Positions 1 through 64,000 are shown, counted from the stretch's first letter. The stretch is DNA of 64,000 nucleotides from Nitrospiraceae bacterium (GCA_019637075.1 JAHBWI010000010.1:1-64000), one strand, 5' to 3'. Numbers and translations: made by a program. The notes: a model not told the origin generated them from the letters alone.

Positions 1-169
1 TGACGTCATTCCGGGCCCGAAAGTGTTCGAAACCCAGATCCACGGGAAGCGGTTCGAGATGTATAACGATACCGTCCTGGGCTTCAACAAGTCGGGCAAG
101 GAAGTGGCGCGGATTCAGGTCGAAGAGCCGATCTACATTCGGCCGGCCGAACGCGTGACCTGGCTGTAA
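1..169 (+). CDS. nxrB: Nitrite oxidoreductase beta subunit NxrB, C-terminal end (partial)
   Basis: The reading frame is open from the window edge to a TAA at 167-169 and gives 55 residues starting DVIPGPKVFETQIHGKRFEM and ending PAERVTWL. I recognise this as the C-terminus of Nitrospira NxrB, the iron-sulfur subunit that passes electrons from the molybdenum subunit NxrA during nitrite oxidation. The cluster-binding cysteines lie upstream of the window, so they cannot be checked here. Two hairpins follow the stop codon. The NXR-related genes further right (NxrC, TorD-like chaperone, TatA) support the call. A DMSO-reductase-family beta subunit of another enzyme is the main alternative. Confidence 0.8.
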   Translation, partial: DVIPGPKVFETQIHGKRFEMYNDTVLGFNKSGKEVARIQVEEPIYIRPAERVTWL

Positions 170-184
170 GTTCATTCACGGAAA

Positions 185-279
185 GGTGGGAGGGCCTCCG
201 GCTCTCCCACCGTCTATGGATGAGGGCAGCGAGGCGAATGCTTCACAGGGGCAGGGTTCCGTAAGGGGCCCTGCCCTTT
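185..279 (+). terminator. Two terminator-like hairpins after nxrB
   Basis: GGTGGGAG (185-192) pairs with CTCCCACC (204-211) around an 11-base loop, without a T-run. A second stem, GGGCAGGG (249-256) with CCCTGCCC (269-276), is followed by TTT. The second is the more likely rho-independent terminator of the nxr transcript. Confidence 0.6.
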
Positions 280-315
280 GTGCAAGGAGCAGCCGTTCTC
301 TCAGCAAGGTTAAGT

Positions 316-996
316 ATGCGGCGGGTGCCGTGGCGTGAACTCGTCATCAGTCTCGTTGTCGTCCTGGGCGGAGCGGCGCAGGCGCAGGTCTTGTCCCGGG
401 TTGACCAGGACCTGCGCGTGATCTATACCGAGTACACGCTTGCGGTGGTCGATCTCGGTCACGTCAACACGGAGCTCAGCCGGTACCGCACGACGATTCT
501 CCGGGCGATGGAAGCGACCACCAAGCCGGAATTTATGCGGATTGCGGAGTCCCTGCCATTTCAGCGTGGTCGCATCGAATCAACCATCGAACGATTTTCT
601 CAGATCGTAAAGAGCGCGGCGATCGACAAGTTCCACCGCACCGAAGAACTGGCTGAGTTGGATGAGGTGCAGGATAACTTGGCTGCCTACCTGACTGCGT
701 CGGAATACACGATCGGTTTGCTGCGCCAACTGTGGGCAACTCCTGCGGGTGGCTCCGCGGGGCAGATTCGAGAGCGGGCCGAGGACAATGCCGCAAAGGA
801 TGCAGGCGGTAAATTTATCGCCGTCACGTTGGCATTGGATCGGTTGATCGAGACTGTCTCCGCCATTGCCGCGCAGATCCGCACGGATGCCGACAAGCGG
901 CTGCGCATGCTGACGGCTGCAACCATGGGCTTCACAGTATTGGTCGTCCTAGTCGTCATCTCGCCCATCGGACGCAGTCGAACGGCTCATCCCTAG
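316..996 (+). CDS. Exported coiled-coil protein with C-terminal membrane anchor, function unknown
   Basis: 226 residues. The ATG at 316 is preferred over an upstream GTG at 280. It has AAGG eight bases before it and opens a clean signal peptide (MRRVPWRELVISLVVVLGG, then AQA-Q). The middle (residues about 30-190) is charged and helical, likely coiled coil. Near the C-terminus a hydrophobic stretch, MGFTVLVVLVVIS, could be a membrane anchor. The protein therefore probably sits in the periplasm tethered to the inner membrane. I do not recognise a family. Its place between nxrB and the multicopper oxidase suggests a respiratory or envelope role, but nothing in the sequence shows one. Confidence 0.6.
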   Translation: MRRVPWRELVISLVVVLGGAAQAQVLSRVDQDLRVIYTEYTLAVVDLGHVNTELSRYRTTILRAMEATTKPEFMRIAESLPFQRGRIESTIERFSQIVKSAAIDKFHRTEELAELDEVQDNLAAYLTASEYTIGLLRQLWATPAGGSAGQIRERAEDNAAKDAGGKFIAVTLALDRLIETVSAIAAQIRTDADKRLRMLTAATMGFTVLVVLVVISPIGRSRTAHP

Positions 997-1050
997 CCCC
1001 GGAATCGTTCTGGTATGCGGGGAAAACCTTGTGATGGCGTTTCCCGGGGG

Positions 1051-1079
1051 TTGACAGAGAGATTCAGGTTCAGTAATGT
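1051..1079 (+). promoter_or_regulatory. Candidate sigma-70 promoter for the multicopper oxidase
   Basis: TTGACA (1051-1056), a 17-base spacer and TAATGT (1074-1079). The -35 box is perfect and the -10 box is weak. Transcription from here would give a leader of about 390 bases before the start at 1479. Confidence 0.4.
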
Positions 1080-1178
1080 GCCGCACGATTATTCTTAGGA
1101 TTCTGTGTGTCCTGAGGTGTACTATTTCAATCTGATTCCACTGTTCCTCATATCCATCAAATTCAAGGAGGCCGGTCC

Positions 1179-1214
1179 ATGAATTTCTTCGTTCTACTTC
1201 TCCGCGACACATAG
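1179..1214 (+). CDS. Possible 11-residue leader peptide (MNFFVLLLRDT)
   Basis: An ATG behind the first copy of the duplicated ribosome binding site opens 11 codons ending in TAG at 1212-1214. The peptide has no domain. Its value, if it is translated, would be regulatory, because it lies about 80 bases before a strong GC hairpin in the leader of the multicopper oxidase. It could also be a dead remnant of a duplicated 5' gene end. Confidence 0.3.
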   Translation: MNFFVLLLRDT

Positions 1215-1292
1215 TGTGTTCGGCGTGATTGTTTCGAGGTGTGTCTTCGCCTCTGACAATTACGACGGAAGCTTCCATGAACGCGGGTTGGT

Positions 1293-1320
1293 GCGGCCGG
1301 CTCCTTAGGGGCCCGGCCGC
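1293..1320 (+). promoter_or_regulatory. GC-rich leader hairpin before the multicopper oxidase
   Basis: GCGGCCGG (1293-1300) pairs with CCGGCCGC (1313-1320). The interior CTCC/GGGG can add four more pairs around a TTA loop. No T-run follows. The rest of 997-1478 holds the candidate promoter, the short leader frame and a GGGCCC-TGT-GGGCCC hairpin at 1420-1434. I see no real protein gene in it. Confidence 0.5.
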
Positions 1321-1478
1321 CGATGCCTGCGCTCGAGGGGCGAGGTGCATCCCATGGATCTGCGTGGATGCGGCGCGTCGCCGCTTGTCCGCCTGCTCCA
1401 AGGCTGAAGCACTTCTATTGGGCCCTGTGGGCCCTGGGTTCATTTCGTTCGAGTCAATCATCGCAAGGAGGCCGGTCC

Positions 1479-4400
1479 ATGCATCACTATTTCTCTACCC
1501 GTATGGGGTCACGCGCGCTTCGCGTGATCACCGGGGGAGCCATCCTCTGGCTCCCCATGGCTGCAGCAGCAGGTGAAAGCCTGCCGCATGCCGACCACGC
1601 CACCGCGCAGCAAGCCGCGATGGCGCATCAGCTGCCTGCCTGGGCTGAACAGCTCAAGGGGCAAACGATTATCGAGGACTCGATCGCCGGAAGACCGGAA
1701 CGTTCGTCGATGGTCGAACAGCAGCACCAGCGCATCATGGAGCATTTAAACCATGATCCTCAGGTGCAGCACGTCAACACCGGTATGTTCAATACCCAGA
1801 CCATGATGCACCAGTACGGTGCCGGCGGGCAGGACCTGCTGTTGATGTCTGATCCCCGCGTCGAACCGGTTGCGATGACCAACGGCGGCAAGTGCCCTGC
1901 GACGGCGCCGGTCAAGCAGTACAATGTGTCGGCGATCAACGTCGAGATCACCCTCAATCAGTGGCTCGACTTCTATCCCGGCTACATGTACGTCCTGGAC
2001 GAGAATCTCGATAAGGTCCGGGCTGAAGAAGCCAAGAACAAGGAGTCCCGCGAGAAAGAAGGGTTCGATCCGGGCGCGGTGATCCCCGGCGTGCAGGCCC
2101 AGTGGATTCAGCCGTTGACCATCCGCGGCAACCAGGGCGATTGCGTCAAGATCAAGCTGGCTAACAAGCTCGAGGGCGGTGAGGACGTCAGCCTGCACAT
2201 CCACGGCTCCTCTATGGTCGTCAGCGCCACGGGTGCAGCGGCGACCACGACGAACTCCGACTCGATCGTTCCCAAGGACAAGGTCGGCGAGTTCGAGTGG
2301 TACATCCACCCGAGCACGCAGGAAGGCGTCCGTCAATTCCACACCTTCAGCAACGATCGTGAACTGACGGTGATGGGGCTGTTTGGCTCGTTTGTCGTCG
2401 AACCCCACGGTTCAGAATATCTCGAGGCCCTGGGTACCGGCGAGGCCACGCCAGCCAACAGCGGATGGCAGGTCATGATCCGGAACGGCAGCGGCCCGGA
2501 CTTCCGTGAATTCGTCCTCTACTATCATGAGGTCGGTGACGAAGCATTTCGTCCGCTGAACAAGAAGGGTGACTTCCTTCCGCAGCGCGACCCGTTGACC
2601 GACGCGTATCGCCCGGGCGGTCGCGCGATCAACTATCGCAGCGAGCCGTTCGGCATCAATAACATGCACGTGCAGCACGAGTACTTTGGGTTTGAGGACG
2701 AGTCGATGGGGTATAGCTCCTACACCTTCGGCGATCCGTCGCCGACGATCCCCCGCTCTTACCTCGGTGACCCGGCGAAGTTTCGCCTTGTGCACGGCGG
2801 CTCGGAGGTGTTCCACAGCCATCATCCGCACGGCGGCACGATTCGCTGGCCGCGCAGCCCGCGCGCCATCGATGACATGAACCTCTGGGCGACGGCGACC
2901 AACGGTCCGGTGAAGTATCCGGTGATCCGGCACAAGACCGACCGCGTGGACGTTGAGGTCATCGGTCCGTCGGAAGCGCTCGATCTGGAGACCGAATGCG
3001 GTTCCGGTCTGTGCCAGCAGTTGGCCGGAGACTTCCTGTTCCACTGCCACGTGGCGCACCACTATGTGGCCGGAATGTGGGGCTATTGGCGCGTTTACAA
3101 CACGATTCAGCAAGGGGAATTGCGCAACGACACCATGCCGGATCTGCGCGAATTGCCGGACCGCAAGGGCCGCATTCGGGCGCCGGTGTCATCCGACAAG
3201 CTAATCGGGACGACAGTCGATTGGTTCGGTAAGCAGTTCCAGATCATCGAGAAGGGCAAGAGCAACTGGAAGGGCAACCCCGCCACGATTACCATCAAGG
3301 ATTGGGTGGCGATGCAGTTGCCTCCTCCGGGCAAGCCCGGTCATAAGGACGATGAAAAGGGCCAGACGATTTCCTACGACGCCACCGTGTACGACTGGAC
3401 GTGGGAAGGCGCTCGGGCGATGAGCGAGAAGGAAAGCACGATCGACAACCCGAAGTACAAGTCGACACACCCGGGCAAGCGGCATCCGATCATGTTTGAA
3501 ACGACCACCGGCAAGGTGGCCTGGCCGTATCTGACGCCGCACTTCGGCCGTCGGGTGATGTTCTCGCCGAATCACGTCGGCGCGCCGTGGTTGGAAATGA
3601 TCCGCCGGGACGCGAACGGAGAGGAAAGTGAGGATCAAGCACTGCCGGGTGAGAACGGCGTGTGGAGCCTGTGTCCGGAGAATGCCGGCCGTAAGCACTA
3701 CAACGTGCACTTCATCAAGCTGCCGATCACGATCGCCAAGAAGACGGGCAAGGAGCCTGCGGTCGTGGACCCGAACGGTTTGATCTACGTGCTGCATGAG
3801 GAAGAGGCGGAAGTCCGCAAGAACGACGACCTGAAGTATCCGTTGGTCGTTCGCGGCAACATCTATGACTGCGTCGATTGGACGTTGACCAGCGAGTGGG
3901 ACGACGATGACTATACGAATTTCCAGGCATCGAAGATCAACACGCACTGGCACTTCCTGCAGTTCGATAATCAGGCGTCTGACGGCGTGATCACCGGCTT
4001 CTCGTATGAGCAGTCGGTTCGTCCGTTCACGATGCTCGAAAAGAAGAATCAGAAGGGCCTTCCGGCCCCGATGAACACGACCTTGACGGCGGCGACCAAG
4101 AAGGGCGCCACGTCCATCACCGTGAAGAATGCCAAGCAGTACCATGTCGGCACCCTGATCTTGGTCGGTGCCGATAACGTCAAGGGCAACGAGGTCTCGC
4201 GGATCAAGGCGATCAACGGCAACACGATCACCTTGGCCAGGGGCTTGAAGCACGATCACCCGGCTAACGACATCGTGACGGTGGAATTCGTGCGGCAACG
4301 GTTCTGGGTCGATGCCGACGTGGGAACGGTGTTCTGGCACGACCACGCGTTCGGCGCGACGACCTGGCCGCACGGCGGATTTGGGACGTTCATCGCGGAG

Positions 4401-6347
4401 CCGGTCGGCTCCACCTACCACGACCCGAAGACCGGCAAGCCGATCCGTAGCGGACCGGTGGCCGACATCCGTACGGTGGAGCCGGTCGGTCATGGCGTCA
4501 ACGGCAGCTTCCGCGAGCTGATGGTGCAGGTGCACGATACGGTGCCCCACACGGTCAACATCGTGACCGCGGGCAATCCGCCGGGGCAGCCGATCGAAGT
4601 GGCGCTTGAGGCGGGGAAAACCGTATCGTTCATGATGCCCGAGAAGATCTATATGACGCCGATGCCGTTCCTGAACGGCGGGACGCATACCACGGGCAGC
4701 GGGCTGAATTTCCGGGCCGGACCCATCGCGCAGCGGTTGGCCACGAATCCGGATGCCTCGCAAATCTTCAACAGCCAGATTCACGGCGATCCCTATACGC
4801 CGATCCTTCGCGCGTACACGGGTGACACCATGGTATTCCGGCTGTTGCACACGCTGATGAACGAGTCGATGGTCTGGACGATCTCCGGCCATTCGTTCCT
4901 CAGCGAGCGGTATGCCGGCGATGCGAACCGGAAGAATTCGATCCACATCGGTATTGCCGAGCGCTACGATCTCGTGGTGCCGCAGGCCGGTGGACCGCGG
5001 TTGCAGGCCGGCGACTACATCCATTTCAACGGACGGTCGTCCAAGTTCTCCGAGGGAGGCTGGGGCATCATCCGTGTGTTGGATAAGGAAGTCAGTGATC
5101 TGAAGAAGCTTCCCGCCGGGTTCTCGCATCGCAACGAGATTCCGGAAGCACGACCGGTATGCCCGGCTGATGCGCCGGTGAAGCAGTTCAACGTCGTGGC
5201 CCTGGACTATCCGGGCATGAAGTTCAACCCGAAGGCTCCCGAGAGCATCGAGGTGGACTTTGAACGGAAGATCCTGTTGACCAATCCTGAGGCGAAGATC
5301 TATGCCCTCGAGGAGGACGTGGCGAAGGTGGCCGGCGGCGCACAGCCGATGCCGCTGACGCTCCGTATCAACAGCGGGGACTGCGTGAAAGTGCATCTGA
5401 AGAACAAAATGAAGGACGGCAAGGCGTCCTTCTCCGCGATCGGCCTGGCCTTCGATCCGAAGGATTCCATGGGCGCGAACGTGGGGAACAACCCCGGTGA
5501 TCAGACCGTGGCTCCGGGCGCCGAGCGTGTCTATACCTACTACGCCGATCCGTTCCTCGGTGAGACCACCTCATTGGTCTGGGACTGGGGCAATGTGATG
5601 CTGAATCCGCGTAACGGCTTGTTCGGTGCCGTGGTGGTCGGTCCGAAGGGCGCGAAGTATCGCGACCCGAAGACCGGCGCCGACCTGTCGAACAAGAATG
5701 CGTGGGCGGCCGATGTCATCATCGATCGGACGGTGCCGGGATACGAGCATCGCCAGAATTACCGCGATGTGGCGTTGTTCTTCCAGGACGAAGACAACAT
5801 CATCGGCACGAGCTTCATGCCCTATGTGCAGAACGTGGCGGGATTGACCGGCGTCAACTACCGGTCCGAACCGTACAAGTTCCGCGAGGAACAGGGCTGC
5901 TCGCTGGGTAAGGTGTTCCAGCCTTGCAAGGCGGATAAGCCCGAAGATCCCGCAACCCCGTTGATCGAGGCGCATGCGGGTGATCCCGTGCGCATCCATA
6001 TTCTCGGGGTGAGCAATGAGCAAAACGGCATGTTCAGCGTCGAGAAGCATGAATGGCCGATCGAGCCTTTCATGCGCGGCGCAGACTTGATCAGCGTCGT
6101 CGAGTACTCCGGTTCTGAAGTGCTCGATGCGATGATTCCGTCTGCCGGTGGCATGTACCGCTTGCCGGGCGATTATGTGTACAGCAATCAACGGTTGCCG
6201 TACTCGCAGTCCGGACAGTGGGGCTACCTGCGGGTGCTGCCGACAGGCGACACACGACTGTTGCCTCTGGCGGGTGCCGGCGCCGGTGCGAAAAATGCCG
6301 GGGTGGAACAGCCTGCTCCTCAGGCGATTCCAGTCTCCAGCAAGTAG
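1479..6347 (+). CDS. Very large secreted multicopper oxidase
   Basis: 1622 residues. The start at 1479 follows AAGGAGG and gives a signal peptide ending near MAAAAG, so the enzyme is probably periplasmic. Three related modules begin with a CP..A...K.[YF]NV motif at about residues 139, 732 and 1228, each followed by a [DN]CV strand, which fits paired cupredoxin domains. Copper motifs are HIHG (240-243), HSHHPHGG (446-453), HCHVAHHYVAGM (522-533, a complete type 1 site with Met), THWHF (about 822-826) and WHDHAFG (about 953-959). The third module shows no copper motif. The family couples oxidation of a substrate or metal to reduction of O2. The length resembles large MofA-type manganese oxidases, but the substrate is unknown. 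A strong terminator follows the gene. Confidence 0.85.
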   Translation: MHHYFSTRMGSRALRVITGGAILWLPMAAAAGESLPHADHATAQQAAMAHQLPAWAEQLKGQTIIEDSIAGRPERSSMVEQQHQRIMEHLNHDPQVQHVNTGMFNTQTMMHQYGAGGQDLLLMSDPRVEPVAMTNGGKCPATAPVKQYNVSAINVEITLNQWLDFYPGYMYVLDENLDKVRAEEAKNKESREKEGFDPGAVIPGVQAQWIQPLTIRGNQGDCVKIKLANKLEGGEDVSLHIHGSSMVVSATGAAATTTNSDSIVPKDKVGEFEWYIHPSTQEGVRQFHTFSNDRELTVMGLFGSFVVEPHGSEYLEALGTGEATPANSGWQVMIRNGSGPDFREFVLYYHEVGDEAFRPLNKKGDFLPQRDPLTDAYRPGGRAINYRSEPFGINNMHVQHEYFGFEDESMGYSSYTFGDPSPTIPRSYLGDPAKFRLVHGGSEVFHSHHPHGGTIRWPRSPRAIDDMNLWATATNGPVKYPVIRHKTDRVDVEVIGPSEALDLETECGSGLCQQLAGDFLFHCHVAHHYVAGMWGYWRVYNTIQQGELRNDTMPDLRELPDRKGRIRAPVSSDKLIGTTVDWFGKQFQIIEKGKSNWKGNPATITIKDWVAMQLPPPGKPGHKDDEKGQTISYDATVYDWTWEGARAMSEKESTIDNPKYKSTHPGKRHPIMFETTTGKVAWPYLTPHFGRRVMFSPNHVGAPWLEMIRRDANGEESEDQALPGENGVWSLCPENAGRKHYNVHFIKLPITIAKKTGKEPAVVDPNGLIYVLHEEEAEVRKNDDLKYPLVVRGNIYDCVDWTLTSEWDDDDYTNFQASKINTHWHFLQFDNQASDGVITGFSYEQSVRPFTMLEKKNQKGLPAPMNTTLTAATKKGATSITVKNAKQYHVGTLILVGADNVKGNEVSRIKAINGNTITLARGLKHDHPANDIVTVEFVRQRFWVDADVGTVFWHDHAFGATTWPHGGFGTFIAEPVGSTYHDPKTGKPIRSGPVADIRTVEPVGHGVNGSFRELMVQVHDTVPHTVNIVTAGNPPGQPIEVALEAGKTVSFMMPEKIYMTPMPFLNGGTHTTGSGLNFRAGPIAQRLATNPDASQIFNSQIHGDPYTPILRAYTGDTMVFRLLHTLMNESMVWTISGHSFLSERYAGDANRKNSIHIGIAERYDLVVPQAGGPRLQAGDYIHFNGRSSKFSEGGWGIIRVLDKEVSDLKKLPAGFSHRNEIPEARPVCPADAPVKQFNVVALDYPGMKFNPKAPESIEVDFERKILLTNPEAKIYALEEDVAKVAGGAQPMPLTLRINSGDCVKVHLKNKMKDGKASFSAIGLAFDPKDSMGANVGNNPGDQTVAPGAERVYTYYADPFLGETTSLVWDWGNVMLNPRNGLFGAVVVGPKGAKYRDPKTGADLSNKNAWAADVIIDRTVPGYEHRQNYRDVALFFQDEDNIIGTSFMPYVQNVAGLTGVNYRSEPYKFREEQGCSLGKVFQPCKADKPEDPATPLIEAHAGDPVRIHILGVSNEQNGMFSVEKHEWPIEPFMRGADLISVVEYSGSEVLDAMIPSAGGMYRLPGDYVYSNQRLPYSQSGQWGYLRVLPTGDTRLLPLAGAGAGAKNAGVEQPAPQAIPVSSK

Positions 6348-6382
6348 GTAGAAGCCGCTCCTGTTTTGCGCAGGAAGCAGCT

Positions 6383-6413
6383 GGGGGGAGCCTATGGAGG
6401 CTCCCCCCTTTTG
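6383..6413 (+). terminator. Rho-independent terminator after the multicopper oxidase
   Basis: GGGGGGAGCC (6383-6392) pairs perfectly with GGCTCCCCCC (6399-6408) around a 6-base loop and is followed by TTTTG. A possible promoter for the next gene, TTGTTA (6411-6416), 16 bases, TAAGAT (6433-6438), begins in the same T-run. Confidence 0.85.
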
Positions 6414-6513
6414 TTATGGCGCAGTGGTTGTGTAAGATGAGCCGGTTATGAGTGGGCCGACCGTCAGAAAAGGCGGGGATCGTGAAAGTTCAGCAGTGAT
6501 GGAGGAGCGCGCG

Positions 6514-7455
6514 ATGAGTACACCAGGGCTCTTGCGGATGCTGGCCGGTGGATTAGGCATGATGGCGGTGGGCCTGATGGGTGTCTGGTCAGCCTCTCCA
6601 GCCAGGGCCTATGAGGCGATCGAGGTTCAGCATGGCGGCACATTAGAAGGAACCATTTCACTGGACGGGCCGATTCCCGAGGCCAAGGGCTTCAATCTGA
6701 TCACGTTTCCCGATCCTGTCTATTGCGGCAGAATTTCCAATGGAAAAGGCTGGCGGTTACTGAAAGATTTCCAGGTGGGTCAGAACGGCGGGTTGAGAAA
6801 TGCCGTCGTATTGTTGGAAGGGGTCGAGACAGGTAAGCCTTTCGATATGTCCGTACCGCTGATTGAAGCCCGTGACTGCCTGTTTCAGCCGTGGGTCACG
6901 ATCGTTCGTAACGGACATGCGGTTGAGGTCGTGAATATGGACCCCGTCATGCACGACATCCAAGGGTACGAAACGTCCGTCGAGGCGGGAAACCGCGTGC
7001 TCTTCAACACCCCCCTGATCTTGAACCACCAACATCAGCGCGGCAACATGCATGCCATGCACAACCATGCTCCGGGCAAGTCGCTGGTGGGGCCGATCTA
7101 TCTGAATAAAGGGCGGCGCACGTTTTACATGCAGTGCGGATTCCATGCGTATATGGAAAGCTGGGCCATGGCCGTCAACAATCCTTACTATGCCGTGACG
7201 GATGAACAGGGGAAGTATCGGTTGGACAATATTCCGTCTGGTACCTACCAGCTGGTGGTGTGGCATCCACAGTCCGGCCCCGGCGTTACCCGCATGGTCA
7301 CTATCCAGCCGGATGGGACGACGACCGAGCATGTGGCGTTGCCGGCACCCAAGGGGTCCCGCACCGCCTATAAGGTGATGGATAACCCGCGGTTTGGCCT
7401 TGAAGCTCTGGGGCATCCCGTTGATATTCAGCCGCTGGTCGAGCAACAGCAATAG
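6514..7455 (+). CDS. Secreted blue-copper-like protein with C-terminal carboxypeptidase-regulatory-like domain
   Basis: 313 residues. The ATG at 6514 is chosen because GGAGGA lies seven bases before it and a signal peptide follows (hydrophobic core MAVGLMGVWS, cleavage near ARA-Y). A cupredoxin-like region covers about residues 30-225. Candidate copper ligands are His147 (MHD) and the CGFHAYM group, Cys208, His211 and Met214. The end (YRLDNIPSGTYQLVVWHP) resembles a carboxypeptidase-regulatory beta-sandwich. A paralogue with the same C-x2-H-x2-M spacing lies at 9730-10527. The place after the multicopper oxidase suggests a periplasmic electron carrier or a copper donor. This is inference. Confidence 0.65.
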   Translation: MSTPGLLRMLAGGLGMMAVGLMGVWSASPARAYEAIEVQHGGTLEGTISLDGPIPEAKGFNLITFPDPVYCGRISNGKGWRLLKDFQVGQNGGLRNAVVLLEGVETGKPFDMSVPLIEARDCLFQPWVTIVRNGHAVEVVNMDPVMHDIQGYETSVEAGNRVLFNTPLILNHQHQRGNMHAMHNHAPGKSLVGPIYLNKGRRTFYMQCGFHAYMESWAMAVNNPYYAVTDEQGKYRLDNIPSGTYQLVVWHPQSGPGVTRMVTIQPDGTTTEHVALPAPKGSRTAYKVMDNPRFGLEALGHPVDIQPLVEQQQ

Positions 7456-8101
7456 TGTCCACGGGAGGGAGGCTGCTGGCTGCTCTTGGGCTGGGCTGTG
7501 GGCTATTGGATTTTTCATGGGGCTAACCCTGCCGGCGTTCGGGCAGCCTGGGCCAGCTTCTCCGCCAATCCCACAACAGGCGGAATTCTCGGCTACATTG
7601 GTGAAGCAGGTGGAGGGCCGTAAGTCGGAGGCGCAAGTCTTCGCTAAAGGGGATCGCCTGCGGCTGGAGTACAAATACGCGCTCAAGACGGAACTAGGAC
7701 TTTCGAGTATCGAAATTATCCGTCTCGATAAGCGCGAGTCGTGGTTCCTGCTGGCGCAGAGACGACAGATCTTGTCGGTCCCTATCAAGCCCGAGGAGAT
7801 TCTTCCCATCCAAGCGCCCCTGCCCGGTGAAAAGACGCGAACCTTGTTGGGCGATGCGACGACGGTGGGGCGCTCAGCTAATCTGTATGAAGTGCGCACC
7901 GACTACAACGGCCGCAATGAGCGGTATTATGAATGGGTGGATGTCGAGACTGGAGTGGTGCTGAAGTTGGTGAGCCAGGACCGCGATTGGTCGATCGAAT
8001 ATTCACGCATCAGGTTTTCGTCCCAGCCGGACTACTATTTTGATGAGCCATCGGGCTATAAGCGGTGGGTCCCCGAATCAACCATGAAAGAGCGTGGATA
8101 G
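7455..8101 (+). CDS. LolA-like exported protein; 5' end appears frameshifted
   Basis: The body (from 7517 to the stop at 8101) is about 194 residues of beta-rich sequence (FSATLVKQVEGRKSEAQVFA and YYEWVDVETGVVLKL), resembling the LolA/DUF4412 outer-membrane lipoprotein-carrier fold. The start is unclear. A GTG at 7455 overlaps the previous stop by one base, as in coupled genes, and encodes a good signal-peptide beginning (VSTGGRLLAALGLGC), but that frame ends at 7524-7526. One extra T in the T5 run at 7511-7515 would join it exactly to FMGLTLPAFGQ and restore a full signal peptide. Other in-frame starts are ATG 7394, overlapping the upstream gene by 62 bases, and ATG 7517, which has a poor signal. 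Function is not shown. Confidence 0.6.
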
Positions 8102-8115
8102 AGAAGGAGCCGACT

Positions 8116-9519
8116 GTGTCAATGGGGCTAACGATGGATTCGGGCGGTGGCACCACGGGATCATCACAACCCGTGTGCGTGATAACTGCGGCATTCTGGT
8201 TGCTGTTGTGTTTGGTCTCGGTAGCGGGGGCGGCCGCGCCGCATGAGGCCCAGACGGCCTTTGATAAGAAGCAGTACCAAGAGGCGGTGGACTTGGCGGA
8301 CCGCCTCTTGAAGGATGGAAAAGCTGATCTCGATGTCCGACGACTGAAGATCCGCGCTCTATTGCGTTTGGGGAAACCGAAAGAGGCGCTGACGGAATAT
8401 GATGTGCTTACTCAGGCTCTCAAGCAGGATGACCAGGCACTGCTGCGGGAGGTTTCGCTCGGGTTCATCATGGTACTAGTCAAGGATATGCGGGAGCAAA
8501 TGCGGGGCGCTGCCTACACCGCGTTGAAAGATTTCGATTCGCCGGACACCATTTCGCTGTTGGAGGACGGGCTTAGTGACGGATCCGGCTTGGTCCGAGC
8601 CTTGGCCGCCGAGGCCCTCGGTAAACTCGATGCCGGTCGTCGCTCGCCGAGATTGCGAAAGGCGCTCGAGGACCAGGCGAGCATCGTCAAGACGCTCATT
8701 ATCAAGGTGTTGGGAAAGAGCGGGGACAAATCCGCCATCCCACTTCTGGAAGAATCCTACAAGGACGAGCAGGCGTCGGTGCGTCTGGCTGCCGCAGGAG
8801 CCTTGTATCGGTCGGGGCGCGCAGAGATGTGGGACGTCATCCAGAAGGCCGCGTCTGCGCAAAACCCTGAGGAGAGGGCGACGGCCTTGCGGATGATCGG
8901 AGAGTTGCAAGACCCTCGGGGTCTTTCCATCCTCACCGAGGCGTTGATCAATACACAGCCATCTGTCCGCGGCGCGGCTGCCTCGGGGTTGGGGGATCTT
9001 GGCAAAGTGGAGGCCATCCCGGCGTTACAAGGGGTCCTGGATGACAAGATTCCGGCTGTGAGAACCTCGGCCACCATCAGTTTGGGAGAATTAGGGGCCA
9101 GGGAGGCCATCCCATCGTTGCGCAAATCGTTATCAGATGGCAATGCCGTCGTTAAAGCGGCGGCCGTATCGGCCCTCTTGCGTCTTGGGGAACCCATCGA
9201 GACCATGATGCCGCAAATCTATGAGCTGGCGCAGGAGAAGGACCCAGGCACGAGGTCGGCGGCGGCCAAGGCGGTCGGCCGGGCCCAGGGCGCGAGCGTG
9301 CAGCCGGCAGTGGAGTTCTTGGCTGATGTGTTGAAGGATCCTATCCCGAGGCCCCGGATCGCTGCCGCGCGTTCTTTGGGCCAAATAGGAGGGATCAATC
9401 TCATCCCCTTGCTCAAAACCGCCTTGCACGATGAGGATGACGCGGTGCGCGCCACTGCCGGTGGGGCAATCGGTCGGGTACTGTCACACAAGCTACAATC
9501 GTCTAATCACTCGAAATAA
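8116..9519 (+). CDS. Exported TPR and HEAT-repeat protein
   Basis: 467 residues from a GTG at 8116, six bases after AAGGAG. The N-terminus carries a signal peptide or anchor (AAFWLLLCLVSVAGAAA). Residues about 55-120 form a TPR-like helical pair region (FDKKQYQEAVDLADRLL). From about 135 to the end there are roughly eight HEAT-like repeats of about 31 residues, typified by VRAAAASGLGDLGK-type units (for example VRTSATISLGELGAREAIPS). Such solenoids bind proteins and have no catalysis. It likely serves as a periplasmic scaffold or assembly factor for the neighbouring copper and cytochrome proteins. The partner cannot be read from the sequence. Confidence 0.75.
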   Translation: MSMGLTMDSGGGTTGSSQPVCVITAAFWLLLCLVSVAGAAAPHEAQTAFDKKQYQEAVDLADRLLKDGKADLDVRRLKIRALLRLGKPKEALTEYDVLTQALKQDDQALLREVSLGFIMVLVKDMREQMRGAAYTALKDFDSPDTISLLEDGLSDGSGLVRALAAEALGKLDAGRRSPRLRKALEDQASIVKTLIIKVLGKSGDKSAIPLLEESYKDEQASVRLAAAGALYRSGRAEMWDVIQKAASAQNPEERATALRMIGELQDPRGLSILTEALINTQPSVRGAAASGLGDLGKVEAIPALQGVLDDKIPAVRTSATISLGELGAREAIPSLRKSLSDGNAVVKAAAVSALLRLGEPIETMMPQIYELAQEKDPGTRSAAAKAVGRAQGASVQPAVEFLADVLKDPIPRPRIAAARSLGQIGGINLIPLLKTALHDEDDAVRATAGGAIGRVLSHKLQSSNHSK

Positions 9520-9546
9520 TGAGCGAATTGAACACTTGATTTGAAG

Positions 9547-9576
9547 TTGACACTCTGAATAAGATTCCTGTATACA
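9547..9576 (+). promoter_or_regulatory. Strong sigma-70 promoter and leader of the 9730 gene
   Basis: TTGACA (9547-9552), an 18-base spacer and TATACA (9571-9576). Transcription would start near 9583, giving a leader of about 147 bases before 9730. Confidence 0.7.
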
Positions 9577-9640
9577 CTCTCGATCCGAGGCCGGACGTGG
9601 GTCGTAGCGCTAGCCACGCCATGTGATAAGAGAATTGTCT

Positions 9641-9667
9641 GAGGGGGTAATAGTCACCGACCCCCTC
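9641..9667 (+). promoter_or_regulatory. Leader hairpin upstream of the 9730 gene
   Basis: GAGGGGGT (9641-9648) pairs with ACCCCCTC (9660-9667) around an 11-base loop. There is no T-run. It lies inside the transcribed leader predicted from the promoter at 9547-9576, so it may stabilise the mRNA or regulate translation. It could instead terminate transcripts from the HEAT-repeat gene. Confidence 0.5.
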
Positions 9668-9729
9668 CTACATCGGGTTGGTGACTTATTGGTTCGGTAG
9701 GTTAATGTTCATCACAAGGAGGCAGTGAC

Positions 9730-10527
9730 ATGAAGAAGGGTGCCATGACAGCATTGTTTGGGATGGCGGCCGCAGCCGTGTTGGCTGCGCCCCTCGCGTC
9801 GTTCGCGGGTGGGACGATCGCCGGCAAAGTCACCTACGCCGGGAAGGCGGAGCAGAAAGAATTCTCCTTCGCAAAGTTCCCCAACCCGAAGTTCTGCCCG
9901 AAGAATCCCAACAAGAGCTTGGCAGATGGTGACAAGCGCTTCCTGAAGACCATCGAAGTCGGCAAGGATGGCGGTCTGAAGAACGCCGTGGTAGCCGTGG
10001 TCGACATTGATGACAAGGCATTCCAGGATAGCTACAAGGGCACGGATGTCGTGGCCGAATTCTGCGAATTCCTTCCGTTTGCCGGTGTGGTCGTCAACAA
10101 CAAGAATTTCCGCGCTGAGAACCGGGATGCGGATCCGGACGATCCTAAGTCCAAGGAAGGCGTGCTCCACAACCCGCACAGTTTCACCGTGAAGGGCTCC
10201 ACCTCCGCCACCGGTTTCAACATCGGTCTGGCGAAGAAGGGTGATAAGCTCGAGAAGCCGGTGACGTTCCGTGGCGGCGCTGAGAAGGAAGGGTATTATC
10301 GGTTGCAGTGCGACCAGCATGAGTTCATGCAGTCCTTCTTCTTGCCGGTCACCAATGCCAACTACGCGGTGGTGAAGGATGACGGTTCGTTCGAAATCAA
10401 GGACGTGCCGGCTGGCAAGCACAAGGTTGTCGTCTGGCATCCGTTTGTCCAGAAGGGCAAGCGGTTTGAGTTCGATGTGGACGTGACCGAAGGTGGCTCG
10501 GCGGCCTTGAAGGCTGAATTGAAGTAA
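9730..10527 (+). CDS. Secreted blue-copper-like protein (second copy)
   Basis: 265 residues. AAGGAGG stands before the ATG at 9730 and a signal peptide follows (AAAAVLAAPLASFA-GG). The layout matches the 6514 protein: a beta-sandwich with GGLKNAVV, His147 and His150 (HNPH), then Cys194, His197 and Met200 (CDQHEFM), and a terminal carboxypeptidase-regulatory-like strand set ending with VVVWHP. The ligand set fits a type 1 copper site, which would make it a periplasmic electron carrier. The strong promoter, optimal ribosome site and own terminator suggest a single, highly expressed gene. A structural protein that has lost copper is an alternative. Confidence 0.65.
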   Translation: MKKGAMTALFGMAAAAVLAAPLASFAGGTIAGKVTYAGKAEQKEFSFAKFPNPKFCPKNPNKSLADGDKRFLKTIEVGKDGGLKNAVVAVVDIDDKAFQDSYKGTDVVAEFCEFLPFAGVVVNNKNFRAENRDADPDDPKSKEGVLHNPHSFTVKGSTSATGFNIGLAKKGDKLEKPVTFRGGAEKEGYYRLQCDQHEFMQSFFLPVTNANYAVVKDDGSFEIKDVPAGKHKVVVWHPFVQKGKRFEFDVDVTEGGSAALKAELK

Positions 10528-10567
10528 GCGGTTTACGGTTGCGGGGACTGTTCCCTGCGGCTCAAGG

Positions 10568-10599
10568 GGGCAGTGGTCTTTGAGGCCACTGCCCTTTTT
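10568..10599 (+). terminator. Rho-independent terminator
   Basis: GGGCAGTGG (10568-10576) pairs with CCACTGCCC (10586-10594) and is followed by TTTTT. The next 216 bases, up to 10815, contain no convincing gene; TTGCGT (10750-10755), 18 bases, TAAGAT (10774-10779) is a weak promoter candidate. Confidence 0.9.
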
Positions 10600-10815
10600 G
10601 TTTTCTCCAAGCCAGTGGCCTGCGCCTCAACCTGCTGGTTTAGGCCTTTGGTTCACCTCTCGTATCGGTCGACTTCCCACTCCGGTTCCCAGCCACGCAG
10701 GGGCGAAAAGCATTGCATTTTTAGGTGGTTCTACCTGTTCCCACTTACCTTGCGTTTCTCTTTCTGAACTGGGTAAGATGCCAAAATTTCCACTTCTGGA
10801 TCACTGAAAAGGTGC

Positions 10816-11808
10816 GTGGTGTCTCGAGACCTATCTCTGGCTGAAATCTTCCAGCTTGGTTATTACTGGGAGACGAAGATTCTCTTAACCGCCGTGAAGT
10901 TAGACGTTTTTTCTGCTCTGGATGGGCGTGGAAAAACCGTCGGGGAGCTTGCGGCGAAGATTGAGGCGAATACCCGTACGCTTGAGTTGCTGTTGAATGC
11001 GCTCGTGGCGATGCGTCTTCTTAATAAAGAAGGCGGTCTTTATACCAATACCCCTGCCGCCAGTACTCATTTGGTCAAGCAAGCTCCGCAGTATGTCGGG
11101 CATCTACTCATTCTCCACGATGCAGAATGGCAAAATTGGGGCCATCTTGAGGAAGCGATTCGCAGCGGACGTTCTCCGGTCACCCAGCACGTGTTTGAAA
11201 CGGATCCCCAGCTAGGGGCCAATGTGCTGTCCGTGCTGCATCGGATCGGACAACAGAGCGGTCCAGATCTCGCCAAACGGCTCGCTTTGGGTTCGGCCAA
11301 GTCCATGCTCGATCTCGGAGGCGGGGCCGGGACGAATGCGATCGCATTTTGCCGGGTGTATCCGCAACTCTCGGCCACGGTATTTGATTTGCCCACAACG
11401 TTGCCGGTCACGGAACATACCGTCAAAGAGGCCGGGCTCGAAGGGCGGATCAGCCTCATGGCCGGTGATTTCAATCGCGATGGATTGGGCGGTCCTTACG
11501 ACGTCGCACTGATGTCCGACATCCTGCACTATCAGGATTTCGATACGAACGCGGCCATCGTAACGAAGATCTTTCGGCACCTCAATCCGGGGGGGCGACT
11601 GATCATCAAGGATCGTTTCCTGGACCCAACCGGTACGAGCCCTGCGTGGACCACGGCGTTTGCCGTGCACATTCTTGTGAACACCGAACAGGGCGCTTGC
11701 TACCGTACCTCAGACGCCATGCAGTGGATGCGGGATGGGGGGTATGGCTCGATCGAGGAACTTGAGCGGACGGCAGTGGTACAAGGCTGGCGACCGTCTG
11801 AAGGGTGA
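10816..11808 (+). CDS. SAM-dependent O-methyltransferase (family 2)
   Basis: 330 residues from a GTG at 10816 behind AAAAGG. Residues about 15-100 form the winged-helix dimerisation region of plant-type and carotenoid O-methyltransferases (TKILLTAVKLDVFSAL). The SAM-binding fold follows, with motif I LDLGGGAGTNA near residue 160 and the downstream DILHYQDF and LNPGGRLIIKD motifs. The family methylates hydroxyls of small molecules such as hydroxyneurosporene, catechols or quinone precursors. It stands four bases before a DUF420 gene, at the head of the oxidase cluster, so modification of a quinone, heme or other cofactor is possible but unproven. Confidence 0.8.
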   Translation: MVSRDLSLAEIFQLGYYWETKILLTAVKLDVFSALDGRGKTVGELAAKIEANTRTLELLLNALVAMRLLNKEGGLYTNTPAASTHLVKQAPQYVGHLLILHDAEWQNWGHLEEAIRSGRSPVTQHVFETDPQLGANVLSVLHRIGQQSGPDLAKRLALGSAKSMLDLGGGAGTNAIAFCRVYPQLSATVFDLPTTLPVTEHTVKEAGLEGRISLMAGDFNRDGLGGPYDVALMSDILHYQDFDTNAAIVTKIFRHLNPGGRLIIKDRFLDPTGTSPAWTTAFAVHILVNTEQGACYRTSDAMQWMRDGGYGSIEELERTAVVQGWRPSEG

Positions 11809-11811
11809 TAC

Positions 11812-12528
11812 ATGTTCGAATTGATGCGACAACCCGGCTTCTTTGGCACCCATGCGACGCTAGGCGCCGACTTGAGCCAATTGATGGCCACGCTCTTCAC
11901 GGGCCTGTTCATTGTCGGATGGATCCAGGCCAAACAGAAGCGTGGACACGCTCACCATTGGCTGATGCTGGGTGGCATGATCGCGATGGTCGGGTTCTTT
12001 ACGACCTACTATCTGTTCCGCCAACTGGGCGTCCTGGCGGTGGAGGGAAAAGAAGGATTCGGCGGGTCCCAGTCCTTGTATGACTATGTCTTCATCCCAG
12101 TGCTGACATTGCACATCATTCTGGTCATCATCGGACTGGTCATGGCGGTCTATATGATCGTCCTGGGATTTCGATCGCAAGCTTTTTCCGGTGGAGTGCG
12201 GCTGCTGAGCGAGCAGGTGCTGCAGACATCCTGGAAAAAGGTCGGCGGGATCTTCGCCGCCTTGACCGCTGTTGTGCTGTTGCTGTTCGGTACACGTGTC
12301 ATGTCTGCCGGCTTTTCGATGCGGAAACTCGAGGTATATCTGGGATTCTTGATCTTGGTGGCAATCGTCCTGGCAGTGGAAATGTCCATCCAGCGTATTT
12401 GGCCGAACGGCGCCAAGCGCCATCGCGCACTCGGTCGGTTCACGATGATCATTTATTGCATTCTGTTTGCGACGGGAACCTTTACCTATGCCATGCTCTA
12501 CATCCTGTACCCCGGAAAGATTGGTTAG
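11812..12528 (+). CDS. DUF420 multi-spanning membrane protein
   Basis: 238 residues with about six membrane segments and histidines at or near their ends (HAHHW at about 45, LTLHIILVII, KRHRALGR). This is the DUF420 family, which includes the oxidase-maturation protein CtaM and is commonly found beside terminal oxidase genes. It starts four bases after the methyltransferase stop, so the two are probably co-translated. Inference from the neighbourhood: assembly or heme-insertion helper for the bd-like oxidases encoded at 14270 and 19693. Confidence 0.75.
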   Translation: MFELMRQPGFFGTHATLGADLSQLMATLFTGLFIVGWIQAKQKRGHAHHWLMLGGMIAMVGFFTTYYLFRQLGVLAVEGKEGFGGSQSLYDYVFIPVLTLHIILVIIGLVMAVYMIVLGFRSQAFSGGVRLLSEQVLQTSWKKVGGIFAALTAVVLLLFGTRVMSAGFSMRKLEVYLGFLILVAIVLAVEMSIQRIWPNGAKRHRALGRFTMIIYCILFATGTFTYAMLYILYPGKIG

Positions 12529-12617
12529 CGACGGTTCGGACAGTCAGGCAACGACGCGCAGCACGGAAGCCAGGGCGTTGCACAAATAGGGCACCAGTTT
12601 CTAGGTTAAATGACGTG

Positions 12618-13115
12618 ATGTTGACTTGTGGTTGCGGCAATTGGATGCACACTGAGGGGGTTGAAGAACGCGTCACCGGTGATGCGTTCACTTGGTTCGT
12701 CCGATCCGAGTGTCGCCCCTGTGGCTGGGTCGTCGGGATCGATGTTCCGGCCGGGCAAGCCGCTCCTTGGGTGGATCGGCTCCTGTGGAGCGACGAGGCA
12801 AGGCACCGGCTCGACCGGTTGCCGCCCTACGTCGCGCCCTTGATGCGGGAAATGGTGGAACAGTATGCCCGGCAGCATCAGCATCGCGTCGTGACCTATG
12901 AGTTGATCGAGCAAGCGAAGACCGGAGACGTGGTGGTATGGGATCCCGAAGCCGAACAGCGGCTTGCGAATGTCCCGGCTCCGGTGCGGGCAATGGCCCG
13001 AATTGAATTGGAGCGGACTGCGGTCGATCGAGGTTCGAGTCGAGTGACCGTGGCCATGATGGAAGAAGTGAAGGCTCGTTATTTCGGAATGGCCGCGCGA
13101 AAAAACGATGGCTGA
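12618..13115 (+). CDS. Zinc-ribbon-like protein with PCP-reductase C-terminal domain
   Basis: 165 residues from ATG 12618 (a GTG at 12615 is also possible). A CGC...CRPC cysteine set lies in the first 40 residues and could bind a metal. Residues about 110-158 (WDPEAEQRLANVPAPVRAMA, then RIELERTAVDRG) match the PCP_red domain, a small helical module found at the C-terminus of light-independent protochlorophyllide reductase subunit B and in standalone proteins of non-phototrophs. In this context the domain points to tetrapyrrole binding or handling. No enzymatic motif of the reductase itself is present. The coupling to oxidase genes suggests heme maturation, as inference. Confidence 0.65.
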   Translation: MLTCGCGNWMHTEGVEERVTGDAFTWFVRSECRPCGWVVGIDVPAGQAAPWVDRLLWSDEARHRLDRLPPYVAPLMREMVEQYARQHQHRVVTYELIEQAKTGDVVVWDPEAEQRLANVPAPVRAMARIELERTAVDRGSSRVTVAMMEEVKARYFGMAARKNDG

Positions 13116-13190
13116 AGACGGGGCTGGGACGGCTGACACCTTTGAACGCTGTAACCAGATCACCTCGCATCACGTATCACTGGATTTCCC

Positions 13191-14258
13191 ATGCTGCATC
13201 GACTAGCCCTTCGAGTCTTGCCAAGCCTTTCCCTGGCTGTGACCGAGGACGCCATTCGCAAGAAGAAGCGGATCGTTATGTTCGTGCCAGGGTTAGTGGC
13301 TTTCGGGATCTATCGAGGCGCTAAGCATGGTTTTGATCTGGCCGACCCGCTGACGCTGCTCATTTTAAGTGGCTTGGTTTCCCTGCTCACGGCTGGCGGT
13401 TCCTACCTAATCGGTCGACGACTCCCGTTCACACGAGTGTTGACGGAGGATGGGGGGATGCGGGTGACCTGGCTGCTTGGCTGGATCGGGTTCGTATATG
13501 GAGTGCAGTTGTCGCTGTTGGTGCTCGCCTTGTTGTGGCTGGTCGGATACGACTATGGCAAACATCCTGATGGTCCGGCGATGATGGCCATCATTATCTC
13601 ATGCACCGCCGTTGCGCGAGATGCCTTTGAGATCGGGCACGTGCGTTGGGTGGAGGCGGCGGGGCGGCCGTTTGTGACCTTTCCCGATGGCAGAGCGTTA
13701 CGGGGGATGCTGCAGTCGGCGCCGCCTGTGCTTTGGGCTTGGGTCGGGGGGGGGGCCATCGCGGCGCTGGCGTCGTCGACGCTGGTTCCATCCTTGGCCA
13801 ATGCGCAAGTGTCGGTTCTCGTTCAGGCTGCGGTCGTCACTCTGGTTGCAGGGAGCGTCTCGCTGTTGGCGTTTTTTGCCGGGCAGGGGGACGGCAGTGG
13901 GTGGAAGGCTAAGGTGCTGGCGACATCCTGGATGGAGTTGTCGAAGTTTCTGTGGTGGCCGGGGCTCGCGTTTGCCTCGACGTACTATCTCGTGCTGGTC
14001 GGTCTGTTGCTCTATGTTGCGAAGCAGGCTTGGCCGTCCTCTGGCATGCTAGCAGCCGTCGCCGCCGGGGTCGGTGGTGTGATGGCTCTATATGCATACT
14101 ATTTGGGGCACCGCCGGGATGTCGAAAATCGTGAGCAGGGAGTGCTGCCCAGTTCGCTCCTCCGATGCCCCTTTGTGATGGGTATCCTGGGCCAGTCGCG
14201 GACCAATGTGACCGGCGAAGCAGTCGGACAGGTCTCCGTCTTAGGAAAGAGCAGCTAA
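13191..14258 (+). CDS. Unknown multi-spanning membrane protein
   Basis: 355 residues with about eight hydrophobic segments and a hydrophilic loop near residue 150 (ARDAFEIGHVRWVEAAGRP). I do not recognise a family. The start at 13191 has only a weak GGA upstream. A run of ten G bases at 13746-13755 encodes the GGG of residues about 186-188 in a membrane segment. One base gained or lost there would truncate the protein. It ends 11 bases before bd-like oxidase A and probably belongs to the same transcript. Confidence 0.65.
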   Translation: MLHRLALRVLPSLSLAVTEDAIRKKKRIVMFVPGLVAFGIYRGAKHGFDLADPLTLLILSGLVSLLTAGGSYLIGRRLPFTRVLTEDGGMRVTWLLGWIGFVYGVQLSLLVLALLWLVGYDYGKHPDGPAMMAIIISCTAVARDAFEIGHVRWVEAAGRPFVTFPDGRALRGMLQSAPPVLWAWVGGGAIAALASSTLVPSLANAQVSVLVQAAVVTLVAGSVSLLAFFAGQGDGSGWKAKVLATSWMELSKFLWWPGLAFASTYYLVLVGLLLYVAKQAWPSSGMLAAVAAGVGGVMALYAYYLGHRRDVENREQGVLPSSLLRCPFVMGILGQSRTNVTGEAVGQVSVLGKSS

Positions 14259-14269
14259 AGGATTCAACT

Positions 14270-16156
14270 ATGCATGAATCTCAAGGAAGCAGTCAGTGGT
14301 GTCGAGCGTCATGGAAGTTGTCCGCTCTCTGTGCGGGTATGCTTGCGATGCTTTGGTTCATGATGGCAGCTCCTCAGTCGGGGCTTGCCGGGGAGTCGCC
14401 TACTGATGTGTTCTTCCACACCCCCGGAGTTCCAAGCGGGCCGGCGGCGCCGACCGCGAATGAGATTCACTATCCTCAATACGGGTCGATGGATAGCCGC
14501 CTGTTGGTGTGGTTTGTCACGCAGCAGCATACGTATTTCGGGGGCTTCGTCTTGGCCTTGCCGATTTTTTCCGTGTTGCTTGAATTTTTGGGGTTGATGG
14601 CCAGGAATCCTGCCCTGTCGCTGCGCTACGACGGGTTGGCTCGGGACTTACTCAAGGTCGCGCTGCTTTCTCTCTCGGTGACCGCGGTGGTCGGCAGTCT
14701 GATGCTTGGGATGTTCATCACGCTCTATCCCAGTTTCATGCAGTACATGGGCTCGACTTTCAAAGTGATGATGCCGCTCTATGCCCTCGTGTTCGTGGGC
14801 ACGACGCTACTGACGATTGTCTACTACTACACGTGGAATCGGCTGTCGGCTCCCGGCTTGAAGTATGGCCATGCCACGATCGGATTGCTGTCGGTGGTGT
14901 TTGGAACCTCGCTGCTGCTGCTGGCCAACGCCTGGGCTGCCTTTATGATGTCTCCTGCCGGTGTCGACGCGGAGGGCCGATATCTGGGAAATCCTTGGCA
15001 CTTACTGCATTCGGCCTTGTGGAATCCGCTCAATGTTCATCGTTTCCTGGCTGATATCATGTCGGGCGGTGCGGTGGTCCTGGCCTATGCCTGTTACCGG
15101 TTTTTCACCGGAAAGAATCAGGAAGAGCGGGCCTATTACGATTGGGTCGGCTACATTTTCTTGTTTGTCACTGTCTGCGCATTGCTCCCCATGCCCTTTG
15201 CCGGCTACTGGCTCATGCGGTCGGTCTATGCTTTCCGCCAGAGCATGGGAGTCACGATGATGGGGGGGCTTTTGACCTGGCTGTTCGTGGTCCAGGCGTT
15301 GTTGATCGGGGCGTTGTTCTTGGGGGTGAACTACTATCTTTGGCAAAGCACGGGGCGCATCCGTGGTGGCGAACGCTACCAGTCCTATTACCAGTACCTG
15401 TTATTGGCCCTGCTTGGGTGCCTGTTCATTTGGCTGACGCCCCATACGTTGTTGATGAGCGACAGCGAAGTAAAGGCCATGGGCGGTGCGCAGCATCCAG
15501 TCATCGGCAATTATGGCGTCATGTCATCGAAGAACGGCGCAGTCAACGTCATGATCTGTATCACGACGTTGAGTTATATCCTGTACCGTCGCGCCAATCG
15601 AACCATGACTATTTCCTGGGTCAAGCGGGGCAATGTGGTGCTCGGTGTCCTCTTCGGCCTTGGCATCGTGCATATTGTGTGGTTGTCGATCTACGGTTTT
15701 TACTTGCCGGCTAGCATCAGGGTCGCTTTGTCTGGCCCGCAAGCGTTGACGACGCTAACGGTAGTGGTCTTGGGTCTGGTGCTGAACCGACAAATGCTGC
15801 GGGGAGCCACGATTCACGGTCCCGTCCAATGGGGCAACATTTCAGTACGGGGCATGGTGGGGCTGTTTGGTCTCGCGGCGGCATTTTCTTGGGTGATGGG
15901 CTTGATGGGTTATATCCGTTCGTCCGGAAGACTGGCATGGCATGTCAGCGAGTTGATGCCCGATACGTCCCCTTGGGCCTTTACGCCGACCATCGGCTTT
16001 GCGGCCAAGATGGTGACGATCAATATGGTGGTCTTTTGGGGTGTGGTGTTTTTCTTGTTTTGGGTCTGTCAGCGTGGCCAGCGACCGGTCATGCACGAAG
16101 CAGTCGATGCTGAGAAGGAGCCGGTGTTTCTGCCGACTCCTTCGCATGAGAGCTAG
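14270..16156 (+). CDS. bd-like oxidase subunit I, paralogue A (diverged)
   Basis: 628 residues from ATG 14270 behind AAAGG, with an N-terminal hydrophobic segment and about 14 more. His87 in VTQQHTYFGG aligns with the heme ligand His19 of CydA in the first conserved helix. Conserved pieces shared with paralogue B are MMSPAGVDAEGR, WHLLHSALWNPLNVHR, PFAGYWLMR, TPHT, GNYGVMSSKNG and GLMGYIRSS. The position of CydA Glu99, kept as Glu196 in paralogue B, is Thr178 here (FVGTTL), and GWD is TWN. The quinol-site GRQPW motif is absent. It may therefore not carry a normal oxygen-reducing heme pair; it could be a partner subunit or an electron-transfer membrane cytochrome. Confidence 0.75.
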   Translation: MHESQGSSQWCRASWKLSALCAGMLAMLWFMMAAPQSGLAGESPTDVFFHTPGVPSGPAAPTANEIHYPQYGSMDSRLLVWFVTQQHTYFGGFVLALPIFSVLLEFLGLMARNPALSLRYDGLARDLLKVALLSLSVTAVVGSLMLGMFITLYPSFMQYMGSTFKVMMPLYALVFVGTTLLTIVYYYTWNRLSAPGLKYGHATIGLLSVVFGTSLLLLANAWAAFMMSPAGVDAEGRYLGNPWHLLHSALWNPLNVHRFLADIMSGGAVVLAYACYRFFTGKNQEERAYYDWVGYIFLFVTVCALLPMPFAGYWLMRSVYAFRQSMGVTMMGGLLTWLFVVQALLIGALFLGVNYYLWQSTGRIRGGERYQSYYQYLLLALLGCLFIWLTPHTLLMSDSEVKAMGGAQHPVIGNYGVMSSKNGAVNVMICITTLSYILYRRANRTMTISWVKRGNVVLGVLFGLGIVHIVWLSIYGFYLPASIRVALSGPQALTTLTVVVLGLVLNRQMLRGATIHGPVQWGNISVRGMVGLFGLAAAFSWVMGLMGYIRSSGRLAWHVSELMPDTSPWAFTPTIGFAAKMVTINMVVFWGVVFFLFWVCQRGQRPVMHEAVDAEKEPVFLPTPSHES

Positions 16157-16186
16157 GATCAACGTCAAACGAGTGTGGTGTAGAGG

Positions 16187-16837
16187 ATGAAGTCGTTGTT
16201 AAAAACATGGGCCCTTGCGAGCGTGTTGGTAATCGCATTCGGTGGGGTGACATCGGCGTTGGCCGGTGACAATGGCGTGATTGTGCTCGAGGATTTTCAG
16301 CACAAAGACCAGGATGGGTTTCCTGTCGACTGGCAGCATGAGAATCAACGAAGCCAGGCCAAGGGACGCGATGCATACAAGATTCAAGTGGAGGGTGGCC
16401 AGGGATTCCTAGCCGCTCGTGATGCCGGGCAGCGGGTCAAGAAGCGAAAAATCGATTGGGATCCCAAGGCCTATCCAGTTCTGACCTGGCGGTGGCGGTT
16501 GCATAAGGCTCCCGGCGGGTCTGAGCCGGTCGCAGCGCTGTATGCGTCGCTCGACACCGATTTGATGTTCATTCCCGTGTTTACCAAGTACATCTGGAGT
16601 GGTACCAAGCCGGAAGGGACTATTGTGGAAGGCGGGATGTTCAGCGGATCGGAAATCGTGGTGCAGAGTGGGACGGCCGCTCTCAACGAATGGGTCGAGG
16701 AGCGGATCAATGTCTATGAAGATTTCAAGCGGCTACATCAGCATGAGCCGGCTGAGAAGGCCTGGGGTATTTCCATCTATGCCGGTCCAGGAGTCGAAAT
16801 CGATTTTGGGACGATAACTGTCAGCAGAGGGAAGTGA
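16187..16837 (+). CDS. Exported DUF3047-type protein
   Basis: 216 residues with a signal peptide (ALASVLVIAFGGVTSALA-GD). The beta-rich body contains LTWRWRLHKAPGG, WISGTK-like segments and VEIDFGTITVSRG near the end, which fits the DUF3047 family, a jelly-roll-like periplasmic group without known activity. It lies between bd-like oxidase A and a small membrane protein gene, with short gaps and the same strand, so co-transcription is likely. Role unknown. Confidence 0.65.
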   Translation: MKSLLKTWALASVLVIAFGGVTSALAGDNGVIVLEDFQHKDQDGFPVDWQHENQRSQAKGRDAYKIQVEGGQGFLAARDAGQRVKKRKIDWDPKAYPVLTWRWRLHKAPGGSEPVAALYASLDTDLMFIPVFTKYIWSGTKPEGTIVEGGMFSGSEIVVQSGTAALNEWVEERINVYEDFKRLHQHEPAEKAWGISIYAGPGVEIDFGTITVSRGK

Positions 16838-16874
16838 TCGGCACGATGTTCGAGCCGAGGTAGGTGTCCAGCCC

Positions 16875-17267
16875 ATGCCCCGAGTACCATCGAAAACCTT
16901 TATTGATATCCTTTTGGGCGTAGTCGTCATGGGGACGGTGGGGGCGCTCATCGGGACGATCATGGGTGGAGTTTCCATGCCGCTGGCGACTGGGATTGGA
17001 CTAGCCATGGGCGCAGTCGTCGGTTTTCTCGGTGGTCGGCGATTCTTGATCAGCATCCTGGTGGGTTCCCTTCTGGGCGGGGCTCTGGCCTGGATGATTG
17101 CAGGGTGGGAAAAGGTTTCGTTCGGAGCAGGCGCGGGGGCGGCGATGGGCGGGTTCCTGGGTGTGCAAATCTCGATGCTCTTGGACATGCGGGCGGCCCG
17201 AAAGGCGGCTACGCTTCAACCGCCGGTGGATAATTCCACGGAGACTCCAGCCGGCATCAATTCGTGA
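16875..17267 (+). CDS. Small glycine-rich membrane protein
   Basis: 130 residues. Three to four hydrophobic segments rich in Gly and Ala (GTVGALIGTIMGG, GLAMGAVVGFLGG, GAGAAMGGFLGV) suggest closely packed helices of a glycine-zipper type. The C-terminal 25 residues are polar. No family is recognised. It ends 15 bases before the SUMF1-like gene at 17283. Confidence 0.6.
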   Translation: MPRVPSKTFIDILLGVVVMGTVGALIGTIMGGVSMPLATGIGLAMGAVVGFLGGRRFLISILVGSLLGGALAWMIAGWEKVSFGAGAGAAMGGFLGVQISMLLDMRAARKAATLQPPVDNSTETPAGINS

Positions 17268-17282
17268 AGGGCGTGTAGCGAA

Positions 17283-18197
17283 ATGGAAAACAGAGCTGTG
17301 TTGATCGGGTCCATCATTTTCGTGTTCGGATCCTTTATCGCGACGATTGTCGGGCTTGTGTACGAGTCCTATAAGGCCAAGCAGATGCGAGAATTGGCCA
17401 TGTCGATTAAGACGGAAACAAAGGCGACCGTGGTGGCTGAGAAGCAGGACTTTTCCATGTACAAAACCCTCATCGGTGATGACGGTCGGGAGATGGTGCA
17501 GATTGCTGAGGGTCCGTTCGTGATGGGGAGCCGCGACAATGACAGCGATCCGGACGAGAAGCCTGAGCACCAGGTCTACCTCAAGGCATATTTCATCGAT
17601 AAGAAGGAGGTTTCTCAGGACGAATTTGATCGTTTCGCCAAGATGACGAAGCGGGCCAAACGAAAGATCGAAGTATTTGAGGACGACCCGGCCAAGCTCC
17701 TCAAGCCGGAGAACCCGGCGATCGCCGTGACGTGGGACGACGCCGAAGCGTACTGCCGGTGGGCAGGAAAGCGGTTGCCGACGGAGGCAGAGTGGGAAAA
17801 GGCCGCTCGGGGCGAAAGCAAGCGGCGATATCCATGGGGGGATGAGTTTGTTGTCGGCTATGCGAACATCGATGGAACCGAGGATGGGTTTCAGTATCTG
17901 GCGCCCCCAGGAACGTTTGAGCCAGGCCGAAGTCCATTTGGAGTTTATGACATGACCGGGAACGTGGCTGAGTGGGTTGCCGATTTCTACGAAGAGAATT
18001 ACTACCAAAAAGCGACTTATAGGGATCCGAAGGGGCCCGATCAAGGTGAGCAACGCGTTATTCGCGGTGGCTCATGGCGTGAAACCAAGCGTAATGCAAG
18101 GCCTTCAAAGCGATTTCAGGCGAAGCCCTGGCGGCACGACATTACGATTGGATTTCGATGTGCAAAGGATGTCGAACTGGAGTCGCTGGCCAAGTAA
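17283..18197 (+). CDS. Membrane-anchored SUMF1-like protein 1
   Basis: 304 residues. One N-terminal membrane segment (AVLIGSIIFVFGSFIATIVGL) leaves the rest outside the cytoplasm. Residues about 70-300 are the formylglycine-generating-enzyme (SUMF1) fold: GPFVMGSRD, VTWDDAEAYCRWAGKRLPTE, AEWEKAARG, YDMTGNVAEWVAD, RVIRGGSW and GFRCA. The two copper-binding cysteines that true FGE carries just after RGGS are missing (RGGSWRETKRNARP), so sulfatase activation is unlikely. Such proteins accompany copper nitrite reductases (NirV) and other metalloenzymes. Inference: assembly or structural role in the oxidase cluster. Confidence 0.75.
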   Translation: MENRAVLIGSIIFVFGSFIATIVGLVYESYKAKQMRELAMSIKTETKATVVAEKQDFSMYKTLIGDDGREMVQIAEGPFVMGSRDNDSDPDEKPEHQVYLKAYFIDKKEVSQDEFDRFAKMTKRAKRKIEVFEDDPAKLLKPENPAIAVTWDDAEAYCRWAGKRLPTEAEWEKAARGESKRRYPWGDEFVVGYANIDGTEDGFQYLAPPGTFEPGRSPFGVYDMTGNVAEWVADFYEENYYQKATYRDPKGPDQGEQRVIRGGSWRETKRNARPSKRFQAKPWRHDITIGFRCAKDVELESLAK

Positions 18198-18208
18198 TTG
18201 GTCGTGTC

Positions 18209-19162
18209 ATGCTGGAAAGTAAGTTCAAGATCGCGCTCCTCCTTGTTGTGCTGGCGGCTGCCAGCCTTCCTGTCATGGGCATTATCAGGGGCACTATTCT
18301 TCCCCCATTCGAGCAAGATACCGCTCATCAAGGCGCTGGTTCTGCGGAGCAGTCTTCCCAGTTCGCCTCGGATGAGGCTCCGGTCGGGGAAGAAATGGTG
18401 TTGGTTCCGGCCGGCACGTTCATAAGGGGAACGGATCAGGGCGGTTTCGATGAGCAGCCTAAGCGGGAGATTTTCCTCGATTCGTTCATGATTGATCGGA
18501 ACGAGGTGACCAACGCGCAGTATGCCGCTTTTGTGGCTGCCACTGGCCATCGTAAGTCAGGCCCCCCGTCACGCTATGCGAAAAATATGGGCAAAATGCG
18601 AGGGGTGAATCAGCCGGTGGTATATGTCTCCTGGGAAGACGCCGAGGCCTATTGTCAATGGGCTGGGCGCCGATTGCCTACTGAAGCAGAGTGGGAAAAG
18701 GCCATGCGAGGAACGGATGGGCGGCTCTGGCCTTGGGGCAACGTGGAGCTTCCAGGTGGAGCGAATTGGGCGCGAATCGATGATGGTTTTGAGGCTTCGG
18801 CACCTGTCGGACAGTTTAAGAGCGATGCGAGTCCCTACGGAGTGATGGACGGGGCGGGAAATGTGCTTGAGTGGGTGGAGGATTGGTATCAGGAGAGCGC
18901 CTATGCGGAGGCTGAACCTAGAAACCCCCATAGCCCTGAACATGGGACATTTCGGGTGTTGAGGGGAGCTGGTTATACCAGCGCGGGGTCCGACCTCCGT
19001 ATTACCAGCCGGAGCAAAATGATGGCCGATTTCCGGGATGAAACAATCGGCTTCCGCTGCGCACGATCAGTGGATCAAAATGAGGATTCCGGTGGGTCGG
19101 TGCGGCCTGGGAAAATCACAGGAAATCAAAGTAGTAGAGGATTAGGAACACGGCCAAAATGA
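18209..19162 (+). CDS. Membrane-anchored SUMF1-like protein 2
   Basis: 317 residues from ATG 18209, 11 bases after the first copy. It repeats the same design: an N-terminal anchor (IALLLVVLAAASLPVMGII), a linker of about 40 residues, then EMVLVPAGTFIRGTD, VSWEDAEAYCQWAGRRLPTE, GVMDGAGNVLEWVEDW and GFRCARS. RVLRGAGYTSAGSD again lacks the FGE cysteines. The pair are tandem paralogues. The last 47 bases of the gene overlap, on the other strand, a possible 34-residue gene. Confidence 0.75.
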   Translation: MLESKFKIALLLVVLAAASLPVMGIIRGTILPPFEQDTAHQGAGSAEQSSQFASDEAPVGEEMVLVPAGTFIRGTDQGGFDEQPKREIFLDSFMIDRNEVTNAQYAAFVAATGHRKSGPPSRYAKNMGKMRGVNQPVVYVSWEDAEAYCQWAGRRLPTEAEWEKAMRGTDGRLWPWGNVELPGGANWARIDDGFEASAPVGQFKSDASPYGVMDGAGNVLEWVEDWYQESAYAEAEPRNPHSPEHGTFRVLRGAGYTSAGSDLRITSRSKMMADFRDETIGFRCARSVDQNEDSGGSVRPGKITGNQSSRGLGTRPK

Positions 19163-19220
19163 TATTGACAACCATTCCAGCCAAAACTATAATGTCGAAC
19201 ACTTTTGAGTTTTTTGCCAT
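19116..19220 (-). CDS. Possible 34-residue single-span membrane protein
   Basis: On the minus strand an ATG at 19220-19218 opens MAKNSKVFDIIVLAGMVVNI and continues with ILAVFLILYYFDFL before TGA. It has AGGA eight bases before the start, a short charged N-terminus and one hydrophobic helix. The form resembles small oxidase subunits such as CydX or CcoQ. It overlaps the 3' end of the second SUMF1-like gene and points away from the next two small genes. The coding evidence is the ribosome site and the clean helix only. Confidence 0.45.
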   Translation of the reverse strand: MAKNSKVFDIIVLAGMVVNIILAVFLILYYFDFL

Positions 19221-19322
19221 AAAAATTCCTATTTTTGCGCGCTCGCGTGAGAAATTTTGTCTAACACAGAGCAGAGAGTGTGTCAATTAGATTTACGTAA
19301 CTAAACCGTTAGGAGAGTCACG

Positions 19323-19451
19323 ATGGGAACGGAAGCTGCTCAGGCTCAGGACGACGTCAAGCTTAAGATCGGCAAGATGATTTTCTATCTCACCTGCGCG
19401 ATCAGTCTTTGGTTTTTCTACTGGTTCGGTGGGATTCAGTGCCCGTGCTGA
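19323..19451 (+). CDS. 42-residue single-span membrane protein, possible oxidase small subunit
   Basis: AGGAGA stands nine bases before the ATG at 19323. The product begins MGTEAAQAQDDVKLKIGKMI, then has one membrane helix (FYLTCAISLWFFYWF) and ends GGIQCPC. The end with two cysteines spaced CPC is a possible metal or disulfide site. It is the first of two tiny genes placed directly before bd-like oxidase B, the arrangement expected for oxidase accessory subunits (known CydX and CydH proteins are of this size). Sequence similarity to either is not evident by eye. Confidence 0.6.
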   Translation: MGTEAAQAQDDVKLKIGKMIFYLTCAISLWFFYWFGGIQCPC

Positions 19452-19502
19452 GTCCTCACCCTTCTTTTCACGCTCAGTTGATTAAGTTGAGGGGGGTTTG
19501 AG

Positions 19503-19625
19503 ATGGGCCAAACAATTGTGTATGTGCTGGTGTCCGTCGCGATCTGCGTCGCCTACTTCACCGCTGTCGATCACTTCCTGATGGACGCGCAGGGGTTGGA
19601 CTTCTGGTATCTCTTCCGGAAGTAG
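19503..19625 (+). CDS. 40-residue single-span membrane protein, possible oxidase small subunit
   Basis: The ATG at 19503 follows GAGGGGGGTTTGAG. The product has one helix (TIVYVLVSVAICVAYFTAV) followed by an amphipathic tail, DHFLMDAQGLDFWYLFRK. It ends 67 bases before bd-like oxidase B. The His-bearing tail after the helix and its place make it a candidate small subunit of that oxidase. It is too short for family assignment. Confidence 0.6.
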   Translation: MGQTIVYVLVSVAICVAYFTAVDHFLMDAQGLDFWYLFRK

Positions 19626-19692
19626 TTTTCCGGGAGGCGGAGAGATTTTGAGGATTGTTTTTCATATTCGTGATGTATCAAGGAGGTAACCC

Positions 19693-21627
19693 ATGGGTCC
19701 GGTAACCCGCAAGAAGTTGATGTCGATTATGGCGCTCAGCGCGATGATCGGCCTCCTCCTTCTGCCTGTCCTGGTTTCGATACCTGCGCTCGCCAGTGGT
19801 GGCGGAGGAGCTGCCCCAGCCGCTCCCGCTGATTCCGCCAAGAAGGACGGTGGTGAGGCGAAGGTTGAGAAGGGTAAGGATGTGTACTACAAGACGGAGG
19901 GTATTGTCTCAGGCCCTCCGGCCCCAAAGACGACCGACGGGGAGAAGGACTATCCTCGGTACAATTTTGAGAGCCGCGTCCTCCTCTGGTTTGCTAACCA
20001 GCAGCACCTCTATTATGGAAGCTTTGTGCTCGCGGTTCCGATCTTTTGCATGATCATTGAGTTCATGGGGGTGGTAACTAAGGATAAAGCCCTCGCCAAG
20101 CGATATGATCAATTGGCTTATGACTTTATCAAGATCAGTCTGACGGCCTACTCTCTGACGGCAATCTTGGGTGGTATTCTGATCTTCACCTTCCTGACTC
20201 TCTATCCCGCATTCTTCCAGTACCTCTCGAACATTTTCCGGCCGGTCATGCATATTTATGCGCTGACCTTCGTCGCAGAGAGCGGTACCCTCTACATTTA
20301 TTATTACGGATGGGACAAGATGAAGGAGGGATTCCTTAAGTGGATCCACCTCAGCATGTCTGTCATCCTGAACGTCATCGGCACCCTCCTGATGTTCCTG
20401 GCGAACTCGTGGATCGGCTTCATGATGTCGCCGGCCGGTGTTGATGAGCAGGGCCGATTCCTGGGGAATATCTGGCACGTCATCCACACCGCCTTGTGGA
20501 ACCCGTTGAACCTGCACCGTATTCTTGGCAACATGGCCTTCGGCGGCGGCGTCGTGGCGGCCTACGCCGCCTATCGGTTCTTGTCTGCGAAGACCGACGA
20601 AGAGCGGGCGCACTATGACTGGATGGGCTACATCGCGATGGCCCTCGGTGTGTCGTTCTTAATTCCTCTTCCTTTTGCCGGGTACTGGTTGATGCGTGAA
20701 GTCTATGCCTATCGTCAGCAGATGGGCATCACGCTGATGGGCGGTCTGCTTGCGTGGTTGTTCATCATTCAGGCAACCATGATCGGCATTCTCTTCCTCA
20801 GCACCAATTATTACCTGTGGCAAGCGTTGGGTCGGATGCGCGGCGCTGAAAAATATCAGCGCTATATCAAGTATCTGGTGTTTCTGCTGTGCTGTGGGTA
20901 CTTGGTGTTTATCACCCCGCACACGATGGTCATGACCCCGGCCGAACTGAAGGCAATGGGTGGTCAGCAGCATCCTGTGTTGGGTAACTACGGTGTCATG
21001 TCGGCCAAAAACGGTGGCATTAACGTCATCATCACCACAACGGTGTTGAGCTTCGTCTGGTACATGCGAGGCAACAAAGTCTCGACTGTGTCGTGGGCGA
21101 AATTCGGTAACATCTTCATGGGCTGTTTCTTCTTCTTTGCATATATCAATATTATCTGGCTGGCGATTTACGGATACTACATTCCTGCAAACGTACGTGT
21201 AGGGTTATCCGTGCCCCAGGTGGCTACGACGCTCTCGTGTCTCTTCTTCATGTTCGCCTTGAACAGCGTCATGATGAAGGGCGCCAAGCAGACGGGCGCA
21301 ATCGAGTGGGGTAAAATCTCTGCGCGATCACAATATGCGCTGATTATGCTTGCGACGGCGTTTACCTGGATGATGGGCTTGATGGGCTACATCCGCTCTT
21401 CGGTCCGGTTGTTCTGGCACGTGAACGAAATCATGCGTGACAATTCTCCGTGGGCCTATACGCACACGGTCGGATTCGCTGCGAACATGATTTCCGCCAA
21501 CGTGTTGTTCTTCTGGATCAGTATCATGTTCGTATTCTGGCTTGGTACGCTAGGAGCGAAAAAAGCCCCCGTTGAGGCCAAAGCTGGAGCCCCTGGGAGA
21601 GCCCCAGAACCGGCTGTCGGTCACTAA
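19693..21627 (+). CDS. bd-like oxidase subunit I, paralogue B
   Basis: 644 residues with AAGGAGG before the ATG at 19693. After an N-terminal hydrophobic segment and an Ala/Pro-rich linker there are about 14 membrane helices. His105 (ANQQHLYYGS) matches CydA His19. Glu196 in FVAESGTLYIYYYGWDKM matches the CydA FESTF...FFFGWD region with Glu99. The WHVIH, NLHR, TPHT, QQHP and WHVNE histidines are shared with paralogue A. The GRQPW quinol motif is missing and no CydB gene is nearby. bd-like proteins of this kind are the proposed terminal oxidase of Nitrospira. Three cytochrome c genes follow directly, so cytochrome c is a plausible electron donor. Confidence 0.82.
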   Translation: MGPVTRKKLMSIMALSAMIGLLLLPVLVSIPALASGGGGAAPAAPADSAKKDGGEAKVEKGKDVYYKTEGIVSGPPAPKTTDGEKDYPRYNFESRVLLWFANQQHLYYGSFVLAVPIFCMIIEFMGVVTKDKALAKRYDQLAYDFIKISLTAYSLTAILGGILIFTFLTLYPAFFQYLSNIFRPVMHIYALTFVAESGTLYIYYYGWDKMKEGFLKWIHLSMSVILNVIGTLLMFLANSWIGFMMSPAGVDEQGRFLGNIWHVIHTALWNPLNLHRILGNMAFGGGVVAAYAAYRFLSAKTDEERAHYDWMGYIAMALGVSFLIPLPFAGYWLMREVYAYRQQMGITLMGGLLAWLFIIQATMIGILFLSTNYYLWQALGRMRGAEKYQRYIKYLVFLLCCGYLVFITPHTMVMTPAELKAMGGQQHPVLGNYGVMSAKNGGINVIITTTVLSFVWYMRGNKVSTVSWAKFGNIFMGCFFFFAYINIIWLAIYGYYIPANVRVGLSVPQVATTLSCLFFMFALNSVMMKGAKQTGAIEWGKISARSQYALIMLATAFTWMMGLMGYIRSSVRLFWHVNEIMRDNSPWAYTHTVGFAANMISANVLFFWISIMFVFWLGTLGAKKAPVEAKAGAPGRAPEPAVGH

Positions 21628-21653
21628 CCCAGAGAAACGCAAACAAATCGTGT

Positions 21654-21692
21654 GGGAAGGCCATTAAGGTATGTGCTCGAGATGGCCTTCCC
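21654..21692 (+). promoter_or_regulatory. Intercistronic hairpin between oxidase B and the cytochrome genes
   Basis: GGGAAGGCCAT (21654-21664) pairs perfectly with ATGGCCTTCCC (21682-21692) around a 17-base loop. No T-run follows, so it is more likely an RNA-processing or partial-termination site that sets different levels of oxidase and cytochrome than a full terminator. Confidence 0.55.
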
Positions 21693-21712
21693 CTCCGCAG
21701 GAGGTTTGAGCT

Positions 21713-23029
21713 GTGATTGAATTGATTAAAGAGGCCCTATCAATGGGGTGGCCTGCATTAGGGGTTCTTATCGCCCTAATGTTCTATTTCAAGGCTTCCA
21801 TCCAGGATCCCGCCGCCAGCAAGCGGGCGGTTTTCAAGACCTTCATCGGCATTCTCGGGGCGTTTCTCTTGTTCATGGCCATCGCCAACTACAAGATGAA
21901 CTTCTTCGGTGAGTCCCGGCTCTTGCCGGTCTCTCTGGTCTTGATCACTTCCATGACTTTTATGATGGCGGTGTATTTCACCAACATCAGTGCGCTGCTC
22001 CGTATCGGTGGATTCATGTTCTTTATCGCCGCTGCTCTGTCCGGGTATGGAAACTGGCTTCCGCAGGTGGAGGGTGGTTTTCCACCGAAGGAAGAGAAAA
22101 AAGATTTCAGCAACATGCCGCAGTCTGAATTGGCCGACGAAGGTGAGAAAATTATTTTCGGCGGTGTTGGGCAAAACAAGGTTCAGGGTGCAATCGGTAA
22201 GGGCCAGTGCCCACTTTGCCATGCATTCCATAAGGGTATGTTGGGCGAGCGTGCTCCAAATCTCGACGGGATTCCTGAGCGTGCAGATAAGGAAAGACTT
22301 GAAGATCCCCGCTATCACCGGGGCAAACCGGCGGATCGTGACTCTTCAATGAAAGAGGCATTCGCTGGCTCTGGTACTGCTGAGAACGGAATTGAGTATA
22401 TTGCTGAATCCCATGCCTGCCCCAGCTGCTTCGTCGTGGCGGGGTATGGCGTGAAGGGTACGAATGACAAAGAGAGCCCGATGCCGGCTATTCACAAGCC
22501 GCCAATTTCTCTTTCCCTCCCGGAGCTTGCCGCTGTCGATACGTGGCTGTACGTCCGTGAAGGTAAGGAAGCGCCGGGCTTTGACGAAATCATCAAGGCC
22601 TATGAAAAATTCGTTCCGGAATCAGATCGGCCGAAGCCGGCTGATGCGGGAGCTGCACCTGCAGGGGCAACCGCGTTAATGGCCGACGGAACCGAGCCGG
22701 TGGATCAGATTTTCGCCAAGGCTCAGTGCGTGGCCTGCCACACGATCCCTGGCATTGCTGGAGCCACTGGAACCATCGGTCCGAAACTGGTCGAGGGAAC
22801 GACTGCTCCTCAGCGGATCAAGGACAAGGATTATAAAGGCAAGGCTAAGAGTGGACCTGAATACATCATGGAGTCGATCGTGGAACCTAGCGCGTTCGTC
22901 GTGAAGGGTTTCCCGGACAACACTATGCCGAAGGTGTTCGGTCAGAAGCTCAGCGCCGGTGCCTTGAAGAAGATTGTCGAGTACCTGTCTCAGGTACAGG
23001 AGGGGAAAGAGCCACCCAAGGCTTCGTAG
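21713..23029 (+). CDS. Membrane-anchored diheme cytochrome c with a third, broken heme motif
   Basis: 438 residues from a GTG at 21713 behind AGGAGGT. Three to four membrane helices fill residues 1-115. The periplasmic part has CPLCH (166-170) and CVACH (339-343). Between them CPSCF (236-240) keeps both cysteines but has Phe where the heme-ligating His should be, in a region equivalent to a cytochrome domain. An Ala/Pro-rich linker separates the halves. It follows bd-like oxidase B and probably hands electrons to it. Confidence 0.8.
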   Translation: MIELIKEALSMGWPALGVLIALMFYFKASIQDPAASKRAVFKTFIGILGAFLLFMAIANYKMNFFGESRLLPVSLVLITSMTFMMAVYFTNISALLRIGGFMFFIAAALSGYGNWLPQVEGGFPPKEEKKDFSNMPQSELADEGEKIIFGGVGQNKVQGAIGKGQCPLCHAFHKGMLGERAPNLDGIPERADKERLEDPRYHRGKPADRDSSMKEAFAGSGTAENGIEYIAESHACPSCFVVAGYGVKGTNDKESPMPAIHKPPISLSLPELAAVDTWLYVREGKEAPGFDEIIKAYEKFVPESDRPKPADAGAAPAGATALMADGTEPVDQIFAKAQCVACHTIPGIAGATGTIGPKLVEGTTAPQRIKDKDYKGKAKSGPEYIMESIVEPSAFVVKGFPDNTMPKVFGQKLSAGALKKIVEYLSQVQEGKEPPKAS

Positions 23030-23086
23030 TCTAAGACGTAAACCCTGGGAGCTGGTTTCCACTTCGGATTAAAGGGAGATGATGAA

Positions 23087-24124
23087 ATGAAAGCATTAAT
23101 GTCAGTCGGCGCCCTGATCGGTGTCGTCGGACTGCTCATGTTGATCGGCATGATCTTCGGAGTGGTCCCATCGAACACGGTCAGGTTGGTTGAGGGCTAC
23201 ATGCCCATGCAGATGTTGAGCGAGCTGGCGATTTTCGTCGCCGGTTTCACTGGTATCAGCTATCTGCTCAACTCGATGGGGATGCCCCTTCCTCGATTTT
23301 GGCAAGGCATCCTCTTTTGGGTTTTTGTACAGATGTATTTGAAGTTTCGGGTGTATCCCCCTATCCCATTCAGCGTGCGAGCGATGTATGGGACTGTGAT
23401 CATGGTGGCCGTATTCATGTGGGTGTCGGCAAACGAAGAAGATTGGAAGAAGTTCAAGCAGCCAATCTATAACGTTCTGGATGCCAATACCGGCTTCCAC
23501 AAGGCATTGCGCACCATGTACCTCGTTCTCTTGCCGATTTTGATCGGCGGCTTCTCTTTTCTTTCCATGAAGCCGAGCATCGATGAGCCGATCGAATTGC
23601 GTACGGTGCACCCGGCCCCTCCGGCGAGCACCAAGGTGCACGGGAAGACCTACACCCTGCAGACTTCGCAGAACCCCTATCGTGTCAACCCAGAGGGGAA
23701 GTACGATCAGGAATACAGCAACAAGATGATCGTCGAGCAGTCAATGGGACGCCTGATGGCCCCGAATGCCAACCCTTGGGACGAAAAGGCTGAAGGGTAT
23801 CTGAAGTATGTGCGTGAAGGCGGTGAGATTTTCTTCCAGAACTGCCACTTCTGCCACGGTGACAATTTGAATGGACGCGGTCTCCATGCGTTCGCCTTCA
23901 ATCCGATTCCGGCGAACTTTACCGACCCAGGGACGATCGCTCAGCTCCAGGAAACCTTCATCTTCTGGCGTGTGGCCAAGGGGGGCATCGGCCTTCCCAA
24001 TGAAGGCTTCCCCTGGGCCTCCGTGATGCCGCCATGGGAACAGCACCTGACCACGGATGAAATCTGGAAGGTCATTCTGTTCGAGTACTGGCACACGGGC
24101 TACTATCCACGTACTTGGGACTAA
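23087..24124 (+). CDS. Membrane-anchored monoheme cytochrome c
   Basis: 345 residues. Residues 1-170 contain about five membrane helices (for example VGALIGVVGLLMLIGMIFGV). A cytochrome c domain follows, with CHFCH at 253-257 and later WASVMPPWEQHLT, where the Met is a likely axial ligand. The membrane region has no recognisable quinone site. It is the second of three consecutive cytochrome genes after oxidase B, separated by only 57 bases from the first. Likely a subunit of the same complex. Confidence 0.8.
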   Translation: MKALMSVGALIGVVGLLMLIGMIFGVVPSNTVRLVEGYMPMQMLSELAIFVAGFTGISYLLNSMGMPLPRFWQGILFWVFVQMYLKFRVYPPIPFSVRAMYGTVIMVAVFMWVSANEEDWKKFKQPIYNVLDANTGFHKALRTMYLVLLPILIGGFSFLSMKPSIDEPIELRTVHPAPPASTKVHGKTYTLQTSQNPYRVNPEGKYDQEYSNKMIVEQSMGRLMAPNANPWDEKAEGYLKYVREGGEIFFQNCHFCHGDNLNGRGLHAFAFNPIPANFTDPGTIAQLQETFIFWRVAKGGIGLPNEGFPWASVMPPWEQHLTTDEIWKVILFEYWHTGYYPRTWD

Positions 24125-24171
24125 TCGCGAATCTTACAAACAACCTGGGAGAACAGGTGGTGAGGTTAACA

Positions 24172-25956
24172 ATGAGGAATCTGAGGAAGAAAGTGAAGCC
24201 GGCGTTGATCGTCGGTGCCGCCGTGGGGGCTTTGCTCTTCACGGCAAGCATGGGGATGGTCGCTCACGCTGCCGATGTCCCTGAAGGCTTCAAATCTGGA
24301 GAATTGGCACCGGCACCTCCTGCTGACATGATTGAAGCAGGTAAGCGTGTCTATTTCACGAAGTGTGTCTGGTGTCATGGCGTGGATGGAGCCGGTGATG
24401 GCCCTGGTGCCGACCGCCTGTGGCCCCGTCCGCGCAACTTCAATCAGGGTACGTTCAAGATTCGCCACACGGCGAGTGGTGAGTTGCCCTTGTTCAACTA
24501 CAATGAGAAGGCTGTCGACTCTGGCAAGAACGACTTGCTGGATACGGTGACTCACGGTTTGCCTGGCTCGGCTATGCCGCCGTGGGAAGGTATCTTGACT
24601 GAGGAACAGCGTATCCAAGTCTTGGCCTATGTGACGACTCAGCTGGTCAAGGATCGGAAGTTTACGGACAAGGCTTCTGAAACTCAGACGGTGCTGCAGC
24701 TCAGCACGTTGAAGCCTTCTGAGCCAACTGAAGAAAGCGTGAAGCGCGGTGGCGAACTGATCGTTGAGAAGAAATGTATTGAGTGCCACGGCCTTGAGGG
24801 GCGCGGCGATGGCAACGCCTTCAACCTGAAGGACGACTGGGGCTTTTCCATCCAACCGGCGAACTGGCACAAGTGCTGGAACTTCCGGGGAAGCAGGCAG
24901 GATCCTTACAACGTTCGGAACATTTTCCGAACGTTCTCGACCGGTCTGAACGGTACGCCAATGCCGTCCTTCGCCGACAGTACTTCGGTGGAGGAGCGCT
25001 GGAACATTGCGAATTTTGTAAATTCGTTGTGCGAGCGCGACGGTGAAGGCAAGCCCCTCGGTATCGATCCTCTGACGGATAAGCCGAAGATCAACTTCGT
25101 AGTGCCGTCCTCTCCGGTCGAAGGGGATATTTCCGACGATCCTGAGAGTGAAATGTGGAAGAAGCAGGGGCGCCGTTACGTTGCGATGGGCGGTCAGATC
25201 ACCCACAAGCCGCGTAACTTCGTCAATCGTATCGACGACGTCTGGGTTAAGTCTCTCTACAACGAGAAGCAAGTGGTGTATCTGATTCAGTGGGACGATC
25301 GGACCAAGAGCGTGGCAGAGGGCAAGTTGCCCTGGGCTCCGACTCAAGTCAACGTCGAAAACTTTGGTGTGAAGGAACAGGCACCGAAGACTGGCGAAGA
25401 AGGTTCCATTGCCGCTGCTCAGAACAATTACACCACGTACAACGACGCGATTGCGTTCCAATTCCCGATCAAGTGGCAGGAAATTCCCGCTCCGTTCAAG
25501 CCGCGGTACCTCTGGGGCGATGCGAAGTTCAATGCCGACATCATCAAGTGGGAAGCTGACGGGTCCCTGCGTTCCTTCAAGGGAACGGGATGGGATCAGG
25601 ACTTTGAAGAGCGCGATGACTTCGAAGAGAAGATCAAGCTCATGAAGTCTGAGTGGAAGAACGGCCGTTGGACAGTCATGATCTCCCGTCCGCTTACTGG
25701 TAGTAAGGACGATTATGACGAGTACACCCGGTTTGATGTCGGGAAGTACATTCCGATGGTCTTCTTTGCTTGGGATGGTCACAATGGTGATGCCGGACGT
25801 AAGATGGCCGTGTCGGCCTTCTACTACACGATTCTGGAACCGCCGATCCCTCGTGAGGTCTATATCTATCCGGCGATCATCGCCGTCGGTGTGGTCATTC
25901 TCGAGGGTTGGGTGCTGACTCGTCGCGCCAACAGGAAGAAGGGCAAGAGCCTGTAG
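24172..25956 (+). CDS. Diheme cytochrome c fused to an NxrC-like (EB_dh) domain and a C-terminal anchor
   Basis: 594 residues. ATG 24172 is preferred because GAGG lies six bases upstream and a signal peptide follows (VGAAVGALLFTASMGMVAHA-AD); earlier in-frame starts overlap the previous gene. CVWCH is at 65-69 and CIECH at 202-206, each with a downstream Met in a PMP/AMPPW context. Residues about 310-550 resemble the heme b-binding ethylbenzene dehydrogenase gamma domain also found in NxrC (VYLIQWDDRTKS, GKYIPMVFFAWDGHNGD). One helix near the C-terminus (IYPAIIAVGVVILEGWVL) anchors it. The fusion could connect an NXR-type gamma subunit to a cytochrome chain. Confidence 0.8.
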   Translation: MRNLRKKVKPALIVGAAVGALLFTASMGMVAHAADVPEGFKSGELAPAPPADMIEAGKRVYFTKCVWCHGVDGAGDGPGADRLWPRPRNFNQGTFKIRHTASGELPLFNYNEKAVDSGKNDLLDTVTHGLPGSAMPPWEGILTEEQRIQVLAYVTTQLVKDRKFTDKASETQTVLQLSTLKPSEPTEESVKRGGELIVEKKCIECHGLEGRGDGNAFNLKDDWGFSIQPANWHKCWNFRGSRQDPYNVRNIFRTFSTGLNGTPMPSFADSTSVEERWNIANFVNSLCERDGEGKPLGIDPLTDKPKINFVVPSSPVEGDISDDPESEMWKKQGRRYVAMGGQITHKPRNFVNRIDDVWVKSLYNEKQVVYLIQWDDRTKSVAEGKLPWAPTQVNVENFGVKEQAPKTGEEGSIAAAQNNYTTYNDAIAFQFPIKWQEIPAPFKPRYLWGDAKFNADIIKWEADGSLRSFKGTGWDQDFEERDDFEEKIKLMKSEWKNGRWTVMISRPLTGSKDDYDEYTRFDVGKYIPMVFFAWDGHNGDAGRKMAVSAFYYTILEPPIPREVYIYPAIIAVGVVILEGWVLTRRANRKKGKSL

Positions 25957-25983
25957 TCTTCTTGTCGGCATGAGGTAAGTATA

Positions 25984-26020
25984 CGAGGGGGTGAGGAAAC
26001 TCACCCCCTCGTTGTTTTTG
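25984..26020 (+). terminator. Rho-independent terminator closing the oxidase-cytochrome cluster
   Basis: A perfect 12-bp stem, CGAGGGGGTGAG (25984-25995) with CTCACCCCCTCG (26000-26011), a GAAA tetraloop and TTGTTTTTG after it. It marks the end of the cluster. Confidence 0.95.
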
Positions 26021-26044
26021 TTCTCGGGGACGACCGAGGAAGAA

Positions 26045-26668
26045 GTGACACAGCTGCCCATGATTTCAGACGTTGCTGGTGTTCTGATCGCTGGGGGAAA
26101 GAGCCGACGTATGGGGCGTGACAAACGCTTTCTGGCAGTGTCTGGCCGATCCTTGTTTGATCGCACGTTGGATGTCTTGGAGTCGGTGTTCAAAGAGATC
26201 ATCGTGGTGCTGGCCGAGCCAGTTCCCGAATTGGATGTCAGGGGATTTCAGGTGGTTTATGATGCAATCCCGAATTGCGGGAGCCTCGGCGGGTTATATA
26301 CGGGATTGCGATCCACCCCATTGCCGCGCGTTTTCGCAGTGGCGTGTGACATGCCGTTTCTCAATCCCAGCCTCGTCAGGTACTTCTCCAAGTTCGACTC
26401 GTCCGCGGACATTGTCGTCGCTGAGCTGGCGACCGGTGTCCATCCCATGCATGCGGTGTATTCGCAGAAGTGTCGACCACTACTTGAGGCTATGGCGCAG
26501 CGGGGGGATCTGAAGATTCAACGGTTGTTCCTCGAACCCGACTTACTAGTCCGGGTCGTGCGTGAGGCGGAACTGGCACCGCTGGACCCTGGCTTGCGCT
26601 CATTTCAGAACATCAATACACCGCAAGATTTGGCATTGGCCGAGTCTCTCCTCCCGCCGGTTTCATAA
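26045..26668 (+). CDS. mobA: Molybdenum cofactor guanylyltransferase MobA
   Basis: 207 residues from a GTG at 26045 with GAGGAAG upstream (ATG 26060 is the alternative). MobA joins GMP to molybdopterin to form the MGD cofactor needed by NXR. The nucleotide-binding motif LIAGGKSRRMGRDK lies at about residues 13-26. YDAIPNCGSLGGLYTGL and ACDMPFLNP follow as in the family. It overlaps the next gene by one base. Demand from the nitrite oxidoreductase explains its presence. Confidence 0.9.
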   Translation: MTQLPMISDVAGVLIAGGKSRRMGRDKRFLAVSGRSLFDRTLDVLESVFKEIIVVLAEPVPELDVRGFQVVYDAIPNCGSLGGLYTGLRSTPLPRVFAVACDMPFLNPSLVRYFSKFDSSADIVVAELATGVHPMHAVYSQKCRPLLEAMAQRGDLKIQRLFLEPDLLVRVVREAELAPLDPGLRSFQNINTPQDLALAESLLPPVS

Positions 26669-27681
26669 TGGTCGCCCCGCGGCCCTCGTCGATCCGTCCC
26701 GGCGTGCTTCTGATTCATCCTGGGACGTTGGGCGATGTCCTGCTTGCTCGCCCCGCCATTGCTCTCCTGCGTCGCCAATTTCCTGAACATGAACTGGCGC
26801 TTGTCTCGGCAGAGGCTGTCGGACAAGTGTTGCTACATGCTCATGAGATTGATCGTCTGTTTTCCTTGGAGCGGAACCATTTGGGCGAGCTCTATGCAGG
26901 GGAGCAGGACATGACCGGAGAGTTTCAGATTTGGCTGAGCCGCTGCGTATTGGGAATTGCTTGGCTAAGCGATGCAGATGAGAGGATCCAGCGGACGCTG
27001 CATGAGGTTGGCGTGCAGACGGTCGTTATGAAATCCCCCGCCTCCAGCGATCTTGCATCGCTCCATCAGACGGCACGCTTCATCGAAACGATCCTCGGGT
27101 CGGAGGGGGGCGCTCCCATAGTCTCCAGGTTAACAGTATCTGAGATCCACAAAGGCTTGGGGTGCGATCTGTTGAGCGATGTGGGCCTGAAAAACCAATC
27201 CGGTCTTGTGGCTGTCCATGTTGGGAGCGGGAGCCGACACAAATGCCTTTCCCCAGCAGTGCTTTCCCATGTAGTTGGGCAGCTGAGTGAGGAGGGGAAG
27301 AGGCCATTCCTGCTGGCAGGGCCGGCGGATGGTGAGTCGCTGCAGGCTGTACGAACGCACATGAGGAAACTGGTTCCGGCAATTGAGGGTGCGGAACTCG
27401 CTGCGGTGGCGGGATTGCTCTCAATGGTAGATCTCTACGTTGGGCATGATTCCGGACTGACCCACTTGGCTGCCGCAGTCGGTCGGCCTACTGTCGCCTG
27501 CTTCGGGCCGACCGATGCTCAGCGGTGGCGGCCTCTTGGCGAGCATGTGCGCACGGTAATCGGGCCGCGCTGTGTCTGCAGCAGCTGGTCAACAGTTCAG
27601 GCCTGTCGTGACAAGCCGTGCTTGGCGATTCCGCCGGAGCAAATTCTGGCCGCCTGCCGGGAGATTTCGGCGCCTTGGTAA
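26668..27681 (+). CDS. Glycosyltransferase family 9 (heptosyltransferase-like)
   Basis: 337 residues. It starts inside the mobA stop (TAATG). The N-terminal HPGTLGDVLLARPAIALL and the C-terminal YVGHDSGLTHLAAAVGRPTV, with GPTDAQRWRP, are the signatures of ADP-heptose:LPS heptosyltransferases, which build the lipopolysaccharide inner core at the cytoplasmic face. A short cysteine-containing tail (CVCSSWSTVQACRDKPC) is also common in this family. No other LPS gene is adjacent, so the acceptor is not known. Confidence 0.85.
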   Translation: MVAPRPSSIRPGVLLIHPGTLGDVLLARPAIALLRRQFPEHELALVSAEAVGQVLLHAHEIDRLFSLERNHLGELYAGEQDMTGEFQIWLSRCVLGIAWLSDADERIQRTLHEVGVQTVVMKSPASSDLASLHQTARFIETILGSEGGAPIVSRLTVSEIHKGLGCDLLSDVGLKNQSGLVAVHVGSGSRHKCLSPAVLSHVVGQLSEEGKRPFLLAGPADGESLQAVRTHMRKLVPAIEGAELAAVAGLLSMVDLYVGHDSGLTHLAAAVGRPTVACFGPTDAQRWRPLGEHVRTVIGPRCVCSSWSTVQACRDKPCLAIPPEQILAACREISAPW

Positions 27682-27706
27682 GCACCAGTCTTCCTGCCTA
27701 GTGATC

Positions 27707-27734
27707 TTGTCTCTGGTTGGCCGGTGTGTTAGAT
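27707..27734 (+). promoter_or_regulatory. Candidate sigma-70 promoter for argS
   Basis: TTGTCT (27707-27712), 16 bases, TTAGAT (27729-27734). The start would be about 40 bases before the GTG at 27781. Confidence 0.4.
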
Positions 27735-27780
27735 TGCCGATTTACTTTTCTCTTTTTCCACGCAGAGTTAGGGGATTCGG

Positions 27781-29526
27781 GTGAGTCAGAGTGTCGTGCA
27801 AGATAAGGTGATCGGCGCGTTGGTTCGCGCCATTGAACGAGCCCAACAACAGGGGTGCCTGAAGGGTACCGCTCTTCCTGCCGTGACCCTTGATGCCCCG
27901 AAGCGCCCGGAATGGGGGGATCTCGCTTCGACCGTTGCGATGTCGATGTCGGCATCCGAGAAGCGGGCTCCGTTTGAGATCGCGCAAATCATCATCGATC
28001 ACATAGAGCAACGAGACGCGCTGTTCGAGCGAGTAGACATCGCCCGGCCCGGTTTTCTCAACCTTACCCTCAAGCGGCAGGTGTGGTTCGATGTCCTTCG
28101 TGAGATCGAATTCCTGGGGGCGGCATACGGTGAATCCAGCATCGGGAAAGGCCGACGGGTTTTGGTCGAGTATGTGAGCGCCAATCCTACCGGCCCCTTG
28201 CATGTAGGCCACGGGCGAGGAGCGGCGGTTGGCCAAGCGTTGGTCCGCCTGTTGCGGGCCACAGGGCACGATGTCGCAAGCGAATACTACATCAATGACG
28301 CGGGCCGTCAGATGAAAATGTTGGGCCTCTCCGTGTTTGCGCGCTACATGGAATTGGCTGGAACGCCGGTCCCATTTCCGGAGGATGGATACCAGGGCGA
28401 GTATATCCGCGAATTGGCCGGTCGCATCAAGGCTGTGAAGGGGGATGCCCTATCAACGCTGCCGGCGCCGGAAGCCGAGGGGCAAGCCAGGGATCTTGCC
28501 TATCGTGAACTGCTGGATCTAATTCGCCGGGACCTTGAGACATTCGGCATCACATTCGAATCCTGGTTCAGCGAAGCCTCGCTGCTGTCTTCAGGAGCGG
28601 TCGCCCAGTCGCTGGCCGAACTCACCAGGCAGGGCCTGCTGTTTGAGCAGGATGGCGCGCTGTGGTTTCGCTCTTCTGCCTATGGAGATGAGAAAGACCG
28701 CGTCGTACGGAAACAGGAAGGTGACTTTACATACCTGGCGTCGGACATGGCCTACCACCGCGACAAGCTCAAGCGTGGCTACGATCTGCTGGTGGATGTC
28801 TGGGGGGCCGACCACCATGGGTATATCCCCCGTATGCAGGCGGTGGTACAGGCCTTTGGGTATCCCAAGGAACGCCTGAAGGTCGTGCTCGTGCAAATGG
28901 TGAATCTGCTCCGCGGCGGGAAGAAGGTGGAAATGTCCAAGCGGGCGGGGGAGTTTATAACCTTGCGCGAGGTTATGGATGAAGTCGGGGCCGATGCGGC
29001 AAAGTTCTTTTTCCTGATGCGGGATTCGAATTCACATCTGGATTTCGATCTTGAACTGGCTAAGCAACAGTCCCAGGAGAACCCGGTCTACTACGTGCAG
29101 TACGCCCACGCGAGAATCGCAAGCCTGCGCCGCGTGGCCGCGTCACGAGGGGTCGCCTGTCCGTTGCCCACCCAGGCGGAATTGGACTGTCTGGGGGATC
29201 CGGACGAACTCGCCATTATCCGAAAATTGTCTGCCTATCCGATGGTAGTGGAAGCCAGTGCGATGGGGCTGGAGCCGCACCGGATCGCCTACTACCTGCG
29301 CGAATTGGCCGGGATGGTGCATCCGTTCTACAACAAGCATCGAATTCTCCCCTCCGCCAGCGAAGGGGATGCCGACGATGCCGCCGGCGCAACCGGCGAA
29401 GGGCGCAAGCAGGAGGCACCCAATCCAGGTTTGACCGGTGCGCGTCTCGCGTTGATGTGGAGCGTCCAGCAGGTGATCCGCAACGGCCTAGGGGTCTTGG
29501 GCGTCGAGGCCCCAGATCAGATGTAG
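27781..29526 (+). CDS. argS: Arginyl-tRNA synthetase
   Basis: 581 residues from a GTG at 27781 with AGGGGAT upstream. The enzyme charges tRNA-Arg with arginine. An N-terminal tRNA-binding domain precedes the class I core with ANPTGPLHVGHGRG (HIGH-type motif at about 141-144) and VEMSKRAG (KMSKS-type, Met385-Lys387). The DALR anticodon-binding region is at the C-terminus. A polar insert near residues 523-548 (EGDADDAAGATGEGRKQE) in that region is unlike compact family members. Otherwise the length is typical. Confidence 0.95.
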   Translation: MSQSVVQDKVIGALVRAIERAQQQGCLKGTALPAVTLDAPKRPEWGDLASTVAMSMSASEKRAPFEIAQIIIDHIEQRDALFERVDIARPGFLNLTLKRQVWFDVLREIEFLGAAYGESSIGKGRRVLVEYVSANPTGPLHVGHGRGAAVGQALVRLLRATGHDVASEYYINDAGRQMKMLGLSVFARYMELAGTPVPFPEDGYQGEYIRELAGRIKAVKGDALSTLPAPEAEGQARDLAYRELLDLIRRDLETFGITFESWFSEASLLSSGAVAQSLAELTRQGLLFEQDGALWFRSSAYGDEKDRVVRKQEGDFTYLASDMAYHRDKLKRGYDLLVDVWGADHHGYIPRMQAVVQAFGYPKERLKVVLVQMVNLLRGGKKVEMSKRAGEFITLREVMDEVGADAAKFFFLMRDSNSHLDFDLELAKQQSQENPVYYVQYAHARIASLRRVAASRGVACPLPTQAELDCLGDPDELAIIRKLSAYPMVVEASAMGLEPHRIAYYLRELAGMVHPFYNKHRILPSASEGDADDAAGATGEGRKQEAPNPGLTGARLALMWSVQQVIRNGLGVLGVEAPDQM

Positions 29527-29544
29527 TGTGAGAGGATCGCGCTG

Positions 29545-30684
29545 ATGCTCAGGTTTGACATCGTCCATGAAGATCATGAGTCCAAGGCTAGGCTGGGACG
29601 ACTACAGACCAACCGGAGTACCGTTGATACTCCGGCTTTCATGCCGGTCGGGTCGTTGGGAAATGTGCGGGGGGTGGATGTCGACGAACTGCAGAAGATT
29701 GGGTACGGCCTGATCCTGAACAATGCTTACCACATGTATTTACGGCCCGGCCACAAGATCGTTCAAGAATTGGGAGGGCTTCACGGATTTACCGGTTGGC
29801 CGCATTCGATCCTGACCGATAGCGGAGGCTTCCAGGTGTTCAGCCTGGCGAAGTTTTGCAAGGTGACCGACGAGGGCGTGACGTTCCAATCGCACATCGA
29901 CGGATCGGCGCGGTTCATCAGCCCGGAAACCTCCATCGAGATTCAGGAATCTTTGGGTGCGGACATTATCATGGCATTCGACCACGTGGTGGCGTTGCCC
30001 GCGTCGGCCGACCACGTACAGGATGCCGCGCGTCGTACGTCCTTGTGGGCACGGCGTTGTCTGACGGCCAAGCGGCGAACGGATCAGTCCTTGTTCGGCA
30101 TCGTGCAAGGGGGGCTGGATCCTGCGGCCCGTGTCGCGTCGGCGCGCGATCTCGTGTCCTTGGCGTTCGACGGCTATGCCGTCGGCGGCTTGTCGGTCGG
30201 TGAAGAGAAGGCCGATATGTACGCGATGCTTGACGTGACGGTGCCGGAACTCCCGAGTGCCAAACCGCGGTACCTGATGGGAGTCGGTATGCCTGAAGAC
30301 CTCGTGGAGGGAGTTGCCAGGGGCATCGACATGTTCGACTGTGTGGTGCCGTCGCGACACGGGCGCACCGGCTGGCTGTTCACGTCATTCGGGCGTGTCG
30401 TTATCAAGCAGGCGCAGTACCTTCGGGATGAACAGCCCATCGATCCGGCTTGCCCCTGTCCCGTCTGTGCCAAATATTCTCGGGCCTACCTGCATCATCT
30501 CTTCGGAATTAAGGAGATGCTGGGAGCCCGGTTGAATACGATTCACAATCTATGGTTTTTCGCTCGGTTGATGCAGGACATCCGGGATGCGATCAAAGAA
30601 GGCCGGTTCAACGAGTTTCGCCGGCGGTTTTACGAAATGTATAAGCCCGACCAGCCGGCGGGAGAGTCCCGAATCGACCTGTAG
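29545..30684 (+). CDS. tgt: Queuine tRNA-ribosyltransferase
   Basis: 379 residues, normal for the bacterial enzyme, which exchanges guanine for preQ1 at position 34 of GU(N) tRNAs. DSGGFQVFSLA holds the general-base Asp92. FDCVVPSRHGRTG holds the nucleophile Asp265. Zinc ligands are CPCPVC...H near residues 305-335. It stands 18 bases after argS and 33 before yajC, the common tgt-yajC-secD-secF order. Confidence 0.97.
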   Translation: MLRFDIVHEDHESKARLGRLQTNRSTVDTPAFMPVGSLGNVRGVDVDELQKIGYGLILNNAYHMYLRPGHKIVQELGGLHGFTGWPHSILTDSGGFQVFSLAKFCKVTDEGVTFQSHIDGSARFISPETSIEIQESLGADIIMAFDHVVALPASADHVQDAARRTSLWARRCLTAKRRTDQSLFGIVQGGLDPAARVASARDLVSLAFDGYAVGGLSVGEEKADMYAMLDVTVPELPSAKPRYLMGVGMPEDLVEGVARGIDMFDCVVPSRHGRTGWLFTSFGRVVIKQAQYLRDEQPIDPACPCPVCAKYSRAYLHHLFGIKEMLGARLNTIHNLWFFARLMQDIRDAIKEGRFNEFRRRFYEMYKPDQPAGESRIDL

Positions 30685-30717
30685 GCGAGACTGGGCGACA
30701 GGAGGACGAACGACATT

Positions 30718-31038
30718 ATGTGGGAATCGGTCGCGTGGGCGCAGGGAACATCCGGAGGCACGGGGCCGGGAAGCAGTTTGCTGTCCCTGGTTCCCTTCGT
30801 GCTGATCTTCGTCATTTTTTATTTCATGCTGATTTTGCCGCAACAAAAGCGCCAGAAGCAGCTCAAGTCGATGATTGAAGGGTTGAAGAAGGGTGACAAG
30901 GTGGTCACGGCGTCCGGCATCTGGGGAACCATTACCAATATGGGCAAAGAGACGGTGACCCTGCAGATCGCGGATAACACCAAAATCAAAATCCAAAAAG
31001 AGCATATTGCTCGGCTGCGCGGCGAGGAAGAAGACTAG
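30718..31038 (+). CDS. yajC: Sec translocase accessory protein YajC
   Basis: 106 residues, one membrane helix (LLSLVPFVLIFVIFYFMLILP) followed by the family motif QQKRQKQ and a basic cytoplasmic beta domain (GDKVVTASGIWGTI). It joins SecDF in the holotranslocon. AGGAGGA stands upstream. Position before secD confirms the call. Confidence 0.95.
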   Translation: MWESVAWAQGTSGGTGPGSSLLSLVPFVLIFVIFYFMLILPQQKRQKQLKSMIEGLKKGDKVVTASGIWGTITNMGKETVTLQIADNTKIKIQKEHIARLRGEEED

Positions 31039-31074
31039 ACGCAGGCTATCGATGGGAGAAGGGTTGGCGGACGT

Positions 31075-32724
31075 ATGAAGAAAGTTGGCGGACGGTTGTT
31101 AGCCTTGGTGACGATGGTCGTCGCCTCGGTCATCTTTTTCTTGCCCTCGTATCAACCGCTGTATCAGGAATTGCCGCGGTGGGTGCGGAATATTTTGCCG
31201 GATAAGGGCATCACGCTCGGCTTGGACCTGCAGGGCGGTATTCACTTGGTGCTCGAGGTGGAAGAGGACCGGGCGGTGGAGATTGCCGTGGAGCGGACGG
31301 TGGTGGCGCTCCAAGATCACTTGGTCGAGAAGAAAATTCCTGCAGAATCAGTCAAGCGGACCGGGGCCTCACGAATCACGATCGGGTTCCAGAACGCAGA
31401 GCTGAAGGCCCAGATCCAGAAGCTGCTGGATGATTTCCCGACCTACCTCGAAGTCGAGTCGGCCGGGTCCGGCAATTCGGTTGTGTGGGACTTGCGCGAG
31501 GCGGAGATCAAGCGGATCAAGGATTCCGCCATCAACCAAGCATTGGAAACCATTCGCAATCGCATCGACCAGTTCGGTGTGGCCGAGCCGCTCATTCAGC
31601 GCCAGGGGCTCAAACAACTCGTTGTCCAGTTACCGGGGATCAAGGATCCCAAGCTGGCTAAGGACCTGATCAAGCAGACCGCATTGCTCGAATTCAAGCT
31701 GCTCGATGAGGAGAACCAGCTCAAAGTGGATATGCCCGGGCGTATCCAGAAGGGCAAGGAGCGAGAAGAGGCCTTTTTCAAGCAGGTGGAAGGCAAGGTG
31801 CCGGAAGGCGATCAAATTCTCTTTGAACGCGTGACGGACAAGGACGGAGGCCAGGAATGGCTGGTGCCTTACCTGGTCAAGAAGCGGGTGATGTTGGCCG
31901 GAGACGTGCTGAGCGATGCCCGGGTGTCCATCGGACAATTCAACGAGCCCTATGTGTCGATCACCTTCGATGCGAAGGGTGCACGGGAGTTCGATCGGAT
32001 TACGGGCGAGAGCGTGAAGCGGCGTATGGCCATCGTGCTCGACAACAATATTTACTCCGCCCCTGTGATCCAGGAGCGCATCACCGGCGGACGGGCGCAG
32101 ATCACCGGCACCTTCTCAATGGAAGAAGCCAACAATCTGGCCATCGTCCTCCGCGCCGGCGCCCTGCCGGCTCCGCTGAAGATCATTCAGGACCTCACCG
32201 TCGGACCATCCCTGGGACGAGACTCGATTGAGAAAGGCGTGCATGCGACATTGTTCGCCGGTCTGCTTGTCGTCGTCTTCATGGCCATCTATTACCGGTT
32301 GTCCGGCGTGATTGCCGACTTCGCGCTGCTGTTGAACCTGATCTGCTTGATCGGGTCCCTCGCCGCGCTGAATGCGACCCTCACGCTCCCTGGCATCGCC
32401 GGCATCATTTTGACGATCGGAATGGGCGTCGATTCCAACGTGCTGATCTTCGAGCGCATTCGGGAAGAGTTGCGACAGGGCAAACCGGTCCGGCTCGCGA
32501 TTGACGGCGGATACGATAAGGCGTTGCTGACGATCGTCGATTCCCACGTCACGACCCTGATCACCGGCTTTGCGCTGTTCCTCTTCGGCACCGGACCGAT
32601 CAAAGGATTTGCCGTGACGCTTTGTCTCGGCATCGCGATCAACCTCTTTACCGCCCTGGTCGGGACCAAGGTCGTCTTCGACCTGTTGAACCAGCGCAAG
32701 AAAATCGAGCAGCTGAGTATTTAG
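31075..32724 (+). CDS. secD: Protein export membrane protein SecD
   Basis: 549 residues. SecD with SecF uses the proton gradient to help pull exported proteins across the membrane. The first helix is near residues 8-28, then LGLDLQGGIHLVLEV (D1 motif), a large periplasmic P1 region, and five helices in the C-terminal third with GMGVDSNVLIFERIREELR (D4 motif, with the functional Asp). It ends 12 bases before secF. Confidence 0.97.
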   Translation: MKKVGGRLLALVTMVVASVIFFLPSYQPLYQELPRWVRNILPDKGITLGLDLQGGIHLVLEVEEDRAVEIAVERTVVALQDHLVEKKIPAESVKRTGASRITIGFQNAELKAQIQKLLDDFPTYLEVESAGSGNSVVWDLREAEIKRIKDSAINQALETIRNRIDQFGVAEPLIQRQGLKQLVVQLPGIKDPKLAKDLIKQTALLEFKLLDEENQLKVDMPGRIQKGKEREEAFFKQVEGKVPEGDQILFERVTDKDGGQEWLVPYLVKKRVMLAGDVLSDARVSIGQFNEPYVSITFDAKGAREFDRITGESVKRRMAIVLDNNIYSAPVIQERITGGRAQITGTFSMEEANNLAIVLRAGALPAPLKIIQDLTVGPSLGRDSIEKGVHATLFAGLLVVVFMAIYYRLSGVIADFALLLNLICLIGSLAALNATLTLPGIAGIILTIGMGVDSNVLIFERIREELRQGKPVRLAIDGGYDKALLTIVDSHVTTLITGFALFLFGTGPIKGFAVTLCLGIAINLFTALVGTKVVFDLLNQRKKIEQLSI

Positions 32725-32736
32725 GAAGGAGCGGGC

Positions 32737-33654
32737 ATGTTCCAGATTCTGGGAAAGACGAATGTCGATTTCATGGGCAAGCGCAACATCGCGTTTGCCT
32801 TCTCTGGAGTACTAGTTCTCCTGGGCATCATTGCGGTCATTCAGATTGCGCGTGGGGCCGCCAATCTGGGGATCGATTTCGCCGGCGGAACGGCGGTGCA
32901 ATTGAAGTTTGAGCAGCCGATTCGAATCGATGAAGCGCGCAAGGCCTTGGAAGCCAACGGGCTTGGAACGGCGGAGTTGCAGGAGTTCGCGCAGGATAAC
33001 AAGTTGCTGATCCGGATGAAGGCCTCGACCACCATCGAGGAAAAAGTCGCGGAGCGGGTGACGGCGGTCTTCACCAAAGAATTTCCGGGCAACAAATTCG
33101 TGATCGACTCGAGCACCGAGATCGGTCCTACGATCGGGAAGAAGCTGCAGGAAGATGCGCTCATCGCGGTGTTGATTTCATTCGTCGGCATCATCTTGTA
33201 CATCGCCGTGCGCTTCGAGCTCCGATTTGGGGTCGCCGCTGCGCTCGCCACGTTTCACGACGTACTGGCGGTGCTCGGGGCGTTCTACATACTGGATCGG
33301 GAGATTACGCTGCTCGTGATTACCGCGTTATTGACGTTGGCCGGGTATTCGCTCACGGACACTGTTGTGGTGTTCGACCGCATCCGTGAGAATTTGCGGA
33401 CGCGCCGGCGCGAGCAGGAAGGCGAGATCATCAACAACGCCATCAATCAGGTTCTCAGCCGCACCATCGTGACGAGTCTCACGGTGGTGATCGTGCTGAT
33501 CCCGCTCACCCTGTCCGGCGGCGAAGTGCTGCACGACTTCTCCCTCGCTCTGCTGTGGGGGGTAATTTTTGGAACCTACTCCTCCGTATTCGTGGCCAGC
33601 CCCTTGTTGCTGCTGTGGCCAGGCAGCGCCGGCAGCTTGATCAAGCGCGCATAG
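32737..33654 (+). CDS. secF: Protein export membrane protein SecF
   Basis: 305 residues with six helices. GIDFAGGTAVQLKF (first periplasmic motif) and YSLTDTVVVFDRIRENLR (D4-type motif) identify SecF. AAGGAG stands before the ATG. It completes yajC-secD-secF. Confidence 0.97.
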   Translation: MFQILGKTNVDFMGKRNIAFAFSGVLVLLGIIAVIQIARGAANLGIDFAGGTAVQLKFEQPIRIDEARKALEANGLGTAELQEFAQDNKLLIRMKASTTIEEKVAERVTAVFTKEFPGNKFVIDSSTEIGPTIGKKLQEDALIAVLISFVGIILYIAVRFELRFGVAAALATFHDVLAVLGAFYILDREITLLVITALLTLAGYSLTDTVVVFDRIRENLRTRRREQEGEIINNAINQVLSRTIVTSLTVVIVLIPLTLSGGEVLHDFSLALLWGVIFGTYSSVFVASPLLLLWPGSAGSLIKRA

Positions 33655-33683
33655 CCGTCGCGGGGTTGGGGCAGCCGTCGTAC

Positions 33684-33711
33684 GCTCCCTCCATGGTAGA
33701 GTGGAGGGAGC
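33684..33711 (+). terminator. Terminator-like hairpin after secF
   Basis: GCTCCCTCC (33684-33692) pairs with GGAGGGAGC (33703-33711) around a 10-base loop. No T-run follows. It lies 25 bases before the kinase gene. Confidence 0.5.
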
Positions 33712-33735
33712 CTAGCCAGAGGCGGGATCGCATCC

Positions 33736-36700
33736 ATGTCGTTCTGGAGCCGGTCGCACAGCCTCCAGCGGAAGATCATTGCAGCCATCGTGCTGGTGGG
33801 TCTCCTACCGGTCTGTTTGTCCCTCGTACTGACCTATATCGAAGAGCGCCGGGCGCTTCGGGAAACGCTCGGGGCCAACTTTAAAGAAGTGGCCGTTGAG
33901 ACGGCCCGCCGGATCGAGATGCAAGTGAGCCGGGGGGTCAATGAGGCCCAGCAGCTCGCGGCCACGCCGTTCCTTCGCACTGCGGTCACGGAAGCCAACC
34001 GCACCTACCACGAAAAAGACGAGAAGGCGATCCAGTCCATGATCAAGGACTGGCAGCAGCGTTGGCGGCAGCGTGACAAGAAAAGCGAATTTCCCCTCTT
34101 CATCAACCGGATCGTCACGAATTATCTGATTCGGTGGCACGATATCCGGAAGGCCGACTACGTCGGCATTTTCGTGACCGACAATCACGGCGCGTTGGTC
34201 GTGAGTTCCATCCCGCAGGTCGAATACTATTACGGCAAGACGAATTGGTGGCAGGCGATCATGCATCGCCGTGGCCAGGTCTATGTGGGCGACATCGCCT
34301 TCGATCCTTCCTTCGGGACTCACGTCGTCAACGTCACGGCTCCCATTCTCGACGATGAGCAGCGCGCAACGATCGGGGCTGTCACGGTTTTGCTTCGCCG
34401 CGACACGCTTTTTCACTCGGTCGCCGAAGCCACCGTGGGACGGTCGGGGCATGCCATGCTGTTCAGTTCGGACGGTGCGCCTCTGATCTGTCCGATCTTG
34501 GCGCCCGAGGAGCATTCCGTGACTCCGGAACTGGTCACAGCCTTGGGCTCCAGCCAGGCCGGGTGGGCGACCGCCGCCAATGATTCTCACGGCGCACAAC
34601 AGGCCTTGGTTGGCTACGCCCCGGTTCGGCTCGGCGAGGGCTTGGCGCCGGAAAGCATGGGGGGGAAGCGATGGGTGGCGTTCGTCCGTCAGGATCCCGA
34701 GGAAACGTTCGCACCCCTTTCCCAGTTGGTCCTCAAAGTGACCGTCTATGGACTATGCGTACTGGCGGTCTTGCTCGTCACAGGGTTTGCCGTCGCGCGG
34801 CGGATCGCCCGTCCGATCGGGTTGTTGCACGAGGGCGTGCTGCGTATCGGCAGCGGGAGCTTGGATCAGCGGCTGGAGCTTCACACCGGTGATGAAATTG
34901 AGCACCTGGCCGAGGCCTTCAACAGGATGGCCGCCAACCTCCGACTCTCCTTCGGGCAGATTGAGCAGCGAATGGAGGAGGTGCGCCGACTGGAAGAAAA
35001 ATATCGCGACCTGATCGAGCATTCCCCCGAGATGATCTATCAGCTCAATAAGGCAGGGCAGTTCGTCCACGTGAACAAGACGGGGCTCGACAAGCTGGGC
35101 TATGCGCTGGACGAAATGCTGAAAATGCGCCTGTGGGAGCTCGTGCCGAAGGGGCGGGAAGCCGATATTCTCGTCTATCTCGAGCGACTAGTCTCGCAGG
35201 GGCGGAGTTCGATTGAAACCGTCTTCCTGGCGCGAGACGGCCACCCGATCGACGTGGAAATCCATGCCACGGCCTTGTTCGATAGCGGCGGCGGCGGTTT
35301 GGTGCATTCCCGCGCGTTCGTGCGCGACATCACAGAACGACGCATTTTGGAAGCGCAGGTCCAGCGGTATACCACGCAGTTGGAGCAGGCTGTCAATGAG
35401 CGGACGCAGCAGCTGGTCGCCTCGCAGGAACGCTACAAGGCCCTGTTTGATCTGGTGGCCGATTCCGTCTTCATGGTAGGTGAGGACGGCGGGATTGTCG
35501 CGGTCAATAAGCGTGAAGAGCAGGCCTTGGGGTATGCGGCGGCGCAGGTGGTCGGCCGCAGCATCTTTGACGTGGTGGATGTCGCCTACCATGACGAGAT
35601 GAAGGCGTTGTTGGCGGAGATCATCGGCGGGACGCGGCGTGTGCCGACGCAGGAGGTTACGGTCCACGACGCCGCGGGGGAAGAGCGGCCGGTGGAAATG
35701 GATTTGATTCAGGTGCGCGGCAGCGACCATACCTGGGTCATGGTGCAATTGCGCGACATTACCGACCGGAAGCGGCTTGAGCGGCAGATGCAGATCTATC
35801 AGGCCGAGTTGGAAACCAAAGTCCGCGAGCGGACGCGTGAGATCGAGGAAACAAAGCAATACTTGGAGAATCTGCTCGAGAATGCCAACGACGTCATTTA
35901 TACGCTCGACGGCAGTCAATGTTTCACCTATGTGAACAGCAAAATTCAGGCTTGGGGGTATCAGAAAGAGCATTTGCTCGGACGGCCCTACTTGGCGCTT
36001 CTCTCCAAGCGGCACCGCGGTAGGCGTCTGAAATCGACGTTGGATATCGGCGTGAAGCAGGTCTACGAAGTCGAGGTGCTTACGAGGACCGGGGAGCCGA
36101 GGCTGGTCATGGTCAGCGTGTCCCCGCTGCAGGGGGCAGACGGTACGATCCTGGGGGTACTGGGCATCGCGCGTGACATGACTGATACCAAGAAACTGGA
36201 ACAGCAAATACGAAATTCCGAGAAGCTGGCCTCCGTCGGTAAGTTGGCGGCGGGCGTCGCCCACGAGATCAACAACCCCTTGGGTGGCATCCTCAATTGT
36301 TTGTACAATCTTCGTAAGGGCACATTGTCGCCGGCCCGTCAGGAAGAGTATCTTGCCTCGATGGAGGACGGCTTGCGCCGTGTGCAGAAGATTGTGCGCC
36401 AACTGCTCGATTTCTCTCAGCAGCACAATCCTGAGTTGGCGTTGGCCGACATCAATCAGGTCGTGAACCGGGTGTTACTATTGACGGACCACCTGTTCAG
36501 TCCGCACCGCGTGGTCCTCGAGACTGATTTGGATCCCGACGTGCCCGAGTTGATGATCGATCGCCACATGATGGAACAGGTCTTGATGAACCTGGTGTTG
36601 AATGCGATTCAAGCAATGCGCACGGGTGGATTGCTGAAGATCCGGACCTTCGTGGATGGGACGAATTGCATGGTGGAGATCAAGGACACGGGGTGCGGTA

Positions 36701-36912
36701 TTCCCGCTTCCGTGCTGCCGAAGATTTTTGATCCGTTCTTCACCACAAAAAGCGAGGGGGAGGGGACAGGTTTGGGCCTATCCGTCAGTTTGGGCATCGT
36801 AGAGCGGCACGGCGGAAAGATTTTCGTGGACAGCGAAGTGGGGCGAGGCACCACCTTTACGCTGTCGATTCCGTTGACATCTGAACGTTACGCCATCGGG
36901 AGGTTTTCGTGA
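33736..36912 (+). CDS. Membrane PAS-domain sensor histidine kinase
   Basis: 1058 residues. Helix 1 (IAAIVLVGLLPVCLSLVLTY) and helix 2 near 335-355 flank a Cache-type periplasmic sensor of about 300 residues. HAMP follows (ARPIGLL), then three PAS domains beginning near 430 (LIEHSPEMIYQLNKAG), 567 (LFDLVADSVFMVGEDG) and 714 (LENANDVIYTLDGSQ). The phosphoacceptor is His843 in VAHEINNPLGG. The ATPase domain has LVLNAIQAM, DTGCGIP, FDPFFTTK and GTGLGLS. It overlaps the regulator gene by four bases, so the two form a cognate pair. The signal is unknown; the Cache domain suggests a small external molecule. Confidence 0.93.
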   Translation: MSFWSRSHSLQRKIIAAIVLVGLLPVCLSLVLTYIEERRALRETLGANFKEVAVETARRIEMQVSRGVNEAQQLAATPFLRTAVTEANRTYHEKDEKAIQSMIKDWQQRWRQRDKKSEFPLFINRIVTNYLIRWHDIRKADYVGIFVTDNHGALVVSSIPQVEYYYGKTNWWQAIMHRRGQVYVGDIAFDPSFGTHVVNVTAPILDDEQRATIGAVTVLLRRDTLFHSVAEATVGRSGHAMLFSSDGAPLICPILAPEEHSVTPELVTALGSSQAGWATAANDSHGAQQALVGYAPVRLGEGLAPESMGGKRWVAFVRQDPEETFAPLSQLVLKVTVYGLCVLAVLLVTGFAVARRIARPIGLLHEGVLRIGSGSLDQRLELHTGDEIEHLAEAFNRMAANLRLSFGQIEQRMEEVRRLEEKYRDLIEHSPEMIYQLNKAGQFVHVNKTGLDKLGYALDEMLKMRLWELVPKGREADILVYLERLVSQGRSSIETVFLARDGHPIDVEIHATALFDSGGGGLVHSRAFVRDITERRILEAQVQRYTTQLEQAVNERTQQLVASQERYKALFDLVADSVFMVGEDGGIVAVNKREEQALGYAAAQVVGRSIFDVVDVAYHDEMKALLAEIIGGTRRVPTQEVTVHDAAGEERPVEMDLIQVRGSDHTWVMVQLRDITDRKRLERQMQIYQAELETKVRERTREIEETKQYLENLLENANDVIYTLDGSQCFTYVNSKIQAWGYQKEHLLGRPYLALLSKRHRGRRLKSTLDIGVKQVYEVEVLTRTGEPRLVMVSVSPLQGADGTILGVLGIARDMTDTKKLEQQIRNSEKLASVGKLAAGVAHEINNPLGGILNCLYNLRKGTLSPARQEEYLASMEDGLRRVQKIVRQLLDFSQQHNPELALADINQVVNRVLLLTDHLFSPHRVVLETDLDPDVPELMIDRHMMEQVLMNLVLNAIQAMRTGGLLKIRTFVDGTNCMVEIKDTGCGIPASVLPKIFDPFFTTKSEGEGTGLGLSVSLGIVERHGGKIFVDSEVGRGTTFTLSIPLTSERYAIGRFS

Positions 36913-38363
36913 AAGGGTTTCGGGTGTTGATCGTCGATGATGAGCCGCTTATGCGGCTCTCTATGGTGGACGCCCTCGAAGGGATTGGGTGCGAGGTGAC
37001 GGCCGCCGCGACGGGGACGGAAGGCCTGCATGTATTGGCTACGCGTCCGTTTGATCTCGTCATCACCGATTTGCGTTTGCCCGGGGCCGACGGGTTGACG
37101 GTCCTCAAGACCAGCAAGGAACGGTCTCCCACGACCGAGGTGATCGTGATTACGGCGCATGGCTCGGTCGATACGGCCGTGGGGGCGATGAAGCTCGGCG
37201 CCTATGACTACGTGACGAAGCCCTTTCAGATGGATGAACTGCTGCTAGTGGTCGAACGTGCGGGCAAGATCCTGGGCCTGCGCCGGGAAAACTTGGATCT
37301 CAAGGAGACGCTGGAAGAACGATTCAGCTTCGGAGGAATTCTCGGGCGCAATAACTACATGCGGGCGTTGCTCGAGAAGATAAAGCTCGTAGCTGCCACC
37401 GATTCGACGGTCTTGATCATCGGTGAGAGCGGCACGGGGAAGGAATTGGTGGCCAATGCTCTGCACCAGAACAGCCCTCGTCGAGATCAGCCGCTCATCA
37501 AAGTGAGCTGTGCCGCATTGCCGGAAACCTTGTTGGAAGCCGAATTGTTTGGACATGAGAAGGGTGCCTTCACCGGCGCGCTTCGCCAGCGGCGCGGCCG
37601 GTTCGAGTTGGCTCATCGCGGCACGTTGTTCCTGGATGAGATCGGTGAAATTTCTCCCGTGGTCCAAGTCAAACTGTTGCGCGTGCTACAGGAGCGCCAG
37701 TTCGAACGAGTCGGGGGAAATGAGACGATTGAAAGCGACGTGCGCGTGGTCTGTGCGACGCAGAAAGATCTCCGTAAAGAAGTGGCGCACGGCCGGTTTC
37801 GAGAAGATTTGTACTATCGGCTCAATGTCGTCCAAATCATCGTGCCGCCGTTGCGGGAACGCCGAGAAGACGCGCTGCTGATTGCCGAGCATGTGTTGCA
37901 AACGCGTTCGACGAAGCTCTGTAAGAGTCTCAAGGGATTTGCGCAACCCAGCCGGGAATTGCTCCTGAAATACTCGTTTCCCGGCAACGTGCGTGAATTG
38001 GAGAACATGGTGGAGCGCGCCGTGGCGCTCGGGCGCGAGGGGGAGTCGGTGCAGCCCTGGGACCTGTGCGGATTTCAGTCCTGTCCGTATCTCGGAGGGG
38101 CGCCGCAGGAATCCTGCGGGTTCTGTAGCGAGGGACTGGCCATTGGCACGAAGCGCCCGGCAGAGGGCGTGACCTCGACGCTCGCGGCCGCCCGCGAACA
38201 ATTTGAGCGGGACTTCATCCTGGAGGTGCTGAAAAAGGTTGATGGGAGCCGCACCAACGCCGCCCATCTCCTGGGGCTGTCGCGAAAGGCTTTGTGGGAG
38301 AAGTGCAAACGCTACGGCATCGCATCCGCAAGGGAGGAAGCCGACGATGACGACGGCTCGTGA
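36909..38363 (+). CDS. NtrC-type sigma-54 response regulator with cysteine-rich linker
   Basis: 484 residues from a GTG overlapping the kinase stop. The receiver domain carries VDDEP and Asp54 (VITDLRLPG). The AAA+ domain has Walker [15 protein letters not shown] for sigma-54 contact and Walker [12 protein letters not shown] Fis-type helix-turn-helix ends the protein ([20 protein letters not shown]). Unusual is a linker with Cys387, Cys392, Cys403 and Cys406 (CX4CX10CX2C) between AAA+ and DNA-binding domains. It could bind a metal or sense redox. Targets would have sigma-54 promoters; I did not find a convincing one in the window. Confidence 0.93.
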
Positions 38364-38374
38364 CTGAACTGAGG

Positions 38375-38397
38375 GCGGCCCCATCATAAGGGGCCGC
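38375..38397. terminator. Bidirectional terminator-like hairpin between converging genes
   Basis: GCGGCCCC (38375-38382) pairs with GGGGCCGC (38390-38397) with a 7-base loop, between the regulator (+) and the WD40 gene (-). No T-run on either side. Confidence 0.5.
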
Positions 38398-38425
38398 ATC
38401 GCTCGCAACGGTTACCGAGGACTGA

Positions 38426-39517
38426 CTACTCGGCCGATTCCGGCCCGCCTTCCCAGAGCTTCACCGTGCGATCCCACGAAGCACTCGCCAATCGTAGGCC
38501 GTCCGGTGAGAAACACAGGCCCCGCACAGGCCCCGAGTGGCCTTTGAGTGTTCGGAAGTTTCGCCCAGTGGAGATGTCCCAGAAGCGAATCGTCTGGTCG
38601 TCGCTCGCGCTGACCAGCACCTTGCCGTCCGGTGAAACCGTCAGGGCGCGGACCCAGCCGGTGTGGCCCCGCAGCACTCTGAGTTCGGACATGGCGGGCA
38701 TTTCGAAAAAGCGAATGGTCGTATCGCGGCTGCCTGTGATCAATAATTTGGCGTCCGGCGTAAAGGTCATAGCCCCGATCCAGTACTCCATCGGCTTCTG
38801 GAATCCGCCGTCATCTTCGATGAAGTAGCCTCGGGTTTCCGTCGAGTCTTCAGCCGACTCCTGCCAATGGCCGTTGTGCAGGATCTTTTCTTCGCCGCTG
38901 GGCAACACTTCCCAGATCTTGATCTTACCGATGTCGCTGCCGCTGGCCAAGTGGATGCCGTCGGGAGAAAACGCGACACACACCGACCAATGGTGGTCGT
39001 ACTGATCTTTCCCGAGCAAAGTCATCAACTCAGTGCCGGTCGTGACTTCCCAAATCTTGATGTCCTTATTGTGGCTACCGCGGGCGAGCATCAAGCCATC
39101 GGGCGACAATGAGAGGCTGCAGACATTGTGGTCGTAACGCGTGAATAGCAGCTTGGTGGATTCGCCCGTCTTGGGGTTCCACAAACGGATGGTGCGATCC
39201 TCGCTTCCGGTCGCCAGGGTTTGACCATCAGGTGTATACACGATGGCGCGAATATCATTAGTATGGCCGCGGAGTGAGCGCAGGAGACGCCCGGTCTCGA
39301 TATCCCAAATGCGTACATAGCGATCAACGCCGCCACTGGCGAGCGACAAGCCGTCCGGTGCGTAAGCGACGGCCCACACGCCATGAGAATGACCGCGAAA
39401 CGTATTCAATTCGCGGATGCCGGCCTTCCAATGCTCGAGATAATCGACGGGTGCGGCGCCGGGCGCACCCGTCTGAGTGGGCTGCGGAGTTGGAGGAATT
39501 GTGGCTTGGTTGCTCAT
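38426..39517 (-). CDS. WD40-repeat beta-propeller protein
   Basis: 363 residues. Seven WD40 units of about 40 residues follow a Pro/Thr-rich N-terminus; typical pieces are LASGGVDRYVRIWDIETG, TGSEDRTIRLWNPKTG and SASWDRTVKLWEG. They form one seven-bladed propeller, a protein-binding platform without catalysis. There is no signal peptide, so it is probably cytoplasmic. GAGG lies about 11 bases before the start. It is divergent from the gene at 39713. The partner is unknown. Confidence 0.85.
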   Translation of the reverse strand: MSNQATIPPTPQPTQTGAPGAAPVDYLEHWKAGIRELNTFRGHSHGVWAVAYAPDGLSLASGGVDRYVRIWDIETGRLLRSLRGHTNDIRAIVYTPDGQTLATGSEDRTIRLWNPKTGESTKLLFTRYDHNVCSLSLSPDGLMLARGSHNKDIKIWEVTTGTELMTLLGKDQYDHHWSVCVAFSPDGIHLASGSDIGKIKIWEVLPSGEEKILHNGHWQESAEDSTETRGYFIEDDGGFQKPMEYWIGAMTFTPDAKLLITGSRDTTIRFFEMPAMSELRVLRGHTGWVRALTVSPDGKVLVSASDDQTIRFWDISTGRNFRTLKGHSGPVRGLCFSPDGLRLASASWDRTVKLWEGGPESAE

Positions 39518-39581
39518 AGCGATGGTTGCCTCTGGCGGAGCCCCGGCTCGTGTCGCCGGACGCCTGTCTGTCCCGCGTGGT

Positions 39582-39611
39582 TTGCAAATCCCGCGAGGGG
39601 GTTTGTATAAT
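39582..39611 (+). promoter_or_regulatory. Sigma-70 promoter for the 39713 gene
   Basis: TTGCAA (39582-39587), an 18-base spacer and a perfect TATAAT (39606-39611). Transcription would begin near 39618, within a small TCCCAG-TC-TGGGA hairpin, about 95 bases before the ATG. Confidence 0.65.
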
Positions 39612-39712
39612 TCTCGGTCCCAGTCTGGGATCGTAAGAGAGTGAGCCGGGGCAAGTCAAGCGCACCGCCCCCCAGATCGCATTATCCAGGCCTCTCGACA
39701 AAGGAAGGTATT

Positions 39713-40744
39713 ATGGCAACGGGAGTCGAGGTATCCAGGTCACAGATGGAAATTCGCTTTCAACCCGCCTTACTGCAGGAGGTCATCGATTCGTTCATCG
39801 AGAAGACCGAGCGCGAAGGGGACCCGACCTACTATAAAGAGTTTCATGAGCTGGCAGATCCGATCTATGAAAAATTCACGCTCGATGATCGCGAGGCGGA
39901 ATTCAAGAAGCTGTATCAGTATCTATTCGGGACCTGGGGATTCTCTGACATCATCCGAGACGCCTTCAACGAATACCCTGAGCTCAAACAGCGGGTCGGG
40001 ATCGTCCTGGTCAAGGGCGTCCTGAAAGAAGACCAAGAGGGCGTCGACATTCTTCGCAAATGGGGATCGGTGGAGCACGAACTGGCCAAGAGCTTCGAAG
40101 AGAAGGGGCTCAAGGGCGTGGGGATCAAGCTGATTCCGCGGCGCTTCTATGACCCGGCTCTGACGCGCTACTGCCGGCATGAGTTGATGCATATCCACGA
40201 TATGCTAGACCCGGCATTCGGCTATGATCCTGATACGAGGGTCGGTCAAAATCCCGGCGAAGAAACACTTATTCTGCATCGCTATCGCGTGTTGTGGAAT
40301 CTGAGCGTCGACAGCCGGCTCATTGCCGCCGGGCGCGAGCCGATGCTTTCCAAAGAGGATCGCTTCAAAGAATTTCGTTCCTGGTATCGCAAGATTCCAC
40401 CCGCCCAGCTGAAGTCGGTGTTCGAAGGCCTCTGGCAAATGAGCTATTTCACCCACTCCGAACTGGTGGAAATGGCGACGGATACCTTGCGCGTGATGGA
40501 CCATGCGGTCGACGTCGAAGGCGGCGAGGTGCCCGAGACGACCAACAAAGTCATGCTGATGCCGGGGTTCCCTTGTCCGCTCTGCCGCTTTCCGACCTAC
40601 TCGTGGGTCGAGGATTTGGGGACAAAAGTGGAAAGCTACGTGCTGGATTTCATCCGCGAGAACCATCCGGGCTGGGACATCGAGTTCGGAGCGTGTGATC
40701 GCTGCGTGGAAGTGTATAAGCTGCGCGCCGACGGCGTAATGTAA
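39713..40744 (+). CDS. Putative metalloprotein with HExxH motif and C-terminal zinc ribbon
   Basis: 343 residues from ATG 39713 behind AAGGAAGG. There is no signal peptide. HELMHIHDMLDP (His156, Glu157, His160, His162, Asp163) is the HExxH form of zinc metallopeptidases. The C-terminal part has PCPLC and, about 45 residues later, ACDRC, which could form a zinc ribbon. The N-terminal half is helical and acidic. I do not recognise the family. It leads a small operon with a NapF/NapG-like ferredoxin (14 bases apart) beside the TorD-like chaperone, so a role in molybdoenzyme maturation, such as proteolytic trimming or metal insertion, is possible. The motif alone does not prove peptidase activity. 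Confidence 0.6.
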   Translation: MATGVEVSRSQMEIRFQPALLQEVIDSFIEKTEREGDPTYYKEFHELADPIYEKFTLDDREAEFKKLYQYLFGTWGFSDIIRDAFNEYPELKQRVGIVLVKGVLKEDQEGVDILRKWGSVEHELAKSFEEKGLKGVGIKLIPRRFYDPALTRYCRHELMHIHDMLDPAFGYDPDTRVGQNPGEETLILHRYRVLWNLSVDSRLIAAGREPMLSKEDRFKEFRSWYRKIPPAQLKSVFEGLWQMSYFTHSELVEMATDTLRVMDHAVDVEGGEVPETTNKVMLMPGFPCPLCRFPTYSWVEDLGTKVESYVLDFIRENHPGWDIEFGACDRCVEVYKLRADGVM

Positions 40745-40757
40745 CAACGAGGACACG

Positions 40758-41363
40758 GTGGGGGGCGATCCCAAATACGGACGGCGAGACTTCCTCAAGG
40801 ATTCGGTCGTCTCGGTTGCAAAGGCCGCGCGGGAATTTTCTATCCACAAAGATGCGGTGCGTGAGCCGGTGGCTGCACCCCCGCGGGTCGATTGGCTGCG
40901 CCCGCCTGGAGCAGTGGCGGAGGCTCTCTTCCTCGAACGGTGCACCAGTTGTGGCGACTGCGTGAAGGCCTGCCCTCCGGCCGCGATTGTGACGGATGCA
41001 GCCAATGGCTCACCGGTGATTTTCCCGAGTGATACCGCCTGTGAGCTCTGTGAGGAGTTTCCCTGTATTGCGGCTTGTGCGACGGAGGCACTCCTGCCGG
41101 TCGAAGATCTATTTGCGGTCCGCATGGGCGTCGCGGCGGTTTCGCACCGGGTCTGCACGGCAGGGCAAGGATGCCATGCGTGTGTATCGAAGTGTCCGAC
41201 TGACGCGCTCTCGACCGATTTCGAGGCGTTTCGCCTCGTCGTATCGGCTCAGCGTTGTGTCGGTTGCGGACTCTGTGAGCAGGTCTGTAAAACGGTCAAT
41301 GATCATATTGCGATCAAGGTGACCCCGGCCAGACATTGTGCGACAGGCGCGGTCGGATTGTGA
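40758..41363 (+). CDS. NapF/NapG-like polyferredoxin
   Basis: 201 residues from a GTG at 40758 with GAGGA upstream. GRRDFLKDS near the N-terminus is twin-arginine-like, but the following segment is only weakly hydrophobic, so export is uncertain. Four cysteine groups can hold [4Fe-4S] clusters: CTSCGDCVKACPP, CELCEEFPCIAACA, CHACVSKCP with a preceding Cys, and CVGCGLCEQVCKTVN. NapF and NapG are accessory electron carriers or maturation proteins of periplasmic nitrate reductase. Next to NXR-type genes it may assist assembly of the molybdoenzyme or its iron-sulfur subunit. Confidence 0.8.
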   Translation: MGGDPKYGRRDFLKDSVVSVAKAAREFSIHKDAVREPVAAPPRVDWLRPPGAVAEALFLERCTSCGDCVKACPPAAIVTDAANGSPVIFPSDTACELCEEFPCIAACATEALLPVEDLFAVRMGVAAVSHRVCTAGQGCHACVSKCPTDALSTDFEAFRLVVSAQRCVGCGLCEQVCKTVNDHIAIKVTPARHCATGAVGL

Positions 41364-41465
41364 CGATTATGGCCGCCGAACGGTCTCGCAAGATGAGTGA
41401 ACAGCGCCCTCAGCGTGCGAAAACCAAGATACTTGAGGCAAGTGATAGGGGGGACCAGTTCATGC

Positions 41466-41494
41466 TTGACATCCCCGCCACCTTTACCTATCAT
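41466..41494 (+). promoter_or_regulatory. Strong sigma-70 promoter for the TorD-like gene
   Basis: TTGACA (41466-41471), a 17-base spacer and TATCAT (41489-41494). The leader would be about 84 bases. The rest of 41364-41584 shows no convincing gene. Confidence 0.7.
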
Positions 41495-41584
41495 ACGCCT
41501 CCTGTGTCGCAGGACTCTTGTGTTGTGTGGTCGGTGTTTGAGATCGAAACACGCAACATATTGAGGTGAGGAGAAAAAGTACGT

Positions 41585-42562
41585 ATGACCTCGAAACAAG
41601 TCGTGCAATCAACCTCCCCCTCCTCCACGGTCGTGGCTCCCACGCAAAGCGTCGCCATAAAAGATTCCCCATCGGTTGAGCGTGCATTGAATCGAAGCAA
41701 AGTCTATTTGCTTCTGTCTTGGAGCTTGCTCTATCCCGAAGACGATGAATTCCTGGACTATTTGCAGTGCGGAGAATTCGTCGAAGACGGGCGGGCGGCA
41801 CTCGAGGCGTTGCGTGTCGCGCTGGACGGGATCGGCGGAGAGCGGGCAAAGCAGAAGATCGGCCTGCTCAACAAGCAGTTCGATTTGATCGAGAAATTGG
41901 TCGCGGCTGAATGTGTCAATTGGCAGCTGAGCGATCTGCAGACGGAACATCGCCGGGTCTTCACCAACGTGATCACGTTGGATTGCCCGCCGTATGAAAC
42001 GTTGTTCGGGAACGATCACGTGTTTGCGCAGTCCCATGTGATGGGGGACATTGCAGGGTTCTACAAGGCGTTCGGCGTCGAGCTCTCGAAGGACATCCAT
42101 GAGCGCTTGGACCATCTGAGCGTCGAGTTCGAATTCATGCATTTCCTCACCTACAAGGAATCGTACTCGCGTTGCCACGACGGTCTGGAGAAGACTGAAA
42201 TCGTCGTAGATGCGCAGAAGAAATTCGTCAAGAATCACATCGGTCGATGGGTGCCGCTGTTTTGTCGCATGCTGGCCAAGAAGGCGGACGCGGGCTTGTT
42301 CAAAATTATGGCCGATTGCATGTCTGAGTGGATGGATTTTGAGGTCGCCTTCCTCGGGGTGAATCCGCAACCCTACTCCGAGGCGGATTATCGGCCGGCT
42401 ACCTTCAATGCTCCGGAAGGTCAAACCTACGAGTGTGGGGCGCAGGATCAAGGGAATGAGCTGAGCATGTTGCTGAGCGAGGTCGGGGCCCAGTCTTTCA
42501 TGGACCAGAAGGACAAAGAGAAAGACGGCAAAAAAGATGAGGGTCCCGTCGGAACTGCGTAG
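41585..42562 (+). CDS. TorD/NarJ-family molybdoenzyme chaperone
   Basis: 325 residues, all helical apart from a polar N-terminus and a charged C-terminal tail. These chaperones bind the signal peptide and apo-form of molybdopterin enzymes and hold them until the cofactor and iron-sulfur clusters are in place. The family signature is CPPYETLFG near residues 137-145, followed by IAGFYKAFGVE and ERLDHLSVEFEFM. It lies just before nxrC, which suggests that NxrA is the client. The tail rich in Lys and Asp is longer than in typical TorD (about 200-250 residues in total). Confidence 0.88.
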   Translation: MTSKQVVQSTSPSSTVVAPTQSVAIKDSPSVERALNRSKVYLLLSWSLLYPEDDEFLDYLQCGEFVEDGRAALEALRVALDGIGGERAKQKIGLLNKQFDLIEKLVAAECVNWQLSDLQTEHRRVFTNVITLDCPPYETLFGNDHVFAQSHVMGDIAGFYKAFGVELSKDIHERLDHLSVEFEFMHFLTYKESYSRCHDGLEKTEIVVDAQKKFVKNHIGRWVPLFCRMLAKKADAGLFKIMADCMSEWMDFEVAFLGVNPQPYSEADYRPATFNAPEGQTYECGAQDQGNELSMLLSEVGAQSFMDQKDKEKDGKKDEGPVGTA

Positions 42563-42662
42563 GGGTTCACGTTTGTTGGGTGCTGTGCGTTTGGGTTTTC
42601 AGTAGGCGTTATAAGGTCTCAGTTCTTTAATCCATTAATCTTTTTAGAGGAGGGCATACGCA

Positions 42663-43616
42663 ATGAGACTGATGCAGACACGCAACAAGCGTTTGGTGTT
42701 TGGCATTCTGCTCTCTGCCCTTATCGTCGGCGTTATGTTGACGATCGGGCAGGTGCCCCTCGCGGTCAGCCAACCGGTGACCATTCCCGCGAAGGCGATC
42801 AAGGGGCCTATCCCAATGGACGGTGCGAACCCCATTTGGGAAGGAGTGCCAGGGGTCATTATCCCGCTGAGCGGGCAGACCATCACCACGCCGATGCACC
42901 CGAATATTTCGGTGAAGTCGGTGTTCGTGAAGGCAATGACCAACGGGAAGGAGCTTGGGCTGCGCTTGGAGTGGAGCGACCAGACCAAGAATGACACGGC
43001 GATCGGACCGCAGGACTTCCGCGATCAGACCGCCATCATGTTCCCGGTGAACACCGCCGGGGCGCCGCCGTTCCAGTGTATGGGTCAGTCCGGTGGCACC
43101 GTCAATATTTGGCGGTGGAACGCGGAGTGGCAGAAGGACATCGGAAAGGACAGCGCAGGGTTGTGGGACGTGGACGACCAGTATCCTGGCATCTTCTGGG
43201 ACTACTACTTCGAAGAGCCGGCCGGTGGGGTGACCTACCCGGATCGTATCGGTCGCAGCCTTGGCCCATTCAACTCCGGTATCTGGTCTGGCAACATCAT
43301 GTCTGACCCGACGCTGCGGGTCAGCTCCGTCGAGGATCTGAGCGCCAATGGGTTCAGCACGTTGACCACGCAGGCCCATCAGGATGTGATCGGGAACGGC
43401 GTGTGGGAACCGTCAGGCTCCGTCAAGGGCGGTGGTTACACTGGCCCGACCTGGCGTGTGGTCATTAAGCGTTCGCTGGAGACCAGCGATGCGAACGACA
43501 CCCAGTTCAAGGCGGGTATGTCTGTGCCCATCGCGTTCGCGGTGTGGGACGGCTCGAACATCGAACGGAACGGTATGAAGGCGCTCTCCACCTGGTTCAC
43601 GCTGAAGTTGCCGTGA
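42663..43616 (+). CDS. nxrC: Nitrite oxidoreductase gamma-type subunit NxrC (heme b-binding)
   Basis: 317 residues. An N-terminal signal sequence (LVFGILLSALIVGVMLTIG) leads to one ethylbenzene dehydrogenase gamma-type beta-sandwich covering the rest. This family binds one heme b with Met and Lys ligands and accepts electrons from the iron-sulfur subunit. FQCMGQSGGTVNIWRWNAEW contains a candidate Met ligand. The RVSSVEDLSANGFSTLTTQ segment is repeated in the 49388 protein. AGAGGAGG stands before the ATG. It would tie NXR to the cytochrome chain in the periplasm. The number of NxrC versions per genome varies, so the exact partner NxrAB is not certain. Confidence 0.85.
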   Translation: MRLMQTRNKRLVFGILLSALIVGVMLTIGQVPLAVSQPVTIPAKAIKGPIPMDGANPIWEGVPGVIIPLSGQTITTPMHPNISVKSVFVKAMTNGKELGLRLEWSDQTKNDTAIGPQDFRDQTAIMFPVNTAGAPPFQCMGQSGGTVNIWRWNAEWQKDIGKDSAGLWDVDDQYPGIFWDYYFEEPAGGVTYPDRIGRSLGPFNSGIWSGNIMSDPTLRVSSVEDLSANGFSTLTTQAHQDVIGNGVWEPSGSVKGGGYTGPTWRVVIKRSLETSDANDTQFKAGMSVPIAFAVWDGSNIERNGMKALSTWFTLKLP

Positions 43617-43684
43617 TCCAAGTGGCCTGAGTGAACTCAAGCCTCTCCCGGCGTCGGGTGAGGCAGCGTTCCTAGGTCGTAACT

Positions 43685-43731
43685 GAAGGCCCCGAATCAG
43701 TGTCCGCAAGGGCATGTGGTTCGGGGCCTTC
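43685..43731 (+). terminator. Terminator-like hairpin after nxrC
   Basis: GAAGGCCCCGAA (43685-43696) pairs with TTCGGGGCCTTC (43720-43731) with a 23-base loop; GTGCATTTT follows. No gene is seen in 43617-43891. Confidence 0.7.
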
Positions 43732-43891
43732 GTGCATTTTGAGCATGCAAGTGCATTCGCTTGTGCACAGTCGAGGAGCGGAGCTTTTGGCGGTGCGCAC
43801 GGTTGCATTTGAGCGGAGACGGAGTGTATAAACCGAGGTGGGGTAATGTCATCAACACACTGATTTTTCCATCACATATAAAGATATATTT

Positions 43892-45673
43892 ATGAAAGTG
43901 TCATTGCTGTTTCCTCCGACCTGGCACCCATCACAACCATATCTGAGTCTTCCTTCTCTCACCGGTTTTCTCGCTCAAGCAGGCGTCAAAAACGTCTCAC
44001 AGCGTGACCTTGGCATTGAGCTGTTGGATAAGGTATTGACTCAGTCTTTTGCGGAAGGGATCTATCAGCAGCTTGTCGATAAACAGCAGGGTCTCGAGCG
44101 AACTCGGGCCGGTGAGACTGGGCCAGGCAGCGCCGAGCACCTCTCGCGGGTTGTTGAGTCCCTGGACCGGTTTCCCTACCTGCACGAACGCATCGAGCTG
44201 GCCAAAGAAACGTTGCGTGGGGAGGGGTTCTACGATATCGAGGCTTACCGCAACAGCCTGTTCTTGATCGATAAATGGCTCGAAGTGGTGTCGTCACTCT
44301 ACTTTCCCACGCGTTTGACGGTGGTCGATAACCAATTCGGTGACTATTCGATTTATTCATCCAAGGATTTGACCAAAGTCATTCGCGATGATACGCAGAA
44401 CCCCTATATTGGATTGTTTCGGGAGTTGTTCCTGCCATCTATTCTGGCGGACCGCCCTGACCTCGTCGGCGTGTCGATTACGGCCACTTCGCAGATCATC
44501 CCTGGGCTGACCTTGTGTCGTTTGCTCAAGGAGGCCGCGCCGGATGTCCATATTACGGTGGGCGGCAGCATCTTCACACGCCTGGTGGACAACTTGCGCC
44601 GATGCCAGTGGCTCTTCGACATTACGGATGATTTTGTAGTGTTCGAAGGCGAGACGGCTTTACTGGAACTCGTCAACCAAATGGAAGGGAAACGGGATTT
44701 CAGCAAGGTGCCGAATCTGATTTACCGCCAGAACGGCAAGATCACGGTCAACCAGCCCTTCTATTCTGAAAACATCAACCAGCTGACCGCGCCCAATTAT
44801 GACGGGTTCCCGCTCGATCTGTACTTATCGCCGGAGCCCGTGCTACCCGTGCAATTTTCGCGTGGCTGTTACTACAAAGACTGCGCGTTCTGCGCGCTCA
44901 CGCTGGATCATCAAAACTTCCGGCAGCGTGACCCCGGTAAGACGGTGGACGATTTGGAATGGCTTAAGGCACGTTATGGCGCCGAGTTCTTTTTCTTTAC
45001 CGACGAATGCTTCGCGTTGTCGCCGACCAAGCGCCTCTGTCAGCAGATGATCGATCGACAATTGAACGTGAAGTGGACGTGCGAGCTGCGTTTTGAAAAG
45101 AACTTGAGCCGCGAACTCCTGACGCAAATGCGCGATGCCGGTTGTTTGAAGATCGTCTTTGGTCTGGAATCCTTCAACCAGCGGGTAATGGATTTCATGA
45201 AGAAGGGGATCAAGCAGGAGTGGGTCCGCCGAATCGCTGACGACTGTGTGGATCTCGGCATCGCCATGCACTGCTATGTGATCGTCGGGTTCCCGACCGA
45301 GAAGGAAGAGGAAGCGCTGGAGACGATGAACTTTATCGTCGAGAACAAGAAGCTGAACGAGTCCTATGGCTTTTCCTGCCAGCCCTGCTTGTTCGATTTG
45401 GAGAAAGAAGCGCCGATCATGAACGATCCGGGCAGCTATGGCATCCGGCGCATCATGCGGCCTTCGTCTGAAGACCTCAGTCTGGGGTTCTTCTACGAGG
45501 TGCAGGAAGGTATGACGCCGCCCCAGGCGGAACAGCTGTATCAGCACGTGTACGAGAAGATCAGCGAAGTCGTGTGCGAATTGCCCTTCAATTACTCGAT
45601 GGCAGATGGGTTGCTGTACATTGCTCGGGAAAAATCACAAGCCGTGCGGGTGCCGCAACCTGCCGGATCGTAG
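43892..45673 (+). CDS. Cobalamin-type radical SAM protein
   Basis: 593 residues. The N-terminal half resembles a B12-binding Rossmann domain (LVGVSITATSQIIPGLTLCR, then ITVGGSIFTRL and a FEGE motif). The radical SAM core starts with RGCYYKDCAFC: Cys326, Cys331 and Cys334 should bind the [4Fe-4S] cluster, with CX4CX2C spacing instead of the usual CX3CX2C. FGLESFNQRVMDFM and HCYVIVGFPTEKEEE are later core motifs. The reaction is unknown; relatives methylate or rearrange unreactive carbons. There is no clear ribosome binding site, and TATAAA (43877-43882) lies ten bases before the ATG, so the mRNA may be leaderless. It sits next to nxrC. Confidence 0.82.
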   Translation: MKVSLLFPPTWHPSQPYLSLPSLTGFLAQAGVKNVSQRDLGIELLDKVLTQSFAEGIYQQLVDKQQGLERTRAGETGPGSAEHLSRVVESLDRFPYLHERIELAKETLRGEGFYDIEAYRNSLFLIDKWLEVVSSLYFPTRLTVVDNQFGDYSIYSSKDLTKVIRDDTQNPYIGLFRELFLPSILADRPDLVGVSITATSQIIPGLTLCRLLKEAAPDVHITVGGSIFTRLVDNLRRCQWLFDITDDFVVFEGETALLELVNQMEGKRDFSKVPNLIYRQNGKITVNQPFYSENINQLTAPNYDGFPLDLYLSPEPVLPVQFSRGCYYKDCAFCALTLDHQNFRQRDPGKTVDDLEWLKARYGAEFFFFTDECFALSPTKRLCQQMIDRQLNVKWTCELRFEKNLSRELLTQMRDAGCLKIVFGLESFNQRVMDFMKKGIKQEWVRRIADDCVDLGIAMHCYVIVGFPTEKEEEALETMNFIVENKKLNESYGFSCQPCLFDLEKEAPIMNDPGSYGIRRIMRPSSEDLSLGFFYEVQEGMTPPQAEQLYQHVYEKISEVVCELPFNYSMADGLLYIAREKSQAVRVPQPAGS

Positions 45674-45686
45674 CCGACGACCGGCG

Positions 45687-45716
45687 TTGACCGGGATTTT
45701 TCTGCAGGGCTATAAT
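45687..45716 (+). promoter_or_regulatory. Sigma-70 promoter for the 45742 gene
   Basis: TTGACC (45687-45692), 18 bases, and a perfect TATAAT (45711-45716). Transcription would start near 45723, leaving about 19 bases of leader. Confidence 0.7.
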
Positions 45717-45741
45717 CACCTTCCCCTTCAGGGAGCATCGA

Positions 45742-46863
45742 ATGTCCGCTGTTGCGACGACAATCGAGCGTGCCACGGGCCGGGTCGAAGACCAGGGGTT
45801 GCTGTTCGAGTACACCATCAAGATGGTGCTGCTTGTCGGCTTTCTCGAACTGGTGCTCTACCGGCTGGTGTCGCGCTTGGGCATGCATATCAGTAAGATT
45901 GCCGCTCAACATGAGTGGGTCGGGACGACATTCCGTTGGCTGTCGTCGATCGGCTTCGTCTTGCTGAACGTGGTGGCGATCTTCGTGTTTCTTGCCTTGC
46001 TGGTGCTCCTGCTCAATCGGATTAAAGCCAAGGGCCTGAGCGGCTATAATGTGGTTACTCTGCCCTGCGTCGGGCTGCTCTTGGTATTGACGGCGGCATT
46101 TCTCGTCGTCCCTCCGGGGATGTTGGGATCGATTGCCTACAACGTTGTCACCGTGATCGCCCTGACCGCACTCATGCTGGAATATTGGTCGCTGCACCGC
46201 GACCGGCTCCAACGTATTCTGGCAGTCACGTACTATTTCGGCATCTCGGGATGGCTGTATTACCAAATCGTTTCCACCGCGTACGGCTGGATGGGAGCGT
46301 TGGCGGCTCCTCCGCTCGTCTACGAAGCGAACCGGATCGGTGAGGCCTTGATGGTCATTGCCAGCATGCTGGTCTTCTGGGCTTACGGACGCGGCCTGTC
46401 GTTTCGGACCAGGAACCGCCAACAGCGCCGTCGGGCCGTCTGGTTCTGGTCCGTGGCGGGTGTGGTATTTTTCGGGCTGTTGTTCATGGATTATTTCCTC
46501 AGCATCTACAATCCCGTGCTGGCCACCTCGATGCGTAAGGCAGGCGAGGGGATCAGTTGGATTTTCCAGATGGGCATGGGCTACACATTCTATCTGCCCT
46601 TCGCGTTTTATGTGGCGGGTCTGCTGTGCTGGTCCTACACGGTCATCCGATTGGTGACGATGGGACGTGTGGCCGGATATGGTCTCGGGCTCATGTTCAT
46701 CGCGGGGTATGCCTTGTTGGTATCCAGTCTGACGCTGATGGTGATATTGGGTGTCATGTTGCTCACGCTCGATCGTCCGAGGGGAGCCGTGGCCGAACAA
46801 GAGTCAGTGCCGAATGAGCCGCTGGTTGGAGCGCAAGAATCGCTCGCCGGGGGGCAGGTCTAG
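45742..46863 (+). CDS. Unknown multi-spanning membrane protein
   Basis: 373 residues with about nine hydrophobic helices (for example VVAIFVFLALLVLLL and GLMFIAGYALLVSSLTLMVI) and a basic cytoplasmic loop (FRTRNRQQRRRAVW). No family is recognised and there is no heme motif. It begins a likely operon with a TPR protein and TatA, driven by the promoter directly upstream. Inference: membrane anchor or assembly partner in NXR export or maturation. Confidence 0.65.
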   Translation: MSAVATTIERATGRVEDQGLLFEYTIKMVLLVGFLELVLYRLVSRLGMHISKIAAQHEWVGTTFRWLSSIGFVLLNVVAIFVFLALLVLLLNRIKAKGLSGYNVVTLPCVGLLLVLTAAFLVVPPGMLGSIAYNVVTVIALTALMLEYWSLHRDRLQRILAVTYYFGISGWLYYQIVSTAYGWMGALAAPPLVYEANRIGEALMVIASMLVFWAYGRGLSFRTRNRQQRRRAVWFWSVAGVVFFGLLFMDYFLSIYNPVLATSMRKAGEGISWIFQMGMGYTFYLPFAFYVAGLLCWSYTVIRLVTMGRVAGYGLGLMFIAGYALLVSSLTLMVILGVMLLTLDRPRGAVAEQESVPNEPLVGAQESLAGGQV

Positions 46864-46892
46864 TAGTCTAATTTCCTAGAGGATATGGTGTT

Positions 46893-47705
46893 ATGGACGA
46901 ACAGAAACACACAGCCGGTGCAGAGCAGGGTAGTGCGGCGGTCGATCCTGGCGATCAGCCCTTGAGCCCCGACGAGGAAATTGCCGAGATTGAAAAAATG
47001 CTGGCAACCGAGCCGGATGATTTCCAGGCGCGGTGCCGGTTGGGCGAACTCTATTTCAGCAAGGGCCGATTGGATGATGCCCTGACTGAGGTCAAGAAGT
47101 CGATCGAAATGGCCGAGGGGCTCCGCACCGAAATGAACCGGTCGCTGGCCATGTATTACTCCAACCTCGGTACCATCTACGCCACCAAGGGTATGATGGA
47201 AGAGGCGGAAACCGAATTCAAACACGCGTTGGAGGTGCACGCATACGACGTGCTCGCGCTCTTCAATCTGGGGCGCGTCCAGGCGGACAAGAAGAAATTC
47301 ATGGACGCCAAAGGGTATTATGAACGGTTAGTCGAGATCACGCCGGACGATCCCATCGCGTGGTACAACCTGGCCGGCGTCTACGTCGAACTCGACAACC
47401 CGCAGGTGTCCGATTACAACACGATGGATATGGCGATCCAGTGTTATCTTCGTGTCTTGGAACTGGATCCGAAACACTTGGAAGCAAGCTTCAAATTGAT
47501 GGAAATTGCCCTCAACCACAAGAAGACCGATTTGGCCGTCAAGGTGATGGAAAGTGCGGTCGAGCACAGTCCGGATGAGCCGCTGGCGTATTACAATTTG
47601 ATCAGCGTGTACGACAAGTGCAAGATGTTTGAACAGGCCGAACAAGCCCGTCAGCGTCTCAAAGAGCGGTTTGCCAAGAAGGCCAAAGAGGGTGCCACAA
47701 CCTGA
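46893..47705 (+). CDS. TPR-repeat protein
   Basis: 270 residues. After an acidic N-terminus, five to six TPR units cover residues about 30-260 (DFQARCRLGELYFSKGRLDD, YDVLALFNLGRVQADKKKF, DPIAWYNLAGVYVELDN). No signal peptide, so cytoplasmic. TPR arrays bind proteins. Position 24 bases before tatA and after a membrane protein gene suggests a scaffold for exported or membrane enzymes. Confidence 0.82.
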   Translation: MDEQKHTAGAEQGSAAVDPGDQPLSPDEEIAEIEKMLATEPDDFQARCRLGELYFSKGRLDDALTEVKKSIEMAEGLRTEMNRSLAMYYSNLGTIYATKGMMEEAETEFKHALEVHAYDVLALFNLGRVQADKKKFMDAKGYYERLVEITPDDPIAWYNLAGVYVELDNPQVSDYNTMDMAIQCYLRVLELDPKHLEASFKLMEIALNHKKTDLAVKVMESAVEHSPDEPLAYYNLISVYDKCKMFEQAEQARQRLKERFAKKAKEGATT

Positions 47706-47729
47706 ACTTGTGACCAAAGGAGACACACC

Positions 47730-48008
47730 ATGTTTGGGAGTCTGGGTTTTACAGAATTGATCCTGATTCTGTTCATCGTGCTGATTATTTTCGGCGCGGG
47801 AAAATTGCCGCAATTAGGTGAGGGTCTCGGAAAAGCGATCAAGGGCTTCAAGAAGTCGGTGCACGAGGCGGACGCCATCGAAGCTGAGGCGCAGGCGCAG
47901 CAAGCGGCGACCCAGGCTCAGGCCATCCAAGCTCCGGCCCCGCAGATGCAGGTGCCCACGGTGGAGCAGCAACCGGCCGTCGCGGCTCCCCCGGCATCCC
48001 ACGCTTAG
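47730..48008 (+). CDS. tatA: Twin-arginine translocase subunit TatA
   Basis: 92 residues. A short N-terminal helix ([20 protein letters not shown]) leads to the family motif [20 protein letters not shown], an amphipathic helix, and a Gln/Ala/Pro-rich tail. TatA forms the pore for folded proteins such as cofactor-loaded molybdoenzymes. tatC is not in the window. Its place in the NXR block fits export of NxrA, which carries a Tat signal in Nitrospira. Confidence 0.92.
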
Positions 48009-48055
48009 GTGCCGCGGTCGCTTCGTAAGCCACGCACGAATGGATTGACGAGAAT

Positions 48056-49306
48056 ATGGATACTGAACTGCAGTTGGCGTCCGGGTACATCGAGACCTTC
48101 GCTGGAAACGGCAAGGCCCGCAGCACAGGCGACGGCAAGCGCGCGGTGAAAGCGGGGATCCCGCTTCCTCACCATGTGGCTCTCGACCGGGAAGAGCGGT
48201 GGCTCTATTTTGCCGAATCCGGGTCGGACCGCATTCGACGGGTCAATCTAGCGGAAGGAACGGTCCACAACTTTGCCGGCATCGGCGAGACCTGCTACAG
48301 CGGAGACGAGGGGCCATGCGGCGAGGCTGGGCTGTATCTTCCCCTTGATGTCGCGTTCGACTCCCGGAACGACTTGTATATTTGTGATTCCGGCAGCAAC
48401 CGAATCCGCAAGGTCGATCACGAGACCGGAATCATCACCACCGTCGTCGGGACCGGCGAGCACGGGTTCAACGGGGATGGTTTGGCGCTCGAGGTCAATC
48501 TCACGTGGCCGGCCGCGATCGCCTTCGATGCCGAAGACGTCATGTATATTGCCGATACGCAGGCGCACCGCATTCGTCGGTTCGATTCCCGAACCGGTCG
48601 GGTGGAGACCATCGCTGGAACCTGGACGTCGGAAGATGAGGCCCGCGAGCAGCCGCTTGTGGCGCGCAATCTCGTGGTGTTGTCCGGAGATGCGATCGGC
48701 ATCGACTTCAGCGACGACAACGGCTGGCTCATGCCGGTTTGTTCGGACGGACTCGACCTGTCGCTCTACCTGGACGACGGCCGGCCGGCCGTAGAGTCTC
48801 GCCTCTATGACCTGGTCGGGATTGCAGTGGACCGCGCGGGGGATGTGTATGTGGTCGACAAGGCCAGCAACCGCGTGCGGCGTATCGACCGGAATACCGG
48901 CATCATCACGACGCTGGCAGGGGTGTGTCGGTATGGGTTTGACGGCGATGGAAAGCCTGCGGCCAAGTCCATGCTGCATGCACCGGAAGCCATCGTATTC
49001 GACGACCACAATCATGCCTACGTGTCGGACACCGGAAACCATCGTGTGCGCAAGATTGAAGCCGGCACGGGGCTGATCAGCACGGTTGCAGGTAACGGTG
49101 ACAGTGGTTATGAAGACAAGAACATGGGCGGCTGCGGCGCCGCTCGGTTTGTGGCCAAAGATGCTGCTGGTGCGTTGAAGCACGGTGACGGCTTGCTGGC
49201 GGTTGAGGCGGTGGTCAATTCCCCCGTCGGACTGGCGATCGACCGGCAGGGTCAGCTGTATATTTGTGAGCGAGGGGAAAACAAGATTCGTCGGGTCAAG
49301 CTGTAA
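48056..49306 (+). CDS. NHL-repeat beta-propeller protein
   Basis: 416 residues, no evident signal peptide. Six or seven NHL units recur with the pattern DxxGNxYVxDxxNxRIRRID: for example VALDREERWLYFAESGSDR, YICDSGSNRIRKVD and YVVDKASNRVRRID, separated by TLAGVCRYGFDGDGKPA-type linkers. Such propellers bind proteins or ligands. It follows tatA by 47 bases and precedes a second NxrC-like gene. Enzyme activity is not indicated. Confidence 0.85.
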   Translation: MDTELQLASGYIETFAGNGKARSTGDGKRAVKAGIPLPHHVALDREERWLYFAESGSDRIRRVNLAEGTVHNFAGIGETCYSGDEGPCGEAGLYLPLDVAFDSRNDLYICDSGSNRIRKVDHETGIITTVVGTGEHGFNGDGLALEVNLTWPAAIAFDAEDVMYIADTQAHRIRRFDSRTGRVETIAGTWTSEDEAREQPLVARNLVVLSGDAIGIDFSDDNGWLMPVCSDGLDLSLYLDDGRPAVESRLYDLVGIAVDRAGDVYVVDKASNRVRRIDRNTGIITTLAGVCRYGFDGDGKPAAKSMLHAPEAIVFDDHNHAYVSDTGNHRVRKIEAGTGLISTVAGNGDSGYEDKNMGGCGAARFVAKDAAGALKHGDGLLAVEAVVNSPVGLAIDRQGQLYICERGENKIRRVKL

Positions 49307-49319
49307 GCGACCTGCGCCC

Positions 49320-49344
49320 GCCGATCCGGACATGCCGGATCGGC
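49320..49344 (+). terminator. Terminator-like hairpin after the NHL gene
   Basis: A perfect 10-bp stem, GCCGATCCGG (49320-49329) with CCGGATCGGC (49335-49344), loop ACATG. No T-run follows. Confidence 0.6.
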
Positions 49345-49387
49345 GGGGTCAACCTACCTACCGCCGAAAGGCAGACGCGACCGAGGC

Positions 49388-50230
49388 ATGGGGCGAATGA
49401 CATCGGTCCCAATTTCGCGAACACCTCTATTGGCATTGCTGGCTGGTCTCTTCGTGGTCGCCCTGTTGCTGGGAGGATTCGGTATTCCCATCGTCAGTTC
49501 CGAGGGCATGATCATCCGTGCACAAGCGGTTTCGGGAGATGTGCCGCTCGCTCCGGAAGATCCCGCCTGGCAGAAGATTCCTCCCATGACATTGCCCTTG
49601 AGCGGGCAAATCATCACCCGTCCGGTCTGGCCCGAACCTACTGCGCGCGCATTGACCGTGCGGGCGGTTCATAATGGAACCGATATTGCGTTTTTGCTCG
49701 AGTGGCAGGACAACACCAAGAATGATCGACTGACTCCAGGAACGTTTCGCGACGGTGTTGCGATCGGGCTTCCCCTCGGTGACGCCCCGGCCTTCTTCTG
49801 CATGGGGCAGCTTGATCACTACATCAACATTTGGCACTGGAAGGCAGATTGGCAGAGTGACATCGACCGGCGCGCCGCGCGGACCACAGAAAAGGACAAG
49901 TCGGGAAGTGGTGAGCCTCGGCGTTTCGAAGTGATCCCCAGACGCGCCTCCTCCGTCGAGGACTTGATCGGAGGCGGTTTCAGTACCCTGACGACGAAGG
50001 AAAAGCAGGGTCGGGTTCAGGGTAAAGCTTACTGGAAGGATGGAACCTGGCACGTTGTGATGCGGCGCCCATTGTCTAGCGAAGAGCAGGACAACGAAGC
50101 CAAGTTGATCCCTGGGCGAATCCAGGCCGTCTCTTTCGCGGTATGGAACGGTGAGAATAAGGAGCGCAACGGGCAGAAGGCCGTTGCTCCCTGGTTCCAG
50201 CTGTCGTTGGACCCAAGCGTGAAGAGTTAA
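49388..50230 (+). CDS. Second NxrC-like heme b-binding protein
   Basis: 280 residues (a start nine bases later at ATG 49397 is possible). A signal sequence (LLALLAGLFVVALLLGGFG) precedes an ethylbenzene dehydrogenase gamma-type domain. It parallels NxrC: PLSGQIITRPVW against PLSGQTITTPMH, FFCMGQLDHYINIWHWKADW against FQCMGQSGGTVNIWRWNAEW, and RASSVEDLIGGGFSTLTTKE. It is 37 residues shorter. The conserved Met suggests that heme b binding is kept. It could be an alternative gamma subunit or a soluble carrier between NXR and the pentaheme cytochromes downstream. Confidence 0.82.
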   Translation: MGRMTSVPISRTPLLALLAGLFVVALLLGGFGIPIVSSEGMIIRAQAVSGDVPLAPEDPAWQKIPPMTLPLSGQIITRPVWPEPTARALTVRAVHNGTDIAFLLEWQDNTKNDRLTPGTFRDGVAIGLPLGDAPAFFCMGQLDHYINIWHWKADWQSDIDRRAARTTEKDKSGSGEPRRFEVIPRRASSVEDLIGGGFSTLTTKEKQGRVQGKAYWKDGTWHVVMRRPLSSEEQDNEAKLIPGRIQAVSFAVWNGENKERNGQKAVAPWFQLSLDPSVKS

Positions 50231-50235
50231 CCTAG

Positions 50236-50318
50236 CCCTGCTTGCAGGGTGGGAGGGAATGATTTTCGACCGACGATGCCCGTTCACAGGAGCCCTTTCT
50301 CGCGGAAGGGCTTTTTTT
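50236..50318 (+). terminator. Hairpin pair with T-run after the NxrC-like gene
   Basis: CCCTG-CTTG-CAGGG (50236-50249) is followed by the stronger stem AGCCCTT (50291-50297) with AAGGGCT (50306-50312) and TTTTTT (50313-50318). The second has the full form of a rho-independent terminator but lies within the longest reading of the next gene. Confidence 0.75.
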
Positions 50319-50729
50319 GTGGGTATGATCATGCTGGCGGGCGTCTTTTGCGTCGCCGGGGCCGGATTGGCGGCCGACAACGGCCAGATGACGGCGGACG
50401 AAGCGGTGCAACTGGGTGAAGAATTCGGCATCGCGGTGGGGGAAGTCGACGAAGAAATTCAACGGGAATTGAAACTCCAGCGTCCGGAAGGCGTAGCGGT
50501 GTTCGAAGTGATCGGCAATTCCCGGGCCGACTATGCCGGGATCAAGGTCCGTTCCGTCATCAAAGAAATCGATAAGAAGGAAGTGCGCAACCTGATCGAT
50601 TTCGGCAAAGCCATCAAGGTCGCAATGAAGGAATGCAATTTCACGGTGGGCACCTATGAACCGGCCGACCCCGGCGATCCAGTCGGGTGGGGCGTGAACT
50701 TTCATTTTGTCGGCTGCAAACGAGACTAA
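50259..50729 (+). CDS. Exported PDZ-like protein
   Basis: 156 residues from ATG 50259. The long start gives a proper signal peptide with arginines, RAFFVGMIMLAGVFCVAGAG then LAA-DN. Residues about 75-140 look like a small PDZ fold (VAVFEVIGNSRADYAGIKVR, DFGKAIKVAMKECNF). A terminator-shaped hairpin covers codons 11-20, and GGAGG is only two bases from this ATG. Starts at GTG 50319 or ATG 50325 would avoid both problems but lose the positive charges of the signal. Function is unknown; PDZ modules bind protein ends. Confidence 0.6.
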   Translation: MIFDRRCPFTGALSRGRAFFVGMIMLAGVFCVAGAGLAADNGQMTADEAVQLGEEFGIAVGEVDEEIQRELKLQRPEGVAVFEVIGNSRADYAGIKVRSVIKEIDKKEVRNLIDFGKAIKVAMKECNFTVGTYEPADPGDPVGWGVNFHFVGCKRD

Positions 50730-50746
50730 GAGGAGCACCGGGTCGC

Positions 50747-52054
50747 GTGATACGTCCAGGCAAGGGTATTCAACGAGTGGCGATGGGTCTGCTGCTGCTG
50801 GGCCTGTCGGTGCTCAATATCACCTTCCATGAACGAGCGATCGCCCAGAAGACCGATGGGCAGGCGCCTGCCGAGTGGGTCGACGAGATCGAGAAGATTT
50901 TTATCCGCTCTGAGGATTGCAAGCAGTGCCATGATCGACACTATGAAGAGTGGAAGGGGGTGCGCGAGCAGACGCCAGACTTGAAGACTTTCGGCCGGGT
51001 CGATGCGGCGCTGCTCCATGGCACATCCTTTGAGTCGCCGGTTTTCCGAACCGTCCTCGGTGTGTGGATGCAGACGAATCCGACATTGGACGAACGGCAG
51101 CGCTGTCTCTCCTGCCACGCGCCTGCGGTGACGGTGTTTCCGCAACATGCCGAAAAGATTGCAGCGCAGGTGCTCTCCGGCAAACCCCAAGTCGAGGGGA
51201 TCGGCTGTGCCTCCTGTCACCTCATCAATGCCGTCGAGAAGACGCCGCTTCCTCCGCCGACCTTCAAGGTACAGCCGGGGTCGATGCTGTACGGACCCTA
51301 TGCCGATCCTGAAGAAAATCTCGTACATCCGGCGTCGCAATCCGATCTGTTCCGCGGGGCGAATTTCTGTGCCTCTTGTCATTTCGACAAGGTGAAAGAC
51401 GTGACGCAGAAGGACCTGCCGGGAGAAATTCTTCAGGGGACCATCTGTCAGGATTGTCACATGGAGCCGTCGACCGGCAGTTCCACCTCCAAACGTGGCG
51501 CGATGACGCGAGCCATCGGGCGTCACTGGTTCCGCGGGGTGGTGATTCCCGGGACGCTGCTCAAGAATAGAAACTTGCAAGCGGAATGGATGCCGCGTCT
51601 CGACATTGAAACAACGAAGTCGGCGTCCGCTGTTGAAGGCACCGTGTTGGTCAAGATCGGCAGTCTGCCCCATAGCTTCCCCGACGGAGATCCGGTGCTC
51701 AAACAATTTTCCCTATCCATCAGCGTGAAAGATGCGGATGGGAATGTGTTGAGCGAAGAGGTGAAGCGGTTCGGCTTGCCGTACGACAAGATTCTGCGTG
51801 GGCCGATTCCCGACCCCTTTATCAAGGGCGGCAATACGAGGCGGGTGCCGTTCACGCAAACGTTGAAGCCCGGTGCGGCCCCGGCGACCATCGAAGTCGT
51901 CTTGAGCTATGCGCTGATTCCGGAGCCCGACGCGGCGTTGAAAGACAAGTATCTTGCGACGTTGGCCACGGAACAGGAGCGTGCCATGGCGAAGAAGGTA
52001 ATCGAGGAATACGTGCAGCCTCGCGTGCTGACCTATCGCGCCAAGCCCTTGTGA
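50747..52054 (+). CDS. Pentaheme cytochrome c (cytochrome c-554-like), copy 1
   Basis: 435 residues from a GTG at 50747 with AGGAG upstream. A hydrophobic N-terminal segment (MGLLLLGLSVLNITFHERA) exports it. Five CxxCH motifs occur in residues 58-250: CKQCH, CLSCH, CASCH, CASCH and CQDCH, with DRHYEEW after the first as in c-554 and related multiheme families. The C-terminal 180 residues are a beta-sandwich without cysteines (VEGTVLVKIGSLPHSFPDGD). It is a periplasmic electron carrier. A homologue follows directly. Confidence 0.88.
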   Translation: MIRPGKGIQRVAMGLLLLGLSVLNITFHERAIAQKTDGQAPAEWVDEIEKIFIRSEDCKQCHDRHYEEWKGVREQTPDLKTFGRVDAALLHGTSFESPVFRTVLGVWMQTNPTLDERQRCLSCHAPAVTVFPQHAEKIAAQVLSGKPQVEGIGCASCHLINAVEKTPLPPPTFKVQPGSMLYGPYADPEENLVHPASQSDLFRGANFCASCHFDKVKDVTQKDLPGEILQGTICQDCHMEPSTGSSTSKRGAMTRAIGRHWFRGVVIPGTLLKNRNLQAEWMPRLDIETTKSASAVEGTVLVKIGSLPHSFPDGDPVLKQFSLSISVKDADGNVLSEEVKRFGLPYDKILRGPIPDPFIKGGNTRRVPFTQTLKPGAAPATIEVVLSYALIPEPDAALKDKYLATLATEQERAMAKKVIEEYVQPRVLTYRAKPL

Positions 52055-52111
52055 GGTTGGCCTCGTTCTGCATGGTGGGTGAGATCTGCGGGGACAGGAG
52101 GAAAAGCGACG

Positions 52112-53350
52112 GTGACGCATCATCGGAAGCGGGTGGCGTGGACGGTCATCGGGTTGATGCTGGGGCTCTGCATGGGGCTAGCCTATGGAGTTCAGCAGGG
52201 ACTGGCCCAGGATCAAAAATCGGCTCTTTCAATCGACAAAGCATTTCCCAGTTCCAGCAAGTGCAAGCGCTGTCATGAACGTGTATTCGAAGAATGGGAA
52301 ACCTCGCCGCTTTCCCGGTCCATCCATACACCAACCTTTCGGGCGGCCCTCGACGCATACCTGAATTCCCCGGCCGGCAAAGACAAGGCGTTGTGTTTTC
52401 GTTGCCATGCGCCGCACGTCCGGGAGTTCACCGATCAGGCCCAACAGTTCGTTGCCCAAGCTCAGTCCGGTGAGCCCACGTTCGATGGAGTGGCTTGCGC
52501 CCAATGCCATCTGATCAAGCAGGTCGACCGGACGAAACAACCGCCAGAGCCCAAGTACGACGTCGGCAGTAAGACCATGTATGGCCCATACAAGGACTTC
52601 GCTCAGAATTTGGCCCACCAGTCGATGGAACTCGGTCTCTTCCAGAAGTCCGATCTCTGTTTGAACTGTCATCAGGTGGTGCCGGCGGCAGCGGACCTCG
52701 GCAAGAGCAATGATTTGTTGGGCAACTGGGACCAAAGCAAGGCCGTCAAGTCCGGCAAGGAATGCCAGGCCTGTCATATGCCGGAGCAGGTCGGAGAATC
52801 TGCGAACGGTGAACGGAAACGGAAGGTGGCGAACCATACCTTCCCGGGCCGTATCGGGCAGCTTCGACAGGAGGCTGTCAAGCTCGAAGTGACCACCAAG
52901 GTCGAGGGTGAGAAGACGCTCGTGACGGTCACGGTGCAGAGCTTGGTCCCTCATAATCTTCCGACCACGCATCCGGGCTGGGCCAGCGTCGTCCTTGAAC
53001 TTGATATCAAGGGGAAGAATCTCAAGACGGTCTTCAACGAGAAGCGGATCTATGGACGCGCCTACGCCGACGCCAAGGGCCAGAAGACCGTGTTTGATTT
53101 TGAAGCCACGAAGGTGCTGGAAGACACCGTCTTGAAGCCGGAAGAAAAGCGTGTGGAGACCTTCTCATTTCCCACACCGAAGGACACGAAGACGTTCGAC
53201 GTCGAGGCCAGTCTCAGCTATGCCCCCGTGACCGGTCCCGCTCCGTTCCTGCAGCGCATCGAGGCAGAATCCTCCAAAGGCGCGCAGGACCCGGTGTTCC
53301 AACCGATTCCCATCGTCAAATTCAGCGAGAATATTCCGGTCAATAAATGA
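52112..53350 (+). CDS. Pentaheme cytochrome c (cytochrome c-554-like), copy 2
   Basis: 412 residues from a GTG at 52112 behind AGGAGGA. The signal segment is VAWTVIGLMLGLCMGLAYG. Five CxxCH motifs match copy 1 in order and spacing: CKRCH, CFRCH, CAQCH, CLNCH and CQACH. The shared sequence YGPYKDFAQN against YGPYADPEEN and the C-terminal beta-sandwich (VPHNLPTTHPGW against LPHSFPDGD) show tandem duplication. The two probably form a wire or a dimer that carries nitrite-derived electrons. The physiological partner is not shown by the sequence. Confidence 0.88.
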   Translation: MTHHRKRVAWTVIGLMLGLCMGLAYGVQQGLAQDQKSALSIDKAFPSSSKCKRCHERVFEEWETSPLSRSIHTPTFRAALDAYLNSPAGKDKALCFRCHAPHVREFTDQAQQFVAQAQSGEPTFDGVACAQCHLIKQVDRTKQPPEPKYDVGSKTMYGPYKDFAQNLAHQSMELGLFQKSDLCLNCHQVVPAAADLGKSNDLLGNWDQSKAVKSGKECQACHMPEQVGESANGERKRKVANHTFPGRIGQLRQEAVKLEVTTKVEGEKTLVTVTVQSLVPHNLPTTHPGWASVVLELDIKGKNLKTVFNEKRIYGRAYADAKGQKTVFDFEATKVLEDTVLKPEEKRVETFSFPTPKDTKTFDVEASLSYAPVTGPAPFLQRIEAESSKGAQDPVFQPIPIVKFSENIPVNK

Positions 53351-53432
53351 CGTCGATCGTATCTCGTCGTGCGAGCACGGCGGGATGCATACGTATGGGC
53401 TGTGAGACGAGTGACGGCCGTGCGTTGCGGAG

Positions 53433-53687
53433 CTACTCGGCGACGATTTTCGAGCCAGGCGATTTCATCTTGAAGATTTGAATCGCGCTGTAGATGCCCT
53501 TGGCGGGATGATTGAGGATGAGCCGAGAATTGGTGATGTGAGTGTCGATCAGCTCGTACTGCCCCCCGCTGTAGAAGATGTCGCAGTCGTCGATCTGGCA
53601 GTTTTTGTAGACGTGGTTGTCCAGGCAGAGCTTGGCCTTACTGAAGTTCTGCTGATCCACGATGATGTAGGTCGGTTCCAGTCCCAT
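53433..53687 (-). CDS. Small protein with beta-helix-like repeats, unknown
   Basis: 84 residues. GAGGA stands before the ATG on the minus strand. The segment NHVYKNCQIDDCDIFYSGG followed by YELIDTHITNSRLIL has the alternating pattern of a short right-handed beta-helix or pentapeptide-like coil. Small proteins of this look are widespread, but I know no function. It faces the pentaheme gene and is divergent from hppA. Confidence 0.65.
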   Translation of the reverse strand: MGLEPTYIIVDQQNFSKAKLCLDNHVYKNCQIDDCDIFYSGGQYELIDTHITNSRLILNHPAKGIYSAIQIFKMKSPGSKIVAE

Positions 53688-53807
53688 TGGTTCCTCTCGG
53701 TCGCGGCACTATAACAAACCCCTTCGGTCTCCGCAAATCTTCACCTCATTGACCGAGCGCCTCACCCGCAATGCTGCGTCACAGGCGGGGCGCCGGGATT
53801 TTTCGTC

Positions 53808-53836
53808 TTGATCCGCTCCTGTCACCTGTATAGAAT
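53808..53836 (+). promoter_or_regulatory. Sigma-70 promoter for the pyrophosphatase gene
   Basis: TTGATC (53808-53813), 17 bases, TAGAAT (53831-53836). The leader would be about 210 bases. Between 53688 and 54052 I see this promoter and no gene. Confidence 0.55.
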
Positions 53837-54052
53837 GGCGCCACTTTTCCAGTAGTTAGCGGTCGGAGTCAGCCCCGCACCACCCCGCGGTTTCCGCCGT
53901 CCCGACGCATACGCATTCGATGACACATATGCACGGGCGACCGTGTCACAAAGGACCTGCACGTTGCATCAAACACCATACTGAATCGAGTTCATTCCTG
54001 CGATGCCGATTCTCCTGTCGGATCGGTATCACGCCAACAAAAGGAGCGCACT

Positions 54053-56110
54053 GTGAGTGACTCAGCGATTATCACCTTTGCATTGATTGCTGCTGCAGCG
54101 GGGATCGCGTATGGGCTCTATCTGGCGATGTGGGTGTTCAAGCTGAACGCCGGCAATGCCAAGATGCAGGAGATCGCGAAAGCGATTCAGGAAGGCGCCA
54201 GCGCCTACATGAACCGTCAGTATAGGATGGTCGGTATGGTGGCGGCGGGTCTTTTCGTGGTGCTCTGGGGAGCCGGAGCCGTATCGGATAAGTTCGGATT
54301 TCTGACGGCAATTGGATTTCTCGTCGGTGCCGGCGCATCGGCGATCGCCGGCTATGTCGGCATGATCATCGCCGTGCGAGCCAATGTCCGAACGGCACAG
54401 GCGGCGCACGATGGAATGAATGCGGCTCTGACCGTGGCTTTCCGTGGCGGTGCCGTGACCGGTCTTCTGTTGATCGGTCTGGGCTTGCTGGCGATCACGG
54501 GGTTCTACACGCTGGCTACACAAATGGCCGGCCAGGAGAAGGCAATCCATGCGCTGCTGAGCCTTGGATTCGGTGGTAGTTTGATTTCGGTGTTTGCGCG
54601 GGTTGGCGGCGGGATCTATACGAAGGCCGCCGACGTGGGCGCAGACTTGGTCGGGAAAGTCGAAGCGGGAATTCCGGAAGACGACCCTCGCAACCCGGCG
54701 GTCATCGCCGATAACGTCGGGGACAATGTCGGCGATTGCGCCGGCATGGCGGCGGACCTCTTCGAGACCTACGCGGTGACGACGGTCGCGGCGATGGTAC
54801 TCGCCTTCACGATGTTCAAGGGACAAAGCGCTCCGATTCTCTATCCACTGGCGTTGGGTGCTGTCACGATTTTCGCCACGATCATCGGTATTCTATTCGT
54901 GAAGGTGAGCCCTGGCGGAGAGATCATGCCGGCCCTCTATAAAGGCCTGTTCGTCGCCGGTGGGATCGCAGCGGTGGCCTTCTTCCCGATCACGACGAAG
55001 GTGATGGAAGGGGTCGGGGGAGTCAGCGGCGTCAGCTACTACATCGCTGCGCTCCTCGGCTTGATCGTGACGCTGGCCCTGGTATTCATCACCGACTACT
55101 ACACCTCGAAGAGCTATGCACCGGTGAAGGACATCGCTAAGGCGAGCGAGACGGGGCATGCGACGAACATCATCGCCGGCTTAGCCGTCGGCATGCAGTC
55201 GACGGCCGCGCCGGTGGTGGTGATCGCGGCGGCGATCTTGATCAGCTTCTGGATCTGCGGCGGGGCGGCCTCCGGCGGTTTGTACGGTGTGGCGGTGGCG
55301 GCGGTCTCGATGTTGTCGATGGCCGGGATCGTGGTCGCGATCGACGCATTCGGTCCGATCACCGACAACGCGGGCGGGATTGCGGAAATGTCTCACTTGG
55401 GAAAAGCCGTTCGCGACATTACCGATCCGTTGGATGCGGTCGGCAATACGACCAAAGCGGTCACGAAGGGCTACGCGATCGGCTCGGCCGGACTTGCGGC
55501 GGTGGTGTTGTTTGCCGAGTATTCACGCGAGGTCGCAGCGCATAATCCAGCCCTGGCGGCTTTTGACCTATCCGATCCAAAGGTGTTGGTCGGATTGTTC
55601 TTGGGCGGAATGTTGCCGTTTTTATTCGGCGCGCTCTGCATGAAAGCGGTGGGGCAGGCAGGCGGCTTGATTGTCGAGGAGGTTCGTCGCCAGTTCCGCA
55701 CGATTAAGGGCATCATGGAAGGAACGGGGAAACCGGAATACGGGACGTGTGTCGACATCGTGACCCAGGCGGCGATCCAAAAGATGATGATCCCTGGCTT
55801 GATTCCGGTCGCTTCGCCGATTGTGATCGGACTCGTGCTTGGACCTCAGGCACTGGGAGGCATGCTGGTCGGCAGCATCGTGACCGGGCTTTTCGTGGCC
55901 ATTTCCATGACGAGCGGGGGTGGCGCCTGGGACAATGCGAAGAAGTACATCGAAGAGCAGGGATTGAAGGGGTCGGATACCCACAAGGCTGCGGTGACCG
56001 GCGATACGGTCGGTGACCCCTACAAAGATACCGCTGGGCCTGCCGTCAATCCGATGATCAAAGTCATCAATATCGTCGCGCTGTTGATCGTCTCACTGAT
56101 CGTGCGATAG
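54053..56110 (+). CDS. hppA: K+-independent membrane H+-translocating pyrophosphatase
   Basis: 685 residues from a GTG at 54053 with AAGGAG upstream; about 16 membrane helices. The enzyme splits pyrophosphate and pumps protons (in reverse it can make pyrophosphate from the proton gradient). Catalytic motifs are [39 protein letters not shown] and, near the end, [17 protein letters not shown]. Lys468 in [10 protein letters not shown] marks the K+-independent class; K+-dependent enzymes have Ala there. In a low-energy chemolithotroph it would recover energy from biosynthetic pyrophosphate. A strong terminator follows. Confidence 0.95.
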
Positions 56111-56140
56111 GGCGAGGCAGAGCCGGATCTCGTGTGTCAG

Positions 56141-56191
56141 GTCTCATTGAGCCGGGCAATTGTCCCGGCTCAATGAGACTTGTTGCTTTGA
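56141..56191 (+). terminator. Rho-independent terminator after hppA
   Basis: A perfect 16-bp stem, GTCTCATTGAGCCGGG (56141-56156) with CCCGGCTCAATGAGAC (56164-56179), and T-rich sequence TTGTTGCTTTG after it. Confidence 0.9.
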
Positions 56192-56296
56192 GGCGAGTCG
56201 GCCTTTCCTTCAATGGCTTGACGGCTTTACGAACCCTGGGGTAAGGTGACAATAGAGTGTGGAACAGCCGTGCTCAGTCCACTGGGAGGTGCTCCG

Positions 56297-56494
56297 ATGG
56301 AGAAACAAGAGAGGAGACCGGAATCCAGGAAGGAATCCCATAGCAAAGAAGAAGTAAAGCCGAATCCGAAAGTCGTCGAGTCCGGCAAGAAGATGAAAGA
56401 GGACATCGATAAGTTGGTCGATGAAATCGACGACGTGCTCGAAAAAAATGCGGAAGAATTCGTGAAAAATTACGTGCAAAAAGGGGGCGAATAG
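56297..56494 (+). CDS. pup: Prokaryotic ubiquitin-like protein Pup (Pup/UBact type)
   Basis: 65 residues from ATG 56297 with GGGAGGTG upstream. The first 35 residues are polar and charged, as in disordered Pup N-termini. The C-terminal half, VDEIDDVLEKNAEEFVKNYV then QKGGE, is nearly the same as the C-terminus of mycobacterial Pup (DEIDDVLEENAEDFVRAYVQ then KGGQ). Pup is attached by ligase PafA through its last Glu to lysines of target proteins. The terminal residue here is Glu, so deamidation by Dop would not be needed. No pafA, dop, mpa or proteasome gene is in the window. A hairpin overlaps the stop codon. Confidence 0.88.
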   Translation: MEKQERRPESRKESHSKEEVKPNPKVVESGKKMKEDIDKLVDEIDDVLEKNAEEFVKNYVQKGGE

Positions 56495-56502
56495 CCGCCC
56501 CC
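56483..56502 (+). terminator. Hairpin across the pup stop codon
   Basis: GGGGGCG (56483-56489) pairs with CGCCCCC (56496-56502); the loop AATAGC contains the stop codon TAG. No T-run. It may mark the end of the short pup mRNA. Confidence 0.45.
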
Positions 56503-56635
56503 CCGTTCCGTCTCCCTTCAGCAGCGCCTCCATCCCCCAAACCCTCCCTGAGGTCGTGCCGCAGTTCTCCGGTCCTTTCCGATGAGTTCCTGCATCGCTG
56601 TGCAGGCCGGCGTGTTCAGATGAGATCTGAGTGGT

Positions 56636-56664
56636 TTGACAATCCGTAAGCGAGCCGATAACAT
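56636..56664 (+). promoter_or_regulatory. Sigma-70 promoter for recJ-relA/spoT
   Basis: TTGACA (56636-56641), 17 bases, TAACAT (56659-56664). Transcription would begin near 56671, about 45 bases before recJ. Confidence 0.65.
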
Positions 56665-56715
56665 TCCCCTTACTTCTCAGTCACTTCTGACTGTTCAAGC
56701 CGCAGACAGGTGGTC

Positions 56716-58425
56716 ATGCGACAAAAGCTTTGGGTCTTTCGTCCGTCAAATCCCGCACTCCAGATGAATCTGTCTCGAGCCTTGTCAATTTCCCCTGTCA
56801 CAGCCTCGATCTTGATGGCAAGGGGCGTGACGTCGGCGGATGAGGCGACGCGCTGGATGTCCGGAGATCAAGGTGGGCTCCATGATCCTTTCCTGTTGCC
56901 GGATATGGAGGCGGCGATCGATCGGCTCCAACGGGCTTTGCGCGGAAATGAGCGTGTCTGTTTTTACGGCGACTATGATGTGGACGGAGTCTCGGCTACC
57001 AGTTTGTATCTTTCGTTTTACCGGGGGCTTGGGGGGCAGGCGATACCCTACATCCCCCATCGGGTGCAGGAAGGATATGGGCTCAACGAAGCCGCGATAC
57101 GGCACTTGTCGCAAGAGGGGGTGACGCTGCTCATCACGTCCGATTGCGGGACGACTTCGCATCGGGAAATCGCGCTGGCGGCGCAACTCGGAATCGATGT
57201 CGTGGTGACGGATCACCATCAAACCGACGAGACGATGCCATCTGCGGTCGCGGTATTGAACCCGCATCGCCGCGACGCGCGCTATCCGTTTCGTGGACTC
57301 TGCTCGGCTGGGCTGGCCTACAAGGTCGTATCGGCCTACTGCAGGAAATACGGTGCCGGTGAATTGCCGCCGGAATCCTTTCTGGATTTGATGGCGTTGG
57401 CCACGGTGGCGGATGTCGTCCCGTTGCAGGATGAAAACCGCATCCTCGTCCGTGAAGGACTGGCGCAGCTCACACGCGGCGCGCGCTGTGGGGTGCGGGC
57501 CCTCAAGCAGGTCGCCGGTATTACAAAACCTTGCACGGCCGAGACCGTTGCGTTTCGTTTGGGCCCGCGACTGAATGCGGCCGGTCGTCTGGATCATGCG
57601 CTTGCCTGCGTTCGACTACTTACGACCGAGTCCGACTATGAAGCCAAAGAGCTTGCCGACCACCTGGAGCAACTGAATCGGCGGCGACAAGAAATCGAAG
57701 AAGACATCACTCGGGAAGCGGGCGAGCAATTGGCGCAGGACGAGTCTCGATCGGCGATCGTGTTGGCGTCCTCGAAATGGCACTTGGGCGTGGTGGGGAT
57801 CGTCGCGGCCCGTCTTGTCGACCGGTTCCACAAACCGAGCATCGTCATGGCCATCAACGAGAAGGGGCTCGGGAAGGGGTCGGCGCGGACGGTCGAGGGG
57901 TTCGATTTGTACCAGGGGTTGACGGCTTGCCGCGAGCTCCTCGATGCTTACGGCGGACACCCAAGCGCGGCCGGCCTTACGATTCAGGCCTCGCGGATCG
58001 AAGAGTTCCGCCGGCGCTTCGATGAGGTGGCCACTGCCTGGGCGGGGGCGGCTCCCTCGCAGCCGACTCTGCACGTTGATGCGGAGGTCAATCTGACGGA
58101 CGTGAATTTCGGGCTCATCCGGGAATTGGAGTCGCTGCACCCATTCGGCGCGGGCAATCCCGAGCCGACGCTGGCTGTGCGGGGATTGCAGGTGTTGGAG
58201 GCCCGGGTGGTGGGCGAGAAACACCTCAAGTTGCGGGTTCGTCAAGGCCGGTCCTTGACGTTCGACAGCATCGGGTTTCGCATGGGATCGTTTGAGGAGT
58301 TGGGGCTCACAACGAGCAAGCCGGTGGATCTGGCCTTTAGTCCGGAGCGGAATCATTGGAACGGCTACGACCGTCTGCAATTGCGTATCAGAGCATTGCG
58401 GATGACGGAGGGAGTGTCCTCGTAA
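56716..58425 (+). CDS. recJ: Single-stranded-DNA-specific exonuclease RecJ
   Basis: 569 residues from ATG 56716 (GTG 56710 possible). RecJ degrades single-stranded DNA 5' to 3' in recombination and mismatch repair. DHH-family motifs are GDYDVDGVSATS (Asp86 onward), SDCGTT, TDHHQTDE (from Asp166) with PHR, and the DHHA1 motif GGHPSAAGLTI. An OB-like C-terminal domain follows (LHPFGAGNPEPTLAVRGLQV). It overlaps the next start by one base (TAATG). Confidence 0.95.
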   Translation: MRQKLWVFRPSNPALQMNLSRALSISPVTASILMARGVTSADEATRWMSGDQGGLHDPFLLPDMEAAIDRLQRALRGNERVCFYGDYDVDGVSATSLYLSFYRGLGGQAIPYIPHRVQEGYGLNEAAIRHLSQEGVTLLITSDCGTTSHREIALAAQLGIDVVVTDHHQTDETMPSAVAVLNPHRRDARYPFRGLCSAGLAYKVVSAYCRKYGAGELPPESFLDLMALATVADVVPLQDENRILVREGLAQLTRGARCGVRALKQVAGITKPCTAETVAFRLGPRLNAAGRLDHALACVRLLTTESDYEAKELADHLEQLNRRRQEIEEDITREAGEQLAQDESRSAIVLASSKWHLGVVGIVAARLVDRFHKPSIVMAINEKGLGKGSARTVEGFDLYQGLTACRELLDAYGGHPSAAGLTIQASRIEEFRRRFDEVATAWAGAAPSQPTLHVDAEVNLTDVNFGLIRELESLHPFGAGNPEPTLAVRGLQVLEARVVGEKHLKLRVRQGRSLTFDSIGFRMGSFEELGLTTSKPVDLAFSPERNHWNGYDRLQLRIRALRMTEGVSS

Positions 58426-60608
58426 TGCCGCACGAGACGGTGACCCGGCTCGACCAACTGATCGAGCGTGTCAAAAGCTACAACGTCGACGCAGATCTGG
58501 ACCTGGTAAAGCAGGCCTATGAATTTTCCGCCAGGGCTCATGAAGGCCAGACCCGGCGGTCGGGAGAGCCGTATCTTCAACATCCACTGGCCGTCGCGGG
58601 CCTCCTGACGCATCTCAAGACCGATGTGGCCGCGATTGTGGCGGGGCTGTTGCATGACACGCTGGAGGATACGCTGGCGACGCCGGCCGAACTCGAACAG
58701 CGGTTCGGCAAGGATGTGGTCCACCTGGTGGACGGCGTCACGAAGATCGGAAAAATTACCTTCCGGAGCTACGAGGAAAAGCAGGCCGAAAATTTTCGCA
58801 AGATGGTCCTCTCGATGGCGGACGACATCAGGGTCGTCCTCATTAAGCTGGCCGACCGGCTGCACAACATGCGCACGCTCGAGTACCTGAGCGAGCGCAA
58901 GCGGCATGAGATCGCCCAGGAAACGCTCGAAATTTACGCCCCGCTGGCGAATCGGTTGGGGATCGGTTGGATCAAGAACGAACTCGAGGACCTCTGTCTC
59001 AAGCATTTGAAGCCGGAGGTGTATGAGCAGCTGCGGATTCGCGTGGCGAAGCGGGATGAAGATCGCCAGCAGTACATTCAGGAAGTGATCGAGGTGGTGA
59101 AGGGTGCCATTGCCGAAGCGGGCCTCACCGGCGATGTCTATGGGAGGCCGAAGCATCTGTACGGCATCTACCAGAAGATGGAAAAGCAATCGATTACCTT
59201 CGAGGAGGTCTACGACCTCGCGGCGCTTCGGATCATCACCGATACCAAGATGAGCTGTTATGCCCTGTTGGGGGTCATCCATTCGCTCTGGCGGCCGCTG
59301 CCCGGCCGCTTCAAGGACTACATTGCGATTCCCAAGTCCAACCTGTATCAGTCCCTGCATACCACTGTAGTTGGCCCAAAAGGTGAGCACGTGGAGTTCC
59401 AGATCCGCACGGAGGAAATGCATCGCGTGTCGGAGCACGGCATCGCCGCCCATTGGAAGTACAAAGAGCAGGGCCGCATCGACGAAAAAGACGGCAAGGT
59501 GTTCAGTTGGTTGCGGCAGTTCGTGGAATGGCATCAGGATCTTCCGGACAACCGGCAATTCATGGATTCCGTGAAGCTCGATCTGTTTCACGACGTGGTC
59601 TACGTGTTTACGCCCAAGGGCATGGTCAAGGAGTTGCCCAAAGGGTCGACGCCGGTCGATTTTGCCTATTCGATCCATACCGAGATCGGAGACCATTGCG
59701 TCGGCGCCAAGGTCAACGGGAAGATCGTGCCGCTGAAGCATTCGATGGAGAGCGGTGATACCATTGAAATTTTGACCTCGCCCAACCAAACGCCGCACAA
59801 GGATTGGCTGAAGTTCGTCCGTACGTCTCGGGCCAAGACCAAGATCAAACATTGGATCAAGGCGGAAGAGCAGGCGCGGAGCGTGGAAATCGGCAAACGC
59901 CTACTGGAGGCCGAGTTCCGTCGCCACGGGCTGGCACCGGCCCAGATGATTCGCTCGGAACAGCTGCTGGAGGTGGCGAAGCAGGCCGGGTATGAAACGA
60001 CCGAAGAGTTGGCTGCCGCCGTGGGATTCGGGCATCTCCCGACCTCTCAAATCATCAGCAAGTTCACCTCCACGGTGCCGGCCGAGACGCAGCCGACGCA
60101 AGTCGAGCCGGAGTCGCCCCAGAAACCCGTCGCGGGCAAAGCCGACCATCAAGGTGTTCAAGTCAAAGGCGCGCGCGATCTTCTCATGCAGCTTTCACGT
60201 TGCTGCAACCCCGTTCCCGGTGATCGAATTTTGGGTTACATCACGAGAGGGCGTGGGCTTACGATTCACACTATCGATTGTCCGAATCTCGAGGCGTTGG
60301 ACTACGATAAGAACCGGTTGGTGGAAGTCGAGTGGGATTTGGCCATGCCGGGGACCCATGCAGTCAAGGTCTCGGTCATCGCGGTCGATAGGACGGGCGT
60401 GTTGGCAAACGTGTCGGCAGCCATTGCCGAATGTTCCGCCAACATCAGTCGTGCGGAAATCACAACCAGGGAAGACCGTAAGGCTGTCCTCGATTTCGTC
60501 ATCGAGATTACGGATACGGCCCATTTGCATCGGGTCCTGAAGACAATCGAAAAGGTCGATGGTGTCATCACTGCCCGCCGAGTTCGGTCGTGGCAGGAGC
60601 GGGCATGA
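58425..60608 (+). CDS. Bifunctional (p)ppGpp synthetase/hydrolase RelA/SpoT
   Basis: 727 residues. The hydrolase HD domain is intact (GLLHDTLEDT, His77-Asp78), which argues for a SpoT/Rel type able to degrade (p)ppGpp. The synthetase domain carries RFKD (295-298) followed by YIAIPKSNLYQSLHTTV. The RFKD (RxKD) form is typical of bifunctional enzymes. TGS (VYVFTPKGMVKELPKGSTPV), a zinc-finger-like CCN region (LSRCCNPVPGD) and a C-terminal ACT domain complete it. It controls growth under starvation. Start codon coupled to recJ, with GGAGGGA upstream. Confidence 0.95.
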   Translation: MPHETVTRLDQLIERVKSYNVDADLDLVKQAYEFSARAHEGQTRRSGEPYLQHPLAVAGLLTHLKTDVAAIVAGLLHDTLEDTLATPAELEQRFGKDVVHLVDGVTKIGKITFRSYEEKQAENFRKMVLSMADDIRVVLIKLADRLHNMRTLEYLSERKRHEIAQETLEIYAPLANRLGIGWIKNELEDLCLKHLKPEVYEQLRIRVAKRDEDRQQYIQEVIEVVKGAIAEAGLTGDVYGRPKHLYGIYQKMEKQSITFEEVYDLAALRIITDTKMSCYALLGVIHSLWRPLPGRFKDYIAIPKSNLYQSLHTTVVGPKGEHVEFQIRTEEMHRVSEHGIAAHWKYKEQGRIDEKDGKVFSWLRQFVEWHQDLPDNRQFMDSVKLDLFHDVVYVFTPKGMVKELPKGSTPVDFAYSIHTEIGDHCVGAKVNGKIVPLKHSMESGDTIEILTSPNQTPHKDWLKFVRTSRAKTKIKHWIKAEEQARSVEIGKRLLEAEFRRHGLAPAQMIRSEQLLEVAKQAGYETTEELAAAVGFGHLPTSQIISKFTSTVPAETQPTQVEPESPQKPVAGKADHQGVQVKGARDLLMQLSRCCNPVPGDRILGYITRGRGLTIHTIDCPNLEALDYDKNRLVEVEWDLAMPGTHAVKVSVIAVDRTGVLANVSAAIAECSANISRAEITTREDRKAVLDFVIEITDTAHLHRVLKTIEKVDGVITARRVRSWQERA

Positions 60609-60636
60609 GGAGTGCACCTTTCCGGCTGGTCGTCTC

Positions 60637-60654
60637 CTAGAAGGATATTTCTAG
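60637..60654 (+). promoter_or_regulatory. Inverted repeat holding the ribosome site of the MscS gene
   Basis: CTAGAA (60637-60642) and TTCTAG (60649-60654) flank GGATAT, two bases before the ATG at 60656. A hairpin here would hide the AAGGA ribosome binding site. Confidence 0.4.
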
Positions 60655-60655
60655 T

Positions 60656-62167
60656 ATGAGTCTTGGCATGGTGGTCGGCGGAGGGATCGGGTTGGTCGCC
60701 GCTGTCCTCTTGCCTCTCCTCGGTGTCGCCTACCTCTCCTATCGCCGTGGGCGAAACATTCCCATTCTCGTGCTGCTGGCAGGCCCGCTGGCGTTGCTGC
60801 TGGGCGGGGTCGCCATCTTCATCCACAGCGAGGCAGGTCCCGATCTCTCTCCGTTGGCTCGCTCGGCCGTCAATGTTGCGGCAGCGATGGGCGCGGCGTT
60901 TTTCCTCTTTACTATCCTCGATTTCCTGATCATCGGCGAATTCCTGATCGAGCGTGGAAACCGGTATATCCCCGACGTCGTCCGCCAAATTCTGATCGGC
61001 GTGGAGGTGGTCGCTGCGGGGGTGTTGTTCCTCTGGCTCATCATGGGCATCAACCTTGTTGCCTTGGTCGCGTTGCCCACCGTGGCGGCGGCTGTGGTTG
61101 GTGTGGCGTTGAAGGATACGTTGGCGCGATTCTTCGCCGGGATTGAACTTGGCAAGGTGGTCAAGGTCGGCGATTGGATCTCGACCATGGAGAAGGAAGG
61201 GCTGGTCACGCATATCGGTATGGAGCATGTCACGCTGAAGACGCGCGAGCAGGATACGATCTCGCTCCCGAACGACAGCGTGATTAGTGCCGGGGTGACG
61301 AACTATAACCGACCTACGACGACGCATCTCTGCTCAGTCTATGTCGATGCGGCCTATCGGACTCCCCCGGAAATCGTCTGCGAGACGCTGGTCGAGGCCG
61401 CGTCCGCAGCCCCGGGTGTGCTGGCCGAACCCAAGCCTTATTCAATGGTCACGAACTTCGGCGAATCGGCTATTCAATATCGCGTCAAGTTTCCAATCTC
61501 CGATTACGCCCGCTATCCGGTCATCGAAAGCCAAGTGCGGACCTACATCTGGCATGCCTTTGCCAGACGAGGGATCGAGATTCCATTCCCGCAGCGCGTG
61601 TTGCATCAAACGTCGGAGGCGCCGAGCGATCCACTCGACAAGACCATCCACCGTATCGTCGGCCGCCTGACGGTAATCGATTTCTTAGCTGCGCTGGATG
61701 AAAAGCAACTGGAAACTTTGGCCCGTGAGGCTCGGCTGGAAAGCTATCTGCCGGGTGAGCGGGTGGTGCGACAGGGCGACCCCGGACAAGACCTGTTTGT
61801 CATCGTATCCGGCAAGGCTGATGTGCGGCTGGAGCAGGGCGGGTTGAGTTCAGTGGTGACGACGCTGGGAGCCGGGCAGTTTTTTGGAGAAATGTCGCTC
61901 CTGACCGGTGAACCCCGGTCTGCGACGGTGGTAGCTGCTGAGACTCTGCAGGTGATTGCGGTCGGCAAGGATGCCCTTCTTCAGGTGGTGCAACAGGATC
62001 GACGACTGGTTGAGCAAATTGGCGAGGTCGTGGCCCGTCGGCATGCCGCCACGGCTGCAGCGAAGGCACAGCTATCCAAGGAGGCCGCGGCGTTGGCCGC
62101 CTCCTCGCAAGCAAAGTCATTGGTTGAACGGATTCAGAATTTTCTCTGGGGACCGAAGAGCCATTAG
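60656..62167 (+). CDS. MscS-type channel with cyclic-nucleotide-binding domain
   Basis: 503 residues. Four to five membrane helices (to about residue 165) end in the pore-lining and beta region of MscS (GVALKDTLARFFAGIELGKV, VGDWISTMEKEGLVTHIGME, LPNDSVISAGVTNY). A cyclic-nucleotide-binding domain occupies about 345-460 (GERVVRQGDPGQDLFVIVSG, then GAGQFFGEMSLLTGEPRSAT). Such fusions open in response to cAMP or cGMP, or to membrane tension, and release solutes under osmotic stress. The tail ends in an Ala-rich helix. It meets the DUF192 gene tail to tail with a four-base overlap. Confidence 0.9.
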   Translation: MSLGMVVGGGIGLVAAVLLPLLGVAYLSYRRGRNIPILVLLAGPLALLLGGVAIFIHSEAGPDLSPLARSAVNVAAAMGAAFFLFTILDFLIIGEFLIERGNRYIPDVVRQILIGVEVVAAGVLFLWLIMGINLVALVALPTVAAAVVGVALKDTLARFFAGIELGKVVKVGDWISTMEKEGLVTHIGMEHVTLKTREQDTISLPNDSVISAGVTNYNRPTTTHLCSVYVDAAYRTPPEIVCETLVEAASAAPGVLAEPKPYSMVTNFGESAIQYRVKFPISDYARYPVIESQVRTYIWHAFARRGIEIPFPQRVLHQTSEAPSDPLDKTIHRIVGRLTVIDFLAALDEKQLETLAREARLESYLPGERVVRQGDPGQDLFVIVSGKADVRLEQGGLSSVVTTLGAGQFFGEMSLLTGEPRSATVVAAETLQVIAVGKDALLQVVQQDRRLVEQIGEVVARRHAATAAAKAQLSKEAAALAASSQAKSLVERIQNFLWGPKSH

Positions 62168-62619
62168 GGCACTTTGAAATCAAGGCGCATGCCGCGCTGC
62201 AATTCAAGCGCCTCCGCCCGCCCGCTGCCGAGTTCCAGGACATACAGCGCGCCGATATTCGGCCGGTATTGGGGGCAGCTGTCGTCTTGGTAGGTACAAA
62301 TCGGGACGTTGTGCTCGATATGGACGATCTTCTTCCTGTCGTCCATCCAGATAATATCCAGCGGGATTTTCGTGTTCTTCATCCAGAAGGTGTGGGGCTG
62401 CGCGTCTCCGAAGGTGAACAACATCCCTCGATCATCCGCCAGGTGTTCTCGAAACATCAGACCTTTCGCCCGTTTCATGGGCGTGTCAGCCAACTCAGCC
62501 GATATCGTCGCGCCTTTGGGCGTTTTCACGGCAATGAGTGTTTCCGGCTCTTCCGCGGGGCTCAAGGAGGCCAACATTAGCGTCACTATCACGCCAAGGA
62601 TCGAGAATCTGATACGCAT
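62164..62619 (-). CDS. Exported DUF192 protein
   Basis: 151 residues. A signal peptide (FSILGVIVTLMLASLSPAEE) precedes the DUF192 domain: LADTPMKRAKGLMFRE, GMLFTFGDAQPHTFWMKNTK, IPLDIIWMD and LELGSGRAEALELQ. The fold is a small beta-barrel of unknown function found across bacteria and archaea. It converges on the channel gene. Confidence 0.88.
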   Translation of the reverse strand: MRIRFSILGVIVTLMLASLSPAEEPETLIAVKTPKGATISAELADTPMKRAKGLMFREHLADDRGMLFTFGDAQPHTFWMKNTKIPLDIIWMDDRKKIVHIEHNVPICTYQDDSCPQYRPNIGALYVLELGSGRAEALELQRGMRLDFKVP

Positions 62620-62755
62620 AGGCGCATCCTAGCGAGGCCGGTATAGGGTCGTCAAGGCAGCGGACTTCCGTGAGACCGCCGTCGGACCTTGCCTTGCATT
62701 TCGCTCAATGCGTGTGCCATCCTCATCACCCTGCGATGTCCAAGGAGGCTCCGTT

Positions 62756-62941
62756 ATGAAAGAAAAGCGCCGGGTGCTGTACAAGAAGGGCGTGTTTGTG
62801 TGCCCGAAATGCCGTCAATCCTATGTGCAGGAAAAGTGGATCGAGGAGTTTCGAATCCGCTGCCACAAGTGCGACTACCGAGGTACGTTGACCGAGGTGT
62901 CCGTCGAAGAGCACATGGACGAGGAAACGGTTCGCTACTAG
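62756..62941 (+). CDS. Small zinc-ribbon protein
   Basis: 61 residues from ATG 62756 with AAGGAGG upstream. Two pairs of cysteines, CPKC and CHKC, lie 17 residues apart in VFVCPKCRQSYVQEKW and RIRCHKCDYRG, and can bind one zinc. An acidic tail follows. Small ribbons bind nucleic acid or protein. No family name can be given. Confidence 0.7.
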   Translation: MKEKRRVLYKKGVFVCPKCRQSYVQEKWIEEFRIRCHKCDYRGTLTEVSVEEHMDEETVRY

Positions 62942-63003
62942 GGAAGACACTGTTCCCGTCGGCCATCGTGAGTTCAGCCCCGTTGCAAAGGGGCGTGCCG
63001 ATC

Positions 63004-63031
63004 GCGCCTCAGTCACCTCGCACTGAGGCGC
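63004..63031 (+). terminator. Terminator-like hairpin after the zinc-ribbon gene
   Basis: GCGCCTCAGT (63004-63013) pairs perfectly with ACTGAGGCGC (63022-63031) with an 8-base loop; AGCTTTCAT follows. Confidence 0.7.
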
Positions 63032-63157
63032 AGCTTTCATACCTCCTGTTGAGTTGACTTATTCTTAGGCATTGGGCCCTGTCTGTTTCTTCCAATCGTC
63101 TCCATCCAGCCGCATCCGCGTCGGGAGCGGTTTCTAACTTTGTGAATGAGGCCTGAT

Positions 63158-63760
63158 ATGAACAAGTGGATCTCGTGCATCCTGCTGTGCATCGGCTGGT
63201 TGATGGGAGCGGCAGATCCTGGATTGGCCGATTCGCCGGAACCGGTCCTCCATGTTCTGGTAGCTTACCATTCTCTTTCCGGTCAGACGGAAAAGATGGC
63301 GGAGGCCGTTGCTCATGGAGCTCGCGGAGTCGCTCGGACCGAAGTCATTCTGAAACGTGTGCGGCAGGTGACGGCCGAAGATCTATTCGGGGCAGATGCC
63401 ATCGTCCTGGGGTCGCCGGTGTATTGGTCCAATATGGCAGGGGAGGTGAAAGCGTTCATCGACGATTGGCAATTCAAGTTCGGCGTGTTTCCCGAATTCA
63501 AGCTGAAGAATCGGGTCGGCGCGGCATTCGCTACCGGTGGACAGATCTCGAGCGGCAAGGAATTGACGATGCTCTCGATTCTCGCGGCGATGCTCGGCAA
63601 CTATATGATCGTGGTGAGCGGGGGCGGTGCATTTGGGGCATCTGCTACGACGGAAGGGGACAGCCCTGGCATTGATGAGAAAGAATTGGCTGCGGCCCGT
63701 GAGCTCGGGCAACGGGTGGCCGAGGTGGCTTGGGCTGTGAAAAAAGGCTTCGGCCGGTAG
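63158..63760 (+). CDS. Flavodoxin/WrbA-like protein with a signal peptide
   Basis: 200 residues from ATG 63158 with GAGG six bases upstream. An N-terminal signal peptide (WISCILLCIGWLMGAADPGLA-D) is followed by a flavodoxin fold. YHSLSGQTEKMAEAVAHG is the FMN phosphate-binding loop, GSPVYWSNMAGEVKAFID is the second FMN site, and ATGGQISSGKELTMLSIL follows as in WrbA-type NAD(P)H:quinone oxidoreductases. These enzymes are normally cytoplasmic; the leader suggests export or membrane attachment, which is unusual for a flavodoxin. Confidence 0.82.
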   Translation: MNKWISCILLCIGWLMGAADPGLADSPEPVLHVLVAYHSLSGQTEKMAEAVAHGARGVARTEVILKRVRQVTAEDLFGADAIVLGSPVYWSNMAGEVKAFIDDWQFKFGVFPEFKLKNRVGAAFATGGQISSGKELTMLSILAAMLGNYMIVVSGGGAFGASATTEGDSPGIDEKELAAARELGQRVAEVAWAVKKGFGR

Positions 63761-63805
63761 CGCTACTGGTAGGCAGGTAACAATCGGGAACGAGCAGAGG
63801 AGAGG

Positions 63806-64000
63806 TCAGGACGCGATCTTATTTCCCAAACCGTCCAAGTGGCTCTGAGCCAGCGCGACAAGCTCGTGGATGTTCTTGGCGCAGCGACCGCAACATCCCT
63901 TGTCGCGAAGTCCGAACTCAGCGATAAGCTGGCGGGTCGTCACGCAGCCTGTTCGGCCAGCTTCCCGCACATCCGATTCAGTCAACCCTTTGCAGAGGCA
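63806..64000 (-). CDS. BFD-like [2Fe-2S] protein (partial, N-terminus outside the window)
   Basis: The minus-strand frame runs in from the right edge and ends at a TGA (63808-63806), giving 64 residues. It begins CLCKGLTESDVREAG and contains KGCCGRCAKNIHEL. CxC with a later CxxC, here CLC and CCGRC, is the pattern of bacterioferritin-associated ferredoxin (BFD) and of the similar domain in NirB and other enzymes. It may be a standalone BFD or the end of a larger protein. BFD releases iron from bacterioferritin. Confidence 0.75.
   Translation of the reverse strand, partial: CLCKGLTESDVREAGRTGCVTTRQLIAEFGLRDKGCCGRCAKNIHELVALAQSHLDGLGNKIAS

Follow-up and report, generated by a model that had tools for sequence, protein, structure and literature searches.

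A conserved bd-like cluster has been described in Nitrospinae, Nitrospirae and anammox bacteria (PMC3578206, PMC8026999), and a variant in which Gln and Phe replace two His belongs to this common cluster (PMC8026999). In Nitrospira, Mundinger et al. 2019 described a cluster with bd-like_3/bd-like_4 and alt_NxrC_2, and proposed that another layout, CIII_1 with bd-like_1 and bd-like_2, forms complex IV (PMC6606698). The NIDE0901-like oxidase has also been proposed as complex IV (Luecker et al. 2010, as cited in PMC8026999 and PMC10579370). Oxidases of the OR-N type, CydAA', belong to the bd superfamily, have no quinol site and are thought to be fed by cytochrome c (Murali et al. 2021, as cited in PMC10839748, PMC12342949 and PMC12324825); the cytochrome c-fed reading is already in print (the same three papers and PMC10579370). 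A last relative, TO_1 of Ca. Manganitrophaceae, combines bd-like proteins and a cytochrome b-type subunit located in the periplasm; it is widespread in Nitrospirota, and occurs in Mn-oxidising organisms devoid of nitrification genes (PMC9040806).

In this study, a stretch of 64,000 nucleotides (hereafter the window) was analysed. It comes from a Nitrospira-type genome of 4.06 Mb with a completeness rating of 100%. The nearest named homologs of its CydA2 gene are found in Nitrospira MAGs, Ca. N. defluvii and N. moscoviensis, and the locus is a Nitrospira respiratory gene cluster, the product of which is most likely an O2-reducing membrane complex fed by cytochrome c. Equated by gene content and residues, the cluster is of the bd-like_3/bd-like_4 + alt_NxrC_2 type and not of the complex-IV type. 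Common to the window and to the bd-like_3/alt_NxrC_2 cluster are a bd-like oxidase, two membrane cytochromes c and a second bd-like gene a few genes off, and an alternative NxrC with a membrane span and two heme motifs is found both in the window and in alt_NxrC_2 clusters. The oxidases share with the bd-like_3 cluster 14 helices, the lack of quinol ligands and, in CydA2, the exchange of two His for Gln and Phe. They also resemble OR-N CydAA' by their bd-superfamily fold, their N-terminal homology and the absence of a quinol site. The core of the cluster was likened to TO_1 on the basis of the published description of TO_1 (PMC9040806).

Given the consensus promoter at 19165-19193, the set is probably transcribed as two units. 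Unit 1, entirely on the + strand, probably starts with an O-methyltransferase-like gene (10816-11808; Pfam Methyltransf_2, synteny), which is the first gene after a terminator-like site detected at 10564-10598 by a terminator scan. It is followed by genes for a DUF420 membrane protein (11812-12528; PF04238, E=7e-18, synteny kept), a PCP_red domain protein (12618-13115; PF08369, E=3.6e-27), a membrane protein of no Pfam family that is a conserved neighbour of CydA1 (13191-14258), the bd-like oxidase subunit CydA1 (14267-16156, 629 aa), a DUF3047 protein (16187-16837; PF11249), a small 3-span membrane protein (16875-17267; hydropathy scan, synteny) and two SUMF1/FGE-like proteins, each with a single N-terminal span (a, 17283-18197, PF03781, E=8.9e-62; b, 18209-19162, PF03781, E=3.6e-57). 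Pfam thus confirmed the SUMF1-like, DUF420 and PCP_red genes announced by a first-pass annotation of this DNA.

Downstream of the promoter and on the same strand lie sm42 (19323-19451, 42 aa, C-terminal end FFYWFGGIQCPC), sm40 (19503-19625, a single-span protein of 40 aa containing DHFLMDAQGLDFWYLFRK), the core gene for the bd-like oxidase subunit CydA2 (19693-21627, 644 aa), and the genes for CytC_1 (21713-23029), CytC_2 (23087-24124) and altNxrC (24166-25956, with an alternative start at 24172). Both small genes are kept in 74/74 of the closest loci having enough upstream DNA. The small proteins previously described as single-span do exist and are conserved, but with the simple hydropathy scan used here one span was scored for sm40, whereas no helix of sm42 exceeded the cut-off. 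The terminator scan found a strong intrinsic terminator closing the set (25983-26012, + strand), with a stem of 13 bp rather than the 12 bp first reported; in 37 of 42 loci, a stem-loop and a T tract are found 3' of altNxrC.

Both CydA1 and CydA2 are CydA-like proteins with 14 helices. CydA1 was assigned from PF01654, its structure model, its distribution and its position in a tree, and CydA2 from PF01654, its structure model and sequence identity. The PF01654 match is limited to the first ~240 of 418 profile positions in both proteins, whereas the predicted structures match bd subunit I along the whole chain: compared with solved bd subunit I chains, the CydA2 model (pLDDT 81) gave a Z of 34.4 over 351 residues, and the CydA1 model (pLDDT 76) a Z of 29.7 over 338 residues. 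The next-best fold match was to NrfD-type subunits of alternative complex III, with a Z of 23, and therefore the fold by itself does not exclude quinone chemistry. A likeness to heme-copper oxidases over 130-residue stretches (Z about 6) was discarded, as unrelated helical proteins score equally.

We next consider the residues. Neither the GRQPW motif nor the Q-loop was found in the sequences of the window's CydA-like proteins or in the CydA2 model, where helix 302-323 is directly followed by helix 326-340 and further helices at the place of the canonical quinol loop. The oxidase genes therefore do lack a quinol motif, as had been claimed. The heme-ligand His of TM1 and TM5 are retained: in CydA2, His105 aligns with canonical CydA His19, which ligates heme from the first helix, and His275 with canonical His186, the b558 His. 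Glu196 of CydA2 aligns with glutamate E107 (E. coli numbering), and Tyr189 occupies the position of the canonical TM3 glutamate E99 in all sequences compared. Across 35 bd-like proteins, His105, Tyr189, His219, His275, Met349, Met561, Met564 and His576 are invariant. The profile alignment to canonical CydA stops at helix 6, and E. coli Met393 and Glu445 lie beyond its reach. At positions 426 and 574, CydA2 has Gln426 and Phe574, CydA1 has Gln and Ala, and the NIDE0901-like protein encoded on another contig of the same genome (C3) has two His. The corresponding local motifs are QHP with FWH or AWH in the window proteins, and HHP with HWH in the C3 protein.

The three cytochrome proteins all have membrane spans in the hydropathy scan (four N-terminal ones in CytC_1, four in CytC_2, N- and C-terminal ones in altNxrC). 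CytC_1 has two heme motifs (CPLCH and CVACH), CytC_2 has one (CHFCH) and altNxrC two (CVWCH and CIECH), giving exactly five CXXCH, all kept in relatives. AltNxrC consists of two cytochrome c domains (PF00034 twice) and an ethylbenzene-dehydrogenase-type EB_dh domain (PF09459) of heme-b type. The first-pass count of three membrane-anchored cytochromes c with five heme motifs was right, but the third of these "cytochromes" is, from its sequence, an alternative NXR gamma subunit, which had not been named as such. A sixth CXXC, CPSCF in CytC_1, was considered as a broken heme motif; this was rejected, as all class-level homologs have CPxC[F/Y] there and the second domain has PSAFV at the equivalent site.

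Conservation of the cluster was then followed across the phylum. The whole order, from a carboxypeptidase-regulatory-like gene to genes past altNxrC, is kept in 20 Nitrospiraceae loci, contig ends aside; the order's second family and family f39 keep it too. In family f40 and in class-level genomes, only a core is found, made of one or two SUMF1-like genes, small ORFs, CydA2, CytC_1, CytC_2 and altNxrC. The order CydA2-CytC_1-CytC_2-altNxrC reaches phylum-level relatives, at 31-52% identity. The members of f1, f2 and f39 that were tested have NxrA; it was not found in eleven class-level genomes, in the one f40 genome tested, or in eight phylum-level genomes. The core order is thus present in class-level genomes and in f40 with no detectable NxrA, which shows that the core is retained, altNxrC with it, where NXR is missing. 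This agrees with the occurrence of TO_1 in relatives without nitrification genes (PMC9040806).

The distribution of CydA1 is narrower. Orthologs (54-83% identity) are found only in f1, f2 and f39, that is in NXR-bearing Nitrospirales; elsewhere, a CydA1 query returned CydA2 or more distant copies and no CydA1 ortholog. One f39 genome, G274, which is fragmented, lacks CydA1. Within the family, CydA2 is 86-95% identical and CydA1 about 69-83%, so that on these comparisons CydA1 is the faster-evolving of the two. In a quick tree, all CydA1 form a single clade with a support of 100, which branches from within the class-level CydA2. This is a single evolutionary event, so that the link between CydA1 and NXR is suggestive rather than statistically proven. 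Since the core is kept without NXR while the CydA1 block is found only in NXR-carrying Nitrospirales, the cluster is made of two modules, an NXR-independent core and an NXR-linked CydA1 block.

What other oxygen reductases does the genome encode? Searches of the source genome returned no match to COX1 (PF00115) or CydB (PF02322), and four bd-like CydA proteins, no more. As there is neither heme-copper oxidase nor CydB, these four are the genome's sole recognised oxygen reductases. The two that are outside the window are encoded on contig C3, beside a Rieske protein, cytochrome b and several cytochromes c, a layout matching CIII_1/bd-like_1/bd-like_2 of PMC6606698. The NIDE0901-like copy is of the same superfamily as CydA2, with which it is 44% identical, and both are flanked by cytochromes c; it differs by its surroundings (the Rieske and cytochrome b genes of C3) and by its His at 426 and 574, and forms its own clade in the tree. 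We also considered that the window pair might be NIDE0901 and its partner; this was rejected given the place of the N. defluvii copy (877.6 kb), the C3 cluster and the His positions. Among relatives, the class-level draft genome G169 has a single bd-like protein and no COX1, and f40 draft genomes have one CydA2-type protein, with COX1 absent from 4/4 and CydB from 2/2 of those tested. The window-type core may thus be the only recognised oxygen reductase found in these drafts (COX1 searched in G169, COX1 and CydB in f40).

The region separating the two modules holds a further gene. On the - strand, min34 (19116-19217) encodes a single-span microprotein, MAKNSKVFDIIVLAGMVVNIILAVFLILYYFDFL, and occurs in every one of the 74 close loci whose upstream DNA is long enough. 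Its peptide is near-invariant in the membrane span. Because the peptide remains constant in relatives while third codon positions and stop codons (TGA, TAA, TAG) change, min34 is considered to be a real protein gene, and the idea that this ORF is a by-product of promoter conservation was rejected. Nested in min34 is P_ox (19165-19193, + strand), of sequence TTGACA-N17-TATAAT, a 12/12 match to the sigma-70 consensus in a simple scan. Such perfect copies are rare (only 97 across loci totalling 2.1 Mb); of the 112 loci that extend far enough upstream, 96 have one no more than 1.5 kb ahead of CydA2. P_ox is inside min34 in all 65 distinct genes of a set chosen by a peptide pattern fitting Nitrospirales. 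The min34 codons carrying the -10 (ATT ATA) and the -35 (T|GTC|AA) are constant in 76/76, and ATA is a rare codon in cluster genes (3 of 192 Ile codons). From this conservation, we infer that P_ox is the promoter of the core unit.

Upstream of min34 and facing P_ox is P_min (TTGACA-N17-TAGACA, 19258-19286, - strand). The same 65 genes all have a TTGACA at this side, mostly 59-69 nt from the ATG, against 3/65 in a shuffle control. Class-level homologs of min34 are still antisense, at other distances and mostly without a perfect promoter. The two predicted promoters, P_ox and P_min, are convergent, and overlapping transcripts would be expected. One tentative model, which we hold to be rather unlikely as a whole, is a two-faced oxidase switch: P_ox within antisense min34 and P_min facing it ~90 bp away would give mutually exclusive transcripts, min34 would either regulate the oxidase or be one of its small subunits, and CydA1 an NXR-specific partner added to an older, NXR-independent core. 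This 34-residue protein, with its gene antisense to the core promoter, is apparently undescribed. As far as their text was consulted, PMC6606698, PMC3578206 and PMC8026999 contain nothing on min34, on sm42 or sm40, or on a promoter nested in a gene, nor do they report that the CydA1 block has a distribution of its own.

How might the products of these genes work together? We lean towards a core unit forming a bd-superfamily complex of the OR-N kind, which would perform cytochrome c-fed O2 reduction, with the CydA1 block as a later addition. The products of the core unit (19165-26012), namely sm42, sm40, CydA2, CytC_1, CytC_2 and altNxrC, would assemble into one membrane complex. AltNxrC, through its cytochrome b/c domains, and the two membrane cytochromes c would receive electrons from periplasmic donors and hand them to hemes in CydA2, where O2 would be reduced with no quinol site involved. 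CydA1 and its upstream block would have been added later via gene duplication, CydA1 being probably a CydAA'-like partner for nitrite respiration. A cytochrome c-fed complex fits because there is no Q-loop, CydB or heme-copper oxidase, and because the association with cytochromes c is constant class-wide; cytochrome c, not quinol, is thus a plausible donor. This part of the first-pass proposal stands, but its view of one complex from one cluster is weakened: the genes do adjoin, yet the modules differ in distribution and are separated by a conserved promoter. These two observations, together with the faster evolution of CydA1, would also fit a variant of the favoured reading, in which CydA2 and the cytochromes c form the oxidase while CydA1 acts apart, with another partner, in assembly or in sensing. 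We regard this variant as quite possible, if short of probable, as the CydA1 and CydA2 blocks are invariably adjacent in NXR-bearing loci, and canonical bd oxidases and published CydAA' models are heterodimers. Points against the favoured reading are the residues at 426 and 574, where the NIDE0901-like protein, the complex IV of the literature, has His, the Tyr at the E99 position, and the fold likeness to NrfD-type subunits.

A more distant reading is that of an NXR-docking or electron-transfer complex, in which altNxrC anchors NXR, the bd-like proteins deliver electrons to quinone for reverse electron transport, and the C3 NIDE0901-like complex reduces O2. An NXR-anchor and reverse-electron-transport role was proposed in PMC3578206 and PMC6606698. 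It would agree with the C3 cluster having Rieske, cytochrome b, two bd-like proteins and cytochromes c, with its HHP/HWH motifs as opposed to QHP and FWH/AWH in the window, and with the restriction of CydA1 to NXR-bearing genomes. The lack of a quinol motif argues against the quinone branch, and since the core with altNxrC is conserved in class-level genomes and f40 without detectable NxrA, NXR docking cannot be the core's only role; we therefore judge this reading unlikely. As for a canonical quinol bd oxidase, superfamily and fold are in common, but with no Q-loop, no GRQPW and no CydB genome-wide it is refuted on its defining features, and we give it almost no credence.

How Nitrospira and its relatives reduce O2 is a long-standing question, and heme-copper oxidases are missing from the source genome, as they are from most of the order. 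To the cytochrome c-fed complex favoured here, the present analysis adds three elements: the split of the cluster into a core independent of NXR and a block linked to NXR, a set of small proteins, and a promoter nested in a gene. The small proteins named here are candidates to look for in purified complexes, and G169 and f40 are genomes where the window-type complex may be the sole oxygen reductase. The nested promoter and the microprotein offer a specific hypothesis on how a key nitrifier might regulate its terminal oxidase.

The oxidase promoter is nested within min34, a conserved antisense gene encoding a 34-aa microprotein, whose own TTGACA faces that promoter (19116-19286). Class-level homologs of min34 are likewise antisense and upstream of CydA2, the bd-like oxidase subunit gene.

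Upstream of the oxidase cluster, the window also encodes a very large multicopper-oxidase-type protein (1674 aa, 1323-6347). Formylglycine-generating enzymes have a catalytic cysteine pair, which is probably missing from both SUMF1-like proteins (17283-18197 and 18209-19162), because each contains just two cysteines, one of them within a C-terminal GFRCA. A MobA-like gene (26057-26668), assigned by motif only, follows altNxrC, the alternative NXR gamma subunit gene, an arrangement seen in the NXR-bearing loci and in f40, a related lineage with the core unit. Beyond the oxidase cluster, the window carries more nitrite-oxidation-type genes, in five coordinate ranges within 40758-50230: they encode two EB_dh (NxrC-like) proteins (42663-43616 and 49388-50230), a NarJ/TorD-like chaperone (41585-42562), TatA (47730-48008) and a protein of the ferredoxin type whose start is Tat-like (40758-41363). 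The NxrA copies of the source genome lie on contigs C3 and C11.

Some genomes have an extra CydA2 copy, 75-82% identical (L057, L058, L059 and L076), and these copies come without cytochrome genes, min34 or the promoter. Two phylum-level CydA2 relatives, L087 and L089, retain His at both positions occupied by Gln and Phe in the window; the His pair therefore looks ancestral and would have been lost stepwise.
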